This document shows, in pieces, positions 1 to 64,000 of a stretch of 64,000 bases of DNA. The notes below the pieces were generated by a model. The model saw only the letters and a program-made list of their open reading frames with translations. It made no database searches and was not told the DNA's origin. The first letter of the stretch is position 1. The number at the start of each line of letters is the position of its first letter. The DNA is from Halostagnicola sp. A-GB9-2 (GTDB lineage: Archaea; Halobacteriota; Halobacteria; Halobacteriales; Natrialbaceae): the NCBI RefSeq assembly GCF_030068615.1, contig NZ_JASJOC010000005.1, forward strand, positions 124,001-188,000, given 5' to 3'. Both the position numbers and the translations under genes were made by a program.

Positions 1-883
1 TCCGAACAACGCGGAGCAATCGCTGGATCCTCGTTCGAACGGGATCGTATCGCTTCGTCAGGATAACGGTCCCCGCGGCGTGTCTGCCGACCGCTTCGGA
101 AACCGTCCCGACAAGCGCCCGCTGGATGAGTCCGCCCCTCGAGGCCCCGAGTACGGTGATATCGTGTTTTGTCGTGCTGTCGGTAATCGCCCCGGAAACG
201 TCAGCGTTCTCGATGATTTTCGTATTCACGGACCGGCTGTTTCCCATCCAGTCCGCTGTTTCGGCGAGGAACACTTCGGCCTCCTCGACCGTTAGCTCGG
301 GATCGTCCGGGTCGAGCACGTGCAACAGACTGATCGATGCGTCGTTTCGTCGGGCGATCGAGTCGGCAGTTTCCGCGGCTAGCTCGTCGTGTGGCCCGCC
401 TGCAACCGGAACCAGAATCGAGTCAACCGTCGGCGGTGTCGGCGTTTTGATGCGCTTGACGAGAACGTCACATTCGGCGTTTTTCAGCACTTTGTCGAGG
501 TGGTTACCCAGAACGATATTCTCCCGTGGTGGCCTCCCTCGCCAGCCGAGGAGGACTACGTCGACATCGTACGCTTCGGCGGCACCGACGATTCCGGTGG
601 CGACCCCGCGGGCGATACGAATACGGTGGTCGACGGGAATCCCGTTCGACTCGACGCGTTTTGCCGCCGCTTCGAGCAGAGCTTCGTCTTCGTCCGCGAG
701 CAGGTACCGACGCCCGTCCTCGAGCGATAGTTGCGAGGGAACGTCGAGAACGTAAACGAGGAGGACTCGATACGATCGATCGGCCGCGATATCGATCGCC
801 GTGTCGAGTTGCCGATCGGCCGTTTCTCGGTTCGCTATCGGCACCAGTATCGTTCCGTCACCGTCTGAAGGGGTGTTGGACAT
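1..883 (-). CDS. Universal stress protein, two UspA domains (3' end beyond window)
   Basis: Reading leftward from an ATG at 883, the frame stays open for 294 codons to the window edge, so the C-terminus is missing. Two UspA-like domains follow each other. The first (about residues 10-140) opens with a GTILVPIAN strand and carries VLLGWRGRP near its end. The second (about 150-285) opens with DSILVPVAGG and ends with a nucleotide-loop-like segment, LGASRGGLIQRALVGT. In the family this loop binds ATP or AMP. Tandem UspA proteins of this kind in haloarchaea often sit beside amino-acid or cation transporters, which may lie just outside the window. The protein is cytoplasmic and no specific ligand can be inferred. 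The family call is firm. Confidence 0.85.
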   Translation of the reverse strand, partial: MSNTPSDGDGTILVPIANRETADRQLDTAIDIAADRSYRVLLVYVLDVPSQLSLEDGRRYLLADEDEALLEAAAKRVESNGIPVDHRIRIARGVATGIVGAAEAYDVDVVLLGWRGRPPRENIVLGNHLDKVLKNAECDVLVKRIKTPTPPTVDSILVPVAGGPHDELAAETADSIARRNDASISLLHVLDPDDPELTVEEAEVFLAETADWMGNSRSVNTKIIENADVSGAITDSTTKHDITVLGASRGGLIQRALVGTVSEAVGRHAAGTVILTKRYDPVRTRIQRLLRVVR

Positions 884-968
884 GTGACACTCACTATTGA
901 CGTGCGCTACCGCTATTATTCCCCCCTCGAGAAGAGACGGAAACTATCGATTGAACTCTCCGTTGAAT

Positions 969-1916
969 TCACTTGAGTGCGGGCAGCACGTTCTCTCCGA
1001 ACGTTTCGAGGAACGCTTCCTGATTCGTGTTGATGTTGTGATTAAAAAAATTCTCCACGAAGAGATCGATATCGGCTTCGAGCCACTCTTGGTGATCATC
1101 GAGATCGCCGGAGACGCGAACGTTCGCATCGACCTGTTTTTCGCCGACAGTCTCGCTCAGTTCATCGAAATCCTGGGCCGTCCGAAGCTCTTGGGTGACC
1201 CTCCTGGGAACGTAATTGGTCCGCCACTGTTCGTAGGCTCCCTCGAGCGCCGCATCGTCGTCGGCGTCGTAGGAGTGCTGGGCCTTGTGGTACACCGGCT
1301 TGTCCGGAGCTTTTTCCAGGAAGGCGTCGACCGATTGGCGTCGTCCCCGTGGTCGGGCGTCGCGATCGTGATCATCCCGTCGGCTCACTCGCCGAGCCAC
1401 GCCGCGGTCTCTTCGGAGAGCGCAGCGCCGATCAGGGGCGGCGTTTCGGGCTGGGAGTACAACGTCGCCTGTTCGACGTCGACGCGACCGTGGTGGGTGA
1501 CCACCTCGCCGTCCCAGAGGCGGCACATGATTTCGGCGCACTCCTCGAGCCGAGCGTTTCGTTCGTCCTTGACGGGCCAAGTCAGTTCCCGTGATGCCCT
1601 CGTTGAGTAGCTGACCGCTGCCGACGGCGAGCCAGAACCGTTCCGGATACATCTCGCGCAGGGTGGCCGCTCCCTGTGCGACGATAGTCGGGCGATACCG
1701 ATAGTCGGGCGTGTTGACGGTCTCGAAGGACATCGAGGTCGCTTCCATCGCCGATCCGAGCTAGGACCAGACGAACTCGGATTTCCCCTGTTGCTCGCTC
1801 CAGGGGTAAAAGTGATCCGACGCGAGCGGATGGTCGAAGTCCTGTGCTTTGGCAAGTTGGACGTACTCGAGGAGATTGCTCGGAGAGAACTGCTCGTGGG
1901 ACGCGTGATAGCCAGT
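969..1916 (-). pseudogene. Decayed LLM-class (F420/flavin-type) oxidoreductase
   Basis: A recognisable luciferase-like monooxygenase family protein is spread over several frames on the minus strand. The N-terminal part (TGYHASHEQF..., ASDHFYPWSEQQ) runs from 1916 and is cut by an in-frame TAG at 1761-1763, where a Trp or similar is expected. The frame then resumes through PERFWLAVGSGQLLNEGITG. Near 1590 it shifts to PVKDERNARLEECAEI and runs to a stop at about 1385. It shifts again through MITIATPDHGD, and returns to the first frame for DAFLEKAPDKPVYHKA and the C-terminus at 969. A TGA lies directly before the first conserved residues and there is no start codon. One nonsense codon and at least three shifts make this a true pseudogene rather than one sequencing slip. 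Confidence 0.85.
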
Positions 1917-1981
1917 TCAGTCAGGACCGAACCACTGCCGACGCAGTTCGGGCGTTCGCTGGCACTATCGATTCCGTTTCG

Positions 1982-2093
1982 CCCCGACTCGGATACAAGT
2001 ATTTGATGCGTCACTGAAAACAGTCGGTCGAGACGATAGCACGATCACACCCGCCGCGAAATCGCACATCAAATACTTGTATCCGAGTCGGGG
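1982..2093. repeat. 27-bp perfect inverted repeat pair with 58-bp spacer
   Basis: Positions 1982-2008 and 2067-2093 are perfect reverse complements (27 of 27). The arms begin CCCCGACTCGGATACAAG on the left. The 58 bp between them hold no reading frame. The pair sits just upstream of the broken start of the LLM pseudogene and could be the ends of a small non-autonomous element or the scar of an insertion. No target-site duplication is obvious. Confidence 0.8.
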
Positions 2094-2097
2094 TTAG

Positions 2098-2128
2098 TCC
2101 CACAGCGTGGGTGTGCATGACTGTGGGA
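2098..2128 (-). terminator. Hairpin downstream of the 2153-2791 lipoprotein gene
   Basis: An 8-bp perfect stem, TCCCACAG (2098-2105) with CTGTGGGA (2121-2128), encloses 15 nt and lies 25 bp past the stop codon of the leftward lipoprotein gene. The position fits a 3'-end structure. There is no strong T-run, so termination itself is inferred. Confidence 0.35.
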
Positions 2129-2152
2129 TTCGACTCGCTACTGTCGTCGTTC

Positions 2153-2791
2153 CTACCCGTCGGCCGTTTCTTCGCCACCGGTGGAATCTTCAGTTTCCTC
2201 GCTCTCTTCGTTGTCGCCGTCTTGCTCGTCGTCTGATTCCGGCTCCTCGTCATGACTGTGCGAGACGAACGTCTCCCCGATCCGAGCGAGCAACTCGTGC
2301 CATTCGAGTGACTCCGAAAGGTACGTCTCGACCAGTTCGGTTTCGATCGTGAACGAATCGAGTACCCTGTCCTCGGCGGGATCGTACGCAGCGGCCTCGA
2401 GGTGCGTCGGTAATACCCCCTGTTCGACGACGGTTGTGTAACCGTCCGTAATCAACTCGATTTCGGCGGCAACGTCGCTCTCCTCGGTTCCTGTCGCGTC
2501 GTAACTGAGACTAATCCGGTCGTCGGCGTGTTCGACGTCTACCCGCTCGAACCCTTGGTCCTCGAGGGTCGATTTGAACTGCTCGATGATCTCCTCGTCG
2601 GTCAGGTCGTCGTCTTCGGTCTCTTCGTCTTCGGTCTCTTCGTCTTCGGTCTCTTCGTCTTCGGTTTCGTTTCCGGCGTCCGATTCGTTCTCGGCAGCAG
2701 CTTCGGCTCCGCCGGTATCCTCGTCGGGGTTCGTGGTGGTACAGCCCGCGAGGACAATTCCACCGGCTACCAACAGTGTTCGGCGTTTCAT
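2153..2791 (-). CDS. Acidic secreted lipoprotein, unknown function
   Basis: 212 aa. The N-terminus is a short lipoprotein signal, MKRRTLLVAGGIVLAGC, with lipobox LAGC putting the anchored cysteine at about residue 16. A low-complexity linker of Glu/Asp/Thr follows, with the unit ETEDE repeated tandemly (about residues 40-60). A compact domain (about 62-180) begins DLTDEEIIEQFKSTLEDQGF and contains alternating strands. The tail is again Glu/Asp-rich (SHDEEPESDDEQDG). The domain is a haloarchaeal hypothetical that I cannot name. Cell-surface location follows from the lipobox. The 18-bp repeat in the linker is likely to vary in copy number by slippage. Confidence 0.8.
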   Translation of the reverse strand: MKRRTLLVAGGIVLAGCTTTNPDEDTGGAEAAAENESDAGNETEDEETEDEETEDEETEDDDLTDEEIIEQFKSTLEDQGFERVDVEHADDRISLSYDATGTEESDVAAEIELITDGYTTVVEQGVLPTHLEAAAYDPAEDRVLDSFTIETELVETYLSESLEWHELLARIGETFVSHSHDEEPESDDEQDGDNEESEETEDSTGGEETADG

Positions 2792-3014
2792 AGCTTTTCA
2801 CTGTACTGGAACCGTCGTTAACAGCGGATGAAAGACAGTCGCGAATGGGGGATTTTCGGGGAGTTACGGGGAGGAAGGCCACTGAACTCTGTCCGCGGAC
2901 CGTCCGCGATAGTTTGTTCGGGTCACACTACCTGTCCGCTCGCTCGCTGTGGAATCACAGGAGTTCGCTGATTTAGTGAGGCTAAAAAAGATTGGTTGGT
3001 CAGCAGTCGCGTCG

Positions 3015-4910
3015 TTACCCGATGATAAGGGACACGAGGCTGTCGACTGCCGCGCCGACGTTCGAGGTCACGCTAGAGCGGCTGTCTGCGTCGTCGTCAT
3101 CGTCCGCGTTGTCGTCTTCGTCGTCTGCATCGTCGCCGTGGCCGCAGTTAGAATCGTAGGATTCGTCGTAGCTACTCTCGTCGCTGTCGCTCTGAGAGCT
3201 CTCGATCTCGGAGTCAGCGTCGGAGTCGGTTCGGGAGCTGTCCCGAGTCTCGGTATCGCTCTCGCTGTCGGTCCGGTCGAGGTTGCTTTCGGACTCGTTG
3301 TCGTCGCTGCTCTCGCTACGATCGGTCTCGCTAACGTTGGACTCGCTGTCCTGATCGCTGCTCGATTCGTGTTCGACGTCGTTGTTTTTGATCGTGTCGA
3401 CGCCAGTGTCGCTGTCGCTCTCGGTGTCGAGCGCGGAGTCAGTGCTTTCACTGCGATCGCTCTCGTTCATGTCGCTCTCGTCGGTGAGCGTACTTTGATC
3501 GTTCTCGCTGTACGTGCGGTCACTGGAGCTTTCGCTTTCGTCGAACTGGCTGTTCGTGCGTTCGTCGTCGGTATCCGAGGTTTCTAGGTCGCTTTCGTTC
3601 TGGTCACTCTCCGATTCGCTGCGGTCGCTTTCGTTCTGGTCACTCTCCGATTCGCTGTGAACTCGATCGCTGTCGGACGTACTCATCTTTCGGTCGCTCT
3701 CGTCGGCGGTCTTCTCGGAGCCGTGTCTGTCGGTCTCGCTCGCGTCGAGTTCGGCATCGTCGTTCTCGCTGTAGTCGCTCTCGTTGTCGGAGCTCGTGCG
3801 GTCGCTCTGGGTGAGTTCGCTCTGGCTCTCGTCGCGCTCCGATTCGTCGAAGGTGCTCTCGCTCACGCTTCGATCGCTTTCGCTCGTTTCGCGGTCGCTT
3901 TGTGCGCTCTCATCGGAGTCGCTGTCGCTGTCACTGTCGATTCGGTCGAAGGTGTCGCGGTCGTTCTGTCCGCGGTCGCTCGCGTCGCGTTCGTCGTGTT
4001 CGGATTCGCTCTCGCTCTCGGAGCTTTCGCTTTCGTTGGATTCGCTCTCGTCAAAGTCGCTTTCGTTTTCGTCGGTGTCGAAGTCGCTCACGTCGTGTGA
4101 GCTCTCGGAGCTTTCGCTCTCGTCGATGTCGCTCTCGTCCGAGTCACTCTGACTGTCGCTCTTGTCGAGGGTGCTCGCGGTGCGTTCGCTTACGTCGAAG
4201 TCGGAGTCGTCGTAATCGATGTCGCTCTCGGAACGGTCGCTTTCGCTCTCGTCCGACGCACTGTCGCTTTCGTCGGAGTCACTCTGACTGTCGCTCGAGC
4301 TCGAGTCGCTCGCGTCGGACGTGCTGTCACTCGCGCTCGAGTCGCTCTCGCTGTGGGTGCTGTCGGAGTTGGACTCGCTATCCTCGATGTCACTGACGTC
4401 GCGGTCGTTGTCGCTCTCGTCTTCGTTGATCTCGAGGTCGGAGTCGTCGATCTCGCTTTGACTTTCGGAGCGGTCGCTCTCGTCGATGTCGCTGACGCTA
4501 TGTTCGCTGGTAGCGTCGTGGTGTTCATCGCGGTCGTTCACTTCAGAAGTGCTCTGATCCCGGTCGACGTCGCTGTCGCTCGAGCTGTCACGGTCGCTCT
4601 GGTCGAACGTGCGCTCGTCCATGTCGCTCGAGCTATCGCTCGAACTGTCGCTTTCGCTCAGATCGGAATCGCTCGAGTGCTCGCGGTCATCGCTCGACGT
4701 GCGATCCCGGTCGCTACTGCTTTCGTACTCCCGTTCGTCCTCGTCGGCTGACGACATCGTGCTGTCGTCAACGTGTTCTCCTTCGTCACACCGATCGTCC
4801 ACTTGCATCGCGGCTTGGCCGGAACTTGCGCCAGCCGCCCCGCTCACGCCAACCACGCCGGCTAATACAAGGAGGCCAATCATTGTGATGACTGTTAGTT
4901 TCTGTCTCAT
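3015..4910 (-). CDS. Secreted Ser/Asp/Glu-rich repeat protein, copy 1
   Basis: 631 aa. A Sec-type signal peptide (MRQKLTVITMIGLLVLAGVV..., cleavage near AGAS) leads into a region of about 560 residues made almost only of Ser, Asp, Glu, Arg, Asn and Thr in irregular SD/ES/DES units. I find only two cysteines in the mature chain. One lies near the start (DDRCDEGEHVDDS) and one just before a short Asp-rich tail (SNCGHGDDADDED), so they bracket the repeat region. The extreme C-terminus (SNVGAAVDSLVSLIIG) is mildly hydrophobic. No enzymatic motif is visible. The downstream neighbour in genome order (5196-7085) is a clear paralogue with aligned blocks such as SEVNDR, SDIDE and SDSTHSE. By analogy with Sdr-type surface proteins it may be a surface stalk or matrix polymer, but that is inference. 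Confidence 0.8.
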   Translation of the reverse strand: MRQKLTVITMIGLLVLAGVVGVSGAAGASSGQAAMQVDDRCDEGEHVDDSTMSSADEDEREYESSSDRDRTSSDDREHSSDSDLSESDSSSDSSSDMDERTFDQSDRDSSSDSDVDRDQSTSEVNDRDEHHDATSEHSVSDIDESDRSESQSEIDDSDLEINEDESDNDRDVSDIEDSESNSDSTHSESDSSASDSTSDASDSSSSDSQSDSDESDSASDESESDRSESDIDYDDSDFDVSERTASTLDKSDSQSDSDESDIDESESSESSHDVSDFDTDENESDFDESESNESESSESESESEHDERDASDRGQNDRDTFDRIDSDSDSDSDESAQSDRETSESDRSVSESTFDESERDESQSELTQSDRTSSDNESDYSENDDAELDASETDRHGSEKTADESDRKMSTSDSDRVHSESESDQNESDRSESESDQNESDLETSDTDDERTNSQFDESESSSDRTYSENDQSTLTDESDMNESDRSESTDSALDTESDSDTGVDTIKNNDVEHESSSDQDSESNVSETDRSESSDDNESESNLDRTDSESDTETRDSSRTDSDADSEIESSQSDSDESSYDESYDSNCGHGDDADDEDDNADDDDDADSRSSVTSNVGAAVDSLVSLIIG

Positions 4911-5073
4911 CGTTACTCTCGAAACCTATGCCGTAGGTCACTGGAACCTCTGCTCGGGTATCTTAAAAACCGGAGACGAAGCCCCGGGGAGATACGGGAT
5001 AGATAGGGTCTTCTGGGGGTGATCAGTCCCGAACGGCCCGCTATCGACTGTCGCTGGTTGGTTACGTCCTCTC

Positions 5074-5153
5074 ATACTGTCGGCTGTAACTATGTGACGA
5101 TTCTTGCATCTTCGGGGCGACGAGAATTGTGAACGACGTACAGCCAACAGTAT
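5074..5153. repeat. 80-bp palindromic dispersed repeat, family 1, copy A
   Basis: The ends form an imperfect inverted repeat (ATACTGTCGGCTGTA with TACAGCCAACAGTAT). A second copy at 52057-52136 matches at 69 of 80 positions without gaps. It lies between the two Ser/Asp-rich genes, 43 bp past the stop of the second and upstream of the first, so it could act as a 3' structure, a promoter element or an inert mobile unit. It has no reading frame. Confidence 0.8.
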
Positions 5154-5195
5154 CAAAAATGGCGTGGGTGACGGACACGCGCTTTCGGTGTCTTC

Positions 5196-7085
5196 TTACT
5201 CGAGTTTGCTCACGTCGACGTCGAAGGTGCCGTCGCTGTTTTCGGAGATAATCCCCTTGCGCTCGAGTTCCTCGATGCTGTCACCGGTGACGATCAACCG
5301 TTCGGAGATCGTCTCGCAATCGGAGTCGGTCGTCTGTTCACGCTCGGTCTCGTCGCGTTCGCTCTGGGAACGTTCGCTTTCGTTCTCGCTGTCGGAGTCG
5401 CTCCGATCGCTGTCGCGCGTCTCGAGGTCGCGATCGCTCTCGCTGAGGTCGCGTTGACTCTCGCGTTCGCTGTCGTCAGTGCGCTCGCTGCGGTCGCGGT
5501 CGCTTTCGTCGCGGCTGCTGTCACGGTCGCTACTGCGCTCGCGTTCGGTGTCTCGATCCTCGCGTTCGTCGGTCCCCGTGTCGCTCTCGCTTTCGGTATC
5601 GAGTTCGGAGTCCGTGCGCTCGCTGCGGTCGCGGTCGCTTTCGTCGCGCTCGTCGGAGTACGTACTGCCGTCGCGTTCGCTCGAGGTCCGATCGCTTTCG
5701 CTGCCGCGGTCGGCGTGCTCGCTCTCGGCACGCTCTTCGTCGCTGTCGGTGGAGTCGACGCGCTGATCGCGGTGCTCGCTCTCGGCGTCGCTGCTGTCGC
5801 TGGCGTGTTCGTCGCCGGCGGATTCGCTCTGAGAGCGCTCGCTTTCGTTGCTGCTCGCGTTGCGTTCTCCCTGCTCGACGCCGCTCTCGTCACCCCCTCG
5901 AGTGCTCTCGCTTTCCTCGAGTGACGACTCGAGGGCCTCGTCCAGGAACGATTCACCGGTGAAGTCGTTTCGGTCGCTTTCGCTCCGATCGGTCTCGCTG
6001 GAATCGGCTTCGCTCTCCGCACGGTCCGTTTCGCTCGTCTCGCTATCGCTTTCGCTTTCGTGTTGCTCGCTCGAGTCCGCCTCCTCGCTCTCACCGTCGC
6101 TCTCGCCCTCGTACTGCTCGGAGGCGTCGGTGTCGTCGCCGCGGTCGAACCGGTCTTCGTCGATCCGTTCCGATTCGCCGTCGCTCACGAACCGATCGCT
6201 TTCGTCGCTTGAACTGGCGTCACTCTCGCTCTCGCGCTCGTCGAGTTCGCCCTCGCTGACGTCGCGTTCGCTTTCTTCGACGGTGCTGTCGTCGATATTG
6301 TGTTCGTCAGAGCCGCGTTCGGTTTCGCTCGTTTCGACGTCGCGGCTCTCGTTCTCGCTCGAGTCGCGCTCCGCGTCGTCGTAGTTGCTATCGCTCTCGG
6401 AACGGTCGCGGTCGCTTTCGTCCGTTGCCTCCTCTCGCTCGTCGGTCTCGAAGTCGCTTTCGTTAGCTCCCCGTTCGCTATCCTCGGAGGCGCGTTCGCT
6501 GGCGCTCGAATCGTCCTCGCTGTGCGTGCTGTCGGAACTCGAGTCGGTCGCGTCGCTCTCGCTGACATCGTGTTCGCTCTCACGTTCGTCTTCGTCGATT
6601 TCGACGTCGGTATCGTCGATCTCGGTTTCGCTGACGGAGTGATCACGTTCGTCGATGTCGCTCGCGTCGCGCTCGCTACTGGCATCGCGCTGTTCGTTGC
6701 GGTCGTTCACTTCGGACTCGGTTCCGTCGCGGTCGTACTCGCTTTCGTGAGTGCTATCGCGTTCATTGACGTCGCGTTCGGTCTCATCGAGTTCGCTCGA
6801 ACTGTCGCGTTCGCTGTCGCTTTCGCTTAGGTCTCGTTCGTGTTCGTTCTCTCTGTGATCGTTGTTCGACCGATCACGGTCGCTTTCACTTTGGCGCTCG
6901 CTCTCGGCGAGTTCACTGGTGATATCGACGTCTTCGTTCAGGTGTTCGCTCACGTCACATCGCTCGTCGTCGAGGGTGTAAACGACGGTCTCGTCGCTAC
7001 CGGTCGGGACGGCTCCGCTAGCGGCGATAACGCCACCGACCACCAGAAGGGCGGCTAACGCGAGGACACCAAGTTGATCTAACAT
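5196..7085 (-). CDS. Secreted Ser/Asp/Glu/Arg-rich repeat protein, copy 2
   Basis: 629 aa, paralogue of the neighbouring 631-aa protein and transcribed in the same direction. The N-terminus is a signal peptide (MLDQLGVLALAALLVVGGVIAAS). The mature start DDERCDVSEHLNEDVD mirrors DDRCDEGEHVDDS of the other copy. The body is a low-complexity Ser/Asp/Glu/Arg region with more Glu and Arg than copy 1, including many SDRDRSE-type units. The second cysteine lies near the end (SDCETISERL). It is followed by a small ordinary-looking domain (TGDSIEELERKGIISEN...FDVDVSKLE) that copy 1 lacks. The two-cysteine bracket is therefore conserved although the repeats have diverged. The two opposite strands of these genes also read open, which is a by-product of the codon pattern. 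Confidence 0.8.
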   Translation of the reverse strand: MLDQLGVLALAALLVVGGVIAASGAVPTGSDETVVYTLDDERCDVSEHLNEDVDITSELAESERQSESDRDRSNNDHRENEHERDLSESDSERDSSSELDETERDVNERDSTHESEYDRDGTESEVNDRNEQRDASSERDASDIDERDHSVSETEIDDTDVEIDEDERESEHDVSESDATDSSSDSTHSEDDSSASERASEDSERGANESDFETDEREEATDESDRDRSESDSNYDDAERDSSENESRDVETSETERGSDEHNIDDSTVEESERDVSEGELDERESESDASSSDESDRFVSDGESERIDEDRFDRGDDTDASEQYEGESDGESEEADSSEQHESESDSETSETDRAESEADSSETDRSESDRNDFTGESFLDEALESSLEESESTRGGDESGVEQGERNASSNESERSQSESAGDEHASDSSDAESEHRDQRVDSTDSDEERAESEHADRGSESDRTSSERDGSTYSDERDESDRDRSERTDSELDTESESDTGTDEREDRDTERERSSDRDSSRDESDRDRSERTDDSERESQRDLSESDRDLETRDSDRSDSDSENESERSQSERDETEREQTTDSDCETISERLIVTGDSIEELERKGIISENSDGTFDVDVSKLE

Positions 7086-7334
7086 ATTCCGGTTCTCCTA
7101 TCTAGCCGACCCGTCGGTTTCGATCGGATAGGTCTCTAGACAACGGGCTATTCGCTTGACCTACCCAAAAGGAGACGACGAAGGGTGGGGAAGGATCGCG
7201 GGGAACGCCGCCGGTTGGGGGTGGACGCGCAGATCACTGGACGGTCGGTTCCGTGATTGGACTCCATTTCGGTGTCCGGACGATCGATCCGGTTCAATTC
7301 ACCGATCAAATTTGAACTGCCGGTCTACTACGAT

Positions 7335-7466
7335 TTATGTCCGCTCTTGACCGCGCTGTTCACCGCGTTCGAGGCGACAGTCACCGCAGTAATACCCGTG
7401 ATACGAGCCGTTCCACTCGAAAGTCCCGCCACAGCCGATACACACCGGATCAAGTAGTTCGATCAT
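7335..7466 (-). CDS. Small zinc-ribbon protein (43 aa)
   Basis: The ATG at 7466 is preceded by an AAGGTGAAC Shine-Dalgarno-like stretch. The 43-aa product MIELLDPVCIGCGGTFEW... holds two CxxC knuckles (CIGC at about residues 9-12 and CGDC at about 25-28) joined by an aromatic and glycine-rich turn (NGSYHGYY). The tail is charged and Gln/Arg-rich. One structural zinc ion is expected. Such micro-zinc-finger proteins are numerous in haloarchaea and mostly uncharacterised. A longer upstream frame exists, but residues before this ATG look non-coding. Function unknown. Confidence 0.6.
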   Translation of the reverse strand: MIELLDPVCIGCGGTFEWNGSYHGYYCGDCRLERGEQRGQERT

Positions 7467-7685
7467 TCTGTTCACCTTCGTCACGCCTCGCCAGCGCCGC
7501 GGCGTATACGCCCTCGAGAACGGGCGGGCTCGTATAGAGACGGTGAAAAAGCGCGCCGATTCGGGGGGCGGCGGTGGTCGTGGACGAGATTCCGTTCCGT
7601 ATCGAACAGCGGATGTTCGGCTAAGCGGATGTTCGGATACAGTATTCTCGAGCCACACCAGTCGTTGGTTCCCTGAAGGAACTGG

Positions 7686-8336
7686 TCACGCACCCGATTC
7701 GACGACGATTTCGACGTTGTCACCACCCCCAGCGCTCGCATCCTCGACGGATTCGACGCCCTCGAGGACGTACGTCTGTGGATCGACCGCTTCGCCGTTG
7801 ACGGCAACCACGACGCTATCCCCGTCGCCTTCGGTGAACGTCTCGCCGTCGACGACGAACTGATCCGTCGTCACGTCCATTTCGAGGGTTTCGAGCGCGT
7901 ATTCGATCGTCACGTCCTCGCAGTGGGTGTGCCAGACTTCAGCGCCGTCGGAGTCGTGAAAGTGAAAGCAACCGTCGCGTTCGATGTACTGTGGATCGTC
8001 GAACGCGACGGCGTCGTCGTCGATCGAAATGGCAATCGTGCCGTGTTCGTGTATCTCGCTCGAGATGTCTGGTTGGTGGACGGCCGAACTCGCGGCCGAT
8101 TCCGAACCTAGAAAGACCGTACTGTATCCGAGCACGAATAACACGAGGACGACGGCGACCCCCGTATAGAGCGCCACGTTTCGGCGGCGGATATTCCGCC
8201 GACTCGAGTTCTCGGACGAGACGTTCAGACGACGCTTATCGATGGTCGTTAGTTCGTCGGCGTGCTCGCGTCTAAGGTGGTCCTCGTACTCGTTGTCTGG
8301 GAGCGATTCGCCGCAGTAGGTGCAATGATCTGTCAT
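7686..8336 (-). CDS. Membrane protein with N-terminal C2H2-type zinc finger
   Basis: 216 aa from the ATG at 8336. Upstream codons in the same frame lack any family character. The N-terminus, MTDHCTYCGESLPDNEYEDH followed by LRREH, is a CxxC...HxxxxH zinc finger. A basic stretch (SSRRNIRRRN) and one membrane segment (about residues 52-72, ALYTGVAVVLVLFVLGYS) follow. The remainder, probably outside the cell, is acidic with two conserved-looking cysteines and several histidines (RDGCFHFHDSDGAEVWHTHC). That cluster could bind a metal such as copper or zinc, which is my inference. A positive-inside membrane orientation puts the finger in the cytoplasm. I do not recognise a named family. Confidence 0.7.
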   Translation of the reverse strand: MTDHCTYCGESLPDNEYEDHLRREHADELTTIDKRRLNVSSENSSRRNIRRRNVALYTGVAVVLVLFVLGYSTVFLGSESAASSAVHQPDISSEIHEHGTIAISIDDDAVAFDDPQYIERDGCFHFHDSDGAEVWHTHCEDVTIEYALETLEMDVTTDQFVVDGETFTEGDGDSVVVAVNGEAVDPQTYVLEGVESVEDASAGGGDNVEIVVESGA

Positions 8337-8555
8337 CAGTGTCGATACGACGACCAGGCGGGGACGGGCTATGAAGGGCGGTCGAAGAAACGGGTCGATC
8401 CGTTCGTCGTTTGGATTTCGCCCCGTGTGGGATCTGATTTCACCGGGAGGATTTTGGCTCCGCATAATGAGTTTTGTCCCTGCTATCCTCGTTTCTTCCC
8501 GGTTCGGCGGTAGTTTTCACCCACCGTATTTGCCGGTCCGCAACCGGGTTCGCCC

Positions 8556-9701
8556 ATGGACCGGATCGATCGTCGAACATATCTTTCTCTGGTCGTCGGT
8601 GGAACGCTCGTCCTCGCGGGCTGTGCCGGTGACGAGAACGATGGATCGGAGAGCGAACCGGCCACAGAGAACCCGTCTGTGGAGGAGGACGAACCCTCCG
8701 CTTCGACGAGTGAAACCGAACCGACGGACGAATCAGCCGATTCGGACGAACCGACAACGGTTGAAATCGGGGAACTCCTCGAGGCGGACGACCTCCGCTT
8801 GGTCGTCTACGCGCTCGATCGAGTGGACGACGTGGGTATGGGATCGAGCGGACCGTCGTCGGGACCGAACGCGGGGGTAGCGGGATCAAACGCGAGGGTA
8901 GCAAGATCGGAGAACGAACTGCTCGAGGCGAGCGATGGGACGACGTTTGCAGTCGTCGACCTCGCTCTGCAGTACGTCGGCGATGAGCCGGTCGCAACGG
9001 TCGACGATCGGCTAACAATCGAACTCGCCGACGAAACCGGGGAGCGCCACGAACACGTAAGGGTACCCGAACGAGAAGCGACAGGCACCGGCGAGGAACC
9101 GTCCGACGGCGGCGAAGGGACGGCATTTGTTGACGACCTCCGACTCGCACCCGGCGAGGTCGCTCGCGGGAACCTCCTCTACGAAGTCGATGAGGACGCC
9201 GAGGAACTGGTCCTCGACCTCGAGATAGGCGAGGAGACCGAGGAGTACGTCCTCGACCTCGAGTCGGAAGCCGACTCGCCCGAGACGATCGAACAGGACC
9301 TGACCGGGGACGTGCTCAGCTTTTCTCAGGGCGTCGAAACGGCCGACCTCGAGGTCGCGGTAACGGGCCTCGAGCACGGAAACAACCTCGGCGGATTCAT
9401 GCAGTCCGACGAGGGGTACGAAATCGTCGCAGTCGGGGTCACGTTCGAGAACGAAAGCGGACGCGAGTACACCCTCTCGTCGGAGCAAGCCCAGCTCAAA
9501 GACGAGTCCGGCTACAGTTACGAGCAGGCGGCTGGTGTCGTGAGGGCGCTCGAGGGCTTCGACGATGACGTTCTGGAAGATGCTGAGGAGTCCGATCGGA
9601 AAGTCGCCTACCAGATCGAGGAGGGGATTTCCGAGCTGTACTGGGTGTTCGACTTTGGGGAGGGAGGAGCGGATCGACGAGCGTTCTGGAAGTTGCGGTG
9701 A
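8556..9701 (+). CDS. Secreted lipoprotein with tandem DUF4352-like domains
   Basis: 381 aa. MDRIDRRTYLSLVVGGTLVLAGC combines a twin-arginine motif with lipobox LAGC, the usual haloarchaeal Tat-lipoprotein arrangement. A Ser/Glu/Thr-rich linker follows to about residue 70. Two similar beta-sandwich domains come next: about 72-215 (FAVVDLALQYVGDEPVAT) and about 235-380 (YEIVAVGVTFENESGREYTL). Each has the 'I + V-V-V + F-N' strand pattern of DUF4352/telokin-like lipoproteins, which bind at the cell surface. The gene is divergent from the zinc-finger membrane protein at 7686-8336, with a shared 219-bp promoter gap. Ligand unknown. Confidence 0.78.
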   Translation: MDRIDRRTYLSLVVGGTLVLAGCAGDENDGSESEPATENPSVEEDEPSASTSETEPTDESADSDEPTTVEIGELLEADDLRLVVYALDRVDDVGMGSSGPSSGPNAGVAGSNARVARSENELLEASDGTTFAVVDLALQYVGDEPVATVDDRLTIELADETGERHEHVRVPEREATGTGEEPSDGGEGTAFVDDLRLAPGEVARGNLLYEVDEDAEELVLDLEIGEETEEYVLDLESEADSPETIEQDLTGDVLSFSQGVETADLEVAVTGLEHGNNLGGFMQSDEGYEIVAVGVTFENESGREYTLSSEQAQLKDESGYSYEQAAGVVRALEGFDDDVLEDAEESDRKVAYQIEEGISELYWVFDFGEGGADRRAFWKLR

Positions 9702-9831
9702 CTGTGTTTGGTAACTCATCGCAATTGTGGGTGGGAGGGTGAGTGAAATTGGTGTGGTAGCTCACCGCGAATGTGTTCGGTAACTTATATCAATCGGCGT
9801 CAGTGATTCGAAGTGAGCGGCGTCGGTATCG

Positions 9832-9951
9832 CTATTCCCATCGCCTCGAGCGCACGCAGTGGAGACATTCGCGGACTCCCTGCTGGTTGTCCCCCAGCAC
9901 GCGAACGTACGTCCGAGAGAGCTCGGTCCCGCAGGTCTCACAGGAGTGCAT
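9832..9951 (-). CDS. 39-aa zinc-finger protein, DUF7563-like
   Basis: ATG at 9951, stop at 9832-9834. The product MHSCETCGTELSRTYVRV... has two CxxC knuckles (CETC near residue 4 and CLHC near residue 31) around a short strand region containing RTYVRVLGD. That is the layout of the haloarchaeal DUF7563 micro-proteins. The start codon lies inside the end of the upstream gene (9938-10114), giving a 14-bp overlap and so translational coupling. It is too short for routine ORF finding but the cysteine spacing supports it. Confidence 0.65.
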   Translation of the reverse strand: MHSCETCGTELSRTYVRVLGDNQQGVRECLHCVRSRRWE

Positions 9952-10114
9952 TGTCGACCTGGAGCGCGTTGTTCTCCTCGGTTTCGTAGGCGGCCATGAT
10001 GAGCCCGACAACTTCGGGATTCGATGGCTCGTAACCGAGTTGTTGTTCCATGCTTGTTTTGATCTCTTCGAACCGATCGCTTTTCGATCCGTATAGTTTG
10101 ATGTGCGAGGTCAT
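9938..10114 (-). CDS. Ribbon-helix-helix-like small protein (58 aa), paralogue 1
   Basis: The ATG at 10114 gives MTSHIKLYGSKSDRFEEIK..., chosen because a paralogue at 16443-16610 begins at exactly the same place (MTTHIKLHGTKADRFEEVK). The pattern of a short strand with alternating residues followed by two helices is what a ribbon-helix-helix DNA-binding fold looks like. The second helix contains a conserved YE-SNPEV-GL-MA segment. The tail (ETEENNALQVDNALL) is acidic. It overlaps the zinc-finger gene 9832-9951 by 14 bp, so the two probably form one transcript. DNA binding is inferred from fold pattern only. Confidence 0.65.
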   Translation of the reverse strand: MTSHIKLYGSKSDRFEEIKTSMEQQLGYEPSNPEVVGLIMAAYETEENNALQVDNALL

Positions 10115-10619
10115 TGTTAGTGTGGTAATCGTGTCCGTTGCAATCGCATCGACCACGGGCGAACGGCATCCCGCCCGCCAGTGATCGGCCGGTATCGTCG
10201 CTCGAGGACTATCGTCGGTAGTCATTTGAGGACTATCGTCGGTCGGTGGCGTGTGCGGCGACGGAAGTTATGATCATCCGAGAGGTGAAGCCACGGAGTC
10301 GTCCATCACCGGTATAGTACCACTCGAGCGCCGTCCGCCCACTCGCGCGCAGAAGCGGATTTCGATGACGCTCATTGGGTACTATACCTTCACAATCGAC
10401 ACGCATTAGCGAGAGTTGTCTGCCTATGTAGTTGGATGCAGTGCGGCCTAGGTCCGTTGGTCGGGGTGTAGTCGGCATCAACGCTCTCCTGAACGAACGA
10501 ATTCAGTACAGAGCGGTCGATACGCGGCTACCCGATAGATCGGGACCAGGCTCGCCTCTTTCCTCCGATATCACGATACGCCGATTCGTTTCATCTTCCA
10601 GGTCGAACGGGCCCATCCG
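10115..10619. other. Gene-free 505-bp gap with a 16-bp direct repeat
   Basis: I find no convincing gene here. A 16-bp direct repeat, GAGGACTATCGTCGGT, occurs at 10204-10219 and 10228-10243 with 24-bp period, upstream of the small gene 9938-10114. It could be a regulatory tandem site. A leftward open frame at 10233-10481 has no recognisable features. Confidence 0.4.
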
Positions 10620-13160
10620 CTATCGCTCGCCTGGCTCGTTCGTCTCGTCGGGAAATAACATCGCGTACAGCTTTCGCTGGGCAGCACGGAGGTGATGGTT
10701 GAACGTTGGTTGGCTAATACCGAGACTACCCGCGACCATTTCTCCGGTGGCGGTTCGAGGGATATCGAAATAACCGCTCGCGAACGCCGTTTCGAGGGCT
10801 TCGAACTGTTTCGCCGTTAACGCCGTCTCGAGTTCCGCGAGAAACCCGTAGCTCGTCTGATCGACGTACTCGCGATCCTGCCGACGGAGCAGCGTCGAAT
10901 CCGCGTACATGCGGTCGAATACGTCCGCGAATTCGCGAACGTCGGCATACTCCGCAAGGACGACGACCAGACGGCCGACCCCATCGGTTGCGGTGATCAC
11001 TTTCGGAACGACTCCGTATTCGAGCAGGCGAGCGACGACGCTCTCTTCCGTGAGTGTAGACTCGAACAGGCGTTTTTCACCCCGTTCCGTAACGAGATGC
11101 GTCGCTGTGACGGCCGGGGACCGACCCGCCAATTCGAGAATCGTTCCGACGGAGCTCCCATCGATGGTGAATACCTCGCGAATCGAGCCATCGGGCCGGG
11201 ATGTAACCGACTCGAACTCGTAGGTACACTCCGTTTCTCGTGTCCACTCGAGGAACTCGATTTCGGGATCGCTGACCCGAAACTCGAGTTCGATGCCGCC
11301 TCGGTCAACGAGGGCGGCTCTGGTCGCTATCGCGTGGACGGCGTGACCGATCCACCGCCCGAGTTCCTCGAATAGCTCGCGTTCCGGCCCACCGAACGCG
11401 TCAGCGTTCTCGCTGTACACCGCCAGTGCGCCGTATCTTCGCTCTTTGAACACGAGTGGAACGGCGATGACGGACCGATACCCGTGTGCGATCGCGCTCT
11501 GACGCCACCGTTCGTCGGCCGCGTCCACTACGAGATGCTGAACGACCTGCGATTCGAGGGTGTGGATCGCACGGGCCGTCGGTTCGCGGTCGTCGAGGAG
11601 GGTGTTGCCATCGTGCTCTATGCTCTCGAGGTATCGCATTTCGGATCCAGCGGACGCCCGTTCGCGTAGTTTCTCACCTCCCCTCTGACGATCGGCGATT
11701 CGGGCGAACGAGTACCGGTCGTTCGCGATAGTTTCCTCGCAGATTCGTCGCTCGAGTTCGTCTCGCGTCCACGCGGTTCGAATTACTCGACCGACGTGTC
11801 GAACGAGTTCGTTCGTCTCGTCGAGTTGTTCGTTCGTTTCTATCGTCGCCTCGAGTTGCCGGTTGTACGCTTCCAACTGCCGTTGGCTGTCAAGACGATC
11901 TAACGCGTTCCCTCCGATGGCTCCGTAGAGGCGTATGAGCGCGTGATCGAACGACAACCGTCGATCGCCGTCGGTAGTGCCGACACAAAGAATTCCGTGT
12001 GTTCCGACCGGAACGACGATGCCACGGGCTCGTTCGGGATCGTATACGGGAGTCGCCGGTCTGGGCAGCAACTCGGCAACGAGAACCGGGTCGTGGTCGA
12101 TGAACGCTGTCCATTCGGGTGTCGACGCGTCCTCGAGCGGGATGGTGGTGGCTCCGTTCTTCGAACGCGGACTCACGGCTCGACGACGGAGCGCATCTTC
12201 GGACTCGTCGTACAGGTAGATGCTGACGTACGCGGCGCCTCGAGTCTCTTTGATCGCCTCGACGACGGCCTCACAGATCTCTTTCGCCTGGACTGTTTCT
12301 CTCGTGACACTCGACCCGACGAGTGACTCGAGTCCGGCGAGGTATCGCGCTATCTCGTCGTCGGTTCCCTCGTTGCTATCGTCTCCGGTATCGAAACCCT
12401 CGGTGAGAGCCGTCGCGGTACACACGTAGTTGTTACCGTCAGTTCGACTGATCGACGTTCGAACCGGGAACCGCTGCCCGTCGGGACGGACGGCGATCGA
12501 CTCGTCGATCGCTCCGCCGTACGATCGCACGCGCTTGACGAGACGTTCGTAGTGGCAGGATTCGTCGTTCGGAAACACCATCGACCACGATTTGCCGATC
12601 AACTCTTCGGGAGCGTATCCGTGTAATTCCGCGTAACTCTCACTGACGGCGTCGAATACCAGCGACTCGTCTAGTAAACTGCTTCCCTCGACGACATTTC
12701 TGGAACTGGTAGCACCTCGTGATACCGACCGGTCGCCCTCGCTCGCGCGGCGGCGAGCAACGACGGCCGCCACTCTCGACGCCAACCACCGAAATCCGAG
12801 ATCGGTGGATCCCTTCCACAGATAATCCGTCGCTCCTTCCGAGAGGGCCTCGCTAACGAGGTCGTCAGCACGTGCTTCGGTGAAGATAATGTACGGGAGA
12901 TCGGGAGCGGATTTGCGGACGGTTCGAAGGAGGTCCAGCCCGCTCGTCTCCTGCATGCGAACTTCGCTGACGACGCAGTCGGTCCACTCAAGCGAGCGAC
13001 GGACCTCCGTTTCGCTAGAGGCGACGGTCACGCTGATATCGAACTCGTCTTCGAACACGGTCGTCGCGGCTTCGATCGACGCCTCGTTCGTATCGACGAA
13101 AAGGACCCGTATGGGCCCACCGGCAGGTCGGCCGTCATCAGTTGGTGTCGTACTGTTCAT
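10620..13160 (-). CDS. Bat-type sensor/transcription regulator: degenerate receiver, PAS, two GAF, HTH
   Basis: 846 aa, cytoplasmic. Domains in order: a receiver-like domain (about 16-130, starting PIRVLFVDTNEAS); a PAS domain (about 160-255, SYAELHGYAPEELIGKSW); a GAF domain (about 265-415); a second GAF domain (about 445-600); a Bat-associated region (about 615-770); and a C-terminal bacterio-opsin-activator helix-turn-helix (about 780-835, LTAKQFEALETAFASGYFD). The phosphoacceptor Asp expected in VVSD is Glu here (CVVSEVRMQ), and the acidic pair after strand 1 is reduced to DT. The receiver is therefore unlikely to be phosphorylated and may be locked or repurposed. The neighbouring 971-aa regulator has the same C-terminal architecture. 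Confidence 0.88.
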   Translation of the reverse strand: MNSTTPTDDGRPAGGPIRVLFVDTNEASIEAATTVFEDEFDISVTVASSETEVRRSLEWTDCVVSEVRMQETSGLDLLRTVRKSAPDLPYIIFTEARADDLVSEALSEGATDYLWKGSTDLGFRWLASRVAAVVARRRASEGDRSVSRGATSSRNVVEGSSLLDESLVFDAVSESYAELHGYAPEELIGKSWSMVFPNDESCHYERLVKRVRSYGGAIDESIAVRPDGQRFPVRTSISRTDGNNYVCTATALTEGFDTGDDSNEGTDDEIARYLAGLESLVGSSVTRETVQAKEICEAVVEAIKETRGAAYVSIYLYDESEDALRRRAVSPRSKNGATTIPLEDASTPEWTAFIDHDPVLVAELLPRPATPVYDPERARGIVVPVGTHGILCVGTTDGDRRLSFDHALIRLYGAIGGNALDRLDSQRQLEAYNRQLEATIETNEQLDETNELVRHVGRVIRTAWTRDELERRICEETIANDRYSFARIADRQRGGEKLRERASAGSEMRYLESIEHDGNTLLDDREPTARAIHTLESQVVQHLVVDAADERWRQSAIAHGYRSVIAVPLVFKERRYGALAVYSENADAFGGPERELFEELGRWIGHAVHAIATRAALVDRGGIELEFRVSDPEIEFLEWTRETECTYEFESVTSRPDGSIREVFTIDGSSVGTILELAGRSPAVTATHLVTERGEKRLFESTLTEESVVARLLEYGVVPKVITATDGVGRLVVVLAEYADVREFADVFDRMYADSTLLRRQDREYVDQTSYGFLAELETALTAKQFEALETAFASGYFDIPRTATGEMVAGSLGISQPTFNHHLRAAQRKLYAMLFPDETNEPGER

Positions 13161-13866
13161 CGCGATTTAGGAACATGATCTTCTACTCTCAACTAGCGTC
13201 GGAACTTGTCGTCTCTATCTTAGCGGTGCGCCAGCGTTGAGCACACCGTCGGGGCGTCGAGAGCCGTTTATCCGGGTTTCTTCGGCAGGGTGCTCTTGAG
13301 GTTTGATCGGGTCGGTTGTACCTGTTTACCGGTCAGTCGCCAGAGCGGGGTGGTAGCTGGCCGGAAATGACGTACAACCGACCCTATGAGGTGGCGGGAT
13401 ATCGTGGGACTAGTTATCACTGTATTCAGTGGCGTTACGAACGGAGAAAGTCAGTGCCTATGCTGTCAGCGTACGCGAACCGATGTACATTGGGTGGATA
13501 CCGTCTCCCGATTGTAGCCTACCGTCGCCGGCCGGGTTGGCCACTCGCCGGCTCTATTCTGCGCGTTCTCGTTTTTCTTATCGATGAACTCGAGTGGGTG
13601 AATAGAACCTCTTATATGAAACCTGCCACTATTCGAATCGGCTCGGCTGTCGACGGGGACTATTCACGTAGTGCGTCCGGTTAAGCCCGTGGCTGAACGA
13701 AGCCACGGTGAAGAACATGACCGAACGGGGAAGCATCCACTCGGACGGCGACGAATCTACCCGGACGAATCAACGCAATCGCGGGATGTTAGACTGGGTT
13801 CCACGTTGTGTCGATTCGATGAAACGGAGTCTCACGACCGCAGTCGTCCCCTTTCTCGTGTGTTTC
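13161..13866. other. Long gap between divergent genes holding a dispersed palindrome
   Basis: About 700 bp separate the Bat-type regulator from the likely start of the subtilase. The 76-bp palindromic repeat at 13312-13387 lies in it. Near the right end, an 8-bp stem CCGTGGCT (13687-13694) with AGCCACGG (13701-13708) and a 6-nt loop could be a leader hairpin or the end of an old transposon. The subtilase frame is open through the last 160 bp, but the composition there does not look protein-like. Confidence 0.4.
13312..13387. repeat. 76-bp palindromic dispersed repeat, family 2, copy A
   Basis: The ends form the inverted repeat TCGGTTGTAC with GTACAACCGA. A second copy at 32069-32144 agrees at 66 of 76 positions without gaps. 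The central GTCGCCAGAGCGGGGTGG block is identical in both. It has no open frame. The spread as whole units at unrelated loci suggests a miniature mobile element. Confidence 0.8.
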
Positions 13867-16317
13867 GTGTCGATAGCCCATCGAGGGATCTCACGGCGAA
13901 ACGCACTCGGGGTGCTCGGTACCGGTCTCGCGAGTGTCCTCGGAATCACTCCCGCAACTGGCGACGGGACAGCGGACGAAGCCGATACCGACCGGTACGT
14001 CGTCGGTCTCGAGGAGGGGACCTCGAGCGCCAGCGTCTCGCGGAAGGCAACACAAATACACCGGTCGCTCGATCTCTCTTCGAACGGGGGCGTCGTCGTC
14101 GCCAGCTTCGACGACAAGGCGCGCCAGGAGTTCGAGGCGCGATCGGACGTCAGATACGTCGAACGAGACCACATCCGTCGACCGCAGATTCACAGCACGG
14201 TCGAACCGGCCGACACCGTAGACCTCGGGACGGGGCAAAAGTCTCCCTGGGGCGTCGAACGGGTCGGGGCGACGGATTTTCACGACAGCACGGAGGGAAG
14301 TGACGGCGGATCCGTTGCCGTCCTCGATTCCGGCATCGACCCCGAACACGAAAGTCTCGAGGTGGCCGACGGTGAGGCGTTCACCGAGTGTAGCGGGTCC
14401 ACCTGTGAAGCAGAGTGGGACGACGAAATCGGTCACGGAACCCACTGTGCCGGCACGATCGGTGCACTGGACAACGGAGCCGGTGTCGTCGGTGTTGCTC
14501 CCGGATGCGATATATACGCGCTCAAGGTCCTTGCGGGCGACGGCTCCGGATACGATTCCGACATCGCCGCCGCTATCGAATGGTGCGCTGACAACGATAT
14601 CGATGTCATCAACCTGAGTCTCGGGGGAAGCGACGAGGCGCAGGTGCTCGAGGATGCCCTGCAATACGCCTACGAACGTGGATTGCTCGTCGTCGCCGCG
14701 GCCGGCAACGACGGCTCCGCGGCTGGAGTCGACTACCCGGCGGGCTACGACGAGTGTATCGCCGTCGGCGCGACGGACGACCGCGACGAGATTCCCGAGT
14801 GGTCGGCCCGCGGCGACACCGTAGAACTCGTCGCGCCGGGAGCCGACGTGCTGTCGACGCAACCCGGGGACGAGTACGTTTACCTGAGCGGGACATCCAT
14901 GTCAACGCCACACATTTCCGGCATCGGTGCCCAACTGATGAGCCAGGGGCTTCCCCACGCCGAAGACACGACGGATTTCGACGATCCGGGCGGCGTTCGC
15001 GGGATCCTTCGTGAGACTGCAGAAGATCTCGACTTCGACGACGACGAGCAGGGATACGGTCTGCTGAACGCGTTCGACGCCCTCGACGAACTCGACCCCA
15101 TCAGCACTGAAGACGTCACCGATATCCGGACGAACACCGCGACGTTCACAGGAATGATCATGTCACTCGAGGATACCGGTGCCGTCGACGGCTCCTTCCA
15201 GTGGCGCGAATCCGGCGGTTCCGAGTGGGACGAGACGGAGTCACAATCGCTTGAGGGCGGCGAGGAGTTTACCGCGGTGGTCGACGAGCTGAACCCCGAT
15301 ACCGAGTACGACGTCCGTGCAACCCTCGACGACGGCGACGAGACCACGGCCGCAAACGTCGTAACGTTCACGACTGGAATCGACGGTCTCGCCGTCGAAA
15401 CCGGCGATATCGAAGTCGACGATCACAGAACGGTACAGGCAGTCGGGGAACTAACGGGGCTCGGAGACGACGAGACCGTCGAGGTGGCCTTTCAAACTCG
15501 GCGTGCAGGCGACGACGAGTGGGAGACAACCGACTCCAGCTCCCTCGAGGCGATTGGCATCTTCGAGGATGATATTTCGGGCCTCGAGCCCGAAACCGAA
15601 TACGAGATCCAGGCGGTGGTCGAGAGTGATGGGGAGACCGCGACCGGCAATGTCGCGACGGTCGAAACCGATCCGGAACCGGGGCTGCCGACGATCGAGC
15701 GGTTTGAACTCACCGACGATAGTACGGATCAGTTCGTTCGGTGTAACGTCCACTGGGACGTTTCAGACCGGGACGACGCGCTCGAACTCGTCGCGACCGA
15801 ACTTCAGTATGCGGACGACGAGGAGGTTATTCATCGGATCGGAGCCGAGGTCGAAGGGGGGACAGAGAGCGGTATCCACACGGTCAGAAACAGCGACCGA
15901 TTCGAGGGGGCCGGCGAGGCCTACGACGTGACGCTCTCGGTTACCGATGCTGAGGGGAATGTTACCGAGGAGACGGAGCGTATCGAACTCGACGAACGAT
16001 CCCCGGCACCTGCTATCGATCGATTCGAAATTACCGCCGACGATTTCCTCGGTTCACCCGAGGCCGTCGTCGAGTGGGAGGTCTCCGATGAGGGCGCGGA
16101 ACTCGACGGCGTGGAACTCGAGATGCGGCTCGTCGGCGACTCCTCGGTCGTCGATTCCGCGAGTTCGATGGCGCGTGACGACGAAGCGGCTGGTACGGAT
16201 TCGCTCACGGACCGGGACGGGAGCGAGGGCGAGACGGAGTATGACGTTACGATCCGAGTAATCGACTACTTCGAACAGACGACCGAAGAAACGACGCGAG
16301 TGATGTTGGGTGATTAA
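13867..16317 (+). CDS. Secreted subtilisin-like serine protease (halolysin type) with C-terminal beta domains
   Basis: From the GTG at 13867 the protein is 816 aa and starts with a classic Tat signal: VSIAHRGISRRNALGVLG. The frame is open further upstream to 13708, but that extension would put another hydrophobic stretch before the twin arginines, so I prefer this start. After an inhibitor-I9-type propeptide (about 40-115, YVVGLEEGTSSASVS...VRYVERDH), the S8 catalytic domain carries Asp (VAVLDSGID), His (GHGTHCAG) and Ser (GTSMSTPH). A catalytic-loop Asn lies in AAAGNDGS. The last 400 residues are three or four acidic fibronectin-like repeats (for example PDTEYDVRATLDDG, PETEYEIQAVVESD). It would be exported folded and degrade extracellular protein. 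Confidence 0.88.
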   Translation: MSIAHRGISRRNALGVLGTGLASVLGITPATGDGTADEADTDRYVVGLEEGTSSASVSRKATQIHRSLDLSSNGGVVVASFDDKARQEFEARSDVRYVERDHIRRPQIHSTVEPADTVDLGTGQKSPWGVERVGATDFHDSTEGSDGGSVAVLDSGIDPEHESLEVADGEAFTECSGSTCEAEWDDEIGHGTHCAGTIGALDNGAGVVGVAPGCDIYALKVLAGDGSGYDSDIAAAIEWCADNDIDVINLSLGGSDEAQVLEDALQYAYERGLLVVAAAGNDGSAAGVDYPAGYDECIAVGATDDRDEIPEWSARGDTVELVAPGADVLSTQPGDEYVYLSGTSMSTPHISGIGAQLMSQGLPHAEDTTDFDDPGGVRGILRETAEDLDFDDDEQGYGLLNAFDALDELDPISTEDVTDIRTNTATFTGMIMSLEDTGAVDGSFQWRESGGSEWDETESQSLEGGEEFTAVVDELNPDTEYDVRATLDDGDETTAANVVTFTTGIDGLAVETGDIEVDDHRTVQAVGELTGLGDDETVEVAFQTRRAGDDEWETTDSSSLEAIGIFEDDISGLEPETEYEIQAVVESDGETATGNVATVETDPEPGLPTIERFELTDDSTDQFVRCNVHWDVSDRDDALELVATELQYADDEEVIHRIGAEVEGGTESGIHTVRNSDRFEGAGEAYDVTLSVTDAEGNVTEETERIELDERSPAPAIDRFEITADDFLGSPEAVVEWEVSDEGAELDGVELEMRLVGDSSVVDSASSMARDDEAAGTDSLTDRDGSEGETEYDVTIRVIDYFEQTTEETTRVMLGD

Positions 16318-16442
16318 CACCAGGATGGTAGTGTGGTTCGAACGACAGATAGGAACGCAGTCTCCGGCGTGTCCCGTCGAGCAAACGGTCTGTCTCCTCT
16401 CGACGCCGGGTTAGGGGTGAATTCCCTGCCCACGAGTCCATA

Positions 16443-16610
16443 TCAGGGCCGGTATTTGCTAACCTCCGGGTCGTCCGAATCGAGTCCCGCCATCAGGAGT
16501 CCGAGCACTTCCGGATTGCTCAGTTCGTAACCCATTCGGTTGCTTAACTCGAGTTTGACCTCTTCGAATCGATCCGCCTTCGTTCCATGGAGTTTGATGT
16601 GTGTCGTCAT
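16443..16610 (-). CDS. Ribbon-helix-helix-like small protein (55 aa), paralogue 2
   Basis: ATG at 16610, TGA at 16443-16445. MTTHIKLHGTKADRFEEVK aligns directly with the 58-aa protein at 9938-10114. The second half (MGYELSNPEVLGLLMAGLD) also matches. The acidic tail DSDDPEVSKYRP replaces the longer tail of the other copy, and no zinc-finger partner follows. The shared strand-helix-helix pattern suggests DNA binding. It lies convergent with the subtilase gene. It escapes ORF lists because of its length, and the paralogy is the main support. Confidence 0.65.
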   Translation of the reverse strand: MTTHIKLHGTKADRFEEVKLELSNRMGYELSNPEVLGLLMAGLDSDDPEVSKYRP

Positions 16611-16966
16611 ACAGCTATATGTTCTGCAGGTGTTCTCGCGCGGCCGTCACAGCGGGGGACCACTATCGATGGGCGCTTTCTCGTCCGGCGTCGAACGCCG
16701 GTTTCCTATCCGCCCGAACGACGGTTCGATTCCGTTCAACCGGGTCCTTACGCAGGTCGGATCGATCCGGCCGTCACAGCCGGCTGGTGCTGGTCCATCT
16801 GAGAAGGCGAACAGCGGACTCGTAAACCCCAGTCGAAGCTGCGGTGCATCTCGGGGTGATTGGGAAACAGTTGGCTCCAACGGTACCGTGACCGTCTTTC
16901 CCGTCGTTTACTGCGTTAACACACTCGAGATCCTGAGCGACGACCGAACGGCCAGGAGTCTCCGAT
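16611..16966. other. 356-bp gap, no gene recognised
   Basis: Open frames on both strands here have Arg/Ser-rich shadow composition. I see no tRNA, repeat or conserved small protein. Confidence 0.4.
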
Positions 16967-17146
16967 TCATGATGTGTTCTGGAGCGGAACCGCACACGTC
17001 GAACTGATCCAGGCCGTTCGATGCCGTTTGTCGTATATAATGACGCGTCCGTCCCTGGCGCTATAGGCGACGACGCTCGGTCGAACGTTCGATTGGTCGG
17101 CCTCGAAGTCGAAATGCGGGTCGTTGTAGCTGTCGTGTGATGGCAT
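16967..17146 (-). CDS. Small haloarchaeal protein, DUF7331-like (59 aa)
   Basis: From the ATG at 17146: MPSHDSYNDPHFDFEADQ, then SVVAYSARDGRVIIYDKRH and TAWISS. The core 'Y-x-x-x-D-G-x-V-x-Y-D-x-x-x-x-x-A-W-I' resembles the DUF7331 micro-proteins of haloarchaea, which have no known role. A longer upstream frame has no such character. It lies just past the end of the large Bat-type regulator, oriented the same way. The assignment is tentative. Confidence 0.45.
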   Translation of the reverse strand: MPSHDSYNDPHFDFEADQSNVRPSVVAYSARDGRVIIYDKRHRTAWISSTCAVPLQNTS

Positions 17147-17339
17147 GATTCTGTGTTCGATACGCGCTGGTGATTCTCGAAAGGAGTCGGATCGTCCCCG
17201 CGTTGTAACCGTTTTTACGACATCTGTGACCAACCGTTTCACGCCGAACTACATCGATAGGGAAGACCGACATACGTTAGCAAGCCGTTCAATGGCCGGC
17301 GGTAAGAATCAAAGCCCCCGTGAAACTCGGTTTCGTTCC

Positions 17340-20255
17340 TCACTCGCGTCCTTCCTCGAGGTAAGCCGACAACAGGTTCCATAACCCTTTCCGCAAGTGC
17401 TGGTGAAGCGTCGACGAGGAAATCCCCATCGAGTCGGCGAGTTCTTCTGCAGTGATCGCTCGAGGCCAATCGTAGTATCCCGACGCGTACGCTGATTCGA
17501 GCGACGAGCGTTGTTTTTCGGTCAACGCTCCATCGAGCGCCTGTCGAAACTTATCCGCCGTTTCGATCGAGCGATCGTGTTCTCGCTTTGCCAGCAGATC
17601 CACACGATCGAAGGATTCCTCGATCAGTGAGACGATTTCGCGAACGTTTGCCGTCGTCGGGGCCTCGAGAACGACGTGTACCTCGCCGTCTGCAGCGCGG
17701 GCGGATCGCAAGGTCGCGCCGCTCTGGAGCGCGATGTGAGAGATCGACTCCGACGTGAGCGTCTGCAGCACGAAGCTCTCGTCGCTTTCCGAGAGTACTT
17801 GCACATCCTCGATCTGCTCGCAAGCGGCTGCGATTTCCAGAACCGGCTCGGGATCGGCCCCCGTTATCGTGTGGTAGTTGAGGATCTGTCGAGATTCGAT
17901 CGGTACCGCTCGTTCGAACCGACATTCACAGTCCAGTTCCGCGGAGACTTCGAGAAAGAATAGCTGCGTGTCGGATACCACGAACTCGAGTTCGATCACC
18001 GAGTCCGACAGCAACAGCGTCCTGTTCCGGATCGCGTTGATCGAGAACCCGATTACCTTGCCGAGCGATTCGAATCCGTTTATCGCTTCCTCGCCGAAGA
18101 CGTCCTCTCCCGTTCCGTTCACTACCAGCACTCCCAGGAGCCGATCACCGTACGTGAGGGGGATCGCACCCGTTGACAGAACTCCCTCGACGGGGTCGTC
18201 GGAATCGGTCTCCGAAGACTGTCCATCGAGCTGGTAGTGTCTGACGACTCCGACGGAGTCCGTCTCGATCATCTGTTCGACGGACCCGTTTCCGATACTC
18301 GAGATAGACATCTCGTTGATCGCCTCGAGATCCCTGTCGGTGATCCCCGATCCGATGCGAGTCGTGACGCGATCGGTAGTCGCTTCGATGTCGCCGATCC
18401 ACGCGCTGTGATAGAGATCGGAGTTTACCAGGTGGTCACAGACAGTCCGCTCGAGTTCTTCGCGCGTCGTCGCTTCGATGAGCCGCCGTCCGATCTCCTG
18501 GACGAGCGTGTTGATACGGTAAAGCGTCTCGAGTTGGTCACGCTGTTGGCGTGCCTCGCGCTCGTGGGTTTCGAGTAACCGTGCCCGTTCAGCGCGAGCA
18601 ATCGCCGTCCTGACGTTGACCGCTAGCATCTCTGACAGCCGAACATCGCGATCGCTGATCTCTTCGTCACGCTGTAAGATGACGCTGATCACGCCGTACT
18701 CCCCTAACGGGACGTGGAAACTCGAATAGCTGGTCGTCTGTTGATGTGAGAGACGGTCGGACGGCGGAGAATTGACGGTCATCTCCCCGCTTCGGAACGC
18801 GTGACCGGCGAGTGTCGCTTCGAGATCGTACGCCGTGTGAGTTTCAAGCAACGCCTGGGCTCCGTCCGTGGAGACGACGCATGTGAGACGATTTGAGTCG
18901 GTGTCGAACAGTCGGAGGCAGGCATTTTCAAAGCCCAGAACATCCTCGACTGCTTCGATACCGATCCGGTAAATTTCCTCGCTGTCGTCCGACTTGATCA
19001 GTTTCCGGGCGACGGCGTTGAGCGACTCGAGCTGGCGCTCCTGTGACTTCCGATCGGAGATGTCGCGAACGATGCACACGGTTCCGCCGTCATCGAGAGC
19101 GGAAAGGGTCATTTCGACGATCGTTTCACTGCCATCTGCACATTTGCCGGCCGCCTCCCCCCGCCACGAACCGTGTTCCCGTACGGCAGGAAGAACCGAC
19201 GATTCGATTCGTGCGATTTCGGCTGCCCCGAAGAGACGTTTCCAGCTTCGCCCGATAAATACGTCAGCAGTCTCGTAGCCGAGCAGTTCCGCGTGGACGT
19301 CGTTCATGTACGTGAACACGCCGTCCTCGTCCGTGATCGCCATTCCGTCGATCGCCGCGTCGATAGCCCCGGACTGTTGGCGGATCAGTCGCTCGCTCTC
19401 GAGGCGATCGAACGCTACACGTGCGTTCTTCGCGAGAATATCGATGAGTTCCTGCAGAGGGACGTTCAGATCGTCGGCGTCAGTCGATCCAACGGTCAGC
19501 AACCCGTGTTTGCCGAGTGGGGCGACGAGTCGCGCCTCGAGTCCCAGTTCCGGATGTGCCGTGTTTTCCAGTGAGCCGTAGTTCGAGAGGACGGCCATTG
19601 TTTCGTCCTCGTAACTCGTCATCTCGGCCATCTCGGGCGTGATCGAATCGGGGGATTCCGCTCTGTCGGTATCGGAGTCTCCGGATGTTCCCTCACTCAC
19701 GGCCACTGCACGAAGGTCACTACCGTCGTCTCCACCGAGCCACACCGCCGCGAGTGATCGCTCGAGGACCGTTTCGACCACATCGATAACCGTCCGAGCG
19801 ATTTCCGTCGGCGTTTCAGCGGCGGCGAATCGGCGATTCGCCTCGTTGATCGCTGCGAGTCGTTCTTCGTATTCGGTTCGCTCGACGTGGACAGATCGTT
19901 CACGATAGTTAGCGATAAACAGCTCCTGACCGTCACTTTCCACCAGTGATATGGTAATACACACGGGAACTTCCAGTTCGTTTTCATGACGGAGCGAAAG
20001 TTCGCCGGTTGCTCTTTCTTTCTCTACTGCGACTTGATTGCGGAGTTGAGTGAACGTCAGTAACTGTTCGGCTGGAACTAACTCTTCGATAGACCGATCG
20101 AGCAGTTCTCCGGGAGCGGATCCGAGGGACTCTTCCGCCGCCCGATTGACAAAGACGATGGCACCACCCCGCTCGAAACTGATGACACATTCGGTGATCA
20201 CTGCGGTTACCTCTTCGAAGAACGTGTCGTTGACTCGAGGTGAAGTAACGCCCAT
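17340..20255 (-). CDS. Bat-type sensor/transcription regulator: PAS-GAF-PAS-GAF-GAF-HTH
   Basis: 971 aa from the ATG at 20255 (MGVTSPRVND). The upstream 44 codons form a hydrophobic stretch that does not fit the family. Domains: PAS (about 10-125, AVITECVISFERGGAIVFVN); GAF (about 140-290); PAS (about 310-420, GMAITDEDGVFTYMNDVHAE); GAF (about 435-590); GAF (about 600-755); a Bat-associated region (about 765-905); and the C-terminal HTH_10 (about 915-965, LTEKQRSSLESAYASGYYDW). It has no kinase or receiver, so sensing by PAS/GAF probably acts directly on the DNA-binding domain. It is a paralogue of the 846-aa regulator to its left. Targets cannot be read from the sequence. Confidence 0.88.
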   Translation of the reverse strand: MGVTSPRVNDTFFEEVTAVITECVISFERGGAIVFVNRAAEESLGSAPGELLDRSIEELVPAEQLLTFTQLRNQVAVEKERATGELSLRHENELEVPVCITISLVESDGQELFIANYRERSVHVERTEYEERLAAINEANRRFAAAETPTEIARTVIDVVETVLERSLAAVWLGGDDGSDLRAVAVSEGTSGDSDTDRAESPDSITPEMAEMTSYEDETMAVLSNYGSLENTAHPELGLEARLVAPLGKHGLLTVGSTDADDLNVPLQELIDILAKNARVAFDRLESERLIRQQSGAIDAAIDGMAITDEDGVFTYMNDVHAELLGYETADVFIGRSWKRLFGAAEIARIESSVLPAVREHGSWRGEAAGKCADGSETIVEMTLSALDDGGTVCIVRDISDRKSQERQLESLNAVARKLIKSDDSEEIYRIGIEAVEDVLGFENACLRLFDTDSNRLTCVVSTDGAQALLETHTAYDLEATLAGHAFRSGEMTVNSPPSDRLSHQQTTSYSSFHVPLGEYGVISVILQRDEEISDRDVRLSEMLAVNVRTAIARAERARLLETHEREARQQRDQLETLYRINTLVQEIGRRLIEATTREELERTVCDHLVNSDLYHSAWIGDIEATTDRVTTRIGSGITDRDLEAINEMSISSIGNGSVEQMIETDSVGVVRHYQLDGQSSETDSDDPVEGVLSTGAIPLTYGDRLLGVLVVNGTGEDVFGEEAINGFESLGKVIGFSINAIRNRTLLLSDSVIELEFVVSDTQLFFLEVSAELDCECRFERAVPIESRQILNYHTITGADPEPVLEIAAACEQIEDVQVLSESDESFVLQTLTSESISHIALQSGATLRSARAADGEVHVVLEAPTTANVREIVSLIEESFDRVDLLAKREHDRSIETADKFRQALDGALTEKQRSSLESAYASGYYDWPRAITAEELADSMGISSSTLHQHLRKGLWNLLSAYLEEGRE

Positions 20256-20400
20256 ATAGGACTCTAGAGGTATCCCACGGGCATAAATATAACATACAAC
20301 AAACAGGAATACTATCTTATTTTTGGAACGGAAACGGATAATTGCTTGGTGCGTAATTCGCTGTGGCAGGGATATCGTCTCGTTCACCGTTCAAGTAATC

Positions 20401-20580
20401 ACCTCGGGGTCAAGTCGTTCGAGAATCTTTGATTTTCGTGACTGAGCGAATCAGAGCTAAGCGGGACCTTTGCTCCCGCGAGGTCAGCGAGACGTACGTC
20501 TCGCCAGAATCCGCGATGTCCGCGAAGCCTTCGGCTTCGCTTGATCACGGAAATCTCCGATTTCCGAACGACCCCGAGGT
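20401..20580. repeat. 180-bp multi-hairpin palindromic element
   Basis: The outer arms are ACCTCGGGGTC...GTTCG (from 20401) and CGAACGACCCCGAGGT (20565-20580), inverted with a 5-nt insertion in the left arm. Inside are further stems: GCGGGACC/CTCCCGC, GCGAGACGTACGTCTCGC, CGAAGCCTTCGGCTTCG and GGAAATCTCCGATTTCC. There is no open frame. It fills most of the 423-bp gap upstream of the 971-aa regulator. It resembles a palindrome-associated mobile unit or transposon end; a structured RNA is possible. Confidence 0.7.
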
Positions 20581-20678
20581 ATTCTCCTGTTCTGCTGATA
20601 AAACGCTGGAAGAAACGCAAGTAGACTGATTCTGCCGTTCGGAACTCGATCGACGAACGGTATCGTCACGTCGCGAAC

Positions 20679-21761
20679 TCACTCGTATTCGGCAGATTTT
20701 AACGATTCGACGTCCCGTATCAACCGCTCCGCGTTTCGAAGTCGCAATTCTCGAGCGCGTTCGAGTGGAACCTGCCCCTTCGTCTCGAAATCCGCTGTGA
20801 GCGGATCGTACTCCTCGACACGGAACCCCATTCGTTCGAGGTACCGAGAGACTTCGGTCGATTCGAGTCCGTCGACCATGGCCGCTTTCGCGTACTCGTC
20901 GAGTCGCTCGAATTCGGGGAGGACGATTTCCTCGGCCGTCCACTCGCCGGTTCCCTCCCCGATGCGGACGTTGGTATGGTGAATCTCCTCCATGATGGTG
21001 TTCATCTCGCCGACGAGTCGAAGCAACTGACTCGGCAGCGTCGCGTCGGGTGACCGCCACTCGACCGTCGGCATCTCCTCGCGCAGTCTGACGGGCGTCC
21101 AGACGGCGTCGTCGGTCGAGAAGTGAGCGTCGACTTTCGCTTCGGAAATCCCCCTCTCTTTCGCGCTCTCTTTGAACTCCTCGAGTGAGGTCTCGAGTCG
21201 TCGGTTCCACTCCGCGACGGTATCGACGTACTGCCAGAGTTGCCCGTGTTTCGGGAACTGCTGGTAACAGCCTTTTCGATAGAGATAGGCTCGGGCGCTG
21301 CTGGCGATTTGATCGCCCTGATAGTACGGCGAGGAGTTACAGAGTGCAAGCGCGGGATCGAGGGCGATGAGCGCGTTGAGTTGGTCGGTGACGTTTCGCT
21401 GTTCGAAGTGAACGTGCGTCCCGGCGCAGTACTTTGCGAACTTAAAATCCGATCCGACGACTCGTTTTTGTATCCGCCCTCGTTCGTCGGTCTTCATATC
21501 CATCGATTCGCAGTTGATCGGCGTTCCCAGCGGGACGAGTCGTTTGTCGAGTTCCGCCGCTCGCTCGAGGACTGCGTCTAACTGTTCGATTACCGTCGAT
21601 CGTAGTTCATCGATTGACTCGCACGGAGGCGTTTTCAATTCGAATAGACAATCGACGAACTCCGCTTCGGTGTACGCTGAAACGTCTGTGAGTTCGCCGG
21701 GTCGCGTGAGGACCCCATCGCGATCGGTTACCCAGTACTCGACCTCTATGCTTTTTTGCAT
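20679..21761 (-). CDS. gshA: GCS2-family glutamate-cysteine ligase-like enzyme
   Basis: 360 aa, close to the usual family length. It opens with the family's substrate/metal strand MQKSIEVEYWVTD and has FELKTPP, CAGTHVHFEQRN and CNSSPYYQG segments typical of archaeal/bacterial GCS2 (carboxylate-amine ligase) proteins. A conserved VEWRSPDATLPSQ region contributes the ATP/metal site. In halophilic archaea gamma-glutamylcysteine is the main low-molecular thiol, and this family makes it from glutamate, cysteine and ATP. The family also contains other carboxylate-amine ligases, so the exact substrate is probable rather than proved. It is monocistronic, with a C-terminal helical extension rich in Glu and Arg. 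Confidence 0.8.
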   Translation of the reverse strand: MQKSIEVEYWVTDRDGVLTRPGELTDVSAYTEAEFVDCLFELKTPPCESIDELRSTVIEQLDAVLERAAELDKRLVPLGTPINCESMDMKTDERGRIQKRVVGSDFKFAKYCAGTHVHFEQRNVTDQLNALIALDPALALCNSSPYYQGDQIASSARAYLYRKGCYQQFPKHGQLWQYVDTVAEWNRRLETSLEEFKESAKERGISEAKVDAHFSTDDAVWTPVRLREEMPTVEWRSPDATLPSQLLRLVGEMNTIMEEIHHTNVRIGEGTGEWTAEEIVLPEFERLDEYAKAAMVDGLESTEVSRYLERMGFRVEEYDPLTADFETKGQVPLERARELRLRNAERLIRDVESLKSAEYE

Positions 21762-22044
21762 TGGATTCAGTTACTACCGTCGGTTATTCCGATGCAGGCG
21801 ATATTCGGCCGACCGAAGACTGCACCCACATCGCACGAGATCCCATTCTGTTGGAACGAAGACGAGTGATAGTTAGGATGGGGGTTTAGAAACGTCACTG
21901 CTTGAATGTGCCAACTGTGAATTCATTTCTGTCCCTGATGAACCCTGAAAACGGTCAGTAGGCTCTGAAACTCTTGAAATTCATCCCTTACAAATGAAAT
22001 CCACCAACAGACTTTTTACTCAAACCCGAGTAATATATTATACG

Positions 22045-22413
22045 ATGATGTGGCAAGATATAATATTCATGATTGGAAGTGGACTCTCGGTACTGTTTCT
22101 CGCCCCGACAATCCGCGACGTAAGTGCGCGCATTCCGCTCGGGACGAGTATCCCGAGCATGACCGTTGGTGGCGTTTACGCGTTCACCTTCGGCACGATG
22201 GGCATGACGCTTTCCGCGGTCGGAGCGCTGGCGACCGCAATAATGTGGACCGTGATCGCGACGCTCCGTTCGCCGAGGGGAGATTCACCGATACAGACAC
22301 GGCGCGACGAGATCGTGCTGTTTTCGGACGATACCAGACGGTTCGTGGAGCGAACCATCGGCGGGCACGATCACGGAACGCAGTACCTGTCTCGAACGAA
22401 TACAGATCGCTAA
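22045..22413 (+). CDS. Small membrane protein, unknown function
   Basis: 122 aa from the ATG at 22045. A TTTTTACT box lies about 27 nt upstream, matching a leaderless archaeal promoter, and this places the start here rather than at the upstream ATG at 21994. Two membrane segments are clear: about 3-21 (DIIFMIGSGLSVLFLAPTI) and about 38-68 (MTVGGVYAFTFGTMGMTLSAV and onward). The C-terminal 50 residues are charged and cytoplasmic, with a GGHDHG stretch. I do not recognise a family. It stands alone between the ligase and the convergent aspartoacylase-like gene. Confidence 0.55.
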   Translation: MMWQDIIFMIGSGLSVLFLAPTIRDVSARIPLGTSIPSMTVGGVYAFTFGTMGMTLSAVGALATAIMWTVIATLRSPRGDSPIQTRRDEIVLFSDDTRRFVERTIGGHDHGTQYLSRTNTDR

Positions 22414-22557
22414 TTCCATCTGTCATCCTGATAAAATCGGAGCCGTCTTCGGATCGGTACGGAGCCGAGACTCGTCAGAAGGTATGAACTGGAGATGACT
22501 GTCCGCATTTGCCGTCCAAACGCCGACTCGAGGGTGGCAACTAGTTCTCTCTTCTCA

Positions 22558-23703
22558 TCACTTCTCTTCGGGTTCCCTCTCGCCCGCCTCCTCGCCGGCG
22601 TCGAGCGTTGATTCGACGATGTCGTCTCCCGCCTCGCCCATCCAGTGGAACGTTCGTTGGGCCTGGAACCCGATATCTTCGAACGTCGATTTGGCCGCCT
22701 CGCGTTCGTCCTCGGACAGTTTGACCAGATGAAAGAGCGGCCGACCGGGAAGGGCTCGAGGATTCGCAAGAATACCGATCAACAGACCGGTGTACGGTGC
22801 TTCGACGACGCGTTTCTCCCGCGTAAAGTGATCCGAGATGACACAGACCGTCTCTCCGCCGTCGACGATGGGATGTGGGCCCCACTTCATCTCTACCAGT
22901 CCGCCGGTATCAGCGCGAAGCCACTGCTTTTCGCCGCCGTCCTCGAGGACCTTTAGGAACCCCGATGACTCCGGTTCCGTCTCCGGTAACATATCGTGAG
23001 CCGCCATGACGTTCTCGACGCCGCCCACCGCCCGTTCGATGAGGACCGGCTGAAAACGGTCCTCCTCGCCCATCTCGATCGTGGCCGTCGGAACGTCGTC
23101 TTTAGTTGCTTCCCGCCGCAACGATCCTTCGGACCCGCCCCCGGACAGAACCAGTTCGGACCCGAACGCGTCGACGAGTCGAGAGACGCCATCGTCGTCC
23201 ATATCCGCCCGCGCGTGCATCAACGCGAGTTTGTTCCGCGTCGAGGAGTGAAAGTCCAGACCGAAGTCACACGGACCGATGAACTGATCATAAATCGCCT
23301 TCGCCATGCGGGACGCCTCCGAACCGCTGGATAGTCCCGGAAACGAGCGGTTCAGGTCGCGGTCATATATTGGAAGGTATCGCTCCTCGGCTTCGTAGCC
23401 CGGCACGTTGGCCACGTGAATGCAGACGAGTACTCCGTGAATTTCGTTCGGCTCGTACCGATCAGCCACCCGCTGGAGGACTCTTACACCGTTTATTTCG
23501 TTCCCGTGGACGGCGGCGGACAAAAAGAGCCGCGGTCCAGGCTGGTCGCCGTTGATAACCGTCACCGGCATTTTGACGGACTGACTCAAGTAATTCTCTC
23601 CGATCTCGTGCTCGAGGTGTCGCTTTTCCCCGGGGTTCACCGTCCTGGATTTGTCAGGAGAGTCGATCGAAACTGTCTCCGAAGGGGTAGCGTTTTTTGC
23701 CAT
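22558..23703 (-). CDS. Succinylglutamate desuccinylase/aspartoacylase-family zinc deacylase
   Basis: 381 aa from the ATG at 23703 (MAKNATPSET). The M14-like zinc site is visible: His and Glu in AAVHGNEINGV, the substrate arginine and DLNR motif in IYDRDLNRSFPG, and the third ligand in DFGLDFHSST. The likely catalytic Glu lies in ATIEMGEED. The C-terminal half (about 245-350) is the beta domain (GGLVEMKWGPHPIVDGG). Such enzymes cleave an N-acyl group from amino acids or related amides. Subfamilies of this length in archaea are mostly uncharacterised. Transporters and amidases nearby suggest it belongs to an amide or N-acyl-compound use cluster. Confidence 0.82.
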   Translation of the reverse strand: MAKNATPSETVSIDSPDKSRTVNPGEKRHLEHEIGENYLSQSVKMPVTVINGDQPGPRLFLSAAVHGNEINGVRVLQRVADRYEPNEIHGVLVCIHVANVPGYEAEERYLPIYDRDLNRSFPGLSSGSEASRMAKAIYDQFIGPCDFGLDFHSSTRNKLALMHARADMDDDGVSRLVDAFGSELVLSGGGSEGSLRREATKDDVPTATIEMGEEDRFQPVLIERAVGGVENVMAAHDMLPETEPESSGFLKVLEDGGEKQWLRADTGGLVEMKWGPHPIVDGGETVCVISDHFTREKRVVEAPYTGLLIGILANPRALPGRPLFHLVKLSEDEREAAKSTFEDIGFQAQRTFHWMGEAGDDIVESTLDAGEEAGEREPEEK

Positions 23704-24087
23704 GGTCTTGCGTTCTACCGATTTGGAGCGTTCCAAAAGAGGTTCGGCCTGCGGGTACAAGACCCCGATTGCTGGTCGTATACGGTTGCCCTCGTCGCTT
23801 TTCTCGAGGACCCAGTGGCCGACCGCTGTTCGTGACCAGCAAATAACAACGACCTCTTAGATGAATTCGGATAGTAGAACGTAACTACTGTCGGCTTCAA
23901 TACGGCTATCGTTGCAAATTGAGTTGCGAGAAGACCGTGATGACGTTTCGGTATGGTAATCTCTCGAGAGATCGGCCATAAGTCCGGACCTCCTTCGGCG
24001 TCCTCGATGTCCACCGCGGACGTACTGAACGTCTCGGCCCCACTGTCGAAACCGGGGCACCGTCGAAATCGAGTTGAATTGGAGGAG
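23704..24087. other. 384-bp gap, no gene recognised
   Basis: Short open frames on both strands here show no family features. No repeat or tRNA was seen. Confidence 0.4.
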
Positions 24088-24867
24088 TCAGATCGCGAGA
24101 TAGACCCCGACGAGTATCAACACGCCACCGAGAACCGTTTTGAGTCGCTCGGGATCGGTCCGATGAGCGATTCGCCACCCCACGACGACGCCGATGAGTT
24201 GGGGTACCCCGACGAGGATGACGAACGGCAGTGAGACGGCACCGTAGGAGAGGTATCCCGACGTTGCGAACACCGCGATGAAGATCGACTGGACCTGTGC
24301 GACGCCGACGGCCAGCAACATCGGAACCCCGATCACGACGAGTGCCGGAACGGCCAGTACGGGGCCGCCGACGCCGATGAGCCCGCTCGAGACGCCCAGT
24401 CCGACGCCGAGAGCGCCCAACTCGAGTCGGCCGACCGATGGGGAACCGTCGATACCGACGGAGCGGTCGAGCGAGTTTTGCTGGCGATAGAGTAGAACCG
24501 CACCGACGAGCGCGGCAAAGCCGCCGAGCAGAAGGCCGAAGAGTTCTCGAGAGACGTACGCGTTCAGGTAGGCCCCGGCGAGTGCGCCGACGATGCTCGT
24601 CGCGCTCAGGACCACGGCCATCTGGCGACCGTCGTCTCCGCCGAGTTCCCCGGAACGAATGTAGGCGAGTGTTCCGACGATTCCCGTCGCGATGAACGTC
24701 GCGTGGGCGGTGCCGGCGACCGTGGCCGACGGGAGCGGCGTGAGCGAGTACAGCGCGATGGTAACGAAGATTCCGCCCGGGCCGATCGTCGTGATTCCGA
24801 TACCGGCGAACAGAGCGATGATCGCGAGTGCGACCAGTACCGTAATCGACATCGTTGTGAATACCAT
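24088..24867 (-). CDS. TauE/SafE-family membrane permease
   Basis: 259 aa with about eight membrane segments arranged as two homologous halves. The first half has GIGITTIGPGGIFVTIAL and the second has SGLIGVGGPVLAVPALV. The paired 'G-x-G-G-x-x' re-entrant motifs are diagnostic of TauE/SafE (DUF81) permeases. Members export or import sulfite, sulfoacetate or other small organosulfur and carboxylate anions. The N-terminus (MVFTTMSI) could also start at the second Met, five codons in. It lies between the aspartoacylase-like and NRAMP-like genes, all leftward. The substrate is not readable from sequence. Confidence 0.82.
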   Translation of the reverse strand: MVFTTMSITVLVALAIIALFAGIGITTIGPGGIFVTIALYSLTPLPSATVAGTAHATFIATGIVGTLAYIRSGELGGDDGRQMAVVLSATSIVGALAGAYLNAYVSRELFGLLLGGFAALVGAVLLYRQQNSLDRSVGIDGSPSVGRLELGALGVGLGVSSGLIGVGGPVLAVPALVVIGVPMLLAVGVAQVQSIFIAVFATSGYLSYGAVSLPFVILVGVPQLIGVVVGWRIAHRTDPERLKTVLGGVLILVGVYLAI

Positions 24868-24983
24868 GAGTGAGGAGTCAGATCACACCGGACGCGGTTG
24901 GTTTGCCGAGTGAGGCGAACTGACGAGGGTTCCGTTCAGGGACTTGTCAGGCACGGTGATAATTGATGCGGAAGGGAGCACAG

Positions 24984-26246
24984 TCAGAATCCACCCGTCG
25001 TGATAAGTTCGACGAAATCCTGGACCGCGAAGACGGCCAGGACGATCGCCAAGATAACCAACAGGGCATTGATCGTGTTCAGTCGGCGCGTATTGCGGTG
25101 TTCACCCATCGTGTCTCGGTCGTTTACAGCCCAAAACAGAAGCACCGTCGCCAGAGGGAGCGCGAATATCCCGTTGTACGTCGGGAAGAGGATGACCATA
25201 TCGACGACCGACAGATCGAGCAGCGAACTGATCAACGGGGAGAAGATTCCGATCCCGGTTAGGACGATGAAGATCGATTGAAACGATCTATCATCCTTCG
25301 TGACATCGTACCCCATCGCCTGGGGGATGAGATAGGCCGGCGTCCACATGATCGGGACGATGCTGTTGAACGCGGCGGCCGTTACGCCGCCGACGAATAG
25401 CACCATCGCCCAGGTCCCCATCACTTCAACGAGGGCTTCGCCGGGAGTGATGAACGACTCGAGTTCTGTAAATCCCATTGGACGCAACACCGCGGCGGCC
25501 ACGATCAGGATCGCGATCGTCGTCAGTCCGCCGACCGCGTACCCCATCACGAGGTCTCGCCGAGCATCTTCGACATCGCTCTGGTCGCTCCATCCCTTCT
25601 GTCGAACCAGGATCGATTCGAGAAAGAAATTCGGCCAGAGTGCGGTCGTCCCGAGTACCCCTGCTGCGACGACGAGTGCATCGACGGATGTCGCCGTCGG
25701 AACGAATCCGAGCGCGACAGCACCCGGATCTGCACCGCTCGGGAGTGCGACGGCAACGTAAACTACCAGTAACGAGAGCATCATCGCGATCATGAGGTTC
25801 TCAACGATGTCGTAATCGAGGAGGCCAACAACGATCACGCACACCGTCGCGACGACCGCGATCGGTTGCCAGCCGACGACGCCGCCCGTCAGAAACGAAA
25901 CCCCCGCTCCGACGGCGGCAACCAGACCGACCGTCCAGGCGAGACACCCGATCGAAAGAAAAATTGCGATAGCAGTCGCTGCCGATCTTCCGAGTTTTTG
26001 TCTGACGAAAATCATCAACGGTTTCCCGTGAATACCGAGGCGTGCGCTCATGTCCTGTGCCACAAACCCCAGAAGGGCGGCTCCGACGACAGCCCACAAC
26101 AACGTGTATCCGTGTATCACTCCAGCCTGGCTGGCGATGAACACCGACCCCGATCCGAAGTAACTCGCGACCATCACGAACGCGAGTCCGTATTTACGTG
26201 CAAACTCCGTCAGGGTTCGACCGTAGATTTCCTGGATTGTACTCAT
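24984..26246 (-). CDS. NRAMP-superfamily transporter lacking canonical metal motifs
   Basis: 420 aa, about eleven membrane segments. The overall pattern is that of the NRAMP branch of the LeuT fold. In classical metal transporters TM1 carries DPGN. Here the equivalent stretch is SYFGSGSVFIASQ. TM6 normally carries MPH, and here it reads LWPNFFLESILV. Both sets of metal ligands are therefore replaced, so Mn/Fe transport cannot be assumed. Archaeal and bacterial NRAMP-related proteins without these motifs may carry other ions or organic solutes. The neighbours (symporter, amidases, deacylase) hint at an organic substrate. The C-terminal segment includes NDRDTMGEHRNTRRLN before the last helix. 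Confidence 0.75.
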   Translation of the reverse strand: MSTIQEIYGRTLTEFARKYGLAFVMVASYFGSGSVFIASQAGVIHGYTLLWAVVGAALLGFVAQDMSARLGIHGKPLMIFVRQKLGRSAATAIAIFLSIGCLAWTVGLVAAVGAGVSFLTGGVVGWQPIAVVATVCVIVVGLLDYDIVENLMIAMMLSLLVVYVAVALPSGADPGAVALGFVPTATSVDALVVAAGVLGTTALWPNFFLESILVRQKGWSDQSDVEDARRDLVMGYAVGGLTTIAILIVAAAVLRPMGFTELESFITPGEALVEVMGTWAMVLFVGGVTAAAFNSIVPIMWTPAYLIPQAMGYDVTKDDRSFQSIFIVLTGIGIFSPLISSLLDLSVVDMVILFPTYNGIFALPLATVLLFWAVNDRDTMGEHRNTRRLNTINALLVILAIVLAVFAVQDFVELITTGGF

Positions 26247-26437
26247 AGTGATACCTGCGACTACCAGCTTCTCGAGTGAGAATTCGATATAGTTCGATCA
26301 CCCGATCGAAAGACGGGTGATCGGAACGATATGATCGTTTGATTCGCAGGCGAATGGGTCTTTGGCGTTCACAGGCAAGCCGACATCCAGCAACAATTTA
26401 ATCGTTCCTCGCTCAGCTGAAGGGGGTGTTTGGATGA

Positions 26438-27916
26438 CTAGTCTTCGTCTTCGGACACCAACTCATCGGCAGTAAGTCGATCCATGTCTTCGCTCGCCAG
26501 TTCACGGACATCGTCAGTGTCGAACCGTTCGCCGTCGTAAAAGACGCTCACGAGCCAGAGGGTCAGGAGCGCTGCTACCGTCGCAGGGACGGCGGGTTCG
26601 ACCTGCCCCTCCCCGAATAGCTCGGGAGAGCCAAGATAGAACTCCCAGATCGCGAACACGACTCCACCGACGATAAAGGCCGGGAGCCCGGCCTCACGGA
26701 CGGTACCGCTCCAGAGCAACATCACCAGTCCGGCGAACAACACGGACATGATACCCATGCCGAGCGTGTTGATTACGATGATTTCGATGCCGCTCAGAGC
26801 GATCAGCGCGGCTCCGACGCCGAACACGATGATAGTTAATCGCATGACGAGGACGAGATGGTCGTCGGAGAGACCCGTACGGCCGCCACGAGCCGGGATG
26901 TAGAGATCGTTGATGAAACTCGTCGCGCCGGCTAACAGGAACGAGTCTGCACCGGTGATAACCGAGGAGACGGCGGCCGCGAGCAGGAGGCCGGCGAACA
27001 CGTCCGGAAGGGTGTTCGTGATGGTCCAGGCGAATGCCATTTCGGATTCGATCTGTGCGCCCTGCGAGTTGGCGATCATTCCCGCCGCCGCGGTGAGGAT
27101 GCCGTATCCCGTGATTACGGTTCCGGCGAGGAACGTGCCCATCATCGCGATCTTGCGACTCCCCGCCGACCAGGTTCGCTGGAGCATCTGTTGCTGTGCG
27201 CCGGCGACGGTGAGGTACATCAGGTACCACGTGCCGATCTGGACGAGACCGACGCCGAACCAGTTCAGATGCCCCTCCGGCACGTCAGCCGCGATAGCGT
27301 CGACGCCGCCGACGTTCGACACGGCAATCGGGATCGCGATGATCGTGCCGAGGATGATGACGACGCCGTGAAGCGTATCCGTGTACGCGACCGTGCTCAT
27401 CCCGCCGTAGGCCGTGAGGCCGATGAAGACGGCTACGCTGATCCAGAAGGCGACGGACAGGTCGACGCCGGTGACGACCGCCAGCACCGACCCCATCCCG
27501 ATCGCCTGCCCGGCAGTCAGCGCGATCTGACCCATGATGGTAAACGCCGCCGCGAAGTATTTCGTGTAGTCGCCGTAGACCCGTCCCAATAACTCGGGGA
27601 CACTCACGACTTCGAACGTGTAGATGTAGCCGATGAAGACGGTCATCGTCATCCAGGCGAGTCCCTGGGTCATCGCGTACCACTGGGCGCTGATCCCCTG
27701 GAGGAACGCATCCTGGGCGACCCCCATCGTCAGCCCGCTACCGGCAAACGTCGCGAAGTACGTCATCATGTAGACCGGCAGGCTCAGGTTTCTTCCGGCC
27801 AGGGTAAATTGCACGTACCCTTCGCTTGCTCCTCGACCGAACCAGATCCCGACGATTAGCGTCAGCAGGAAGTACCCGACCATCGTCAACAGGACTGGAT
27901 TCAAGAGGTCAACCAT
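26438..27916 (-). CDS. Sodium:solute symporter (SSS family)
   Basis: 492 aa, about 13 membrane helices. Characteristic SSS segments are present: FTLAGRNLSLPVYMMTYF (TM2 region), GGMSTVAYTDTLHGVV (TM6 region), and AAAVSSVITGADSFLLAGA (TM8/9 sodium-site region with SxxxxxADS). The C-terminal tail is acidic and cytoplasmic (DDVRELASEDMDRL). The family imports sugars, amino acids, acids, urea or vitamins with Na+. It is divergent from the amidase at 28196 with a 279-bp gap, suggesting that the substrate may be the amide hydrolysed by that enzyme. Confidence 0.88.
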   Translation of the reverse strand: MVDLLNPVLLTMVGYFLLTLIVGIWFGRGASEGYVQFTLAGRNLSLPVYMMTYFATFAGSGLTMGVAQDAFLQGISAQWYAMTQGLAWMTMTVFIGYIYTFEVVSVPELLGRVYGDYTKYFAAAFTIMGQIALTAGQAIGMGSVLAVVTGVDLSVAFWISVAVFIGLTAYGGMSTVAYTDTLHGVVIILGTIIAIPIAVSNVGGVDAIAADVPEGHLNWFGVGLVQIGTWYLMYLTVAGAQQQMLQRTWSAGSRKIAMMGTFLAGTVITGYGILTAAAGMIANSQGAQIESEMAFAWTITNTLPDVFAGLLLAAAVSSVITGADSFLLAGATSFINDLYIPARGGRTGLSDDHLVLVMRLTIIVFGVGAALIALSGIEIIVINTLGMGIMSVLFAGLVMLLWSGTVREAGLPAFIVGGVVFAIWEFYLGSPELFGEGQVEPAVPATVAALLTLWLVSVFYDGERFDTDDVRELASEDMDRLTADELVSEDED

Positions 27917-28195
27917 CGGAGACTACTATCGCCCAACCCGCGGTTGCTTTCGGACTCTCGTTTCCAGCGTTCCAATAGTGCGGTCGAATCATCATTGGAG
28001 CCGTGATACGCATCCACCACGGACCCGGAAATAAAGTGCAGTTGAATACTCAGTGAATGTGTATAAATAAACACTCCAATTATTTCCTTACTGATATTTA
28101 ATAATGCAACGGGCACTCTGTAGGAATATTCACTCCGAGATCGGAAAGATATTGCCTGCATCAAGGTTTTACCCGGAGCTGTTGAGTCTGATAAT

Positions 28196-29704
28196 ATGCC
28201 CGTCCGCCCACCGACGAAAGACGACCTCAGAGAACTCGGATCGGATCTTTTTCTCGACCTGACGGCCGAGGAACTCGAGGCCCTGCAGGAACTGATCGTC
28301 GACAAACTCGATTCCTACGAGTCGATCCGATCGTCCCGACCCAAATCGAGTTTTGGCGGAACCGAACCGCGACTTCGTAGTTCGGGGGTTAGAGCGACCG
28401 ACAACCCCCACCACGCCTGGGTCACCCGTTGCATCGTCGAGGGCGACGAAGACGGTGATCTCGAGGGGTGGGACATCGGCATCAAGGACAACATCTGCGT
28501 TGCCGGCGTCGAGATGACCTGCGGATCGAACGTCGTCGAGGGCTACGTTCCCAACGTAGACGCGACCGTCGTCACCCGCTTGCTCGAGGCCGGCGCTGAC
28601 GTGGTCGGTAAGACCAACATGGACGACATGGCGATAACGCGAACCGGGCACAGCGCATTCGGGACCATCACCAACCCTCGCGACGACGACTATCTGGCCG
28701 GCGGCTCGAGCGGGGGAAGCGCGGTCGCAGTCGTCGAGGACGAGGTCGACGTGGCTATCGGATCCGACCAGGGCGGCAGCGTTCGCATCCCGGCCGCCCT
28801 CTGTGGAATCGTCGGGCACAAACCCACCTACGGGCTTGTGCCGTACACGGGCTGTGTCGGGTTGGAGCACACGATCGATCATCCGGGGCCGATGGCCAGC
28901 GATGTCGAAACGGCCGCACGAACCCTTTCAGCGATCGCCGGAAGCAACGAGCGCCACCTCCGACGACCGAGCACGGTCCCCGTCGAAGAGTACGAGGAGG
29001 CCCTCGACGGTGACGTATCGCAACTGTCTATCGGCGTGCTCGAGGAAGGGTTCGGGAAATCTGACGGTGATCCGGCGGTCGACGAACAGGTGCTCGAGGC
29101 CATCGACCGTCTGGAGGACGAGGTTGCGTCCGTCGAGGAGGTGTCGGTTCCGCTGCATCTAGAAGGGACAGACATCCACTCGGTCTGTACGAACGAGGGG
29201 TTGGTCGGTGCGCTGAGCGGTCAGGGGGTTGGTCACGGGTGGAAAGCGTGGTACAATACGCCGTGGGTCGAATCATTCGGGAAGTTCCGACGAGCCCAGA
29301 GCGACGACTTCTCGGCGATGTTCAAACTGTCGTTGCTCATAGGTGCGTATACGGGCCGGCGGTATCACTCACGGTTCTATGCGGCCGGGATGAACTTGCT
29401 CGTCGAACTGGCCCAACGATACGACGAAGCACTCGAGACGTACGACGTTCTCGTCATGCCCACGACGAGCGTCACCGCTCCCGAACACGACCCCGACATG
29501 GACGATTTCGACCGATTACGGGAGGTATCGGTCCCTTCGAACACGGCCCCGTTTAACAGAACCGGCCATCCAGCGCTGTCCGTTCCGGCGGGAACGGTCG
29601 ACGGCCTTCCCGTCGGCCTCATGATCGTCGGCTCTCGGTTCGACGACGCAACGGTCCTCAACGCGGGATATGCGCTTGAGCAGGTGCGATTAGATGGCGG
29701 GTAG
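28196..29704 (+). CDS. Signature amidase, copy 1
   Basis: 502 aa. The amidase-signature triad Lys-Ser-Ser is visible: Lys in GIKDNICVAG, the cis-Ser in AGGSSGGSAVAV, and the nucleophile Ser in DQGGSVRIPAALCG. The N-terminal helical extension (PTKDDLRELGSDLFLDLTAEE) and the HHAWVTRC segment match the nitrile/aliphatic-amide amidases of the Rhodococcus type. It would hydrolyse an amide to acid and ammonia in the cytoplasm. Copy 2 at 32208 is a close relative. It is divergent from the SSS symporter. The physiological amide is unknown. The ATG start is confirmed by the matching start of copy 2 (MPIHPPTEKDLRKLG). Confidence 0.9.
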   Translation: MPVRPPTKDDLRELGSDLFLDLTAEELEALQELIVDKLDSYESIRSSRPKSSFGGTEPRLRSSGVRATDNPHHAWVTRCIVEGDEDGDLEGWDIGIKDNICVAGVEMTCGSNVVEGYVPNVDATVVTRLLEAGADVVGKTNMDDMAITRTGHSAFGTITNPRDDDYLAGGSSGGSAVAVVEDEVDVAIGSDQGGSVRIPAALCGIVGHKPTYGLVPYTGCVGLEHTIDHPGPMASDVETAARTLSAIAGSNERHLRRPSTVPVEEYEEALDGDVSQLSIGVLEEGFGKSDGDPAVDEQVLEAIDRLEDEVASVEEVSVPLHLEGTDIHSVCTNEGLVGALSGQGVGHGWKAWYNTPWVESFGKFRRAQSDDFSAMFKLSLLIGAYTGRRYHSRFYAAGMNLLVELAQRYDEALETYDVLVMPTTSVTAPEHDPDMDDFDRLREVSVPSNTAPFNRTGHPALSVPAGTVDGLPVGLMIVGSRFDDATVLNAGYALEQVRLDGG

Positions 29705-30207
29705 TGATAGCGGGCAGAACGGATGATACGGAGCGTTTCGATCAGTACGTCCTCTCGCAAACACGTCCCAGCCGTCAGTGAGAAACACGTTGGCGGAGCG
29801 AACCGGTCGCCCGACTCAATTTCAGTGGCCGGTCACGTAACGCCCCACGGGTCGTCCTGACGCGTTTTTCACCGATTCCCTCGATGCAGGCGTACATTCG
29901 CTTGGCCGTCGGCTCGTGGCGACCCGGTACCGAACCGACGGGAAGGAGTCGTGTTGGGGGCTCTTCTACGTGTTTCCAACCGAGCCGCACCGCGAAGTCG
30001 ACCAGCCGCCGCCGATCGGAACGGGGAATCGCGGGCGTCGACCGTGACGGAAACGCGGGTTGCCATCGGCGGCGAATAGGTTCCCGTCCGGAGTAGGCGT
30101 ATCGGTCATTGGGTCGCGGTAGTGGGGAATTCGTATCCGGCTTCGCTCACAACCCATACCGAGCAAGCTTAACGACTTTTGCCGGCGCGCCCGTACTCCG
30201 AGATCCA
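29705..30207. other. Gene-poor 503 bp with a possible decayed leftward frame
   Basis: On the minus strand, a start at 30066 (MATRVSVTVDARD) seems to continue in a shifted frame as DFAVRLGWKHVEEPP and KRMYACIEGIGEKR to about 29775. This looks protein-like but broken, and I cannot name it. Nothing else is seen. Confidence 0.3.
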
Positions 30208-30881
30208 ATGCTCGTCCTCGGCGATGCTCACGCTTCCACAACGAACCGCCGTGAGGAACTGTTGGCTCCGTATCGGATCGAAGACCCAGACGCAGCACTT
30301 CACGTCGGCGATCTGGAGCACTGCGACCTCCCCGCGGCGACCTGGTTCGTCGCCGGCAACAACGAGGACCTCGACGTGATCGACGCTCTGCGGACGGGCG
30401 AGCGATCCAATGGCGTTCAAAGCGCACACGTCGAATCCGTCCGAAACGCGAACTTGCTCGCGAGCACAATCACAGAACTCGACGGTCGGCGGATCGGCGG
30501 CCTCTCCGGAAACTACGCATCGACGCAGTACGAGAACCCCTGAAGCGATCTCGAGGGTGATCGGCGGCGACACTTCACGAGCGAGGATGTCGAACGCGCC
30601 ACGAGCCGCGAGGACGTCGAAATCTTCCTGACTCACGAGGCCCCGACGGGGCGTTCTGGTACGGGTACGATCCCGGTTGCGAGCACGTGACCGATCTCCT
30701 GGAACGTCTCGAACCGGACCTCTGTCTCGTCGGACACCACCACCGCCACCGCGAGGCCGAAATCGCGGGCGTACAAACCGTGAGCCTCGCACCCGTTTGG
30801 GAGCGGTACTACACGCTGGACCCCGACGAGTTGACGCTTGCGGATCACGAAACGCCCGCGGAGGCGGAACCACCGCCGTGA
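30208..30881 (+). pseudogene. Broken calcineurin-like metallophosphoesterase
   Basis: From the ATG at 30208 (MLVLGDAHASTTNRR) the metallophosphoesterase motifs appear in order: GDAH, HVGDLEHCD and VAGNNEDLD. The frame meets an in-frame TGA at 30541-30543 after YASTQYENP, yet the same frame continues with RRRHFTSEDVERATSRED and FLTHEAPTG. It then shifts near 30650 into CEHVTDLLERLEPDLCLVGHHHRH, the final GHxH metal motif, and ends at 30881. One stop plus one shift in a protein that otherwise keeps all metal-binding motifs suggests recent inactivation. Sequencing error at two points is the alternative. Confidence 0.75.
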
Positions 30882-31127
30882 TTTCTGAATAGCCGGAGCC
30901 AAAGCGGAAGACATCCGTATCCTCGATCATCGATCGGACACTCGCAGGGAGATCAACAGGAATTTTCGCCGAAACGTCTCTGCATAGTTTCGTCGATGCG
31001 TGTCACCGGTTCCTGTTCGGACCTCCCTTAAAAAGGCCTATAGGTATCCCTTGGAATACTCGCCGTTATTAGCCGACACACAGGTCGCATCTGGACTGCC
31101 GTTCGATCGCAGCGTTCGCTTCTCGTC

Positions 31128-32009
31128 GTGATAACGGCCACCCTCGCAGGTGTGGCGTACCCTGGGTTCGCAACCCCGATTCAACCAGTGATCCCAATTC
31201 TCGTCACGGGGTTGGTCTTCACGGCGTTTTATGGGTTCAACCTCGAGGAAATCACCACGCAGAAAATCTCTACACCGGTACTCGTCTCCCTCGTCTGCCT
31301 CTATCTGGTCGTACCGGTCGCGCTGTATCCCGTCGCCGCCGCCGTTCTCTCTGGGGAGATTTTACTCGGCGTCCTGATCGTCCTCTCCGCACCGCTGGCC
31401 GCCGGGAGTTCGATCATCTGGACGCGTCTGAGCGGCGGGAACACGGTACTGGCGACGGTCATCGTCCTCGTATCGATGCTCCTTTCGCCTCTCGTGACTC
31501 CGTCTATTATCTCATTCTTTGCCGATCCGGCGGTTACTATCTCCGTATCCGAGATGGTCGTCGAACTCACCGGTATTATTTTGGGTGCGGGGGTCCTCGC
31601 GTATCTCGTCCCAGCGGGGGCTGTGTCCGACGATCAGTTGGATAGCTTCTCCGTCACGACGATCGGTGTTCTGATTTACGCCGGAGTCGGCGGTTCGGCC
31701 CTCGCTTTCGGTGTCTCTCAACTCCTGTTCGTCGGCGGTATTGCGGTCGCGGCGCTCTGTCTCAGCGCGGGGGCCGCGTATGGATTGTACGTGCGCGGAA
31801 TGCGAAGCGCCGATTGCCTCTCCGTTTTCTTCGCGAGTTCGATGAAAAACCTGAGCGTGTCAGTGATGGTCGGCGCAATGTTTGGAGGGGGAGCGATTAT
31901 CGCCAGCATAACCGCGTTTCACGTCGCACAGCAGGTTGTCTGTAGTTCCCTCGTTCAGCGCCTCAACGCGCCCACCCGTTCGAAGTTGTCTGAGACCGTC
32001 ACAGCTTGA
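31128..32009 (+). CDS. Bile acid:sodium symporter (BASS)-like membrane protein
   Basis: 293 aa from a GTG at 31128, about nine membrane segments. Features typical of BASS-like carriers include a first helix TLAGVAYPGFATPIQP, then FTAFYGFNLEEI, ...SAPLAAGSSIIWTRLSGGN in the crossover region and SMKNLSVSVMVGAMFGGG in the second crossover. The frame is open back to 31044 with more protein-like residues but no better start, so the true start may be missing or weak. Members carry organic anions with Na+. The proximity of two amidases, an SSS symporter and an NRAMP-like carrier suggests uptake or release of amides or their acid products. Confidence 0.7.
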   Translation: MITATLAGVAYPGFATPIQPVIPILVTGLVFTAFYGFNLEEITTQKISTPVLVSLVCLYLVVPVALYPVAAAVLSGEILLGVLIVLSAPLAAGSSIIWTRLSGGNTVLATVIVLVSMLLSPLVTPSIISFFADPAVTISVSEMVVELTGIILGAGVLAYLVPAGAVSDDQLDSFSVTTIGVLIYAGVGGSALAFGVSQLLFVGGIAVAALCLSAGAAYGLYVRGMRSADCLSVFFASSMKNLSVSVMVGAMFGGGAIIASITAFHVAQQVVCSSLVQRLNAPTRSKLSETVTA

Positions 32010-32068
32010 CGACTCGGTGACTAACTGGATTGTCGGGTTTTCACAGATCGTGATTTCCCCTCATAGAA

Positions 32069-32144
32069 TCGGTTGTACCTGTGTACCGGTTTGTCGCCAG
32101 AGCGGGGTGGCGAACGGCCGGAAATGACTGACAACCGACCCTAT
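32069..32144. repeat. 76-bp palindromic dispersed repeat, family 2, copy B
   Basis: Matches 13312-13387 at 66 of 76 positions. The terminal arms TCGGTTGT and ACAACCGA are inverted. It lies 63 bp upstream of the second amidase ATG, in its promoter region, so it could influence that gene. Confidence 0.8.
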
Positions 32145-32207
32145 CAGACAACGAATGTCACTGCAGCTGAATCAAGATATTTGTCGGGACGTAATGAGAT
32201 GGGCACT

Positions 32208-33704
32208 ATGCCGATCCATCCACCAACCGAAAAAGACCTTCGAAAACTGGGCGAATCGATGTTTCTCGACCTCCGACCCGAGGAGCTCAAGGCCTTCCGG
32301 GAACTGATCGTCGACCGGCTAGATTCCTACGAGACGATACAGTCGTACGATCCCGAACCGCGACCCAGGGGAACGGAGCCTCGTCTCCGGAATTCGGGCA
32401 CCAGAGCGACCGACGACCCCCACCACGCCTGGGTCTCTCGCTGTTTCGTCGAGGGGGACGAGGACGGCGACCTCGAGGGCTGGGACGTCGGCATCAAGGA
32501 CAACATCTGCGTCGCGGGCGTCGAGATGACCTGCGGATCGAACGTCGTCGAGGGCTACGTTCCCAACGTCGACGCCACGGTCGTCACCCGCTTGCTCGAG
32601 GCCGGCGCGGACGTGGTCGGTAAGACTAACATGGACGACATGGCGATCACCGAAACGGGCCACAGCGCCTTCGGAACGATCACGAACCCGCACGACGACG
32701 ACTACCTGGCCGGCGGCTCGAGCGGGGGAAGTGCGGTCGCAGTCGTCGAAGGCGAGGTCGACGCCGCGATCGGCACTGATCAGGGCGGGAGCATTCGGTT
32801 ACCGGCCGCTTTTTGTGGAATCGTCGGACACAAACCCACCTACGGGCTCGTCCCGTACACGGGCTGTGTCGGGTTGGAACATACCATCGATTACCCGGGG
32901 CCGATGGCCGCCGATGTCGAAACGACCGCGCGGATGCTTTCCGCGATCGCCGGCAGTAACGATGCGCACCTCCGGCGGCCGAGTACGGTTCCCGTCGAAG
33001 AGTACGAGGAGGCCCTCGAGGGCGACGCGTCTGCGTTGTCCATCGGCGTGCTCGAGGAGGGGTTCGGGAGATCGGGCGGTGACCCGGCAGTCGACGAGCA
33101 GGTACGCGATTCTCTGGCATCCCTCGAGGACGAGGGTGCGACCGTCGAAGACGTTTCAGTACCGTTGCATCGAGAGGCCCCGAAGGTCCACGCTGTCTGT
33201 ATGAACGAAGGGCTCGTCGCCGCGATGAGCGGTCAGGGGGTGGGCCACGGCTGGAAAGCGTGGTACAACACGTCCTGGGTCGAATCGTTCGGCAAGTTCC
33301 GACAGGCCCAGAGCGACGATTTTCCGGCAATGTTCAAGTTATCGCTACTCATGGGCGCGTACACGGCCGAACGATATCACTCCCGGTTCTACGCGGCCGG
33401 GATGAACCTCATGGTGGACCTGGCCGAGCGCTACGACGAGGCACTCGAGGAGTACGACGTCCTCGCCATGCCGACGGTGAACGTAACCGCACCCGAGTGC
33501 GACCCGGATATGGACGAGTTCGAACGTATTCGAGAACTCGAGATTCCCGGGAACAACTCGCCGTTCAATCGGACCGGACATCCGGCTGTGAGCGTTCCCG
33601 CGGGGCAGGTCGACGGGCTTCCCGTCGGACTTATGCTGGTCGGCTCGCGGTTCGACGACTCGACCGCCCTCGACGCTGCATACGCGCTCGAAACGGTGCG
33701 ATAA
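32208..33704 (+). CDS. Signature amidase, copy 2
   Basis: 498 aa from the ATG at 32208. The upstream ATG at 32073 lies inside the dispersed repeat and is not credible. It is a close paralogue of copy 1 across its length. The triad residues are again present: KDNICVAG, AGGSSGGSAVAV and DQGGSIRLPAAFCG. Substrate-pocket stretches such as GHGWKAWYNT are shared. Differences cluster in the middle (about 300-340) and near the C-terminus, so specificity may differ. Tandem duplication separated by a metallophosphoesterase relic and a BASS carrier suggests an old duplication. Product: acid plus ammonia. Confidence 0.9.
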   Translation: MPIHPPTEKDLRKLGESMFLDLRPEELKAFRELIVDRLDSYETIQSYDPEPRPRGTEPRLRNSGTRATDDPHHAWVSRCFVEGDEDGDLEGWDVGIKDNICVAGVEMTCGSNVVEGYVPNVDATVVTRLLEAGADVVGKTNMDDMAITETGHSAFGTITNPHDDDYLAGGSSGGSAVAVVEGEVDAAIGTDQGGSIRLPAAFCGIVGHKPTYGLVPYTGCVGLEHTIDYPGPMAADVETTARMLSAIAGSNDAHLRRPSTVPVEEYEEALEGDASALSIGVLEEGFGRSGGDPAVDEQVRDSLASLEDEGATVEDVSVPLHREAPKVHAVCMNEGLVAAMSGQGVGHGWKAWYNTSWVESFGKFRQAQSDDFPAMFKLSLLMGAYTAERYHSRFYAAGMNLMVDLAERYDEALEEYDVLAMPTVNVTAPECDPDMDEFERIRELEIPGNNSPFNRTGHPAVSVPAGQVDGLPVGLMLVGSRFDDSTALDAAYALETVR

Positions 33705-34450
33705 CTGGCGACGAATATCGACCGAGATGGCCGGAACCCGTCTCCTTGCCGTTGCGGTTTCCGGGATCAGTCATATCTCAGTCCGTTGGACTGTCACAGG
33801 ACTGTCCGATGGTCGCTGTACAACTTTCAGTACTGTCATGTGTTGATTATCCAGACTCGCGAAGTAAGACCACGAACAAAGGCGATACTATTGGATATCG
33901 ACCGATCAGCGAATATCGTATTATCGAAAACGACGATCGATACGTGCTCGTCGATCAGGACGGACCGATCCGAAACCGGGCGAACTGCTCGGAAACTTCC
34001 CGCAGATGTTCAGTCACATCGGCTTGCTCAATAGCGCGATTTACCTCGCGAGTGCGCGTGAAGACGCGGGACCGGTGAAGTACCACGGGTCCGGTGACCC
34101 GTGGAACTCTCGTTGCTTTTTCTTTAGAACACGACCCGCAGGAACGGAAAACTGACTTGCAACCGTTGTTCAGAAAATAATCGGGGGACGACGGTCCAGG
34201 GTTGTCCAGCGGGAATCCACCTTCATTGAATCGGCCGTGAATCACCGAACGAGACGGGTAACTGTCTTTTTCACTGAACCGCCCACGAGCCCTCTGTTAC
34301 TAAATGACATATCCAACTGCAATTCGCCGCTAGTATGGGAAAACAGTTCTAATTTGCTCGAAGCTCTCTCCGATCGGTTGAAAATGGAACGCGAGTTTAT
34401 CATGATTGTAGAAACATAATTACGTTCTGGGATCTCGGGGCTAATTACGA
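33705..34450. other. 746-bp gap with a strong hairpin
   Basis: I see no gene. A plus-strand stretch near 33890-33980 (YRPISEYRIIENDDRYVL) looks protein-like but ends quickly and may be a relic. At 34083-34104 CCACGGGTC and GACCCGTGG form a perfect 9-bp stem with a CGGT loop. It is followed by a T-rich run at 34115-34125, a terminator-like arrangement on the plus strand. Confidence 0.4.
34083..34125 (+). terminator. Hairpin plus T-rich run
   Basis: A perfect 9-bp GC-rich stem with a 4-nt loop (34083-34104) is followed by GCTTTTTCTTT. No obvious gene ends just before it (the amidase stops at 33704), so it may end a long 3' tail, an unseen RNA or a lost gene. Confidence 0.35.
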
Positions 34451-35683
34451 ATGCATGATCCCGAAACCGTCTGGGACTTCGCGACTGCAGACCGGATCAA
34501 ATTCGGCACCGGCGCAAGCGAGGAGCTCGGAGATGAACTCGCCGACCGCGACATCGAGAGTATTCTCGTCGTAACCGACGACCAACTGCGGGAAACGGGA
34601 ACCGTCGAGACGGCCCTCGAGTCCGTCCCCGAACGGATCGACGTCTCGATCTTCGACGGTGTTGAGCCCGATCCCGGCATCGCCGTCTACGAATCCGCGA
34701 TCGCGACCGCTGGTGAGCACGCCCCGGACGCGGTCGTCGGAATCGGGGGCGGAAGCTCCCTCGACGTCGCGAAAGTTACCGGTGCCCTCGCCGACTCGGA
34801 TCGGGAGGTCCTCGAGTACGTCGCGCCGCCAGTCGGCGACGGCGAAGCCGTTCCGGACTCCGACGTGCGGGTCGTCGGAATTCCGACTACCGCCGGAACA
34901 GGTTCCGAGAGTTCCCCTGCCGCAGTCGTCTCGCTACCCGACAGGGAGCTCAAAGTCGGGATCTCGAGTCGGCACCTGTTTCCCGACCTCGCGATCGTCG
35001 ACCCGTTGCTCACGGTGACGCTTCCCCCCGCGATCACGGCGTCGTCGGGAATGGACGCGCTCACGCACGCTATCGAAGCCTATACGACCCGACGCTTCGA
35101 CACGAAACCGGCTCCCGACCGGGCTGGTGACCGGCCCGATTACGGCGGTCGAACGGAGTTGACCGACATGTACGCAGAGCGCGCGATCGAACTCATCGCC
35201 GGTAGCTTACAGCGGGCGGTCAACAACGGCTCCGACGTGGAGGCAAGGCGTGATATGTCGCTCGGAACCCTCCTCGCCGGAATCGCGTTTACCAACGCCG
35301 GACTGGGAGCGACCCATGCGATGGCGTACCCCGTCGCCGGCGAGAATCACACGCCACACGGCGTCACCGTCGCGGTTCTGTTGCCCGAAGTGATTCGATA
35401 CAACTCGTCGACAGCAGTCGATCGCTATGCCCGCATTGGCGAACTTCTCGGTGAGGATCTCACGGGGGTCGACGATCGGTACGTCGGCGAACGAGCGGCG
35501 ATCGCCGTCGAGTCGCTTGCCACCGATATCGGCATTCCGTCCGGTCTCTCCGAGCTCGGCGTCGACAGCGAGGACGTTCCTCGGTTGGCCGAAAAAACCG
35601 AAGAGATCCAGCGCCTGCTCGTCGGAAATCCACGACGGTTCGAGCGGGAGGATCTCGAGGACGTTCTCGAGGCGGCCCGGTGA
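34451..35683 (+). CDS. Iron-containing (group III) alcohol dehydrogenase
   Basis: 410 aa. The nucleotide-binding GIGGGSSLDVAK motif lies at about residues 96-107 and the family phosphate loop PTTAGTGSE at about 141-149. Metal ligands are Asp and His in GMDALTHAIEAY, His in GLGATHAMAYPVAG, and His in NHTPHGV. These fit a Fe2+ or Zn2+ dehydrogenase acting on a primary alcohol, lactaldehyde/glycolaldehyde or a polyol with NAD(P)H. The N-terminus MHDPETVWDFATADRIKFGTG is standard. An acidic insertion around PAPDRAGDRPDYGG (about residues 220-235) lies after the first metal motif. It begins the catabolic island and may reduce or oxidise an aldehyde made by the aldolase downstream. Confidence 0.88.
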   Translation: MHDPETVWDFATADRIKFGTGASEELGDELADRDIESILVVTDDQLRETGTVETALESVPERIDVSIFDGVEPDPGIAVYESAIATAGEHAPDAVVGIGGGSSLDVAKVTGALADSDREVLEYVAPPVGDGEAVPDSDVRVVGIPTTAGTGSESSPAAVVSLPDRELKVGISSRHLFPDLAIVDPLLTVTLPPAITASSGMDALTHAIEAYTTRRFDTKPAPDRAGDRPDYGGRTELTDMYAERAIELIAGSLQRAVNNGSDVEARRDMSLGTLLAGIAFTNAGLGATHAMAYPVAGENHTPHGVTVAVLLPEVIRYNSSTAVDRYARIGELLGEDLTGVDDRYVGERAAIAVESLATDIGIPSGLSELGVDSEDVPRLAEKTEEIQRLLVGNPRRFEREDLEDVLEAAR

Positions 35684-36664
35684 CCCGGTTTGATCTCGAG
35701 CACGCGAAACCGAACGAACGAGTGTGAGCACACGGGTGGCGGACGCGACGAAGATTAGGTGGAGCGATCGCACAAAAACGAGGCTAGTCGAAAATACCCG
35801 ATAACGAGATCGATAAATAGCGGCCAGTATTGTATAGCTTAACCAATTCCATATATGTGTAACGTTACTCCTCGAAAGTGTCTGGAAGTATTGTAATTAG
35901 CTTAGCCCCCAAATATACTATGATTCGAGAATTGAAAGAAAATTTTTTGATTATATTGTCTTTTTATCCAAATACCACATTATTCAGTATCCATCCTGCA
36001 CTCTCAGGATTCGAAGAGAGTCATGTATCGAGACAAAGAGCCACATAGTATTGTTAGTGAAGAAAAATACAGGTGGCGCATTTACTACGCTTTTGCAACC
36101 GGCTATTGGTCACCACCGGTGCGATGAAACACCCCTCGAGCAAGCGTTCCGGCTCGATTCGATATCTGATTACACGCATACACATGTAAACAATTGCCGG
36201 AATCGTAGAGCATCCCTGGCGTCCCTCGAGGGAGTCCGCGAACCGTTGGCGAGCGCTCGACGAATCGTCGCTAGCGTTTGAAGGTCACGAACGACGAGGT
36301 AAATCTGATTCGGTTCGGACCCACCCAGATCACGGCGACAGGTGAAATTGAACGACGTGTCTTGGCGCATTCGACGGGTTTGAGAAGGAACAAAGCCGTT
36401 TTATCACTTCACTCGAGTTCGCCGAACGATTCGATGATCGGGTCTCGTTCGCACATCCCAAATCGTCGTATTGGCCGGCCTGAACGTCGCGAGCTCAATA
36501 CTGCGGTATTCATTCGGAGAAACCGGACATCGCGAGGATTGTTCAGGAAACGTGTATACTAAGCAGGACATATCTGTTTGCGATTTACGAACGCGATGCA
36601 GTGGCTTCGTTCCGACGCCGCCGACAGTGCGGTCGGTTCGGTGTGGAGGTATCGTTAGTTCGAC
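35684..36664. other. 981-bp AT-rich gene-free region
   Basis: From about 35800 to 36060 the sequence is clearly AT-rich, unlike its surroundings, with stretches such as AAATTTTTTGATTATATTG. No plausible gene is seen on either strand. It may be a relic, a foreign insertion or a replication or regulatory region. Confidence 0.45.
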
Positions 36665-37543
36665 ATGGCCCTCAACCCGAAAAAGACAGTTGCGATAAGA
36701 AGCTATAAGATTCTTCCGCGAATTGGAACGCTTGTGCTTGATCGAGAATCTTACAGCCTCGGATTCGGAACGTACAGTCTCACAGACGAAGACGGAACCG
36801 ACTCACTCGTCACTGCGATCGAAGCGGGGTACCGTCACCTCGACACCGCTCGATTGTACGGGAACGAACAAGAAGTAGGGGACGCCATCGACCGCGCGAA
36901 CGTCGACAGAGAGGAGTTGTTCGTTGCGACGAAAATCGCCCACTTCGAAGAGCCGGATCCGGATCCCGAATACGTCCGGTCCGGAGTTGCGGATAGCCTC
37001 TCACGACTCGGCATCGAGACGATCGATCTGCTCTATCATCACTGGCCACAACAGCAAGCCGATATCGAAACGGTACTTCCGGTCTTCAACGACCTCGTCG
37101 AAGCGGGGGTCGTCGATCGAGTCGGCGTCAGCAACTACACACCATCCGACCTCGAGAAAGCCGACGACCTCCTCGAGGTTCCACTGTACGCACTGCAGGC
37201 CGAAATGCATCCGTTGTTGCCACAGGAGACGCTTCGAGACGCCGTCTCTGAACGAGACGCATATTTCGTGGCCTACTCGCCGATCGCACAGGGAGAAGTC
37301 TTCGATATCCCCGAGATTTCGGAGATCGCAGACAAACACGAGACCGACGAGGCAGCGGTCACGTTAGCATGGTTGCTCTCCAAAGAGGGAGTTGTCCCGA
37401 TCCCACGGTCGCAGACGCCGGCACACATTCGGGCCAACAGAGTCGCACTCGAGCTCGATCTAGACGACGAAGATCTCACACAGATCGACGCGCTCGAACG
37501 TCGAAAGCGGTGTGAAGATCCGGAATGGATGGAATGGGAATAA
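36665..37543 (+). CDS. Aldo/keto reductase
   Basis: 292 aa from the ATG at 36665; the first 25 residues look atypical and a later GTG at 36734 is possible. The catalytic tetrad is visible: Asp and Tyr in HLDTARLYGNE, Lys in FVATKIAHF, His in LLYHHWPQQ. The NADPH-binding tail IPRSQTPAHIRANR is also present. The fold is a TIM barrel. It would reduce an aldose, ketose or aldehyde in the cytoplasm with NAD(P)H. It lies upstream of the epimerase-like gene at 37665 in the same direction and probably serves the same pathway. Confidence 0.85.
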   Translation: MALNPKKTVAIRSYKILPRIGTLVLDRESYSLGFGTYSLTDEDGTDSLVTAIEAGYRHLDTARLYGNEQEVGDAIDRANVDREELFVATKIAHFEEPDPDPEYVRSGVADSLSRLGIETIDLLYHHWPQQQADIETVLPVFNDLVEAGVVDRVGVSNYTPSDLEKADDLLEVPLYALQAEMHPLLPQETLRDAVSERDAYFVAYSPIAQGEVFDIPEISEIADKHETDEAAVTLAWLLSKEGVVPIPRSQTPAHIRANRVALELDLDDEDLTQIDALERRKRCEDPEWMEWE

Positions 37544-37664
37544 CGACTACGCGGGAACTGACGGTTCCTTCGACGTCGTCGGTCTTGACCTGCTAACCGG
37601 ATAAACCACCACGAGAATAGGGAACAACCCCAATCTATTTGTAACACACTCCCAATCCGGACAT

Positions 37665-38468
37665 ATGGGAATCGGATACACGACCATACTGTACGATCAG
37701 GAAACAGTACGGACCGGGCTCAGCGATATCAGCGCCTGTCAGTACGACGGCGTCGAGATCGGGCTCGAAAAAGTTCGACACGCGGGAGCCACTGTCCTCG
37801 AAGAATGGCTCGAGGAATACGAACTCGAACTCTACTGTGTGATGGCAGAATGGCCGGTCGATGAGGCGGCTGTCGAACGCATCTGTGACGGTGCCCAGCT
37901 CGTGAGCGATCTCGACGTCCCGTTCTATGGATTTCTCCCGCCCGAGCGACATCGCGAAGACCAGGAAACGCTTTCGAACTGGTTAGACAGGATCGGAAGG
38001 GCCGCAGCGGATGCTGGTGTCAGACCACTCATCCACCATCACGGGGCGACCGCAATTGAACAACCCGACGAAATCGAATTCTGGTTGGAGACCAGCCCCG
38101 ACAATTTCAAACTCTTATTCGATACAGCCCATTACTATCCGTACGCCAGCGTGACGGACGGAATCGAGCGTTTTGCAGACGACATCGAGTACGTCCATTT
38201 CAAGGATGTCGATCCGCCAGCAAACTTCGACAACCACGTCGCCGCGCTCTCTTCGGAGTCCCACCATCTCGATAACACGATAAATTACTTCCGCTCGTTT
38301 ACAGACCTCGGTCGAGGTGTTCTGGACTTCGAGACCATATGCCGAGAATTAGAACAGATCGGCTACGATGATCATATCACGGTCGAAATCGAAAATCAAA
38401 GTGAATCACCGCTTATCCACGCGAAAGAAAACTACGACTTCATGGAAGCGCTCACTAACCGGTACTAA
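37665..38468 (+). CDS. Sugar isomerase/epimerase, TIM barrel (IolE/IolI-like family)
   Basis: 267 aa, the xylose-isomerase-like TIM-barrel fold. Metal-site segments are visible: PLIHHHGATAI, LLFDTAHYYPY, YVHFKDVDPP and ITVEIENQSES, giving the usual Glu/Asp/His set. The N-terminus MGIGYTTILYDQETVRTG is typical of the inosose dehydratase / 5-keto-L-gluconate epimerase families. The true substrate cannot be fixed. Beside a Gfo/Idh dehydrogenase, a zinc dehydrogenase and a ThDP enzyme it fits an inositol-type ketose epimerase or dehydratase. A broken glucose dehydrogenase follows at once. Confidence 0.78.
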   Translation: MGIGYTTILYDQETVRTGLSDISACQYDGVEIGLEKVRHAGATVLEEWLEEYELELYCVMAEWPVDEAAVERICDGAQLVSDLDVPFYGFLPPERHREDQETLSNWLDRIGRAAADAGVRPLIHHHGATAIEQPDEIEFWLETSPDNFKLLFDTAHYYPYASVTDGIERFADDIEYVHFKDVDPPANFDNHVAALSSESHHLDNTINYFRSFTDLGRGVLDFETICRELEQIGYDDHITVEIENQSESPLIHAKENYDFMEALTNRY

Positions 38469-38562
38469 AGTTCGCCCGGTGGCCGACACGATTCCCTCGG
38501 CTACTACCCAGCAAAGAGACGCAGTTACGAAAGAGCAACAGCGATCGGCCCGCCAGTCCGTG

Positions 38563-39015
38563 CCGATTCGGACGCCGTCTCCGTACCTGTCGTCGTTCGA
38601 AGGGATCGGTGGGACGTACGTCGACTCGAGAGAAACCCCACTGAGTGAGTTTGTTGCCCAACACGAACCAACGGATTTCATCTTCGAAGCGACGGGGTAC
38701 CCAAAGCACTCGACCGATGCTGTAAAAGCCCTCGGCCCGAACGGTGACGCAGCGCTACAAGGAATCCCCAGCTCGTTGGAGGGAGAAATCGACGGTGGCG
38801 AGTTCCACTCGGAGCTCGTAGTCAGCAACAAGACACTCCTCGGTATCGTTAACGCCCGGAAACGCCACTTTCAAAACGCAGTTGAGTGGCTCACTGAAAC
38901 ATCCGAAGATGTGTTTGACAAACTCGTTACGGGCATCTACGAACCCCAAGAGATCGATCAGGCGATCGAAAACGATGCGGCGGCCATCAAGACCGTCGTC
39001 TCATTTAATCAATAA
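38563..39015 (+). pseudogene. C-terminal relic of haloarchaeal glucose dehydrogenase
   Basis: About 150 codons match the last third of the halophilic zinc-type glucose 1-dehydrogenase: GTYVDSRETPLSEF, DFIFEATGYPKHS, ALGPNGDAALQGIPSS, FDKLVTGIYEPQEI and AAIKTVVSFNQ. The N-terminal catalytic half and the Rossmann glycine motif are missing. The frame upstream is not homologous and has no proper start. It overlaps no intact gene and lies between the epimerase and the ABC operon, convergent with the latter. Confidence 0.8.
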
Positions 39016-39062
39016 AAACACAGTGTCGTTCTCGAAAAGCACACTAAAATAGCGAGCGTCAG

Positions 39063-40202
39063 TTACGAGTCAGGGACATTCGGTTTCGACTGAACAATCT
39101 CCTCAGTTGCGATTCGTTCGCCGGAGCTCTGTTCAAACGCATGCAAGTGCTCTTGTTCAAACTCGAGCCACACGGTATCTCCACGTTCGACCGAGAGCGA
39201 GCCGGACGCAGTAACGGTAAACTGCAGGTCTTCGGAACTCAGATCACCGAAGGTGATGTCGATGTGTTGTTCGTTGCCGAGTGGTTCCGTGACTTCGACC
39301 GTCCCTGGAATGCAACGTGGGTTTTCCGTCGTACGGACCGCTACGTGTTCGGGACGAATACCGAGTGTGAACGTCCCGTCCGTTCCGTAAGCCGATGCGA
39401 TGTCGTCGTCGAGTTCGAACTCGAACTCAGCGCCGTCTATCGACGGACGAACAACGGCACCATCTTTCTCGACCTCGAGGAAGTTCATCGCAGGACTTCC
39501 AATGAAGCCGGCGACGAATCGGTTCACCGGCTGGTGGTAAATTTCGTCGCCAGTTCCGACCTGCTGGACGTTCCCTTTGTCCATCACGATCAGTTTGTCA
39601 CCAAGCGACATCGCTTCTTCCTGATCGTGTGTGACATAAAGCGTTGTCACGTCGAGTTCCCGCTGGAGCCGTTTAATTCGCGTTCGCATGCCCATCTTCA
39701 GCTTGGCATCGAGGTTTGCGAGTGGCTCATCCATCAGGAAAACCGCCGGTTCACGGACGATCGCTCGTCCGAGGGCAACGCGTTGTCGCTGTCCGCCGCT
39801 AAGTTCGCCGACGCTTCTGTCGATGAGTTCCGAGATTTGCAGGATATCGGCAGTCTCCTCAACCCGTCGATCTCGTTCCTCTTTCGAAACGCCGGCGATT
39901 TTTAATGGATAGCCAATATTTTCGCCGACCGTCATGTGTGGATACAGTGCGAAATTTTGGAACACCATCGCGATATTCCTGTTTTTCGGATGGACATCGG
40001 TGATATCCGTTCCGTCGACGAATATATTTCCATCGGTCGGTTTCGTTAGCCCAGCCAGACACCGCAACGTTGTCGTTTTTCCGCATCCAGAGGGGCCAAG
40101 CAAAACCGCAAACTCACCGTCTTCAACCGTTACCTCTGCGTCTTCGACTGCTATTGTATCTCCGTATCGCTTTTCGACCGAGTCGTATTTTACTTTGACC
40201 AT
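39063..40202 (-). CDS. Sugar ABC transporter ATPase (MalK/UgpC type)
   Basis: 379 aa. Walker A GPSGCGKTTTL (about 36-46), Q-loop MVFQNFALYPHM, signature LSGGQRQRV, Walker B VFLMDEPLANLD and switch His in YVTHDQEEAM are all present. The C-terminal 140 residues form the TOBE/OB regulatory domain (LGIRPEHVAVR) of the CUT1 family. It energises import of an oligosaccharide, glycerol-phosphate-like or polyol substrate through the two permeases encoded upstream. It is the last gene of the leftward operon 43543-39063, with 79 bp before it. Confidence 0.93.
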   Translation of the reverse strand: MVKVKYDSVEKRYGDTIAVEDAEVTVEDGEFAVLLGPSGCGKTTTLRCLAGLTKPTDGNIFVDGTDITDVHPKNRNIAMVFQNFALYPHMTVGENIGYPLKIAGVSKEERDRRVEETADILQISELIDRSVGELSGGQRQRVALGRAIVREPAVFLMDEPLANLDAKLKMGMRTRIKRLQRELDVTTLYVTHDQEEAMSLGDKLIVMDKGNVQQVGTGDEIYHQPVNRFVAGFIGSPAMNFLEVEKDGAVVRPSIDGAEFEFELDDDIASAYGTDGTFTLGIRPEHVAVRTTENPRCIPGTVEVTEPLGNEQHIDITFGDLSSEDLQFTVTASGSLSVERGDTVWLEFEQEHLHAFEQSSGERIATEEIVQSKPNVPDS

Positions 40203-40281
40203 GCGTATTCACCTGTGTTAGTCGCGTAATCGTAACTCATACTTGTAATGCTGTCGTCTACAAAGCGCCACGAGTTCGCTC

Positions 40282-41190
40282 TCATCCGTCAACACCCATA
40301 CTGAATCCTCGAACCAGTTCGTCTCGAACGATGAACGCGAAGATCAACACCGGAATCATCGCGATCGTCCCAGCGACGCTGATCAGTTCCCACTGGATCG
40401 TATACTGAGTGATCAGCGAGGATAGGCCGACCGGGAGAGTTGCCGCATCTGCACTGTGCGTGATGATCAGCGCGAACAGGAGCTCGTTCCAGGTAATAAT
40501 CATCGCGAAGATGCCCGAAGCAAACAGACCTGGCTTCGCTAACGGAAGGACGATCTTAAAGAAGGCCCCGAGATGTGTGTGGCCATCGATCATCGCCGAT
40601 TCGACGAGACTATCGGGTATTTCATCGAAGAACCCTTTCATCATCCAGACGACGAACGGGACGTTGAACATGACGTACAACAAGATCAGTCCCGGTAGCG
40701 TATTCACGAGAGCGATATCTCGGAAGATGACGTAGATCGGAATCGCAACGACGATCGGCGGCATGAACCGTGTCGAGAGAATATAGAAGGGTAAGTGAAA
40801 GTCAAGGTCGTACGGCCAATCGAACGCCACGAATCCGTACGCAGCACATGCTCCAAGGAAGGTTGCAATGATCGTCGTCGCAATCGTTACGATCATACTG
40901 TTGAGGATGAACCGCCAGAACTCCGGTCGCTGGGTGAACAAAACCACATAGTTGGAGATTTCCATCTGCAGTGGAATCCACTGCGGCGGGAAGGTCAATA
41001 GCCCTTCACGGGTCTTCAGCGATCCAGTGACCATCCAGTAGACCGGAAACAGCGTCCAGAGCAAATACATGGACAGTCCGCCGTATATCGCTACTCTGGA
41101 CCACTTCGTTCCCTCGTATTCGTTGTACAACTTTTCGAATCGACCTGGCGTTTCAAACACAGGCGTATCGGTTTCTGGTTTTGTTGCCAT
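40282..41190 (-). CDS. Sugar ABC transporter permease (MalG/UgpE type)
   Basis: 302 aa, six membrane helices after an N-terminal cytoplasmic stretch. The ATPase-contact EAA loop ESAMIDGHTHLGAFF ends in IVLPLAKPG. The C-terminus ...DELVRGFSMGVDG is typical of the CUT1 MalG branch. The start lies 2 bp after the upstream permease stop, so translation is probably coupled. It pairs with the 311-aa permease to form the membrane channel. Confidence 0.92.
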   Translation of the reverse strand: MATKPETDTPVFETPGRFEKLYNEYEGTKWSRVAIYGGLSMYLLWTLFPVYWMVTGSLKTREGLLTFPPQWIPLQMEISNYVVLFTQRPEFWRFILNSMIVTIATTIIATFLGACAAYGFVAFDWPYDLDFHLPFYILSTRFMPPIVVAIPIYVIFRDIALVNTLPGLILLYVMFNVPFVVWMMKGFFDEIPDSLVESAMIDGHTHLGAFFKIVLPLAKPGLFASGIFAMIITWNELLFALIITHSADAATLPVGLSSLITQYTIQWELISVAGTIAMIPVLIFAFIVRDELVRGFSMGVDG

Positions 41191-41192
41191 TG

Positions 41193-42128
41193 TTAGAACT
41201 TCACCTCCGCGATCTTCACGAAGGTAATCGCGATCAAGAGCACGATGAGCAGCAAGCTTATCGCCATCGAGGCAGCGGCGCCCCAGTTAGTAAACTCGAA
41301 AGCCGCTCGATACATCTCCATACTCACGACGTTCGTCGATTCGCCAGGTCCTCCTCGAGTGAGTATGTAGACTTTATCGAAGACGCGGATCGAGTCGATC
41401 ACTCGGATAATGAGGATCAACACGATCAACGACTTCATGTGGGGCAGCGTGATGTCCCAGAAAATGCGCAACCGGGAGGCACCATCCATCACCGCGGCTT
41501 CTTTGAGGTGGTCCGGAACTGACTGAAGTCCCGCAAGCATCACCAACACGACCAAGGGCGTCCACTGCCACACCTCGGTGAGGATAAGCGAGTACAGTGC
41601 GATGCTGGAATCGCTAATCCAGCCCACATTTCCACCGACAATGGGATAGAAGATGAAATCAAGCAATCCTCCGGGCGCATAAAGCAACCGCCAAACGAGT
41701 GCGATGACCGTCGGTGCCAAGATCATCGGAATGAGGATTAGCGTCTGAATTAGTCCTCTAAATTTCAGTTTTCGGTTCAACAGAACTGCAATCACAAATC
41801 CGACGACAAACTGTACCGTCACCGAGAGAAAGACGTACCAAGCCGTAACCATCAGCGAGTTACGCCAGGTGCTATCATAGAAGAGGTTAACGTAGTTATC
41901 CAACCCGACAAACCCAATACGCTGTCCCGCGGTATACTGGTACATTGACATCTCTATCGCCCGTATCATCGGATAGAACGTCATCGAAAACAGAAGCACC
42001 AGTGTGGGGATAACCAGTAGCTTTGCAAGATGCTCGTCGGCCCAGAGGGCAAGGCGTTCTTTGCGGGACCCCTCAGATGCGCTGGCGTGGATTGGGTTTT
42101 CAGAAACCGTATTCGTCCCTTCGCTCAT
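41193..42128 (-). CDS. Sugar ABC transporter permease (MalF/UgpA type)
   Basis: 311 aa with an N-terminal extension and six helices. The EAA loop is EAAVMDGASRLRIFW followed by DITLPHMKS. MalF-type features include PMILAPTVIALVWRLLY in the middle and RGGPGESTNVVSMEMY near the C-terminus. Located between the binding-protein and MalG-type genes in a four-gene leftward operon. The mature N-terminus is cytoplasmic, as it lacks a signal peptide. Confidence 0.92.
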   Translation of the reverse strand: MSEGTNTVSENPIHASASEGSRKERLALWADEHLAKLLVIPTLVLLFSMTFYPMIRAIEMSMYQYTAGQRIGFVGLDNYVNLFYDSTWRNSLMVTAWYVFLSVTVQFVVGFVIAVLLNRKLKFRGLIQTLILIPMILAPTVIALVWRLLYAPGGLLDFIFYPIVGGNVGWISDSSIALYSLILTEVWQWTPLVVLVMLAGLQSVPDHLKEAAVMDGASRLRIFWDITLPHMKSLIVLILIIRVIDSIRVFDKVYILTRGGPGESTNVVSMEMYRAAFEFTNWGAAASMAISLLLIVLLIAITFVKIAEVKF

Positions 42129-42205
42129 CGGTGCCAGACACCTCTGAGTGGAAGGAGAGAACGGGTGCGATCGAGCGGTATTGTATCAGGATCCATGTGT
42201 GCTAT

Positions 42206-43543
42206 TTATGCATAGTATCCGGCGCGGTCTAGAATGTCTTCTAGATCTTCTTCGGCCTGTTCGACCGCTTCATCAACCGTCATGTCGTCGGTAAGGACGT
42301 TATTCAGTATGATTCCGTGATCTTCTTCGATCTCGTTCCACTCCGTCGTCCGCGGTCGCGGTAGTGCTTCTGGCAAGCTGTTATAAAGTGCTTCCATCCA
42401 GGGCTCGTGATCGATGTATTCCTCGAAGATGTCGTGACGGAACGGGACACCGCCGTCTTCGACGTAGAGCTCCTGAGCCTCGCGTGATATGAATTCCTGA
42501 AGGACTTCGCCCGCAGCCCGCTTTTGTGGATCGCCAGTGTAGGTGTTAATACTCGCGATCCAGTTACCCTGCGTCGGTGCGTACTGTGTCCCTTCGGGAA
42601 TTACTGTGAACTCGATGTTGTCTCCCTCCGAAGTTCCGTCCAACATGTCAGAAGCTGCGCCAGGCCAGACAAGTCCCTGTGCGGCTTCACCGGAACCGAT
42701 CGCCGTAATTACTTCGTCACTGTCGTAGGCAGTCACGCCCTCGGGACTGATATCGGCGAGTTCGTTCGCGAAGAGATCAATTGCGTCTCTGCCTTCCGTG
42801 CTGCTCCAATTGTAGCTCCAGTCGTCGTCGAACATCCGTCCAGCCATCGATCCGCCGACCGCGTAGAAACTCGCGTTGATCGGATTTCCTCTCTCCCCAC
42901 GTAACACAAACCCTGCTGTATCGTCAAGTTCGCTGTCGATCGCTTGACCTGCCTCGAGCACATCGTCCCACGTTTCTGGTGGATCTTCACCGACTTCATC
43001 AAAGTGATCCGTATTGTATGCGAACAACTGTGCGTTACCGACCGCGACGGTTCCTCGTACTTCTTGCTCTAATTCATCAGCACCTGGAGGGACAGCCTCG
43101 TTCGGCGTCGGCCAGGTAGCGATGTCGACGGTCGATTGGATGAGTTCATCAGGAAGTCCGTCAGGAAGCCATTGCTCGAGAGGTTCGAGATGGTTCGCCA
43201 TTCGTGGGAACCACGGATCGTCCATGAATACGACATCGAACTCGTCTCCTCGATTATCGAGAACGCTAACGAGCTGTTCGAAGAGACCATCGAAGGGGAG
43301 CAACTCCACATTGATCTCGATACCCGTTTCGTCCTCGAGGTATTCGTCGGCAAGGGTATCAAACCAACTCCCCTCACCTTCGACCGCCGCGACGCTGATA
43401 CTTTCTGCAGTTCCTTCCTCTGATTCGTCCCCCAAACACCCAGCGAGCGAAAGGGCCGTAATCGTTGCGCCACTCGACGCGAGGACTGATCGACGATCGA
43501 CGAGGTCCCCACTATTATCCCGTACAGGTGTGTCTCGTGTCAT
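42206..43543 (-). CDS. Extracellular sugar-binding lipoprotein (CUT1)
   Basis: 445 aa from the ATG at 43543. The N-terminus has a Tat motif and lipobox: DRRSVLASSGATITALSLAGC. The mature protein has the cluster-C binding-protein fold, with WFDTLADEYLEDETGIEI, VVFMDDPWFPRM and an AQGLVWPGAASDML region. Aromatic and acidic residues that usually stack on sugars are frequent. A TATA-like TTTTATACAC lies about 30 nt upstream. It begins the operon and sets its specificity, which cannot be read directly. Function in cyclitol, oligosaccharide or aldose uptake is inferred from the genes around it. Confidence 0.9.
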   Translation of the reverse strand: MTRDTPVRDNSGDLVDRRSVLASSGATITALSLAGCLGDESEEGTAESISVAAVEGEGSWFDTLADEYLEDETGIEINVELLPFDGLFEQLVSVLDNRGDEFDVVFMDDPWFPRMANHLEPLEQWLPDGLPDELIQSTVDIATWPTPNEAVPPGADELEQEVRGTVAVGNAQLFAYNTDHFDEVGEDPPETWDDVLEAGQAIDSELDDTAGFVLRGERGNPINASFYAVGGSMAGRMFDDDWSYNWSSTEGRDAIDLFANELADISPEGVTAYDSDEVITAIGSGEAAQGLVWPGAASDMLDGTSEGDNIEFTVIPEGTQYAPTQGNWIASINTYTGDPQKRAAGEVLQEFISREAQELYVEDGGVPFRHDIFEEYIDHEPWMEALYNSLPEALPRPRTTEWNEIEEDHGIILNNVLTDDMTVDEAVEQAEEDLEDILDRAGYYA

Positions 43544-43749
43544 ACATTGGCACAATAGTAAGCTTAGTGTATAAAATTATCGGTATATACAGTTCCAGAC
43601 TTATCAGATATTTTGCTACTAAAAGCCTGTAGCCAAAGTCAGTCGACGATGTGGGCAAGACAGTGAACAGTTGCGATCGAGTTCGACTAGGTGAGTGGAT
43701 AGCAACAACTCTCGGAACGAGCAAACCGATACGAAAGGTTGCCAGCCCG

Positions 43750-44024
43750 TCGATACTGATCCAGCCAATGAGCCTCATGGGAAGGTTCTCGAGCAGACGG
43801 ACACGGCGTCCAAGTTCGATCGAACGTACTGCCTCAGTCGGCGGGATCCACCGAATCCAACCAACGACAGGAAGCGGACGTTGTCGAGACCGACATCGAC
43901 CCGAGAAAAAACGGCGCTCAAGTCACTCGTGACCGGCACGTCCGGTCTGGACGAGATCGAAAAGGTGTTCGCCGACGACGTCGAGGCGGTAGAAACCGTC
44001 GTGTCTTTTGACCGACAACCCTAA
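43750..44024 (+). pseudogene. Second broken glucose dehydrogenase, internal deletion and frameshift
   Basis: Pieces of the halophilic glucose dehydrogenase appear in order: SILIQPMSLM in one frame from 43750, then GKVLEQTDTASKFD and TYCLSRRDPPNPT in another. A jump follows that skips about 100 residues, to KSLVTGTSGLDEIEKVFADD and VETVVSFD at 44024. The Rossmann glycine motif and the middle are lost. It differs in sequence from the relic at 38563-39015, so they are independent copies. It sits directly upstream of the ABC operon. Confidence 0.7.
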
Positions 44025-44045
44025 GCCACTGCTCGTTTCGAAACA

Positions 44046-44230
44046 CTATCCAAGTTGCATGACCGTCGCGCCGGCGATAATGATCGTGATGATCGCCGCT
44101 GCGAGCATCGGAGATGTTTCGTCAGTTTCGGGGCCGTTTTTCAAGCCGTACTCGACCGATACGGCCTGCAGGCCGGAAAACACCGATGCGAGCAAGGCAA
44201 GTGTGGCACTGAGTTCCAGAAGTGTCAGTG
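44046..44230 (-). pseudogene. Fragment of EamA/DMT-type membrane transporter
   Basis: The minus strand reads TLLELSATLALLASVFSG, then AVSVEYGLKNGPET and SPMLAAAIITIIIAGATV before a stop at 44046. The two-helix pattern with VEYGLKNG resembles the start of haloarchaeal EamA transporters. No start codon and no continuation are found, so it is a relic. The assignment is weak. Confidence 0.35.
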
Positions 44231-44283
44231 GATCTGCGACCGATCAAGCCGACCGTCGGCGAGATCGAGTGACAGTTGGTCGG

Positions 44284-45339
44284 TTACCCGAACAACGACG
44301 CGATCAGTTCGACGTCGTCGCGCGCTTGGGCAAAGGACGTGCGGACCGCTTGTTCGTCGCGAGCACACGCCATGAACGCCTCGAGTTCACGTTTGAAGCT
44401 CTCTTCGCGAGTCGGGCTGTACTGGCACTCGACCGTCTCGTCGGTACCCTTGCGAACGGAGAGCGTCGCCGAGTTGTACTTGACGAACGGGTGATCGAAC
44501 TCGAGACGAAGCGTCCGGTCGGGCGCGTCGACGCGCAGGAACTGCTCGTGCCAGTGGCGCTCGGAATCGCCCGTCTGTAGGATACACCGTTCGCCACCCT
44601 CGAACACAAGGTGAGCGGTGCCGTAGTAGCCGTCGCGGACGAAATCGACGTGATCGATCGACTCGACATCGCCGAACAGGCCGCAAAGTGCGTTTACGTC
44701 GTGGCAGACGTGCTCGAGCTGGAAGTCGTACGCGGCTGCGAGGTCCTCGTCATCGGTTCCGATCGCCTGTTTGCACTGCTCTATCCGTCGATCGGTGCTT
44801 CGTTCGATAAACTCATCGTCGAGTTCGGGCGCGATTGTATCGTATATGTCCGGCAGTGACTTCGAGAAGTCCGCGTCCACGGCATAGGCCGTGATGCTAT
44901 CGATCTGTTCGACGTCCTCGAGTTCGTCCGCTAACCGCTCGTACCCCAGCTCGAACCGGCGGTTGTACGCGACCATTGCCGTTGCGTCACTTTGCTCGGC
45001 GGCTTCGACCAGTCGATCGGCGTCCGACGGCGTGACCGCCAGTGGCTTCTCGACCAGCGTGTCCAATCCGGCGGCGAGCGAGCGCTCGACCACGTCGGCG
45101 TGGGTCTGCATCGGCGTGGTGACAACGACCGCATCGAGTTCGGACTCGAGATCAGCGATCATGGTCTCGGGATCAGAATAGCGGTGTTCGGACCCGACGT
45201 TATACCGTTCTCCGAGTTCCTCGGTGACGTTCTCGGCAGGATCACACATCGCCGTAAGTTCCGCGTCCGGCACCTCGAGGAGATTCGGGATGTGCATGAT
45301 CTGCGCGATCGTTCCGCATCCGATAATTCCAACCTTCAT
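44284..45339 (-). CDS. Gfo/Idh/MocA-family NAD(P)-dependent dehydrogenase
   Basis: 351 aa. The N-terminal Rossmann motif GIIGCGTIAQIMHIP is followed by the family EKP motif in TLVEKPLAVTPSDA. A Tyr/His-containing catalytic region includes YDFQLEHVCHDVNAL, where the conserved Asp/His pair is expected. Members oxidise sugars and cyclitols such as myo-inositol at a ring hydroxyl, or reduce sugar derivatives. It is followed leftwards by the glucose-dehydrogenase relic and the ABC importer, and preceded by the zinc dehydrogenase 45592-46746. It is a good candidate for the first oxidation in the pathway, but the substrate is not certain. Confidence 0.85.
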   Translation of the reverse strand: MKVGIIGCGTIAQIMHIPNLLEVPDAELTAMCDPAENVTEELGERYNVGSEHRYSDPETMIADLESELDAVVVTTPMQTHADVVERSLAAGLDTLVEKPLAVTPSDADRLVEAAEQSDATAMVAYNRRFELGYERLADELEDVEQIDSITAYAVDADFSKSLPDIYDTIAPELDDEFIERSTDRRIEQCKQAIGTDDEDLAAAYDFQLEHVCHDVNALCGLFGDVESIDHVDFVRDGYYGTAHLVFEGGERCILQTGDSERHWHEQFLRVDAPDRTLRLEFDHPFVKYNSATLSVRKGTDETVECQYSPTREESFKRELEAFMACARDEQAVRTSFAQARDDVELIASLFG

Positions 45340-45591
45340 GAAATCGATAGGGTGGGTTAGCGACTAAAAAGTTTCTACTAGATAGCCACCACGACGAACA
45401 GTCAGGCGTCGCGGCGGAACGATCGACATTGAACCGTTCGTAACCGATCGTATTTCGCTCGAAAATCTTATCGAGGATCGAACCGGTGCTCGATCCTGAG
45501 ACCGAACACGTCAAGGTCCTCGTCGAGCCGTAAAACGAGACACCGTTTTTGCAGTGTAGATAGATAGACACAGCCGCCGACCCCACGCTGG

Positions 45592-46746
45592 TTAGACTTC
45601 GATAAGGACCTTTCCGTCGACACGCTCTGCCGCCCGATGGATCGCCTCGTCGGCGTTTGGGAGGTCGAACGTCGAGGTAACAATCGGAAGGTTGTCGAGT
45701 CTTCCGGCTGCCATGAGCCGAATTACTCGCGGGAAGACCTGCTGGCCGGTGTGGCCCTCCGACCCGTATACTTGCGCGCTGTTGCCCTGCAGTTCGCGAA
45801 GCGCCACCTCCGGATCCGAGCCAGCGTTACTAATGTGGACGACGTTCGCACGCTCTGCGAGCGTTTCCTGAATCACCGGGTACGTCTGTAAAACGGCACC
45901 CGAGGTTTCGACGTGCACGTCGGCACCCTCACCGTCGGTCACCGCCTCGACCACCTCAATTGGATCTCGAGCGATCGGGTTATAGACGTGTTCGAACCCG
46001 AGTCCGCGAGCGATTTCCCGACGTTCGTCCGACGGTTCGAACGCGATAACTTTCCCCGCACCCGCGGCCCTCGAGACGTTCATCCCGGTGAGGCCGATGG
46101 GGCCGACACCGTGGTAGACGTGGTAATCCCCGGGAATAATGCCGTCGGCGCGCCCGAAAAGTCCGTAGTAGCCGATCGTCGAGGGTTCGATAGTCGTGGC
46201 GGCCTTGAGCACCTCGTCGTCGTCGCCGTAGGCTTCTCGGAGCGACGAGACATCCCAGAGGATCTTTTCGGGGACGGCGACGTACTCCGAGAACGCCCCC
46301 GGAATCGTAAAGCCGAGTTGTTCGAAGTGCTCGCAGTGGCCGTGAAACCCCTGTCGACACATGTGACAGCGGCCGCAGTAATCCGTTACCTCCGCCGTAA
46401 CGAGGTCGCCTTCCTCGAACAGCCGGGTGTCGGAACCGGTCTCGACGACTTCCCCGGAAAACTCGTGGCCGACGACGTTCGGCAGACGAAGGTAAGCAGA
46501 GTAGTGGACGTACCCGTCGTCGTCCGTCCCGATCATCGACGTATCGCTGCCACAAATTCCGGCGTATCGGACGCGGACGAGCACCTCGTCGGCTTCCGGG
46601 ACGGGTCGTTCCCGTTCGGTCACACGCAGTTCGGGATCGCGCCACACCTGCGAGGCGTTCATCGCTTTCCTCGATTCTCGCTCGGTCTCGGTAACATCGT
46701 AGTCGGGTCGCGGATCCCAGTCGGCATCCACTACAAGTGATTTCAT
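45592..46746 (-). CDS. Zinc-dependent MDR dehydrogenase, scyllo-inosose 3-dehydrogenase-like
   Basis: 384 aa from the ATG at 46746 (MKSLVVDADWDPRP). Catalytic zinc ligands: Cys in YAGICGSD and His-Glu in VVGHEFSGEV. The structural zinc loop has Cys in CGRCHMCRQGFHGHC. The NAD loop is HGVGPIGLTGMNV. The long N-terminus with WDPRP and the GYVHYSAYL insertion after GSD are unlike ordinary alcohol dehydrogenases and remind me of the Thermotoga scyllo-inosose 3-dehydrogenase branch. That resemblance is from memory and is the main clue to an inositol pathway. Threonine or sorbitol dehydrogenase activity is the alternative. Confidence 0.8.
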   Translation of the reverse strand: MKSLVVDADWDPRPDYDVTETERESRKAMNASQVWRDPELRVTERERPVPEADEVLVRVRYAGICGSDTSMIGTDDDGYVHYSAYLRLPNVVGHEFSGEVVETGSDTRLFEEGDLVTAEVTDYCGRCHMCRQGFHGHCEHFEQLGFTIPGAFSEYVAVPEKILWDVSSLREAYGDDDEVLKAATTIEPSTIGYYGLFGRADGIIPGDYHVYHGVGPIGLTGMNVSRAAGAGKVIAFEPSDERREIARGLGFEHVYNPIARDPIEVVEAVTDGEGADVHVETSGAVLQTYPVIQETLAERANVVHISNAGSDPEVALRELQGNSAQVYGSEGHTGQQVFPRVIRLMAAGRLDNLPIVTSTFDLPNADEAIHRAAERVDGKVLIEV

Positions 46747-46897
46747 GACACGATCTTTACGCGCGTGGAGCATAACAATACCGGAACGGCAGAACGAACT
46801 CGGAGCGGAAAACGCCATCAGAAAGCGAGAATCGTTACGGAAACGGTATCGCGAACGAATCGGGCCGGATGTCGAGACGGATCGATCGTAGGGGGCG

Positions 46898-48634
46898 TTA
46901 TTGCTCTTTCTCGAGATCCGCCAGATCCCACTTCCCGGTCACGATCGCACCGGAATCTTCGTTATCCGGCTCGACGACGGCTTCGACGAGCGCGGGGCCG
47001 TCGTGGGCGAGTGCATCCTCGAGCGTTTCGGTGAGTTTTTCCGGTTTGACGACGCGTTCGGCGAACTCGACGCCGAACGATTCGGCCATCTTCACGAAGT
47101 CGGTTCCCTCCTCGAACGGCGTGTTCAGGACGCGGTCCCAACCGTACTTGTCCACCTGCAGATTGCGAATCGATTTCCAGCCATTGTTGTTCACGACGAG
47201 CCAGGTGACGTCGACGTCGTGTTCGACCGCACAATCGACCTCCTGGTTACACATCAGGAAACTCCCGTCGCCTTCCACGTCGACCACCTGTCTGTCCGGG
47301 CGTGCAAGCTTCGCGCCGATAGCGGCCGAGACACCAAAGCCCATCGTGGAGAACCCGCCACAGGAGATGTTCGTTCGCGGTTCGTAGACCGGGAACTGTG
47401 GGTTCGTTACCTCCTGAGGTTGGCCAGCGCTCGAGACAACGATGCCGTCTCGCTCGAGCGCCTCGCGAAGGCTGACGAGCGCCCGCGAGATGCTCATCGG
47501 GACCTCGTCGGTTTGTTGGTCCTCGACGATGTCCTGCCATTCGGCCCACAGTTCCTGAATCTCGTCGTAATATTCGTTGTCTTCCGTGCCGACGGGGTCG
47601 ACGCGGTCGGTGACCGCCTCGTGGAGCTGTCGGGTGACGACCTTCGAATCGCCGAGGATGCCGACTTCGACTGGGTAGTTTTTTCCGATCTCCTCGTTGT
47701 CGATGTCGACGTGGATGAGCTTGCTTGGCGGGATGTCGAAGCTCACGCCGTCCTCGAACGAGGAGGTGTGCATGTCGGTAAACCGACAGCCGATCGCGAG
47801 CACCACGTCAGCGGTGCTCGCGAGTTCGTTGCCCGCCGTCGATCCGATCCAGCCCGCGTAGCCGACGAACAGGTCGTGATCTTCGGGGATGATCCCCTTA
47901 GCCTGAAACGTCGGAATAACGGGCGCTTGAAGGTGCTCTGCGAGGTCCTGTATCTCGTCCCAGGCCTCGCCAAGCATACAGCCGCCGCCGGGGACGATGA
48001 CTGGCCGGTCGGCCTCTGCCAGCAGGTCGGCGGCTTCGTCGACGGACTCGGGATCGCCGCCGGGCCGGCTGTGGGTCCGCGTCTCCGCCGGCTCCGGGAT
48101 CTCGACGTCAGCGGCCCCGCCCTGAACGTCCATCGGCACGTCGACGTGGACCGGGCCAGGCCGGCCCGTCGTCGCGATCTGGAACGCGCGTCGAAGCACT
48201 CGAGGCAGATGCTCGACGTCGTCGACGACGAAGCTCCGTTTGGTCACCGGCTCCATCACGCTCGGGAAGTCGCCGGGTTTCTGGCGCTCGATCTCCTGGA
48301 GAATTCCCTGTCCGTACTCGTGGGTCTGGGGCGCGCCTGTAAAGACCACCATCGGAATCGAGTCGACGTAGGCCGTCGCGACACCGGTCACCGTATTCGT
48401 CGCCCCGGGCCCGATCGAGGTGAACACAGCGAGTGGGTCACCACTCGCTCGCGCGTAACCGTCCGCGAGGTGCGTCGCACCCTCTTCGTGTCGCGGTTGA
48501 ATAACGTCGACGGCAGAATCGTTAAACGCGTCGAGGAGGTTCGTGCTTCCGTGGCCGGGGATGCCGACCAGATACTCTACACCCTCTTTCTCGAGGTACT
48601 CGGCGATAATCTCGCCACCAGTAAGTCTAGGCAT
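46898..48634 (-). CDS. Thiamine-diphosphate enzyme (acetolactate synthase/IolD-like fold)
   Basis: 578 aa from the ATG at 48634 (MPRLTGGEIIAEYLE). The three ThDP domains are present: PYR domain with the proton-relay Glu in RHEEGATHLADGY; a central Rossmann-like domain (GGGCMLGEAWDE); and the PP domain with the GDGSF...NNNGW magnesium motif. The oxidised-coenzyme or FAD insert of classical AHAS is not evident. It could condense, decarboxylate or hydrolyse a 2-keto or diketo substrate. Next to the two dehydrogenases, a ring-opening IolD-like role on a diketo-inositol is my inference. Acetolactate-synthase-like activity is the conservative alternative. A long open antisense frame here is a codon-use artefact. 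Confidence 0.82.
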   Translation of the reverse strand: MPRLTGGEIIAEYLEKEGVEYLVGIPGHGSTNLLDAFNDSAVDVIQPRHEEGATHLADGYARASGDPLAVFTSIGPGATNTVTGVATAYVDSIPMVVFTGAPQTHEYGQGILQEIERQKPGDFPSVMEPVTKRSFVVDDVEHLPRVLRRAFQIATTGRPGPVHVDVPMDVQGGAADVEIPEPAETRTHSRPGGDPESVDEAADLLAEADRPVIVPGGGCMLGEAWDEIQDLAEHLQAPVIPTFQAKGIIPEDHDLFVGYAGWIGSTAGNELASTADVVLAIGCRFTDMHTSSFEDGVSFDIPPSKLIHVDIDNEEIGKNYPVEVGILGDSKVVTRQLHEAVTDRVDPVGTEDNEYYDEIQELWAEWQDIVEDQQTDEVPMSISRALVSLREALERDGIVVSSAGQPQEVTNPQFPVYEPRTNISCGGFSTMGFGVSAAIGAKLARPDRQVVDVEGDGSFLMCNQEVDCAVEHDVDVTWLVVNNNGWKSIRNLQVDKYGWDRVLNTPFEEGTDFVKMAESFGVEFAERVVKPEKLTETLEDALAHDGPALVEAVVEPDNEDSGAIVTGKWDLADLEKEQ

Positions 48635-48769
48635 CGTCTCTATCGAGCAATTATCACGGTGAATCATAAATATTCGCCCTCGGCGTTCCGAGTGAGAGGT
48701 GACACCAGCAACGAGTTGCCAGATCCGCTACCGACCGACGAAGGCGTTCACATCGTTTGAGGCGGTATG

Positions 48770-49198
48770 TCACTGACGGACGAACGTAACGGGACACGTC
48801 GCGTTCAACAACACCGACTGTGCCGTATCGCCGAACAGAGCCTTGCCAGTTGGGCTGCGGGCTTGGCCATGAATGTACAGGAGATCAGCGCCGACGGCAT
48901 CGGCGATGGAGACGAACGTCTCGCCGGTATCGCCGACGCCACCGCGAATCTCGTATTCGATCCCAGCGTCAGCAAGGCGGTCCGTTAGCGACCGAATCGT
49001 TGCCGAACGTGCCGCGAGTTCGTCCGGCGTCGCGTCACCCTCGAAGTCATCCAATGCGGCCTCGTAATCGTCTTCGGGGTGTCCGACTCCAAGGACAACC
49101 GTCGCGTCCGACGGACCGGCGGTCTCGAGGGCAGTATCAAGTAACGATTCGTGGTCGTCGTCTTGTCCCAATGCAACGAGGATTGTATCGAGAGCCAT
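48770..49198 (-). CDS. Universal stress protein, single UspA domain
   Basis: 142 aa from the ATG at 49198 (MALDTILVALGQDDDHE). The domain ends with an HGQARSPTGKALFGDTAQS loop, the G-x2-G-x9-G-(S/T) ATP-binding pattern in modified form, followed by LLNATCPVTFVRQ. Small UspA proteins are commonly embedded in haloarchaeal catabolic operons, where they may sense adenylates. It sits between the ThDP enzyme and the F420-type oxidoreductase, all leftward. Confidence 0.85.
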   Translation of the reverse strand: MALDTILVALGQDDDHESLLDTALETAGPSDATVVLGVGHPEDDYEAALDDFEGDATPDELAARSATIRSLTDRLADAGIEYEIRGGVGDTGETFVSIADAVGADLLYIHGQARSPTGKALFGDTAQSVLLNATCPVTFVRQ

Positions 49199-49331
49199 TA
49201 CACTGTCACTGTAGCAACAATGAGCCAATAATACTTGGTACGGTCGTTCAGCGATACGGTCAATTGTCTGATACAGGCCGACAGAGCCACAGCGTGAAAC
49301 TTCGCCGAGCAGAACCGACATGCCGACTGTC

Positions 49332-50351
49332 TCACAGCGACGGTATCACGTCGTCACGCATTACCTCGAACAGTCGCTCTGGATCCGGACTCGTGTTCGC
49401 GACGGCGATACGGTCGAATCCCATCTCGGCGTACCCCTCGAGTTGGCCCGCGATCGACGACGGATCGTCGGCGATCAGAAATTTGGCTTCGATCTGTTCG
49501 CGGGTCGCGTTCTCGCCTTCCGCTTCGATCGCTCGCGGATCGGCGATCGCTCGGTCGAAGACGTTCTGGGTCGTTGCCCACCACGGACGGGTCGCCTCGA
49601 GGGCCGCCTCGTAATCTGGATCGTACGACGCAGTGACGAGCAGGGTCGTTTCGATCTCGTCGGGGTCGTTGCCTTCCTCCTCCGCGTAGCGACGAATCGC
49701 GGGATAGAGCCGGTCTGTGTATTCCTCGCCTTTTTTGACGGTGATAAAACCGTCGGCATACCGCGCCGCGAGCCACGCGGTGCTCGGGCCGTTGGCTGCG
49801 ATGTGAATCTCCGGCGATTCCGCGGGCTTGGTGTACAGTTTCGCGGTATCGAGATCGAAGCGCCCGCCGTCGTAGGACACGAACCCGTCCTCGTCTATCT
49901 GCTCACGGATATCGTCCTCGAGCCACTCTCGATCTTCCCACAGCGCGCGGATGATCTGCAGAGACTCCTCGAGTCGATTCCGTCGCTCGGGATACTCGGG
50001 CCAGTCGAACCCCAACGGCGTTTCGTTCATCGCCTCGCCAGTCGAGAGTCCGAGTATCACCCGGTCGTCGTGGAGGAGTTGAAGCGTTGCGAACGCTTGA
50101 GCGATTTCACCGGGATGGTAGTGTCCCGTCGCCGGCGTCACACAAGTTCCGATCGGCCCGTCGAGTCGCTGGGTGGCGGCTCCGAGCCACGACCACGCGT
50201 CGCCGGACTCAGCGTCCGTGTGGAACCACGGGTGGAAGTGATCCGAGGTCCAGACGGTTTCGTATCCGGCGTCTGTCGCCATATCGCTGTATGTTAACAA
50301 CTGTGCTGGGTCGTACTGCTCCTGATGTGCCATATAATCGATTTCGACCAT
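49332..50351 (-). CDS. LLM-class F420-dependent oxidoreductase (G6PD-type family)
   Basis: 339 aa from the ATG at 50351 (MVEIDYMAHQEQYD). The luciferase-like TIM barrel features are present: WTSDHFHPWFHTDAESG, TCVTPATGHYHPGEIAQ, LGLSTGEAMNE and a C-terminal FDRIAVANTSPDPERL. In the F420-dependent glucose-6-phosphate dehydrogenase family the DHFHPW and SGEAMNE stretches line the F420 and substrate site, so oxidation of a sugar or sugar derivative with F420 is plausible. It lies in the middle of the catabolic island. The broken homologue at 969-1916 belongs to a different subfamily. Confidence 0.87.
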   Translation of the reverse strand: MVEIDYMAHQEQYDPAQLLTYSDMATDAGYETVWTSDHFHPWFHTDAESGDAWSWLGAATQRLDGPIGTCVTPATGHYHPGEIAQAFATLQLLHDDRVILGLSTGEAMNETPLGFDWPEYPERRNRLEESLQIIRALWEDREWLEDDIREQIDEDGFVSYDGGRFDLDTAKLYTKPAESPEIHIAANGPSTAWLAARYADGFITVKKGEEYTDRLYPAIRRYAEEEGNDPDEIETTLLVTASYDPDYEAALEATRPWWATTQNVFDRAIADPRAIEAEGENATREQIEAKFLIADDPSSIAGQLEGYAEMGFDRIAVANTSPDPERLFEVMRDDVIPSL

Positions 50352-50513
50352 CGTACCGCCAAGTACGAACAACGGTGCATTAGGTTTTGTGCTCCTCAAC
50401 AACCAGATACACGCTTTCGGTGGCCACACCGGGGCATGCAATCACGTGCGTGTCGATGGCTCTACAAAACAATGTACGAAAGCAATCGGAATCAGAATAA
50501 GCGAGTCGTCTCG

Positions 50514-51752
50514 TCAGGACGGCCGTTTGCGGTGCGTTTCGACGGCGTCCCAGTCGAGTTCGATACCGAGACCCGGTTCGTCCGGCACCTCGAGTCGGCC
50601 GTCCTGGATCAGCGGTTCGTCGTTGATCACGAGGTCATCCCACCACGGCACCTCTCGAGCGTGGTATTCAAGTGCCACGAAGTTCGGGACAGTCGCCCCC
50701 ACGTGGGCGGTCGCGACGGTCGCGACGGGGCTGCCGATGTTGTGTGGCATAAGCGCTTGATAGTACGTTTCGGCCATCTCGGCGATTTTCTTCGTTTCGG
50801 CGATGCCGCCGGTTTTCGGAACGTCCGGAGCCAGAAAGTCGACCGCCTGCGTTTCGATCATGTCGCGGAATCCGTGCCGGCCGTATCGGTTCTCGCCAGT
50901 CAGAAGGGTCACATCGACGCTTCGTTTGAGTTCCCGCATCGCGTCGGTGTTTTCTGGCGGAAGGGGATCCTCGACCCACGCCAGGTCGTAGGGTTCGATC
51001 GCGCGACAGAGTTTCTCCGCCGTTTCGGGGCTAAAGTTCCAGTGGAGGTCGACGGCGACTTCCGCTTCGTCGCCGACCTCGTCGGTTACTGCCTCGACGA
51101 CCGAGCGCTTGTGTTCGATCTCCTGTGGATCAAAGTGTCTCGAGAGCGTATCGATGTCGCGACCGGACGGAACGTCGAGATCGAACTTGATTATGTCGAA
51201 TCCGTCGTCAACGGCGCTTCGTGCTCCCTGGGCGTACGCCTCCGGCTGGTAGACGTCCGCTTCCTGTCCGTCCTCCGCCGAGGAAACCATTCCTTCGCCG
51301 GCGTGACAGTCCGCGTAGACTCGAACGTCTTCGCGGAGTTTGCCGCCCAGTAACTGATAGATGGGCTGATCGAGGAGCTTTCCGGCGGCGTCCCAGAGCG
51401 CGATTTCGACGCCGCTTATCGCGATCGTTCCAACTCCCCACTGGGAACCACGGCCGGAGAGGCTCTCGCGCATGAGGTTATAGAGGCGCTCGACGTCGAG
51501 CGGGTTTTCACCGACGAGAACCGGCCGAAGGTAGTCGGTGATGATCTCGTGAACGCCCGGCGAGGGATACGCTTCGCCGATTCCCATCACTCCTCTGTCG
51601 GTCTCGAGCGTGACAATGGTCCACGGGAAGTTCCCGTCGATCACGAACGAGTCGATATCGGTTATTTCGGCCGTGGGGCCGTCTCGAGCGGGCGTTTCGT
51701 CGAAATCTGCCCACATCGTCGCTGCGAGCGTGGATGCGAAGTCTTCGTACAT
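50514..51752 (-). CDS. Enolase-superfamily sugar-acid dehydratase (mandelate racemase/MLE type)
   Basis: 412 aa. N-terminal capping domain (ITDIDSFVIDGNFPWTIV) and C-terminal barrel. The three metal ligands are in VAVDLHWNFSP (Asp), AWVEDPLPPENT (Glu) and LLTGENRYGR (Glu). Acid-base residues probably lie in IIKFDLD, in the His of DLHW and in ALMPHNIGSP (His). The D-x-H-W pattern with a barrel His is that of the acid-sugar dehydratases (gluconate, galactonate, mannonate and haloarchaeal xylonate dehydratases). It would convert an aldonate to a 2-keto-3-deoxy acid, the substrate of the aldolase at 52362. It is divergent from the aldolase, sharing the repeat-containing 609-bp gap. Confidence 0.87.
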   Translation of the reverse strand: MYEDFASTLAATMWADFDETPARDGPTAEITDIDSFVIDGNFPWTIVTLETDRGVMGIGEAYPSPGVHEIITDYLRPVLVGENPLDVERLYNLMRESLSGRGSQWGVGTIAISGVEIALWDAAGKLLDQPIYQLLGGKLREDVRVYADCHAGEGMVSSAEDGQEADVYQPEAYAQGARSAVDDGFDIIKFDLDVPSGRDIDTLSRHFDPQEIEHKRSVVEAVTDEVGDEAEVAVDLHWNFSPETAEKLCRAIEPYDLAWVEDPLPPENTDAMRELKRSVDVTLLTGENRYGRHGFRDMIETQAVDFLAPDVPKTGGIAETKKIAEMAETYYQALMPHNIGSPVATVATAHVGATVPNFVALEYHAREVPWWDDLVINDEPLIQDGRLEVPDEPGLGIELDWDAVETHRKRPS

Positions 51753-52361
51753 ATCTGTTAGCTGGTAACGTGTGCGTGAGCCGCGTGTCTCGACGGTACG
51801 TCGTCGGTCGTAACCGGGTCGGTTCCACGATGGCGTTCGGGGCCAGCAAGTACGGGACGACCCGTTTGCCGAGCCGATCCGCAGCGCTTCGACGCACCGC
51901 TTTCACGACATCGGGTTCCGACGAAACCGTACGACTCGAGCCAAATAAGATCGAAACACCCCGTCGAGACAGCCACGGAGCGATCACGATCGTGAATCTC
52001 GAGTCGCATTATCACACGGATTGTAGGAGGTGAGTGTTATAGTTTCCGGTGAACTGATACTCCCGGCTGTAACTATGTGAATATTCTCGCACCCCCGGGG
52101 AGACGAGAATTGTGAACGACGTACAGCCGGCAGTATGAGGGAAGAAACCGTCGGGAGTCGTCGATCCGACGGGGGTTGACCGCATCGACCCTCCATTTTT
52201 ATATATCTCGGCCAAAGATAGTACGGTACGTTCCGATCTATGAAGACGAATGTATCGACGGCCGCCGTGAGACCGATGTCTTTCGCTCGATCACCGACGC
52301 CCCATCGCGGACTGCGTCGCGAATCGAATCCCTTCCAACCGACGCCAACTACAGGGGATCC
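51753..52361. other. 609-bp divergent gap, dispersed palindrome inside
   Basis: It separates the dehydratase from the aldolase. Apart from the 80-bp repeat at 52057-52136 I see no gene. The upstream extension of the aldolase frame (52176-52361) is not homologous. Confidence 0.4.
52057..52136. repeat. 80-bp palindromic dispersed repeat, family 1, copy B
   Basis: Matches 5074-5153 at 69 of 80 positions with no gap. CGGCTGTA near the left end and TACAGCCG near the right end are inverted. It lies between the divergent dehydratase and aldolase genes, so it could carry or disturb regulatory sites. Confidence 0.8.
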
Positions 52362-53162
52362 ATGACGCGTCACCTCAAGCGGGCGCTCGAGAAGGGTGAC
52401 AATCCCGTCGGGAACTGGCTCTCGATCGGTCATCCCGCCATCGGGGAAGTGAGTTCCGCCCTCGAGTTCGATTTCGTTCTTATCGACACCGAGCACACGA
52501 CGATGAGCCTCGAGACCGTCGAAAACGTCTCCAGAGCGATCGACGCGAAAGACGCACCCACGGAGTCGATCGTGCGGGTGCCACGAAACGAGCCATCCCG
52601 AATTAAACGCGTCCTCGATATCGGCGTGGCCGGGGTGATGGTGCCGATGATCGAGTCCGCCGACGAAGCGCGTCAACTCGTCGAGTCGGTCCACTACCCA
52701 CCGGAGGGGGTCCGCGGCATCGCGAGCGGCCGCGCCGCGGAGTACGGGATGGATTTCGTCGAGTACGTCACCGACGCGAACGGCTCCATCGTGACGGTCG
52801 CACAGATCGAGTCCGAAGCGGGACTCGAAAACGCGGAGGAGATCGCCGCCGTCGACGGGATCGACGCCTTGTTCGTCGGGCCGGCGGATCTCTCGGGAGC
52901 GCTCGGTATCTTCGCACAGTGGGATGCGAGAGAGCTCCAGGAGGCGATGGATCGTGTCCTCCGGGCCGGGGCTACCCACGAAACGCCCGTCGGAACCCTC
53001 ACCGTCTCGCCCGAACAGATCGACGACCGGGTCGAGGCCGGCTTTGACTTCCTGATCGTGGGCAAAGACACGGCGTATCTCGCGAACTCGAGCCGGGACG
53101 CAAAAGAGCGGTACGAATCTGCACTACAGCGTCACGAGGAGTCAGTAACGCAGAACGAATAG
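52362..53162 (+). CDS. HpcH/HpaI-type class II aldolase
   Basis: 266 aa from the ATG at 52362 (MTRHLKRALEKGDNPVG). Metal- and pyruvate-binding residues are clear: FVLIDTEHTTMSLE, IVRVPRNEP, AQIESEAGLEN and FVGPADLSGALG. These enzymes cleave 2-keto-3-deoxy or 4-hydroxy-2-keto acids to pyruvate plus an aldehyde, with a divalent metal. It is divergent from the dehydratase and next to a convergent aldehyde dehydrogenase, so the order dehydration, cleavage, aldehyde oxidation is suggested. The exact substrate (KDG, keto-deoxy-rhamnonate or other) is open. Confidence 0.9.
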   Translation: MTRHLKRALEKGDNPVGNWLSIGHPAIGEVSSALEFDFVLIDTEHTTMSLETVENVSRAIDAKDAPTESIVRVPRNEPSRIKRVLDIGVAGVMVPMIESADEARQLVESVHYPPEGVRGIASGRAAEYGMDFVEYVTDANGSIVTVAQIESEAGLENAEEIAAVDGIDALFVGPADLSGALGIFAQWDARELQEAMDRVLRAGATHETPVGTLTVSPEQIDDRVEAGFDFLIVGKDTAYLANSSRDAKERYESALQRHEESVTQNE

Positions 53163-53244
53163 CGCCTCGGTAACGCGAACGCGATCACTCCGGAATCGCT
53201 GGCGGTTCGATCTCTCCTGTTTCGAATAGAACCTCTCCGACAGG

Positions 53245-54747
53245 TTAGCTGTACCAGCGCTCGATCTGGATCGTTTTCTCCGTGTAGAAGTTGACGGCGT
53301 CTTCGCCCTGTGCGTGGAGGTCGCCGAAGAACGACGCCTTGCGACCGCCGAAATGGAAAAAGCCCATCGGCGCGCAGACGCCGACGTTGACGCCGATGTT
53401 TCCGGCGTCGACCTCGTACTTGTACTGGCGAGCCTCGCTTCCCGATTCGGTATAGATGGACGACGCGTTGCCGTACTTCGTCGAGTTGACCATCTCGATC
53501 GCGTCGTCGAGATCGTCGGCGGCGGCGAGACAGAGGACGGGACCGAATATCTCCTCCTGAGCGATTTCCATATCGGTCGTCACTCCCTCGAGCAGTGTCG
53601 GGCCGAGGAAGTTCCCTCCCGAGAGTTCCTCGCCCGAGTGTTCGAAGTCACGGCCGTCGAGGACCAGTTCTGCCCCCTCCTCGAGCGCGGTGTTTATCAG
53701 ATCGAGAACGCGCTGGCGGGAGTCCCCGGTAATTAGCGGTCCCACATCGGTATCCTCGGCGACGCCAGCCCCGACGGTGAGTTCCTCGGCGGCGGCGATC
53801 AGTTGCTCGCGAAGATCATCGTACGCGTCGCCGACGCCGACGACGACGTCGTTGGCGAGACAGCGCTGGCCGGCGTTGCCGTAGACGGAGCCGGTGATGT
53901 TCGGCACGCATTCCTCGATGGCGGCGTGTTCGGTGACGACTGCGTAGTTCTTCGCGCCGCCCTGTGCCTGCACGCGTTTGCCGTGCTGGGCCGCCGTTTC
54001 GTAGACGTGTTTTGCGATCGGAGAACTGCCGACGAACGAAACGCCAGCGATATCCGGATGCTCGAGGAGCGCGTTGACGGTGTCCGCGCCGCCGTTGACA
54101 AGGTTAACGACGCCGTCGGGAAAGCCGGCCGCGTCGACGGCCTCGAAGATCAGTTGCGAACTCAGCGGCACTTTCTCGCTCGGCTTAAGAACGAACGTGT
54201 TTCCTGTCGCGACCGCGTACGGGAGAAACCAGAGCGGGATCATCGCCGGGAAATTAAATGGCGTGATCGCCGTGAAAACGCCCAGCGGCTGGCGAACCGC
54301 GTACTCGTCCATCTCGGGGGCGACGTCCTCGACGTTGCCGCTCCCCTGCCGGATCATATCCGGCATCCCGCAGGCGACGTCGACGTTTTCGATTCCGCGA
54401 CGGATCTCTCCTCGAGCCTCCCCGACGGTCTTTCCGTGTTCGCGGGACAGCGCGACCGCGATTTCGTCGATGCGATCCTCGAGTTCCGTCTTCAGGTCGA
54501 AGAGATACTGGACTCGCTCGACGACGGGCGTCCGTCGCCACTCCTCGAAGGCGTCGTTCGCCGTCCGAACCACGTCGTCGACCGATTCTTCGGGCGAAAA
54601 TTCGATCGTCGTCAGCGATTCGTTTGTCGCGGGATCGATGACCGGATGAGATTTTTCGCCGGATGGGCTCTTCCACTGACCACCGATGTAGTTGTCGACG
54701 CGCGTACGGACTGCTGGTGAGACGGCTTGCTCTCGTTGCTCGGACAT
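53245..54747 (-). CDS. Aldehyde dehydrogenase, CoA-acylating methylmalonate-semialdehyde type
   Basis: 500 aa from the ATG at 54747 (MSEQREQAVSPAVRTRV). The catalytic cysteine lies in GNAGQRCLAND. The usual base Glu of ordinary aldehyde dehydrogenases (ELGGK) is replaced in QAQGGAKNYA, as in the CoA-acylating IolA/MmsA branch. The C-terminal FHFGGRKASFFGDLHAQ segment is also branch-typical. It would convert malonate or methylmalonate semialdehyde, or a pathway aldehyde, to acyl-CoA with NAD+. In inositol pathways such an enzyme is the last step. Divergent from the IclR regulator to its right. Confidence 0.9.
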   Translation of the reverse strand: MSEQREQAVSPAVRTRVDNYIGGQWKSPSGEKSHPVIDPATNESLTTIEFSPEESVDDVVRTANDAFEEWRRTPVVERVQYLFDLKTELEDRIDEIAVALSREHGKTVGEARGEIRRGIENVDVACGMPDMIRQGSGNVEDVAPEMDEYAVRQPLGVFTAITPFNFPAMIPLWFLPYAVATGNTFVLKPSEKVPLSSQLIFEAVDAAGFPDGVVNLVNGGADTVNALLEHPDIAGVSFVGSSPIAKHVYETAAQHGKRVQAQGGAKNYAVVTEHAAIEECVPNITGSVYGNAGQRCLANDVVVGVGDAYDDLREQLIAAAEELTVGAGVAEDTDVGPLITGDSRQRVLDLINTALEEGAELVLDGRDFEHSGEELSGGNFLGPTLLEGVTTDMEIAQEEIFGPVLCLAAADDLDDAIEMVNSTKYGNASSIYTESGSEARQYKYEVDAGNIGVNVGVCAPMGFFHFGGRKASFFGDLHAQGEDAVNFYTEKTIQIERWYS

Positions 54748-54884
54748 ACGTGCCAACTGTTGTGATACGAGCACAAATACGTTACGCTCACTACATCGAC
54801 GGCCCGACTCCGCAATCGCCTGCAGTCGTTGGCCAGGGGACGATGCCGAAGGGGGCGCTCGTTCGTCGGTCGCAAACGAGAGAG

Positions 54885-54909
54885 AACTGTTCGTAACACA
54901 CAAACAGTT
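54885..54909. promoter_or_regulatory. Candidate operator: AACTGTT-N11-AACAGTT
   Basis: A 7-bp inverted repeat with 11-nt spacer lies 27-51 bp upstream of the IclR start (54936), over its TATA position, in the gap shared with the aldehyde dehydrogenase. That is a typical place for IclR autoregulation. I found no second copy by eye. Confidence 0.4.
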
Positions 54910-54935
54910 TAGTGGGAGACGATACAGATAGGCGT

Positions 54936-55703
54936 ATGGGCGAAACGACGGAACCACGGACGATCCAGGCGGTGGGGATCACACTGGAGATTATCGATTA
55001 CCTCCACGAGACTGACGGCGCTCGAGTCACCGAGATAGCGGAGGGAATCGGCCGATCGAAAGGGACGGTCCACTGCCATCTGGCGACGCTTCTCGATTAT
55101 GAACACGTCATCAAATCCGGGGAACGATACACGCTCGGCCTTCGCTATCTCGAGCTCGGAGAGGGCGTAAAACAACACCTCGGAATCTACGATGTGGTTG
55201 CTGACGAACTGGACGACCTTGCGGGCGAGTGCGAGGAGCTGGTCCAGTTTGCGACGGAAGAACACGGACGAGCGGTCTACCTGTACAAAAAGGGCGGAGA
55301 ACGAGCCGTTCAAACGGCTTCGACGGTCGGAAAACGAGAACACCTTCACTGTATTTCACTCGGCAAGGCGATGCTCGCACATTATCCACGAGAGCGCGTC
55401 GAAGAGATCATCGACCGGCACGGATTGCCAGCGTACACGGAAGAGACTATCACTTCGCGCGATGAACTCTTCAGCACACTCGACACGATTCGGGAGCGCG
55501 GCTACGCCTTCGACGACGAGGAGAAAATCGACGGACTACGGTGCGTTGCCGCACCGGTAAACGGTGCGAACGACGAAGTGATCGGTGCAGTCAGTATCTC
55601 CGGTCCGTCGAGTCGAATGACGGGTGATCGCTATTACGAGGAGCTTCCGAACAAAGTCATCCGATCCGCGAACGTCATCGAAATCAACGCGAAGTTTTCT
55701 TAA
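54936..55703 (+). CDS. IclR-family transcription regulator, catabolic island
   Basis: 255 aa from the ATG at 54936 (MGETTEPRTIQ). A winged helix-turn-helix (about 5-70, GARVTEIAEGIGRSKGTVHC) is followed by the IclR effector domain (about 85-250) with LGKAMLAHYPRERVEEI, GYAFDDEEKIDGLRCVAAPV and VSISGPSSRM. In haloarchaea this family controls sugar and aromatic catabolism, usually binding an intermediate. It is divergent from the aldehyde dehydrogenase, so it probably governs the genes at 37-55 kb. Distinct from the second IclR at 59367. Confidence 0.9.
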   Translation: MGETTEPRTIQAVGITLEIIDYLHETDGARVTEIAEGIGRSKGTVHCHLATLLDYEHVIKSGERYTLGLRYLELGEGVKQHLGIYDVVADELDDLAGECEELVQFATEEHGRAVYLYKKGGERAVQTASTVGKREHLHCISLGKAMLAHYPRERVEEIIDRHGLPAYTEETITSRDELFSTLDTIRERGYAFDDEEKIDGLRCVAAPVNGANDEVIGAVSISGPSSRMTGDRYYEELPNKVIRSANVIEINAKFS

Positions 55704-56299
55704 GCCGTCCGTAGTGCGTTCATCGCCTCGACGAAATCGATCGACGGAGCGCGAATCGACGGTTCATAGCGGTTTCATCGGAAGGGATTTTCCCTCCCGT
55801 TTGCGAGTCACCGCATACTACGATGGCTCGACTCTTGTTTGAGAAACGCAAACGAGGACCCCCGGGTAGCTCCAAGAATTCCTGTTCCAACTTCGGCGAA
55901 CCGTTGGGATGATTTTTGACCAGTTATTTACACACATACCTGTGTAATCGAATTACACGTTCCCTTGGGACACTAAGACAATCGGTGGATTACGACCATA
56001 CTAGCGCATCCGCTAATGGTATTCAAGTAGATAATAGACTTTTGTGTAGCAAGAAAGTTAAAGATGATTAATGGAATAGTTGATTTCGATACGTACACAA
56101 CTGCCCGGAAGAGGTGGTGTTCACAACTATTAGGAGAGAGAAGGCACAATCCAAGCCTAAGCAAACCAAATATGTTCGATTATATACTTTATCGGAAGAC
56201 ACGAAAGGGAATGGACGCGAACAGAACACCCCTGAAGTCGTCTCCAGAACCAATTACGAGTCAGAACATTTTTTGCAGTAAGCCTCTACTGGTATACCA
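55704..56299. other. 596-bp gap, AT-rich in its right half
   Basis: No gene is recognised. From about 55970 to 56260 the base composition is notably AT-rich. Short frames here lack family features. The end holds the RdfA promoter and a palindrome. Confidence 0.4.
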
Positions 56300-56300
56300 G
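56289..56300. promoter_or_regulatory. 12-bp perfect palindrome touching the RdfA start
   Basis: CTGGTATACCAG is a perfect palindrome whose last base is the first base of the GTG start codon at 56300. It could be an operator or an initiator element. I cannot tell which without other genomes. Confidence 0.35.
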
Positions 56301-56938
56301 TGACTGAACAAAACACCGAATCGGAATCGACCACCTCCTGTGGCTGTAAACTCGGTCGAGTTAGCAACCAGTACGGGCTGGCAGAGCTCGACGATGACCT
56401 CGTCGCACGCTGGACCGGGAAAGCCGAGCAACAGTACAGTACGCGGAAATTAGCGAAATACGTCAACGAACTCGTTCTCGAGCAGGCCCTCGAAGAGGCA
56501 AACGTCGCGGCGAAAGAAGGGGAGATCGAAAACACGTATCGCTTGCTCACCGACGACGACGTCAGTAGCGGGACGCAGGTCCAGACCCGAAACGAGCTCG
56601 AGCGCGACGGCGTTCCGGTCGAAGAAGTTGAATCGGATTTTATCTCCCACCAGACGGTCTACAACCACCTGACGAAGTGTCTCGAGGCATCGCTTGAGGA
56701 ACCGACGGACGAAGAACGACTGGAACGGAGCAGAGAGAAAGTGGGCTCGTTGCAAAACCGAACCGAAGCGGTTACCGGGGACACCATTGCTCACCTTGAG
56801 CGAAACGATATCCTCGACATCGGGGAGTACAACGTGGCAGTTTCGATCACAGTGACGTGCGAGGATTGTTTCGAAGAATACACTGTACGGGAACTGCTTG
56901 ACCAGCAGTCCTGTCGCTGTGGCGGGTTGAGTGATTGA
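56300..56938 (+). CDS. rdfA: Rod-determining factor RdfA-like protein
   Basis: 212 aa from a GTG at 56300. The N-terminus carries CGCKLGRVSNQYGLAEL, followed by a helical domain WTGKAEQQYSTRKLAKYVN. A middle segment holds DDVSSGTQVQTRNELERDG and VDFISHQTVYNHL-like residues (here ESDFISHQTVYNHL). The C-terminal zinc-ribbon-like end has CEDC and SCRCGG. This order matches the RdfA family, described in Haloferax volcanii as needed for rod-shaped cells. It precedes the SMC-related gene 57041 by 102 bp on the same strand, the usual partner order. The mechanism is not known; the helix-turn-helix-like part suggests a DNA-binding regulator. Confidence 0.82.
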   Translation: MTEQNTESESTTSCGCKLGRVSNQYGLAELDDDLVARWTGKAEQQYSTRKLAKYVNELVLEQALEEANVAAKEGEIENTYRLLTDDDVSSGTQVQTRNELERDGVPVEEVESDFISHQTVYNHLTKCLEASLEEPTDEERLERSREKVGSLQNRTEAVTGDTIAHLERNDILDIGEYNVAVSITVTCEDCFEEYTVRELLDQQSCRCGGLSD

Positions 56939-57040
56939 ACGGGTTGACAGAAAATCGTCTCAGTAGCCATACTATTCACCTGAGCAACACGTGCAGGTGA
57001 AGTGGTAATGCCTATGTGTAAGGAGATAGAATGTAGGGGC

Positions 57041-59014
57041 ATGGAAAGTGAATTAGCCACGAAGAAAGAAGAAGTCCCGACAGCGGCGACGCTCACCGTC
57101 GACAACATCGGCGGTATCGACAGTGCCGAAGTGAGCTTCCAACAGGGTGTTACCGTCCTGTCCGGCCGTAACGCAACAAACCGAACGTCGCTTCTCCAGG
57201 CCATCATGGCGGCGCTGGGAAGTGATCAAGTGAGTCTCAAAGCCGATGCGGACGAGGGCAGCGCCGAACTCGAGTTCGGCGACGAGCGATACCGACGAAA
57301 GCTCGAGCGCCAGAACGGGACGATCATCACCGACGGCAATCCGTACCTCGACGACCCGGACATCGCAGATCTGTTCGCCTTTTTGCTCGAGTCGAACGAA
57401 GCGCGCCGAGCAGTCGCTCGAGGCGACGACCTTCGGGAACTGATCATGCGCCCGGTCGATACGGCCGCGATTCAGGCCGAAATCGAACAGTACGAGCAGC
57501 GAAAGCGATCGATCGACGAGCAACTCGAGGAACTCGACAACCTCGAGCAGCGACTCCCCGACCTCGAAGCCAAGCGCAAACGCGTTTCCGACGAAATCGA
57601 AGACCTCGAGGCGGAACTCGAGCAAGCCCAGGAAGAACTCGATGAAGCGAACGTCGACGTCGAAGAACGCCGCGAAGAGCAATCCGAACTCGAGAACAAG
57701 CTCAGCGAGCTCCGAGAGACCCGGTCGGATCTCGAACGGACCAGAGATCGAATCGAAACCGAACGCGAGAGCATCGACGCACTCGAGGACGAGCGAGAGG
57801 AGGTCCAAGAGCAACTCGAGTCCCTCTCGACCGGCGAAGAGACCGATATCGGCCGGATCGAGGCCGAAATCGAGACCCTGCAGGAAGAAAAGGCGGACCT
57901 CTCGAAAGAGATTTCCCAACTCCAGAGCACCATCCAGTTCAACGAACAGCTCCTCGACGAGCCGGATTCGGTTCTCGCGGACGCGAACCAGCCGGTCGAC
58001 GACGGCAACGACGACGGGGCGATCACCGACCAGTTGCTCGACGATTCCGAGACGGTCACCTGTTGGACCTGTGGCTCCTCGGTCGCCAAAGAACAGATCG
58101 AGACGACGATCGAACAGCTCCGCGACGCGCGCCAAGATCGGATTCAGGAACGAACCGAGATCAACAGCGACCTCGAAGACCGTCGAGAGACCGTCTCGAA
58201 CATTAACGAAAGTCGAAGTGAGTACCAGCAGACACAGCGGCGACTCGACTCGATCGACGACGAAATCGAGAACCGAACGAATCGGATCGACGAGCTGACC
58301 GACGAGCGCGAGGAGCTCACCGACGAAATCGACGACCTCGAGGCCGAAATCGACGACCTCGAAACCGAAGAGTACGACGGCATCCTCGACCAGCACAAGG
58401 AAGTCAACCAGCTCGAGTTCAAACTCGAACGGAAAGAGCGAGAACGAGACGATATCGAGGACGAGATCAGTTCTATCGAAAAGCAACTCGGCAACCGCGA
58501 GGATCACAAAGCGCGCCGCGAGGACGTGACCGACGAACTGACCGACCTCAGAACGCGGATCGACCAGATCGAGGAAACCGCGGTCGAGGCGTTCAACGAA
58601 CACATGGAAAACTTGCTTGAAACCCTCGAATACGGGAACCTCGACCGCGTCTGGATCGCGCGAACGACTCGAGAGGCTCGCGAAGGACGCAGAAAGGTAA
58701 CGAAATCGTCGTTCGACCTGAAAATCGTCCGGAGCACCGACGACGGCGCGGCGTACGAAGACTCGATCGAACACCTGAGCGAGAGCGAACGGGAGGTGAC
58801 GGGGCTCGTCTTCGCACTCGCGGGCTATCTCGTCCACGACGTCTACGAGACGGTTCCGTTCATGCTTCTGGACTCCCTCGAGGCGATCGACTCGGATCGG
58901 ATCGCCTCGGTTATCGAGTACTTCGAGTCGTACGTGCCGTACCTCGTCGTCGCACTGCTGGACGAGGACGCCCAGGCAATCGAGACCGAGCACGAACTGG
59001 TCACCGAAATCTAA
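57041..59014 (+). CDS. sph: Archaeal SMC-related protein (Sph type)
   Basis: 657 aa from the ATG at 57041 (MESELATKKEE), chosen over a GTG at 57002 because family proteins begin about 15 residues before LTVDNIGG. The head has VTVLSGRNATNRTSLLQAI, a Walker A with Arg where Lys is usual, then two long coiled coils (about 155-325 and 360-530). They are joined by a Rad50-like hook containing CWTCGS, and the C-terminal head has HLSESEREVTGLVFALAGY and FMLLDSLEAID. Signature and Walker B are thus also atypical. The Arg form seems usual in this archaeal family. Role in chromosome or cell-shape control is inferred from its partner RdfA. Confidence 0.82.
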   Translation: MESELATKKEEVPTAATLTVDNIGGIDSAEVSFQQGVTVLSGRNATNRTSLLQAIMAALGSDQVSLKADADEGSAELEFGDERYRRKLERQNGTIITDGNPYLDDPDIADLFAFLLESNEARRAVARGDDLRELIMRPVDTAAIQAEIEQYEQRKRSIDEQLEELDNLEQRLPDLEAKRKRVSDEIEDLEAELEQAQEELDEANVDVEERREEQSELENKLSELRETRSDLERTRDRIETERESIDALEDEREEVQEQLESLSTGEETDIGRIEAEIETLQEEKADLSKEISQLQSTIQFNEQLLDEPDSVLADANQPVDDGNDDGAITDQLLDDSETVTCWTCGSSVAKEQIETTIEQLRDARQDRIQERTEINSDLEDRRETVSNINESRSEYQQTQRRLDSIDDEIENRTNRIDELTDEREELTDEIDDLEAEIDDLETEEYDGILDQHKEVNQLEFKLERKERERDDIEDEISSIEKQLGNREDHKARREDVTDELTDLRTRIDQIEETAVEAFNEHMENLLETLEYGNLDRVWIARTTREAREGRRKVTKSSFDLKIVRSTDDGAAYEDSIEHLSESEREVTGLVFALAGYLVHDVYETVPFMLLDSLEAIDSDRIASVIEYFESYVPYLVVALLDEDAQAIETEHELVTEI

Positions 59015-59366
59015 CAGTAGTAGACGCGGAAGTCGTTGATTTTTGTCGGATCGAATCGCCCCTTCCTTCGAGTCACTCAGTATCGGTGACAGTCGTCAAC
59101 GAAACGCCCAAAGGACAGCCCCAAGAGGGCCTCGAGACGGAGGTGTCAGGTTTGTGGACCCAATCTAACTTACCGTCCAAAAGACGGAGAAACGCTTAAC
59201 AACCAGATAACCACTGTTTCACTCACATTCTTTCATCTAAAAGAATTACGTTCGTCGAATTCGTACGCGGCCTCGGAGCGAACGGTTAAATAACAGACAG
59301 GCTGATCCAGTGGATGATGGTGAGAGAGTTGTTCTACCCACCCCGAATCCGGTGTGACCGGAAATA
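59015..59366. other. 352-bp gap, one palindrome, no gene
   Basis: Between the SMC-related gene and the convergent IclR gene. The palindrome is at 59348-59362. No reading frame with family features was found. Confidence 0.4.
59348..59362. promoter_or_regulatory. Operator-like palindrome TCCGG-N5-CCGGA, copy 1
   Basis: The sequence TCCGGTGTGACCGGA lies 4 bp past the stop of the second IclR gene. Two more copies are in the gap between that gene and the sugar ABC operon. The 3' position is unusual for an operator, so this copy may act at a distance or be chance. Confidence 0.45.
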
Positions 59367-60131
59367 TTACGAGTAAGTCATGTTCACTTCGATGACGTTT
59401 GCGGTACTCAAGACGCTCTTCGGTATCTCTGCGTTGAACGTCGACTCGTCGAATCGGTTCGTCGGTCCTGAAACGCTGATCGCACCGATTGGCCGTTCGT
59501 TCTCGTCGCAGATTGGTGCCGCGACACAGCGCATTCCGATCACTCGCTCTTCGTCGTCGATTGCGTACCCTCGGTCGCGGATTTTCGCCAGTTGTTGTTT
59601 CAGTTCCTCGATGTCGGTGATCGTCTTTTCGGTTACGCTGGGGAGGCCGTGTCTCTCGACGATTTCGTCGACGACTTCCTCGGATTCTCTCGAGAGAATT
59701 GCTTTCCCCAGTGCCGTCGTGTGAAGATGCACGCGCTTGCCGATGTGCGTATCCAGATTGACGGCGTCGGGCCCCTTCGACTTATTGAGGAAAATTCCCT
59801 TTCCGTGTTCCTCGATCATCAAATTCGCATGCTCGCCCGTCTCCTCGGCTAATTTCTTGATTTCGGGAGATGCGACCTGATACAGTTTCATTTGGCTACG
59901 GGCGAACCCACCCAGTTCGAGGAATCGCGCACCGACGTGATAGGTTCCATTTTCGTTGACCAGGTATTCCGCTTCAGTCAACGTCTGTAGGTGATCGTGA
60001 ACCGTGCTCTTTGGCATCTCGAGGGCTTCTGAGAGTTCGGAAACGCCCGCGCCATTGAGTTGATGGAGCGTCTCGATAACCCGGAACGTCGTCGCGGCCG
60101 CCTGAACTGGGTAGCGTGATTTGCTCGCCAT
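59367..60131 (-). CDS. IclR-family transcription regulator, second ABC operon
   Basis: 254 aa from the ATG at 60131 (MASKSRYPVQAAATT). The winged HTH is NGAGVSELSEALEMPKSTVH (about 24-43). The effector domain shows LGKAILSRESEEVVDEIV, GYAIDDEERVIGMRCVAAPI and ISVSGPTNRFDES. Upstream, a TATA box lies at about 60152-60165, some 26 nt before the ATG, implying a leaderless message. A palindromic TCCGG-N5-CCGGA site sits immediately beyond it, consistent with autorepression. Divergent from the sugar-binding protein gene, which is probably its target. Confidence 0.9.
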   Translation of the reverse strand: MASKSRYPVQAAATTFRVIETLHQLNGAGVSELSEALEMPKSTVHDHLQTLTEAEYLVNENGTYHVGARFLELGGFARSQMKLYQVASPEIKKLAEETGEHANLMIEEHGKGIFLNKSKGPDAVNLDTHIGKRVHLHTTALGKAILSRESEEVVDEIVERHGLPSVTEKTITDIEELKQQLAKIRDRGYAIDDEERVIGMRCVAAPICDENERPIGAISVSGPTNRFDESTFNAEIPKSVLSTANVIEVNMTYS

Positions 60132-60151
60132 GTACGGTATGTTAAAGCACA

Positions 60152-60182
60152 TCCTATATAATAGTTGTCCGGCGTGGCCGGA
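60152..60182 (-). promoter_or_regulatory. iclR promoter with operator-like palindrome, copy 2
   Basis: On the minus strand, CTATTATATAGG is a good archaeal TATA box about 26 nt before the start at 60131. TCCGGCGTGGCCGGA (60168-60182) covers the region where the BRE would be. A regulator bound there would block TFB/TBP binding. Confidence 0.6.
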
Positions 60183-60266
60183 AAAATTTGGTCGAGATCC
60201 CACCACTATGGAACCGTGGCGGTAGGTGAGAACCGACAATTAGTTCACAGTGAAAAGTTGCATATG

Positions 60267-60281
60267 TCCGGTAATGCCGGA
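60267..60281. promoter_or_regulatory. Operator-like palindrome, copy 3
   Basis: TCCGGTAATGCCGGA, same 5-5-5 layout as the copies at 59348 and 60168. It lies about 85 bp from copy 2 in the divergent gap and 203 bp before the sugar-binding protein start. Confidence 0.5.
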
Positions 60282-60440
60282 TGGGGTATTTTGCCGCGGT
60301 GTTTCCATCGGTTTCAGTATATAATGATGTAACGCGCACAATCACCGTTGTGTGCACCAGAGAAGCAGAGAGGACAGTTCGTCCAAGAGACCAAGACTGG
60401 ATCTTGAGTCACTCCTCCCAACCACGACCGAGAAAGTAAA

Positions 60441-60450
60441 TTTATATAGT
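60441..60450 (+). promoter_or_regulatory. TATA box of the second sugar ABC operon
   Basis: TTTATATAGT is centred about 25 nt before the ATG at 60470, which implies a leaderless message and favours that ATG over the GTG at 60464. Confidence 0.6.
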
Positions 60451-60469
60451 AGAACGCTAATTTGTGCGT

Positions 60470-61957
60470 ATGGCAGACAGAGGCAGTCGTGGGTTTAGGG
60501 GTAGTATGCACGATGAGAACAGTATCTCTCGCCGAAACGTTCTTGCGGCGACCGGTGCCGCCGGGATTATCGGGGCGGCGGGTTGTCTCAGTGACAATGG
60601 AGACGAGGAACTGGACATTCCAGAATACGACGGCGAAGAGGTGACGGTCGAATACAGTACCGCGCCGCTCTTCGGCGACGTCGAAGACCAGATTCAGGAA
60701 GCGCTACGCGATGCGGGTCTACACGAAAACATCGAGGTCGACGTCTCGACGGGCGTCTGGGGGGCAGACGATCAGGAGGATCAGTACAACCAGATCCTTC
60801 AAGCCGGTCAGTCCACCCCGGACATCATGTTGACCAATTTCGCGTACACGTCCTCGTTCGCACCTCGAGGGTGGTTGGTCGACCTGAACGAGGCACTCCC
60901 CGAGGAGAAACTCGACGAACTCGAGGACGACTACCACCAGGAAATGGTGGATTCGATGCGCTACGACGGAGGATTGTACGGAGTCCCGCAGTTCGTGGAC
61001 ATTCCGGCGATCCTCTACCGCAAGGATTACGTCGAAAATGCGGGATACGATCCCGAAGGAGAGAATTGGGCGACGGAACCGATGTCGTGGGAGGAGTTCG
61101 GTGATATCGTCAGCGACTCGGTCGAAGCGAACGACGTTGACCACGGCTATACGACGACGCTGGACCAGCGGACCGTCGGTCACCAGACTGGATACGAAAA
61201 AGTCGTCACGATGGGTGGGAACTACTTCGGTGACATGGAAAATCAACACGGGCCCGTTGGCGACCGGCCGGTAACGATCGACGAGGAGCCGGTGATCGAC
61301 GCGCTTCGTTTGCTTCGGACGTTCATGTACGGCTCCGACGACGAGCACGCAATCGACGGCATGACGGGCGATATTTTGCCTTCCGAAGCGCTCGGCTGGG
61401 ACACCCAACCCTCCCAAGAATCGTTCGCCGCGGGCGAGGCCGTCTTCCACCGAAACTGGTCGTACGCAATCGCAGACTTCGCGAGCGAGGACGCCTTCGG
61501 CGAGGATATCGGCCTCATGCCGTTCCCGTACGGCGTCTCCGAGGACGAAGCCGAGTACGAGGGAACCGGCGGGACGAACGCGACCCTCGGCGGCTGGCAC
61601 CTGTCGCTCAACCCGAACTCCGAAAAGCTCCCGGCCGCCGTCGAACTGCTGAAAGTTATGACCTCCGACGAGTTCTACCTCGATATTTTCGAAATTACCG
61701 GCTCGACACCTCCAAAGCCGGAACTGTTTGGATCCGAGCAAGCGGAGGAGGTTCCGGTGATGAGCCGGTATCTCGAGACGCTTCAGTTGCAGTCGGAAAA
61801 CCAGTGGGTTCACCCGATCAACGCGGTTTGGGACTCACAATCCAGTTCGATTGCCGAGGAGTTCCACGCCTGTCTCAATCAGGAGAAGTCACCGCAAGCG
61901 GCAGTCGAAGCCGCTCAAGCGGATGTCGAAACGATCGAATCCGAAGAGGCGCAGTAA
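60470..61957 (+). CDS. Extracellular sugar-binding lipoprotein, second importer
   Basis: 495 aa from the ATG at 60470, placed by the TATA box. A second in-frame ATG at 60506 is also possible. The signal has SRRNVLAATGAAGIIGAAGC: twin arginine plus lipobox. The mature protein is a cluster-C binding protein of the CUT1 class, with APLFGDVEDQIQEALRDAG, TPDIMLTNFAYTSSFAP, LYGVPQFVDIPAILY and AVFHRNWSYAIADF. A Trp-rich ligand pocket suggests a sugar or sugar derivative. It heads an operon with two permeases and an ATPase, opposite the IclR gene. Confidence 0.92.
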   Translation: MADRGSRGFRGSMHDENSISRRNVLAATGAAGIIGAAGCLSDNGDEELDIPEYDGEEVTVEYSTAPLFGDVEDQIQEALRDAGLHENIEVDVSTGVWGADDQEDQYNQILQAGQSTPDIMLTNFAYTSSFAPRGWLVDLNEALPEEKLDELEDDYHQEMVDSMRYDGGLYGVPQFVDIPAILYRKDYVENAGYDPEGENWATEPMSWEEFGDIVSDSVEANDVDHGYTTTLDQRTVGHQTGYEKVVTMGGNYFGDMENQHGPVGDRPVTIDEEPVIDALRLLRTFMYGSDDEHAIDGMTGDILPSEALGWDTQPSQESFAAGEAVFHRNWSYAIADFASEDAFGEDIGLMPFPYGVSEDEAEYEGTGGTNATLGGWHLSLNPNSEKLPAAVELLKVMTSDEFYLDIFEITGSTPPKPELFGSEQAEEVPVMSRYLETLQLQSENQWVHPINAVWDSQSSSIAEEFHACLNQEKSPQAAVEAAQADVETIESEEAQ

Positions 61958-62026
61958 CCCCACCCGATCCACTCACGACACAACGAAAGGTACAAGATTG
62001 TTCACAATCGCCATGATTACTGTGCA

Positions 62027-62986
62027 ATGATAGAGAAGCTATATCGAACCGTATCGCCCATCCTATACAGGATCGAACGATTAGACGAGGATAAGTACGG
62101 CTATCTTCTCATTGGCCCGATGATTCTCGTGCTTTCGGTCCTGGCGTTTTATCCCCTCGTTCGGACGTTCTGGTTGTCGCTCCAGAGTGACGACCTGTAC
62201 GGAGAACATCCGATCGGCGAGTTCAGGGGGATCGACGGCTACGTAGAGATACTCACCGGTGAACTGAACATCATCCTCAACTATCCCTTTTTCAGCTTGA
62301 GCGATCCGCTCTCGAGCGCGTTAGTTGTTACGCTACTGATTACGGGATTCAGTGTCGCGATCGGGACTGTTCTCGGTCTCGGGATGGCACTCATCCTCAA
62401 CAAGGAGTTTCGCGGCCGTTCGGTCGCCCGGATGATCGTAATTCTTCCGTGGTCGATCCCAATCGTCATTCAGGGAATGATGTTTTACTTGATGTTTCAA
62501 CCTAGCATCAGTCCCTTCGTCGAGCCGCTCAACCAGCTCGGGATACTCTCTTCGAGACCGCTCGGCAGCACTCGAGATTCCATTATTATCGTTATTCTTA
62601 TCGATGTCTGGCGAAAGATCCCGTTCATTGCGCTCATCATCCTCGCTGGCTTAGCGAGCGTCGATCAGAGTCTGTACAACGTAGCGAAGGTCGCGGGAGC
62701 ATCGAAATGGCAACAATTCAGGCTCATCACGCTTCCGTTGATCAAACCCGTCGTGCTGATCGGGATGATCTTCTACACGATCAGCTCGATGAAGGTTTAC
62801 GGCGTCGTCGAAGCGTCTGCGGGCTGTAATACGGTTCCAACCCTTACGTGTCTCGTAGTGGACACGTTCCGCATGCAGCGATGGGCAACCGCCTCAGCGA
62901 TTGCCTTCCTGACCGCACTCATCATCGCGGGGATCGTGATGGTGTATCTGGTCAAATTCCGTGACGAGGTCGATACCTATGAGTAA
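62027..62986 (+). CDS. Sugar ABC transporter permease (MalF type), second importer
   Basis: 319 aa. Six helices after a cytoplasmic N-terminus, with an EAA loop VAKVAGASKWQQFRLITLP. The first helix lies at about 27-47 (LLIGPMILVLSVLAFYPLV). It ends with the RDEVDTYE tail. Overlaps the next permease by 8 bp (ATGAGTAA), so translation is coupled. It forms the channel with the next gene product. Confidence 0.92.
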   Translation: MIEKLYRTVSPILYRIERLDEDKYGYLLIGPMILVLSVLAFYPLVRTFWLSLQSDDLYGEHPIGEFRGIDGYVEILTGELNIILNYPFFSLSDPLSSALVVTLLITGFSVAIGTVLGLGMALILNKEFRGRSVARMIVILPWSIPIVIQGMMFYLMFQPSISPFVEPLNQLGILSSRPLGSTRDSIIIVILIDVWRKIPFIALIILAGLASVDQSLYNVAKVAGASKWQQFRLITLPLIKPVVLIGMIFYTISSMKVYGVVEASAGCNTVPTLTCLVVDTFRMQRWATASAIAFLTALIIAGIVMVYLVKFRDEVDTYE

Positions 62987-63896
62987 TGCAGTGACAGACG
63001 AATCGAAAGGTCGCGTCGGACAGTTCGTGGATCTGATGGTCAACAATCCGTACGACACCTACCGGATTCTGTTCTACGTCGGGCTCACGTCGTTCCTCAT
63101 GATCACCCTGTTTCCGTTCTACTGGCTGCTCGTTCTGGCGGTCTCTGGCGGGGGTACGTACGGAATGGGCTTTCTCCCGGACAGTGTCAACATCGGCGTC
63201 TTCGTCGAAATATTTAGCCAACAACCGATTCATCTCTACATCTTCAACAGTATCGTCATCGCGATGATTACCGTGGTCATCTGTCTCGTCATCGGGAGTC
63301 TCGCAGGATACGCGTTCGGTCGCGTCGACTTCCGCGGCAAAGGACCGCTAATGCTCTTGCTACTGATCGTCTCGTACTTCCCCGGAATCGCCTACCTGAT
63401 TCCGCTGTACGAGATGTTAACGGGATCACTCACGGTTGGTCCGTTCATGACGCCGGACCTCTATAACACGCCGTGGGCGATGGCCTTCCCGTTCACCATG
63501 CTCACGCTACCGATTACGATCTTTATTTTGACGACGTTCTTCAGTCAGATCCCCGACGGACTCGAGGACGCCGCGAGGGTTGAAGGGACAACGCGACTGG
63601 GGGCGTTGTTCCGGGTTATCCTCCCCCTCTCCGCACCGGGGGTCGTGACGGCCGCGATCATCGTGTTTATCAGCGTCTATCGAGAGTTCTTCTTCTCGTT
63701 CATGATGAGTCGCGGTAACCCCGACGACTGGGCCGTGCTCGTCTACGGCATCCTCGCGTTCGAACAGCAATCCGGCAGCCAACACCACTTCATGGCAGCC
63801 GCAAGTATCGTCGGGGTCATTCCGGTCGCGGTACTAGTAATATTCGCACAGAAACACATCGTTAGAGGCTTAACGCAGGGCGGTCTAAAGGAGTGA
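62979..63896 (+). CDS. Sugar ABC transporter permease (MalG type), second importer
   Basis: 305 aa from the ATG at 62979 (MSNAVTDESKGRVG), inside the end of the previous gene. Six helices. The EAA loop is EDAARVEGTTRLGALF followed by RVILPLSAPG. The C-terminus is QKHIVRGLTQGGLKE. Followed after 4 bp by the ATPase gene. Partner of the 319-aa permease. Confidence 0.92.
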   Translation: MSNAVTDESKGRVGQFVDLMVNNPYDTYRILFYVGLTSFLMITLFPFYWLLVLAVSGGGTYGMGFLPDSVNIGVFVEIFSQQPIHLYIFNSIVIAMITVVICLVIGSLAGYAFGRVDFRGKGPLMLLLLIVSYFPGIAYLIPLYEMLTGSLTVGPFMTPDLYNTPWAMAFPFTMLTLPITIFILTTFFSQIPDGLEDAARVEGTTRLGALFRVILPLSAPGVVTAAIIVFISVYREFFFSFMMSRGNPDDWAVLVYGILAFEQQSGSQHHFMAAASIVGVIPVAVLVIFAQKHIVRGLTQGGLKE

Positions 63897-63900
63897 TATC

Positions 63901-64000
63901 ATGGGACACGTTACACTTACGGACACGACGAAGCGCTACGAAGAGGTCGTCGCAGTCGACGAAATGAATCTCCAGATCGAGGACGGCGAGTTCCTCTGTC
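63901..64000 (+). CDS. Sugar ABC transporter ATPase, second importer (partial, 3' end beyond window)
   Basis: Starts with ATG at 63901: MGHVTLTDTTKRYEEVVAVD, then EMNLQIEDGEFLC before the window ends. The pattern 'LTDTTKRYEEVVAVDEMNLQIEDGEF' is the usual start of MalK-type ATPases before Walker A. Only 33 residues can be seen, so the call rests on this pattern and on its place 4 bp after the second permease. Confidence 0.75.
   Translation, partial: MGHVTLTDTTKRYEEVVAVDEMNLQIEDGEFLC

Follow-up and report, generated by a model that had tools for sequence, protein, structure and literature searches.

Two cysteine-bracketed acidic proteins

Two adjoining ORFs, both on the minus strand of the window (the 64,000-nucleotide stretch of Halostagnicola sp. 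A-GB9-2 DNA analyzed), encode chains dominated by Asp, Glu and Ser, each with two cysteines only, and raise the question whether such chains are formless or hide a structural rule. Copy 1 (3015..4910, 631 aa) has cysteines at residues 41 (4788..4790) and 589 (3144..3146), 548 residues apart; copy 2 (5196..7085, 629 aa) at residues 43 (6957..6959) and 590 (5316..5318), 547 residues apart. Both genes are supported by orthologues, and all features described within them lie on the minus strand. The first cysteine is embedded in a DRCD motif invariant across the copy-1 family, and in an invariant DDERCD motif in copy 2. Between the cysteines D, E and S make up 67% of copy 1 and 62% of copy 2. Both chains start with a hydrophobic segment, a candidate cleaved signal or anchor.

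The two proteins are homologous over their full length (43% identity), and the paralogy proposed in an earlier note made from the sequence alone holds true. The same note described them as repeat proteins, which they are not. TRF detects short local arrays only, a long internal repeat is absent, and internal duplication was discarded, as no strong long-range lag was seen. Nor does copy 2 feature an extra C-terminal domain, the tails following the second cysteine being about 40 residues long in both proteins (42 in copy 1, 39 in copy 2). The tails differ in kind. That of copy 2 is a conserved mini-domain (residues 591-629, 5199..5315), delineated by alignment and modeled by AlphaFold2 (AF2) with pLDDT 62-67; that of copy 1 is an acidic linker followed by a short helix (residues 618-630, 3021..3059), predicted by AF2 at low confidence.

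Distribution and conservation of the family

The gene pair is carried by 15 of 125 Natrialbaceae genomes. A family-wide search with a profile of the copy-2 mini-domain detected it in 17 of the 125, and in none of the genomes outside Natrialbaceae in the order sample. No relative was found in the viral_contigs set, and N. bangense provided the sole match in the plasmid search. Neither protein matches Pfam or NCBIfam above curated thresholds. The mini-domain retrieved nothing credible from PDB and Pfam, six members giving one sub-threshold match per family only. As surmised earlier, the locus encodes a paired, probably exported and highly charged family; it lacks a Pfam or NCBIfam domain. Both cysteines are present in 34/34 members (19 copy-1, 15 copy-2 proteins); along with dN/dS values of 0.11-0.50 for copy 1, this indicates that the genes are more than chance ORFs.

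The distance between the cysteines is 548 in all 18 paired copy-1 proteins, over sequence divergence reaching 57% and a tree with about 1790 substitutions; folded proteins encoded by neighbouring genes show 0.4-5.6 gaps per 100 residues. The sole copy 1 of altered length is an orphan (G063). In copy 2 the distance varies (541-551, and 504).

The locus has conserved surroundings. The obligate neighbour (7686..8342, minus strand) encodes a protein with a CxxC...H..H zinc-finger-like N-terminus, one hydrophobic segment and an outer domain with an invariant CFHFH...WHxHC signature. Its orthologues (bits above 270) are present in all 16 genomes that carry intact family members and in no others, and in 15 genomes reside together with the gene pair. 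Frequent neighbours by synteny are a DUF4352 lipoprotein-like gene (8556..9701, plus strand; Pfam PF11611), a HTH regulator (10620..13160, minus strand), whose domain we take, from its sequence, to be bacterio-opsin-activator-like, and a subtilase of the S8 family (13708..16317, plus strand; Pfam PF00082, 4e-57). DsbA was rejected as a constant partner, a DsbA-like neighbour being found in one locus lineage only (N. thiooxidans).

An antiparallel charge code

The first half of the chain is charge-complementary, residue by residue, to the second half reversed, residue i being matched to residue K-i. About 440 antiparallel sums were scanned per sequence. In all but one of the 34 members the best K coincides with the distance between that protein's two cysteines, and moves with it over a range of 504 to 551; r is near -0.5, and z near -7 versus Markov shuffles of order 2-4. 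The register is explained neither by Markov shuffles nor by unrelated acidic ORFs. The hidden code accounts for the fixed Cys-Cys length of copy 1. Rungs made of two acids number 4 in copy 1 and 6 in copy 2, against 41 and 44 expected, overall about 0.1-fold the expectation. Pairs E-R (3.2-fold), E-L and E-V (2.8-fold) and D-S (2.2-fold) are enriched, D-D (0.07-fold) and R-S (0.12-fold) depleted.

The register emerges also from variation among members. Covariation, measured after removal of column means, has two peaks only, K=548 and K=547, each with z -4.7. In close orthologues reciprocal acid swaps were counted 24 times against 5.1 expected, same-direction double changes once against 6.1. 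Regression coupling is strongest at offset 0 (z -16.5), marked at offsets ±2 (z -9.3 and -7.8), and close to zero at ±1 and +3. Coupling at even offsets is what an antiparallel beta ladder, with its alternating faces, would show; sequence coupling places, indirectly, residue i beside K-i on alternating faces, the arrangement of an antiparallel beta hairpin. Adding cross-strand terms improved prediction for a genus that the model had not seen, the held-out AUC going from 0.80 to 0.88. The fitted model leaves residual contact sums that differ between the copies (K=380 for copy 1, K=365 for copy 2), and these were set aside.

Midpoint and base of the chain

Changes in length gather where the register places the middle of the chain. 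Indels in copy 2 are concentrated around the midpoint (p 1e-5, for positions taken after the data had been seen), and the single one-residue gap between the paralogues falls there too. The midpoint carries a turn-like DRG motif (DRGxND), and the tip column of copy 1 is Gly in 14/18 sequences. On these grounds the putative tip of copy 1 is R313-G-Q-N-D317 (3960..3974), flanked by candidate strands formed by residues 42-313 (3972..4787) and 317-588 (3147..3962), both assigned by antiparallel complementarity at K=548. The corresponding tip of copy 2 would be R315-G-D-D318 (6132..6143), at the K=547 midpoint, with most copy-2 indels there or close by. Deletions confined to one arm shift the register at the tip, from 536 at the base to 524 in the orphan copy 1 and from 544 to 537 in one copy 2 (G023), the behaviour that a hairpin demands. 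Another copy 2 (G247) has one arm shorter by 43-47 residues, and some loss of register is therefore tolerated.

AF2, run on a 10-sequence alignment, returned a pLDDT of 37, and placed no strands inside the cysteine bracket. Beta strands were drawn only at the base of copy 2, where residues 33-42 (ETVVYTLDDE region, 6960..6989; DSSP of the model), preceding Cys43, pair with residues 591-600. The residues of each pair sum to 633, as Cys43 and Cys590 do, and the shared register aligns V-V, V-I, Y-L, T-T, T-R and R-E.

A probable disulfide-stapled hairpin

Each protein is quite probably a single, giant two-stranded antiparallel beta hairpin stapled by its two cysteines. The chain would leave the membrane or base at the first cysteine, extend outward for about 272 residues, turn at the DRG/N in the exact middle, and run back for about 272 residues to the second cysteine, bonded to the first, with residue i opposite K-i and K equal to the Cys-Cys distance. 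Nearly all rungs would carry at most one acid, E lying mostly opposite R, V, L or A, D mostly opposite S, N, G or H, with acids on the same face spaced apart. Constrained length, antiparallel register, pair code, compensating changes, even-offset coupling and the pairing of the genes are computed results, whereas the physical beta fold and the intrachain disulfide are inferred. A possible bond between the conserved cysteines, linking one end of the chain to the other, had been anticipated. Beta rungs rise by about 0.33 nm, and about 273 rungs would make an extracellular needle some 90 nm long; copies 1 and 2 (273-274 rungs each) would form needles of equal length. The base would be held by the copy-2 mini-domain and the copy-1 C-terminal helix, and probably also by the co-inherited zinc-finger/TM/His-Cys membrane protein. 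Hydrophobic residues are almost missing and the composition is strongly disorder-like; the stability of a free two-stranded ribbon may hence depend on high salt, on cations or on lateral assembly.

Alternative arrangements

The same signature could be produced by two identical chains. In an antiparallel homodimer paired over all 548 residues, with bonds between N- and C-terminal cysteines at both ends, the ribbon would be about 180 nm long, and i + j = K complementarity, constrained length and tolerance at the midpoint would all be expected. Such a ribbon needs no turn in the middle, yet the turn-like Gly/Asn motif is kept there, with loops in the two paralogues that are one residue apart in length; moreover AF2 joins N- and C-terminal strands within one copy-2 chain, if at low confidence. 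The homodimer is accordingly regarded as unlikely, though the best placed of the alternatives.

Pairing of copy 1 with copy 2, in antiparallel or parallel heterodimers or in a four-stranded ribbon, is appreciably less probable. Both genes occur together in 15/15 intact genomes, the lengths are almost equal, and the only copy 1 changed in length is an orphan. Against this, cross-copy covariation has no convincing register (the best antiparallel value is z -2.7, for 546, and the best parallel one z 3.1, for -25), and the length shifts of copy 2 are unmatched in copy 1.

Composition, Uversky-type charge/hydropathy analysis and AF2 all indicate disorder, and the earlier note had envisaged a long, highly charged polymer. 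A disordered polyanion, acting as a water- or cation-binding coat with cysteines serving for attachment only, predicts none of fixed length, exact register, residue-specific pairing, compensating swaps and even-offset coupling; a register-exact antiparallel code leads one to expect a defined two-stranded structure instead. Being already contradicted by covariation, the formless brush is very improbable. A role as glycosylation scaffold finds no support either, N-glycosylation sequons being only 8 in copy 1 and 5 in copy 2, the best of them conserved in no more than 6/16 copy-1 sequences.

Synaptonemal complex coiled-coil proteins diverge in sequence, hold their length and are depleted in indels (PMC8598163), the constant length and diverged sequence typical of coiled-coil rods, and the haloarchaeal pair has the same evolutionary signature. 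S and acid spectra peak, in addition, near 3/7. An antiparallel alpha-helical coiled-coil hairpin is nonetheless scarcely tenable. Periodicity near 7/3 residues is non-significant versus Markov shuffles in most sequences, and hydrophobic core positions are missing. Acids are excluded to about 0.1-fold across all rungs, even though in a coiled coil the b, c and f positions lack contact. Composition and coupling, found at 0 and ±2 and not at ±1 or +3, favour a beta ladder.

An old inverted repeat, or a long gene or mRNA hairpin, would likewise yield an antiparallel register, but is hardly credible: inverted repeats were searched and none found, base complementarity in register (0.32-0.36 versus a background of 0.24-0.25) is matched at unrelated offsets, and Ser partners are mostly AGY, non-complementary to GAY/GAR.

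Relation to known surface proteins and significance

The haloarchaeal proteins resemble the staphylococcal Sdr/Clf SD-repeat stalks in being Ser/Asp-rich, acidic and, as far as may be predicted, associated with the cell surface. In Sdr proteins the repeats are genuine DNA minisatellites that are unstable and differ in copy number (PMC3324548). The haloarchaeal chains, in contrast, lack tandem repeats, have fixed length and a charge-complementary register, and an Sdr-like stalk is not supported. Read directly, the C-termini of both copies lack a LPXTG sorting signal; a chance-looking LPATG was noticed in one relative only (G033). The concept of an extended surface needle is shared with the G5-E rods of SasG/Aap, long surface rods made in part of domains disordered when alone (PMC4458895). 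SasG is a string of small folded domains of variable length, as opposed to the putative single hairpin of ~273 rungs and fixed length.

Acidic extracellular material is found in halophiles as halomucin, poly-gamma-glutamate and Natronococcus glutaminylglycan. To our knowledge, none of these haloarchaeal polyanions is a gene-encoded, register-coded, disulfide-bracketed chain.

It is fairly likely that the family represents a new structural class, gene-encoded and charge-coded beta hairpins of hundreds of residues that lack a hydrophobic core, with a one-disulfide base, an equal-length pair and a dedicated membrane protein setting them on the cell surface. With similar likelihood, the pair code (E with R, V, L or A; D with S, N, G or H; no acid with acid) reflects natural rules for stable polar beta ribbons in high salt. 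If so, this would be by far the longest single hairpin known to us, nearly free of hydrophobic residues. The code lay within sequence that filters and structure predictors drop as low complexity, and length free of indels would, on this reading, expose structure in a supposedly disordered chain. The antiparallel acid-exclusion scan, read against the terminal cysteines, is applicable to any acidic protein deemed disordered. For the organism, the proteins may be exported and anchored as a coat, the needles together building a bristle-like, highly charged layer around the cell. The hairpins would then constitute a molecular ruler set to single-residue precision, and from their sequence a natural code of polar beta ribbons could be read.

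The gene pair and its distribution

Two adjacent genes of the minus strand, 3015-4910 (copy 1, 631 aa) and 5196-7085 (copy 2, 629 aa), encode products with exactly two cysteines each. Reading of the ORFs agrees on these points with the earlier note, which was also right in calling the products paralogues: they align from end to end at 43% identity, with gaps nearly absent. Low-complexity proteins seldom align in this way, and it was this that first pointed to a hidden code. Neither product is matched in Pfam or NCBIfam, and a search of the own genome identified them as the sole family members in Halostagnicola sp. A-GB9-2. Codon analysis of copy 1 (dN/dS 0.11-0.50) indicates purifying selection. 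Very long antisense open frames on the plus strand of 3015-7085 show no sign of a gene, and arise because S, D, E and R codons are GC-rich.

Relatives reside in Natronorubrum texcoconense, N. bangense (plasmid-borne) and N. thiooxidans. A search with a profile built on the C-terminal mini-domain of copy 2 gave matches in 17 of 125 Natrialbaceae genomes (8 genera), and none outside Natrialbaceae in an order-wide sample of 243 genomes. The intact pair is present in 15 genomes, copy 1 alone in one (G063), and only remnants in two (G271, G297); G271 has an internal out-of-frame deletion, the ends of the decayed copy 2 (locus L041, about 8340-8960) being kept in different frames. Copies 1 and 2 lie at unlinked places in G311 and G312. 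A third gene, of copy-1 type, is found at L037 in G062 and at L039 in G067.

Copy 2 adjoins a zinc-finger/TM/His-Cys membrane protein (7686-8342, minus strand). Close orthologues of this protein (above 270 bits) occur in all 16 genomes that have intact family members and in no others; elsewhere in Natrialbaceae its relatives are distant at best (below 160 bits). Its outer domain, which has no Pfam match above threshold, carries an invariant CFHFH...WHxHC, probably a metal site. Frequent further neighbours, by synteny, are a DUF4352 lipoprotein, a Bat-like regulator and a subtilase. In N. thiooxidans a gene for a membrane-anchored DsbA-like protein (L005:12448-13251; Thioredoxin_4, 3e-23), sharing the zinc-finger/TM N-terminus of the constant neighbour of copy 2, is placed between copy 1 and a third family gene.

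Elsewhere in the window, two similar amidase-like genes (28196-29704 and 32073-33704) flank an unrelated stretch, and 57002-59014 (plus strand) encodes a Rad50/SMC-like protein with a CWTC zinc-hook-like motif.

Length of the chain between cysteines

The Cys-Cys distance is exactly 548 in 18 of 18 copy-1 proteins with a partner, over a tree of about 1790 substitutions. Pairwise identities range from 43% to 94% without gaps, save that in five sequences of one genus the aligner can open a gap of two residues and make up for it 14 residues on, net zero. The third genes of G062 and G067 also measure 548, the orphan copy 1 of G063 536. Outside the bracket the tails are free to vary (26 to 77 aa follow the second cysteine), and alignments of folded neighbours from these genomes have 0.4-5.6 gaps per 100 residues. 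Copy 2 varies slightly (541-551; 504 in one case). Within copy 1 a 36-bp near-perfect tandem duplication (3586-3657) leaves the total at 548 nonetheless, as if one unit had overwritten the adjoining one.

The SD repeats of Sdr proteins differ from this family in being unstable minisatellites (PMC3324548). Synaptonemal complex proteins, which keep length despite sequence divergence via coiled coils (PMC8598163), share constant length and diverging sequence with it, the coiled coils being theirs.

Antiparallel charge register

Indels in copy 2 concentrate at the chain middle, and this suggested a hairpin. Charge at residue i was correlated with charge at K-i, every K being scanned; the test was prompted by the data, the value that would decide it, K identical with the Cys-Cys distance, having been set before the scan. 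Copy 1 reaches its most negative correlation at K=548, copy 2 at K=547. Taken singly, 33 of the 34 sequences have their best K at their own Cys-Cys distance, among them chains with distances of 504, 541, 544, 545, 546, 549 and 551. Comparison with Markov shuffles of order 2-4 gives a z of about -7; family-wide z values are not independent, the sequences being related, and the effect is present in single sequences too. The same statistic reaches at most -4.3 in unrelated acidic ORFs of the same DNA, and -5.5 to -9.6 in full-length members; rows labelled non-family beyond -4.3 are truncated genes of the Ser/Asp/Glu two-Cys family. Acid-acid rungs (a rung is one i/K-i pair) occur at 0.10-0.15 of expectation, E preferring R, V, L or A opposite, D preferring S, N, G or H.

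The register is under selection. Once column means are removed, covariation is strongest at K=548 and K=547, and among close orthologues acids moved reciprocally across the rung 24 times (5.1 expected), and changed in the same direction once (6.1 expected). One-arm deletions shift the register on the side of the tip (midpoint) and not on that of the base (Cys end), as a hairpin demands: base 536 and tip 524 in G063, 544 and 537 in copy 2 of G023. The main rival, an antiparallel homodimer of the same chain, would leave a sequence signature identical to that of the hairpin. Nucleic-acid symmetry was rejected, as base complementarity in register (0.32-0.36, background near 0.24) is equalled at unrelated offsets; no inverted repeats were found.

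Proposed fold

In an antiparallel beta ladder same-face neighbours lie at even offsets. When acid positions are fitted by a logistic model, direct coupling between the strands falls at offset 0 (z -16.5) and at ±2 (z -9.3 and -7.8); offsets ±1 and +3 show none, and the terms at -3 and -4 are only weak. The pattern looks like beta structure. Adding cross-strand terms raises the AUC from 0.80 to 0.88 in an unseen genus, and from 0.85 to 0.90 on transfer from copy 1 to copy 2. At the midpoint, where the one-residue difference between paralogues is located, most members feature DRGxND (copy 1, three-residue loop) or DRGDD (copy 2, two-residue loop). AlphaFold2, at pLDDT 37 for both copies, draws a pair of strands of ten residues each in copy 2 (33-42 and 591-600), which, judging from DSSP, would pair with each other; their residue sum, 633, is that of Cys43 and Cys590, and sets V-V, V-I, Y-L, T-T and R-E face to face.

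SasG is an extended surface rod, the E domains of which are disordered when alone (PMC4458895); it is modular, unlike the single hairpin proposed here, and no described single hairpin of comparable size was found among the open-licence papers searched.

Each chain would fold into a two-stranded antiparallel beta hairpin with about 273 rungs, which a disulfide between its own two cysteines would close; at the textbook rise per residue it would be about 90 nm long. The N-terminal hydrophobic segment may provide the export route, and the hairpin may be anchored by its base, the end at which the N-terminus would meet the C-terminal tail. Stability of such a polar ribbon may depend on high salt or lateral assembly. 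Two needles of equal length would make up a charged bristle layer.
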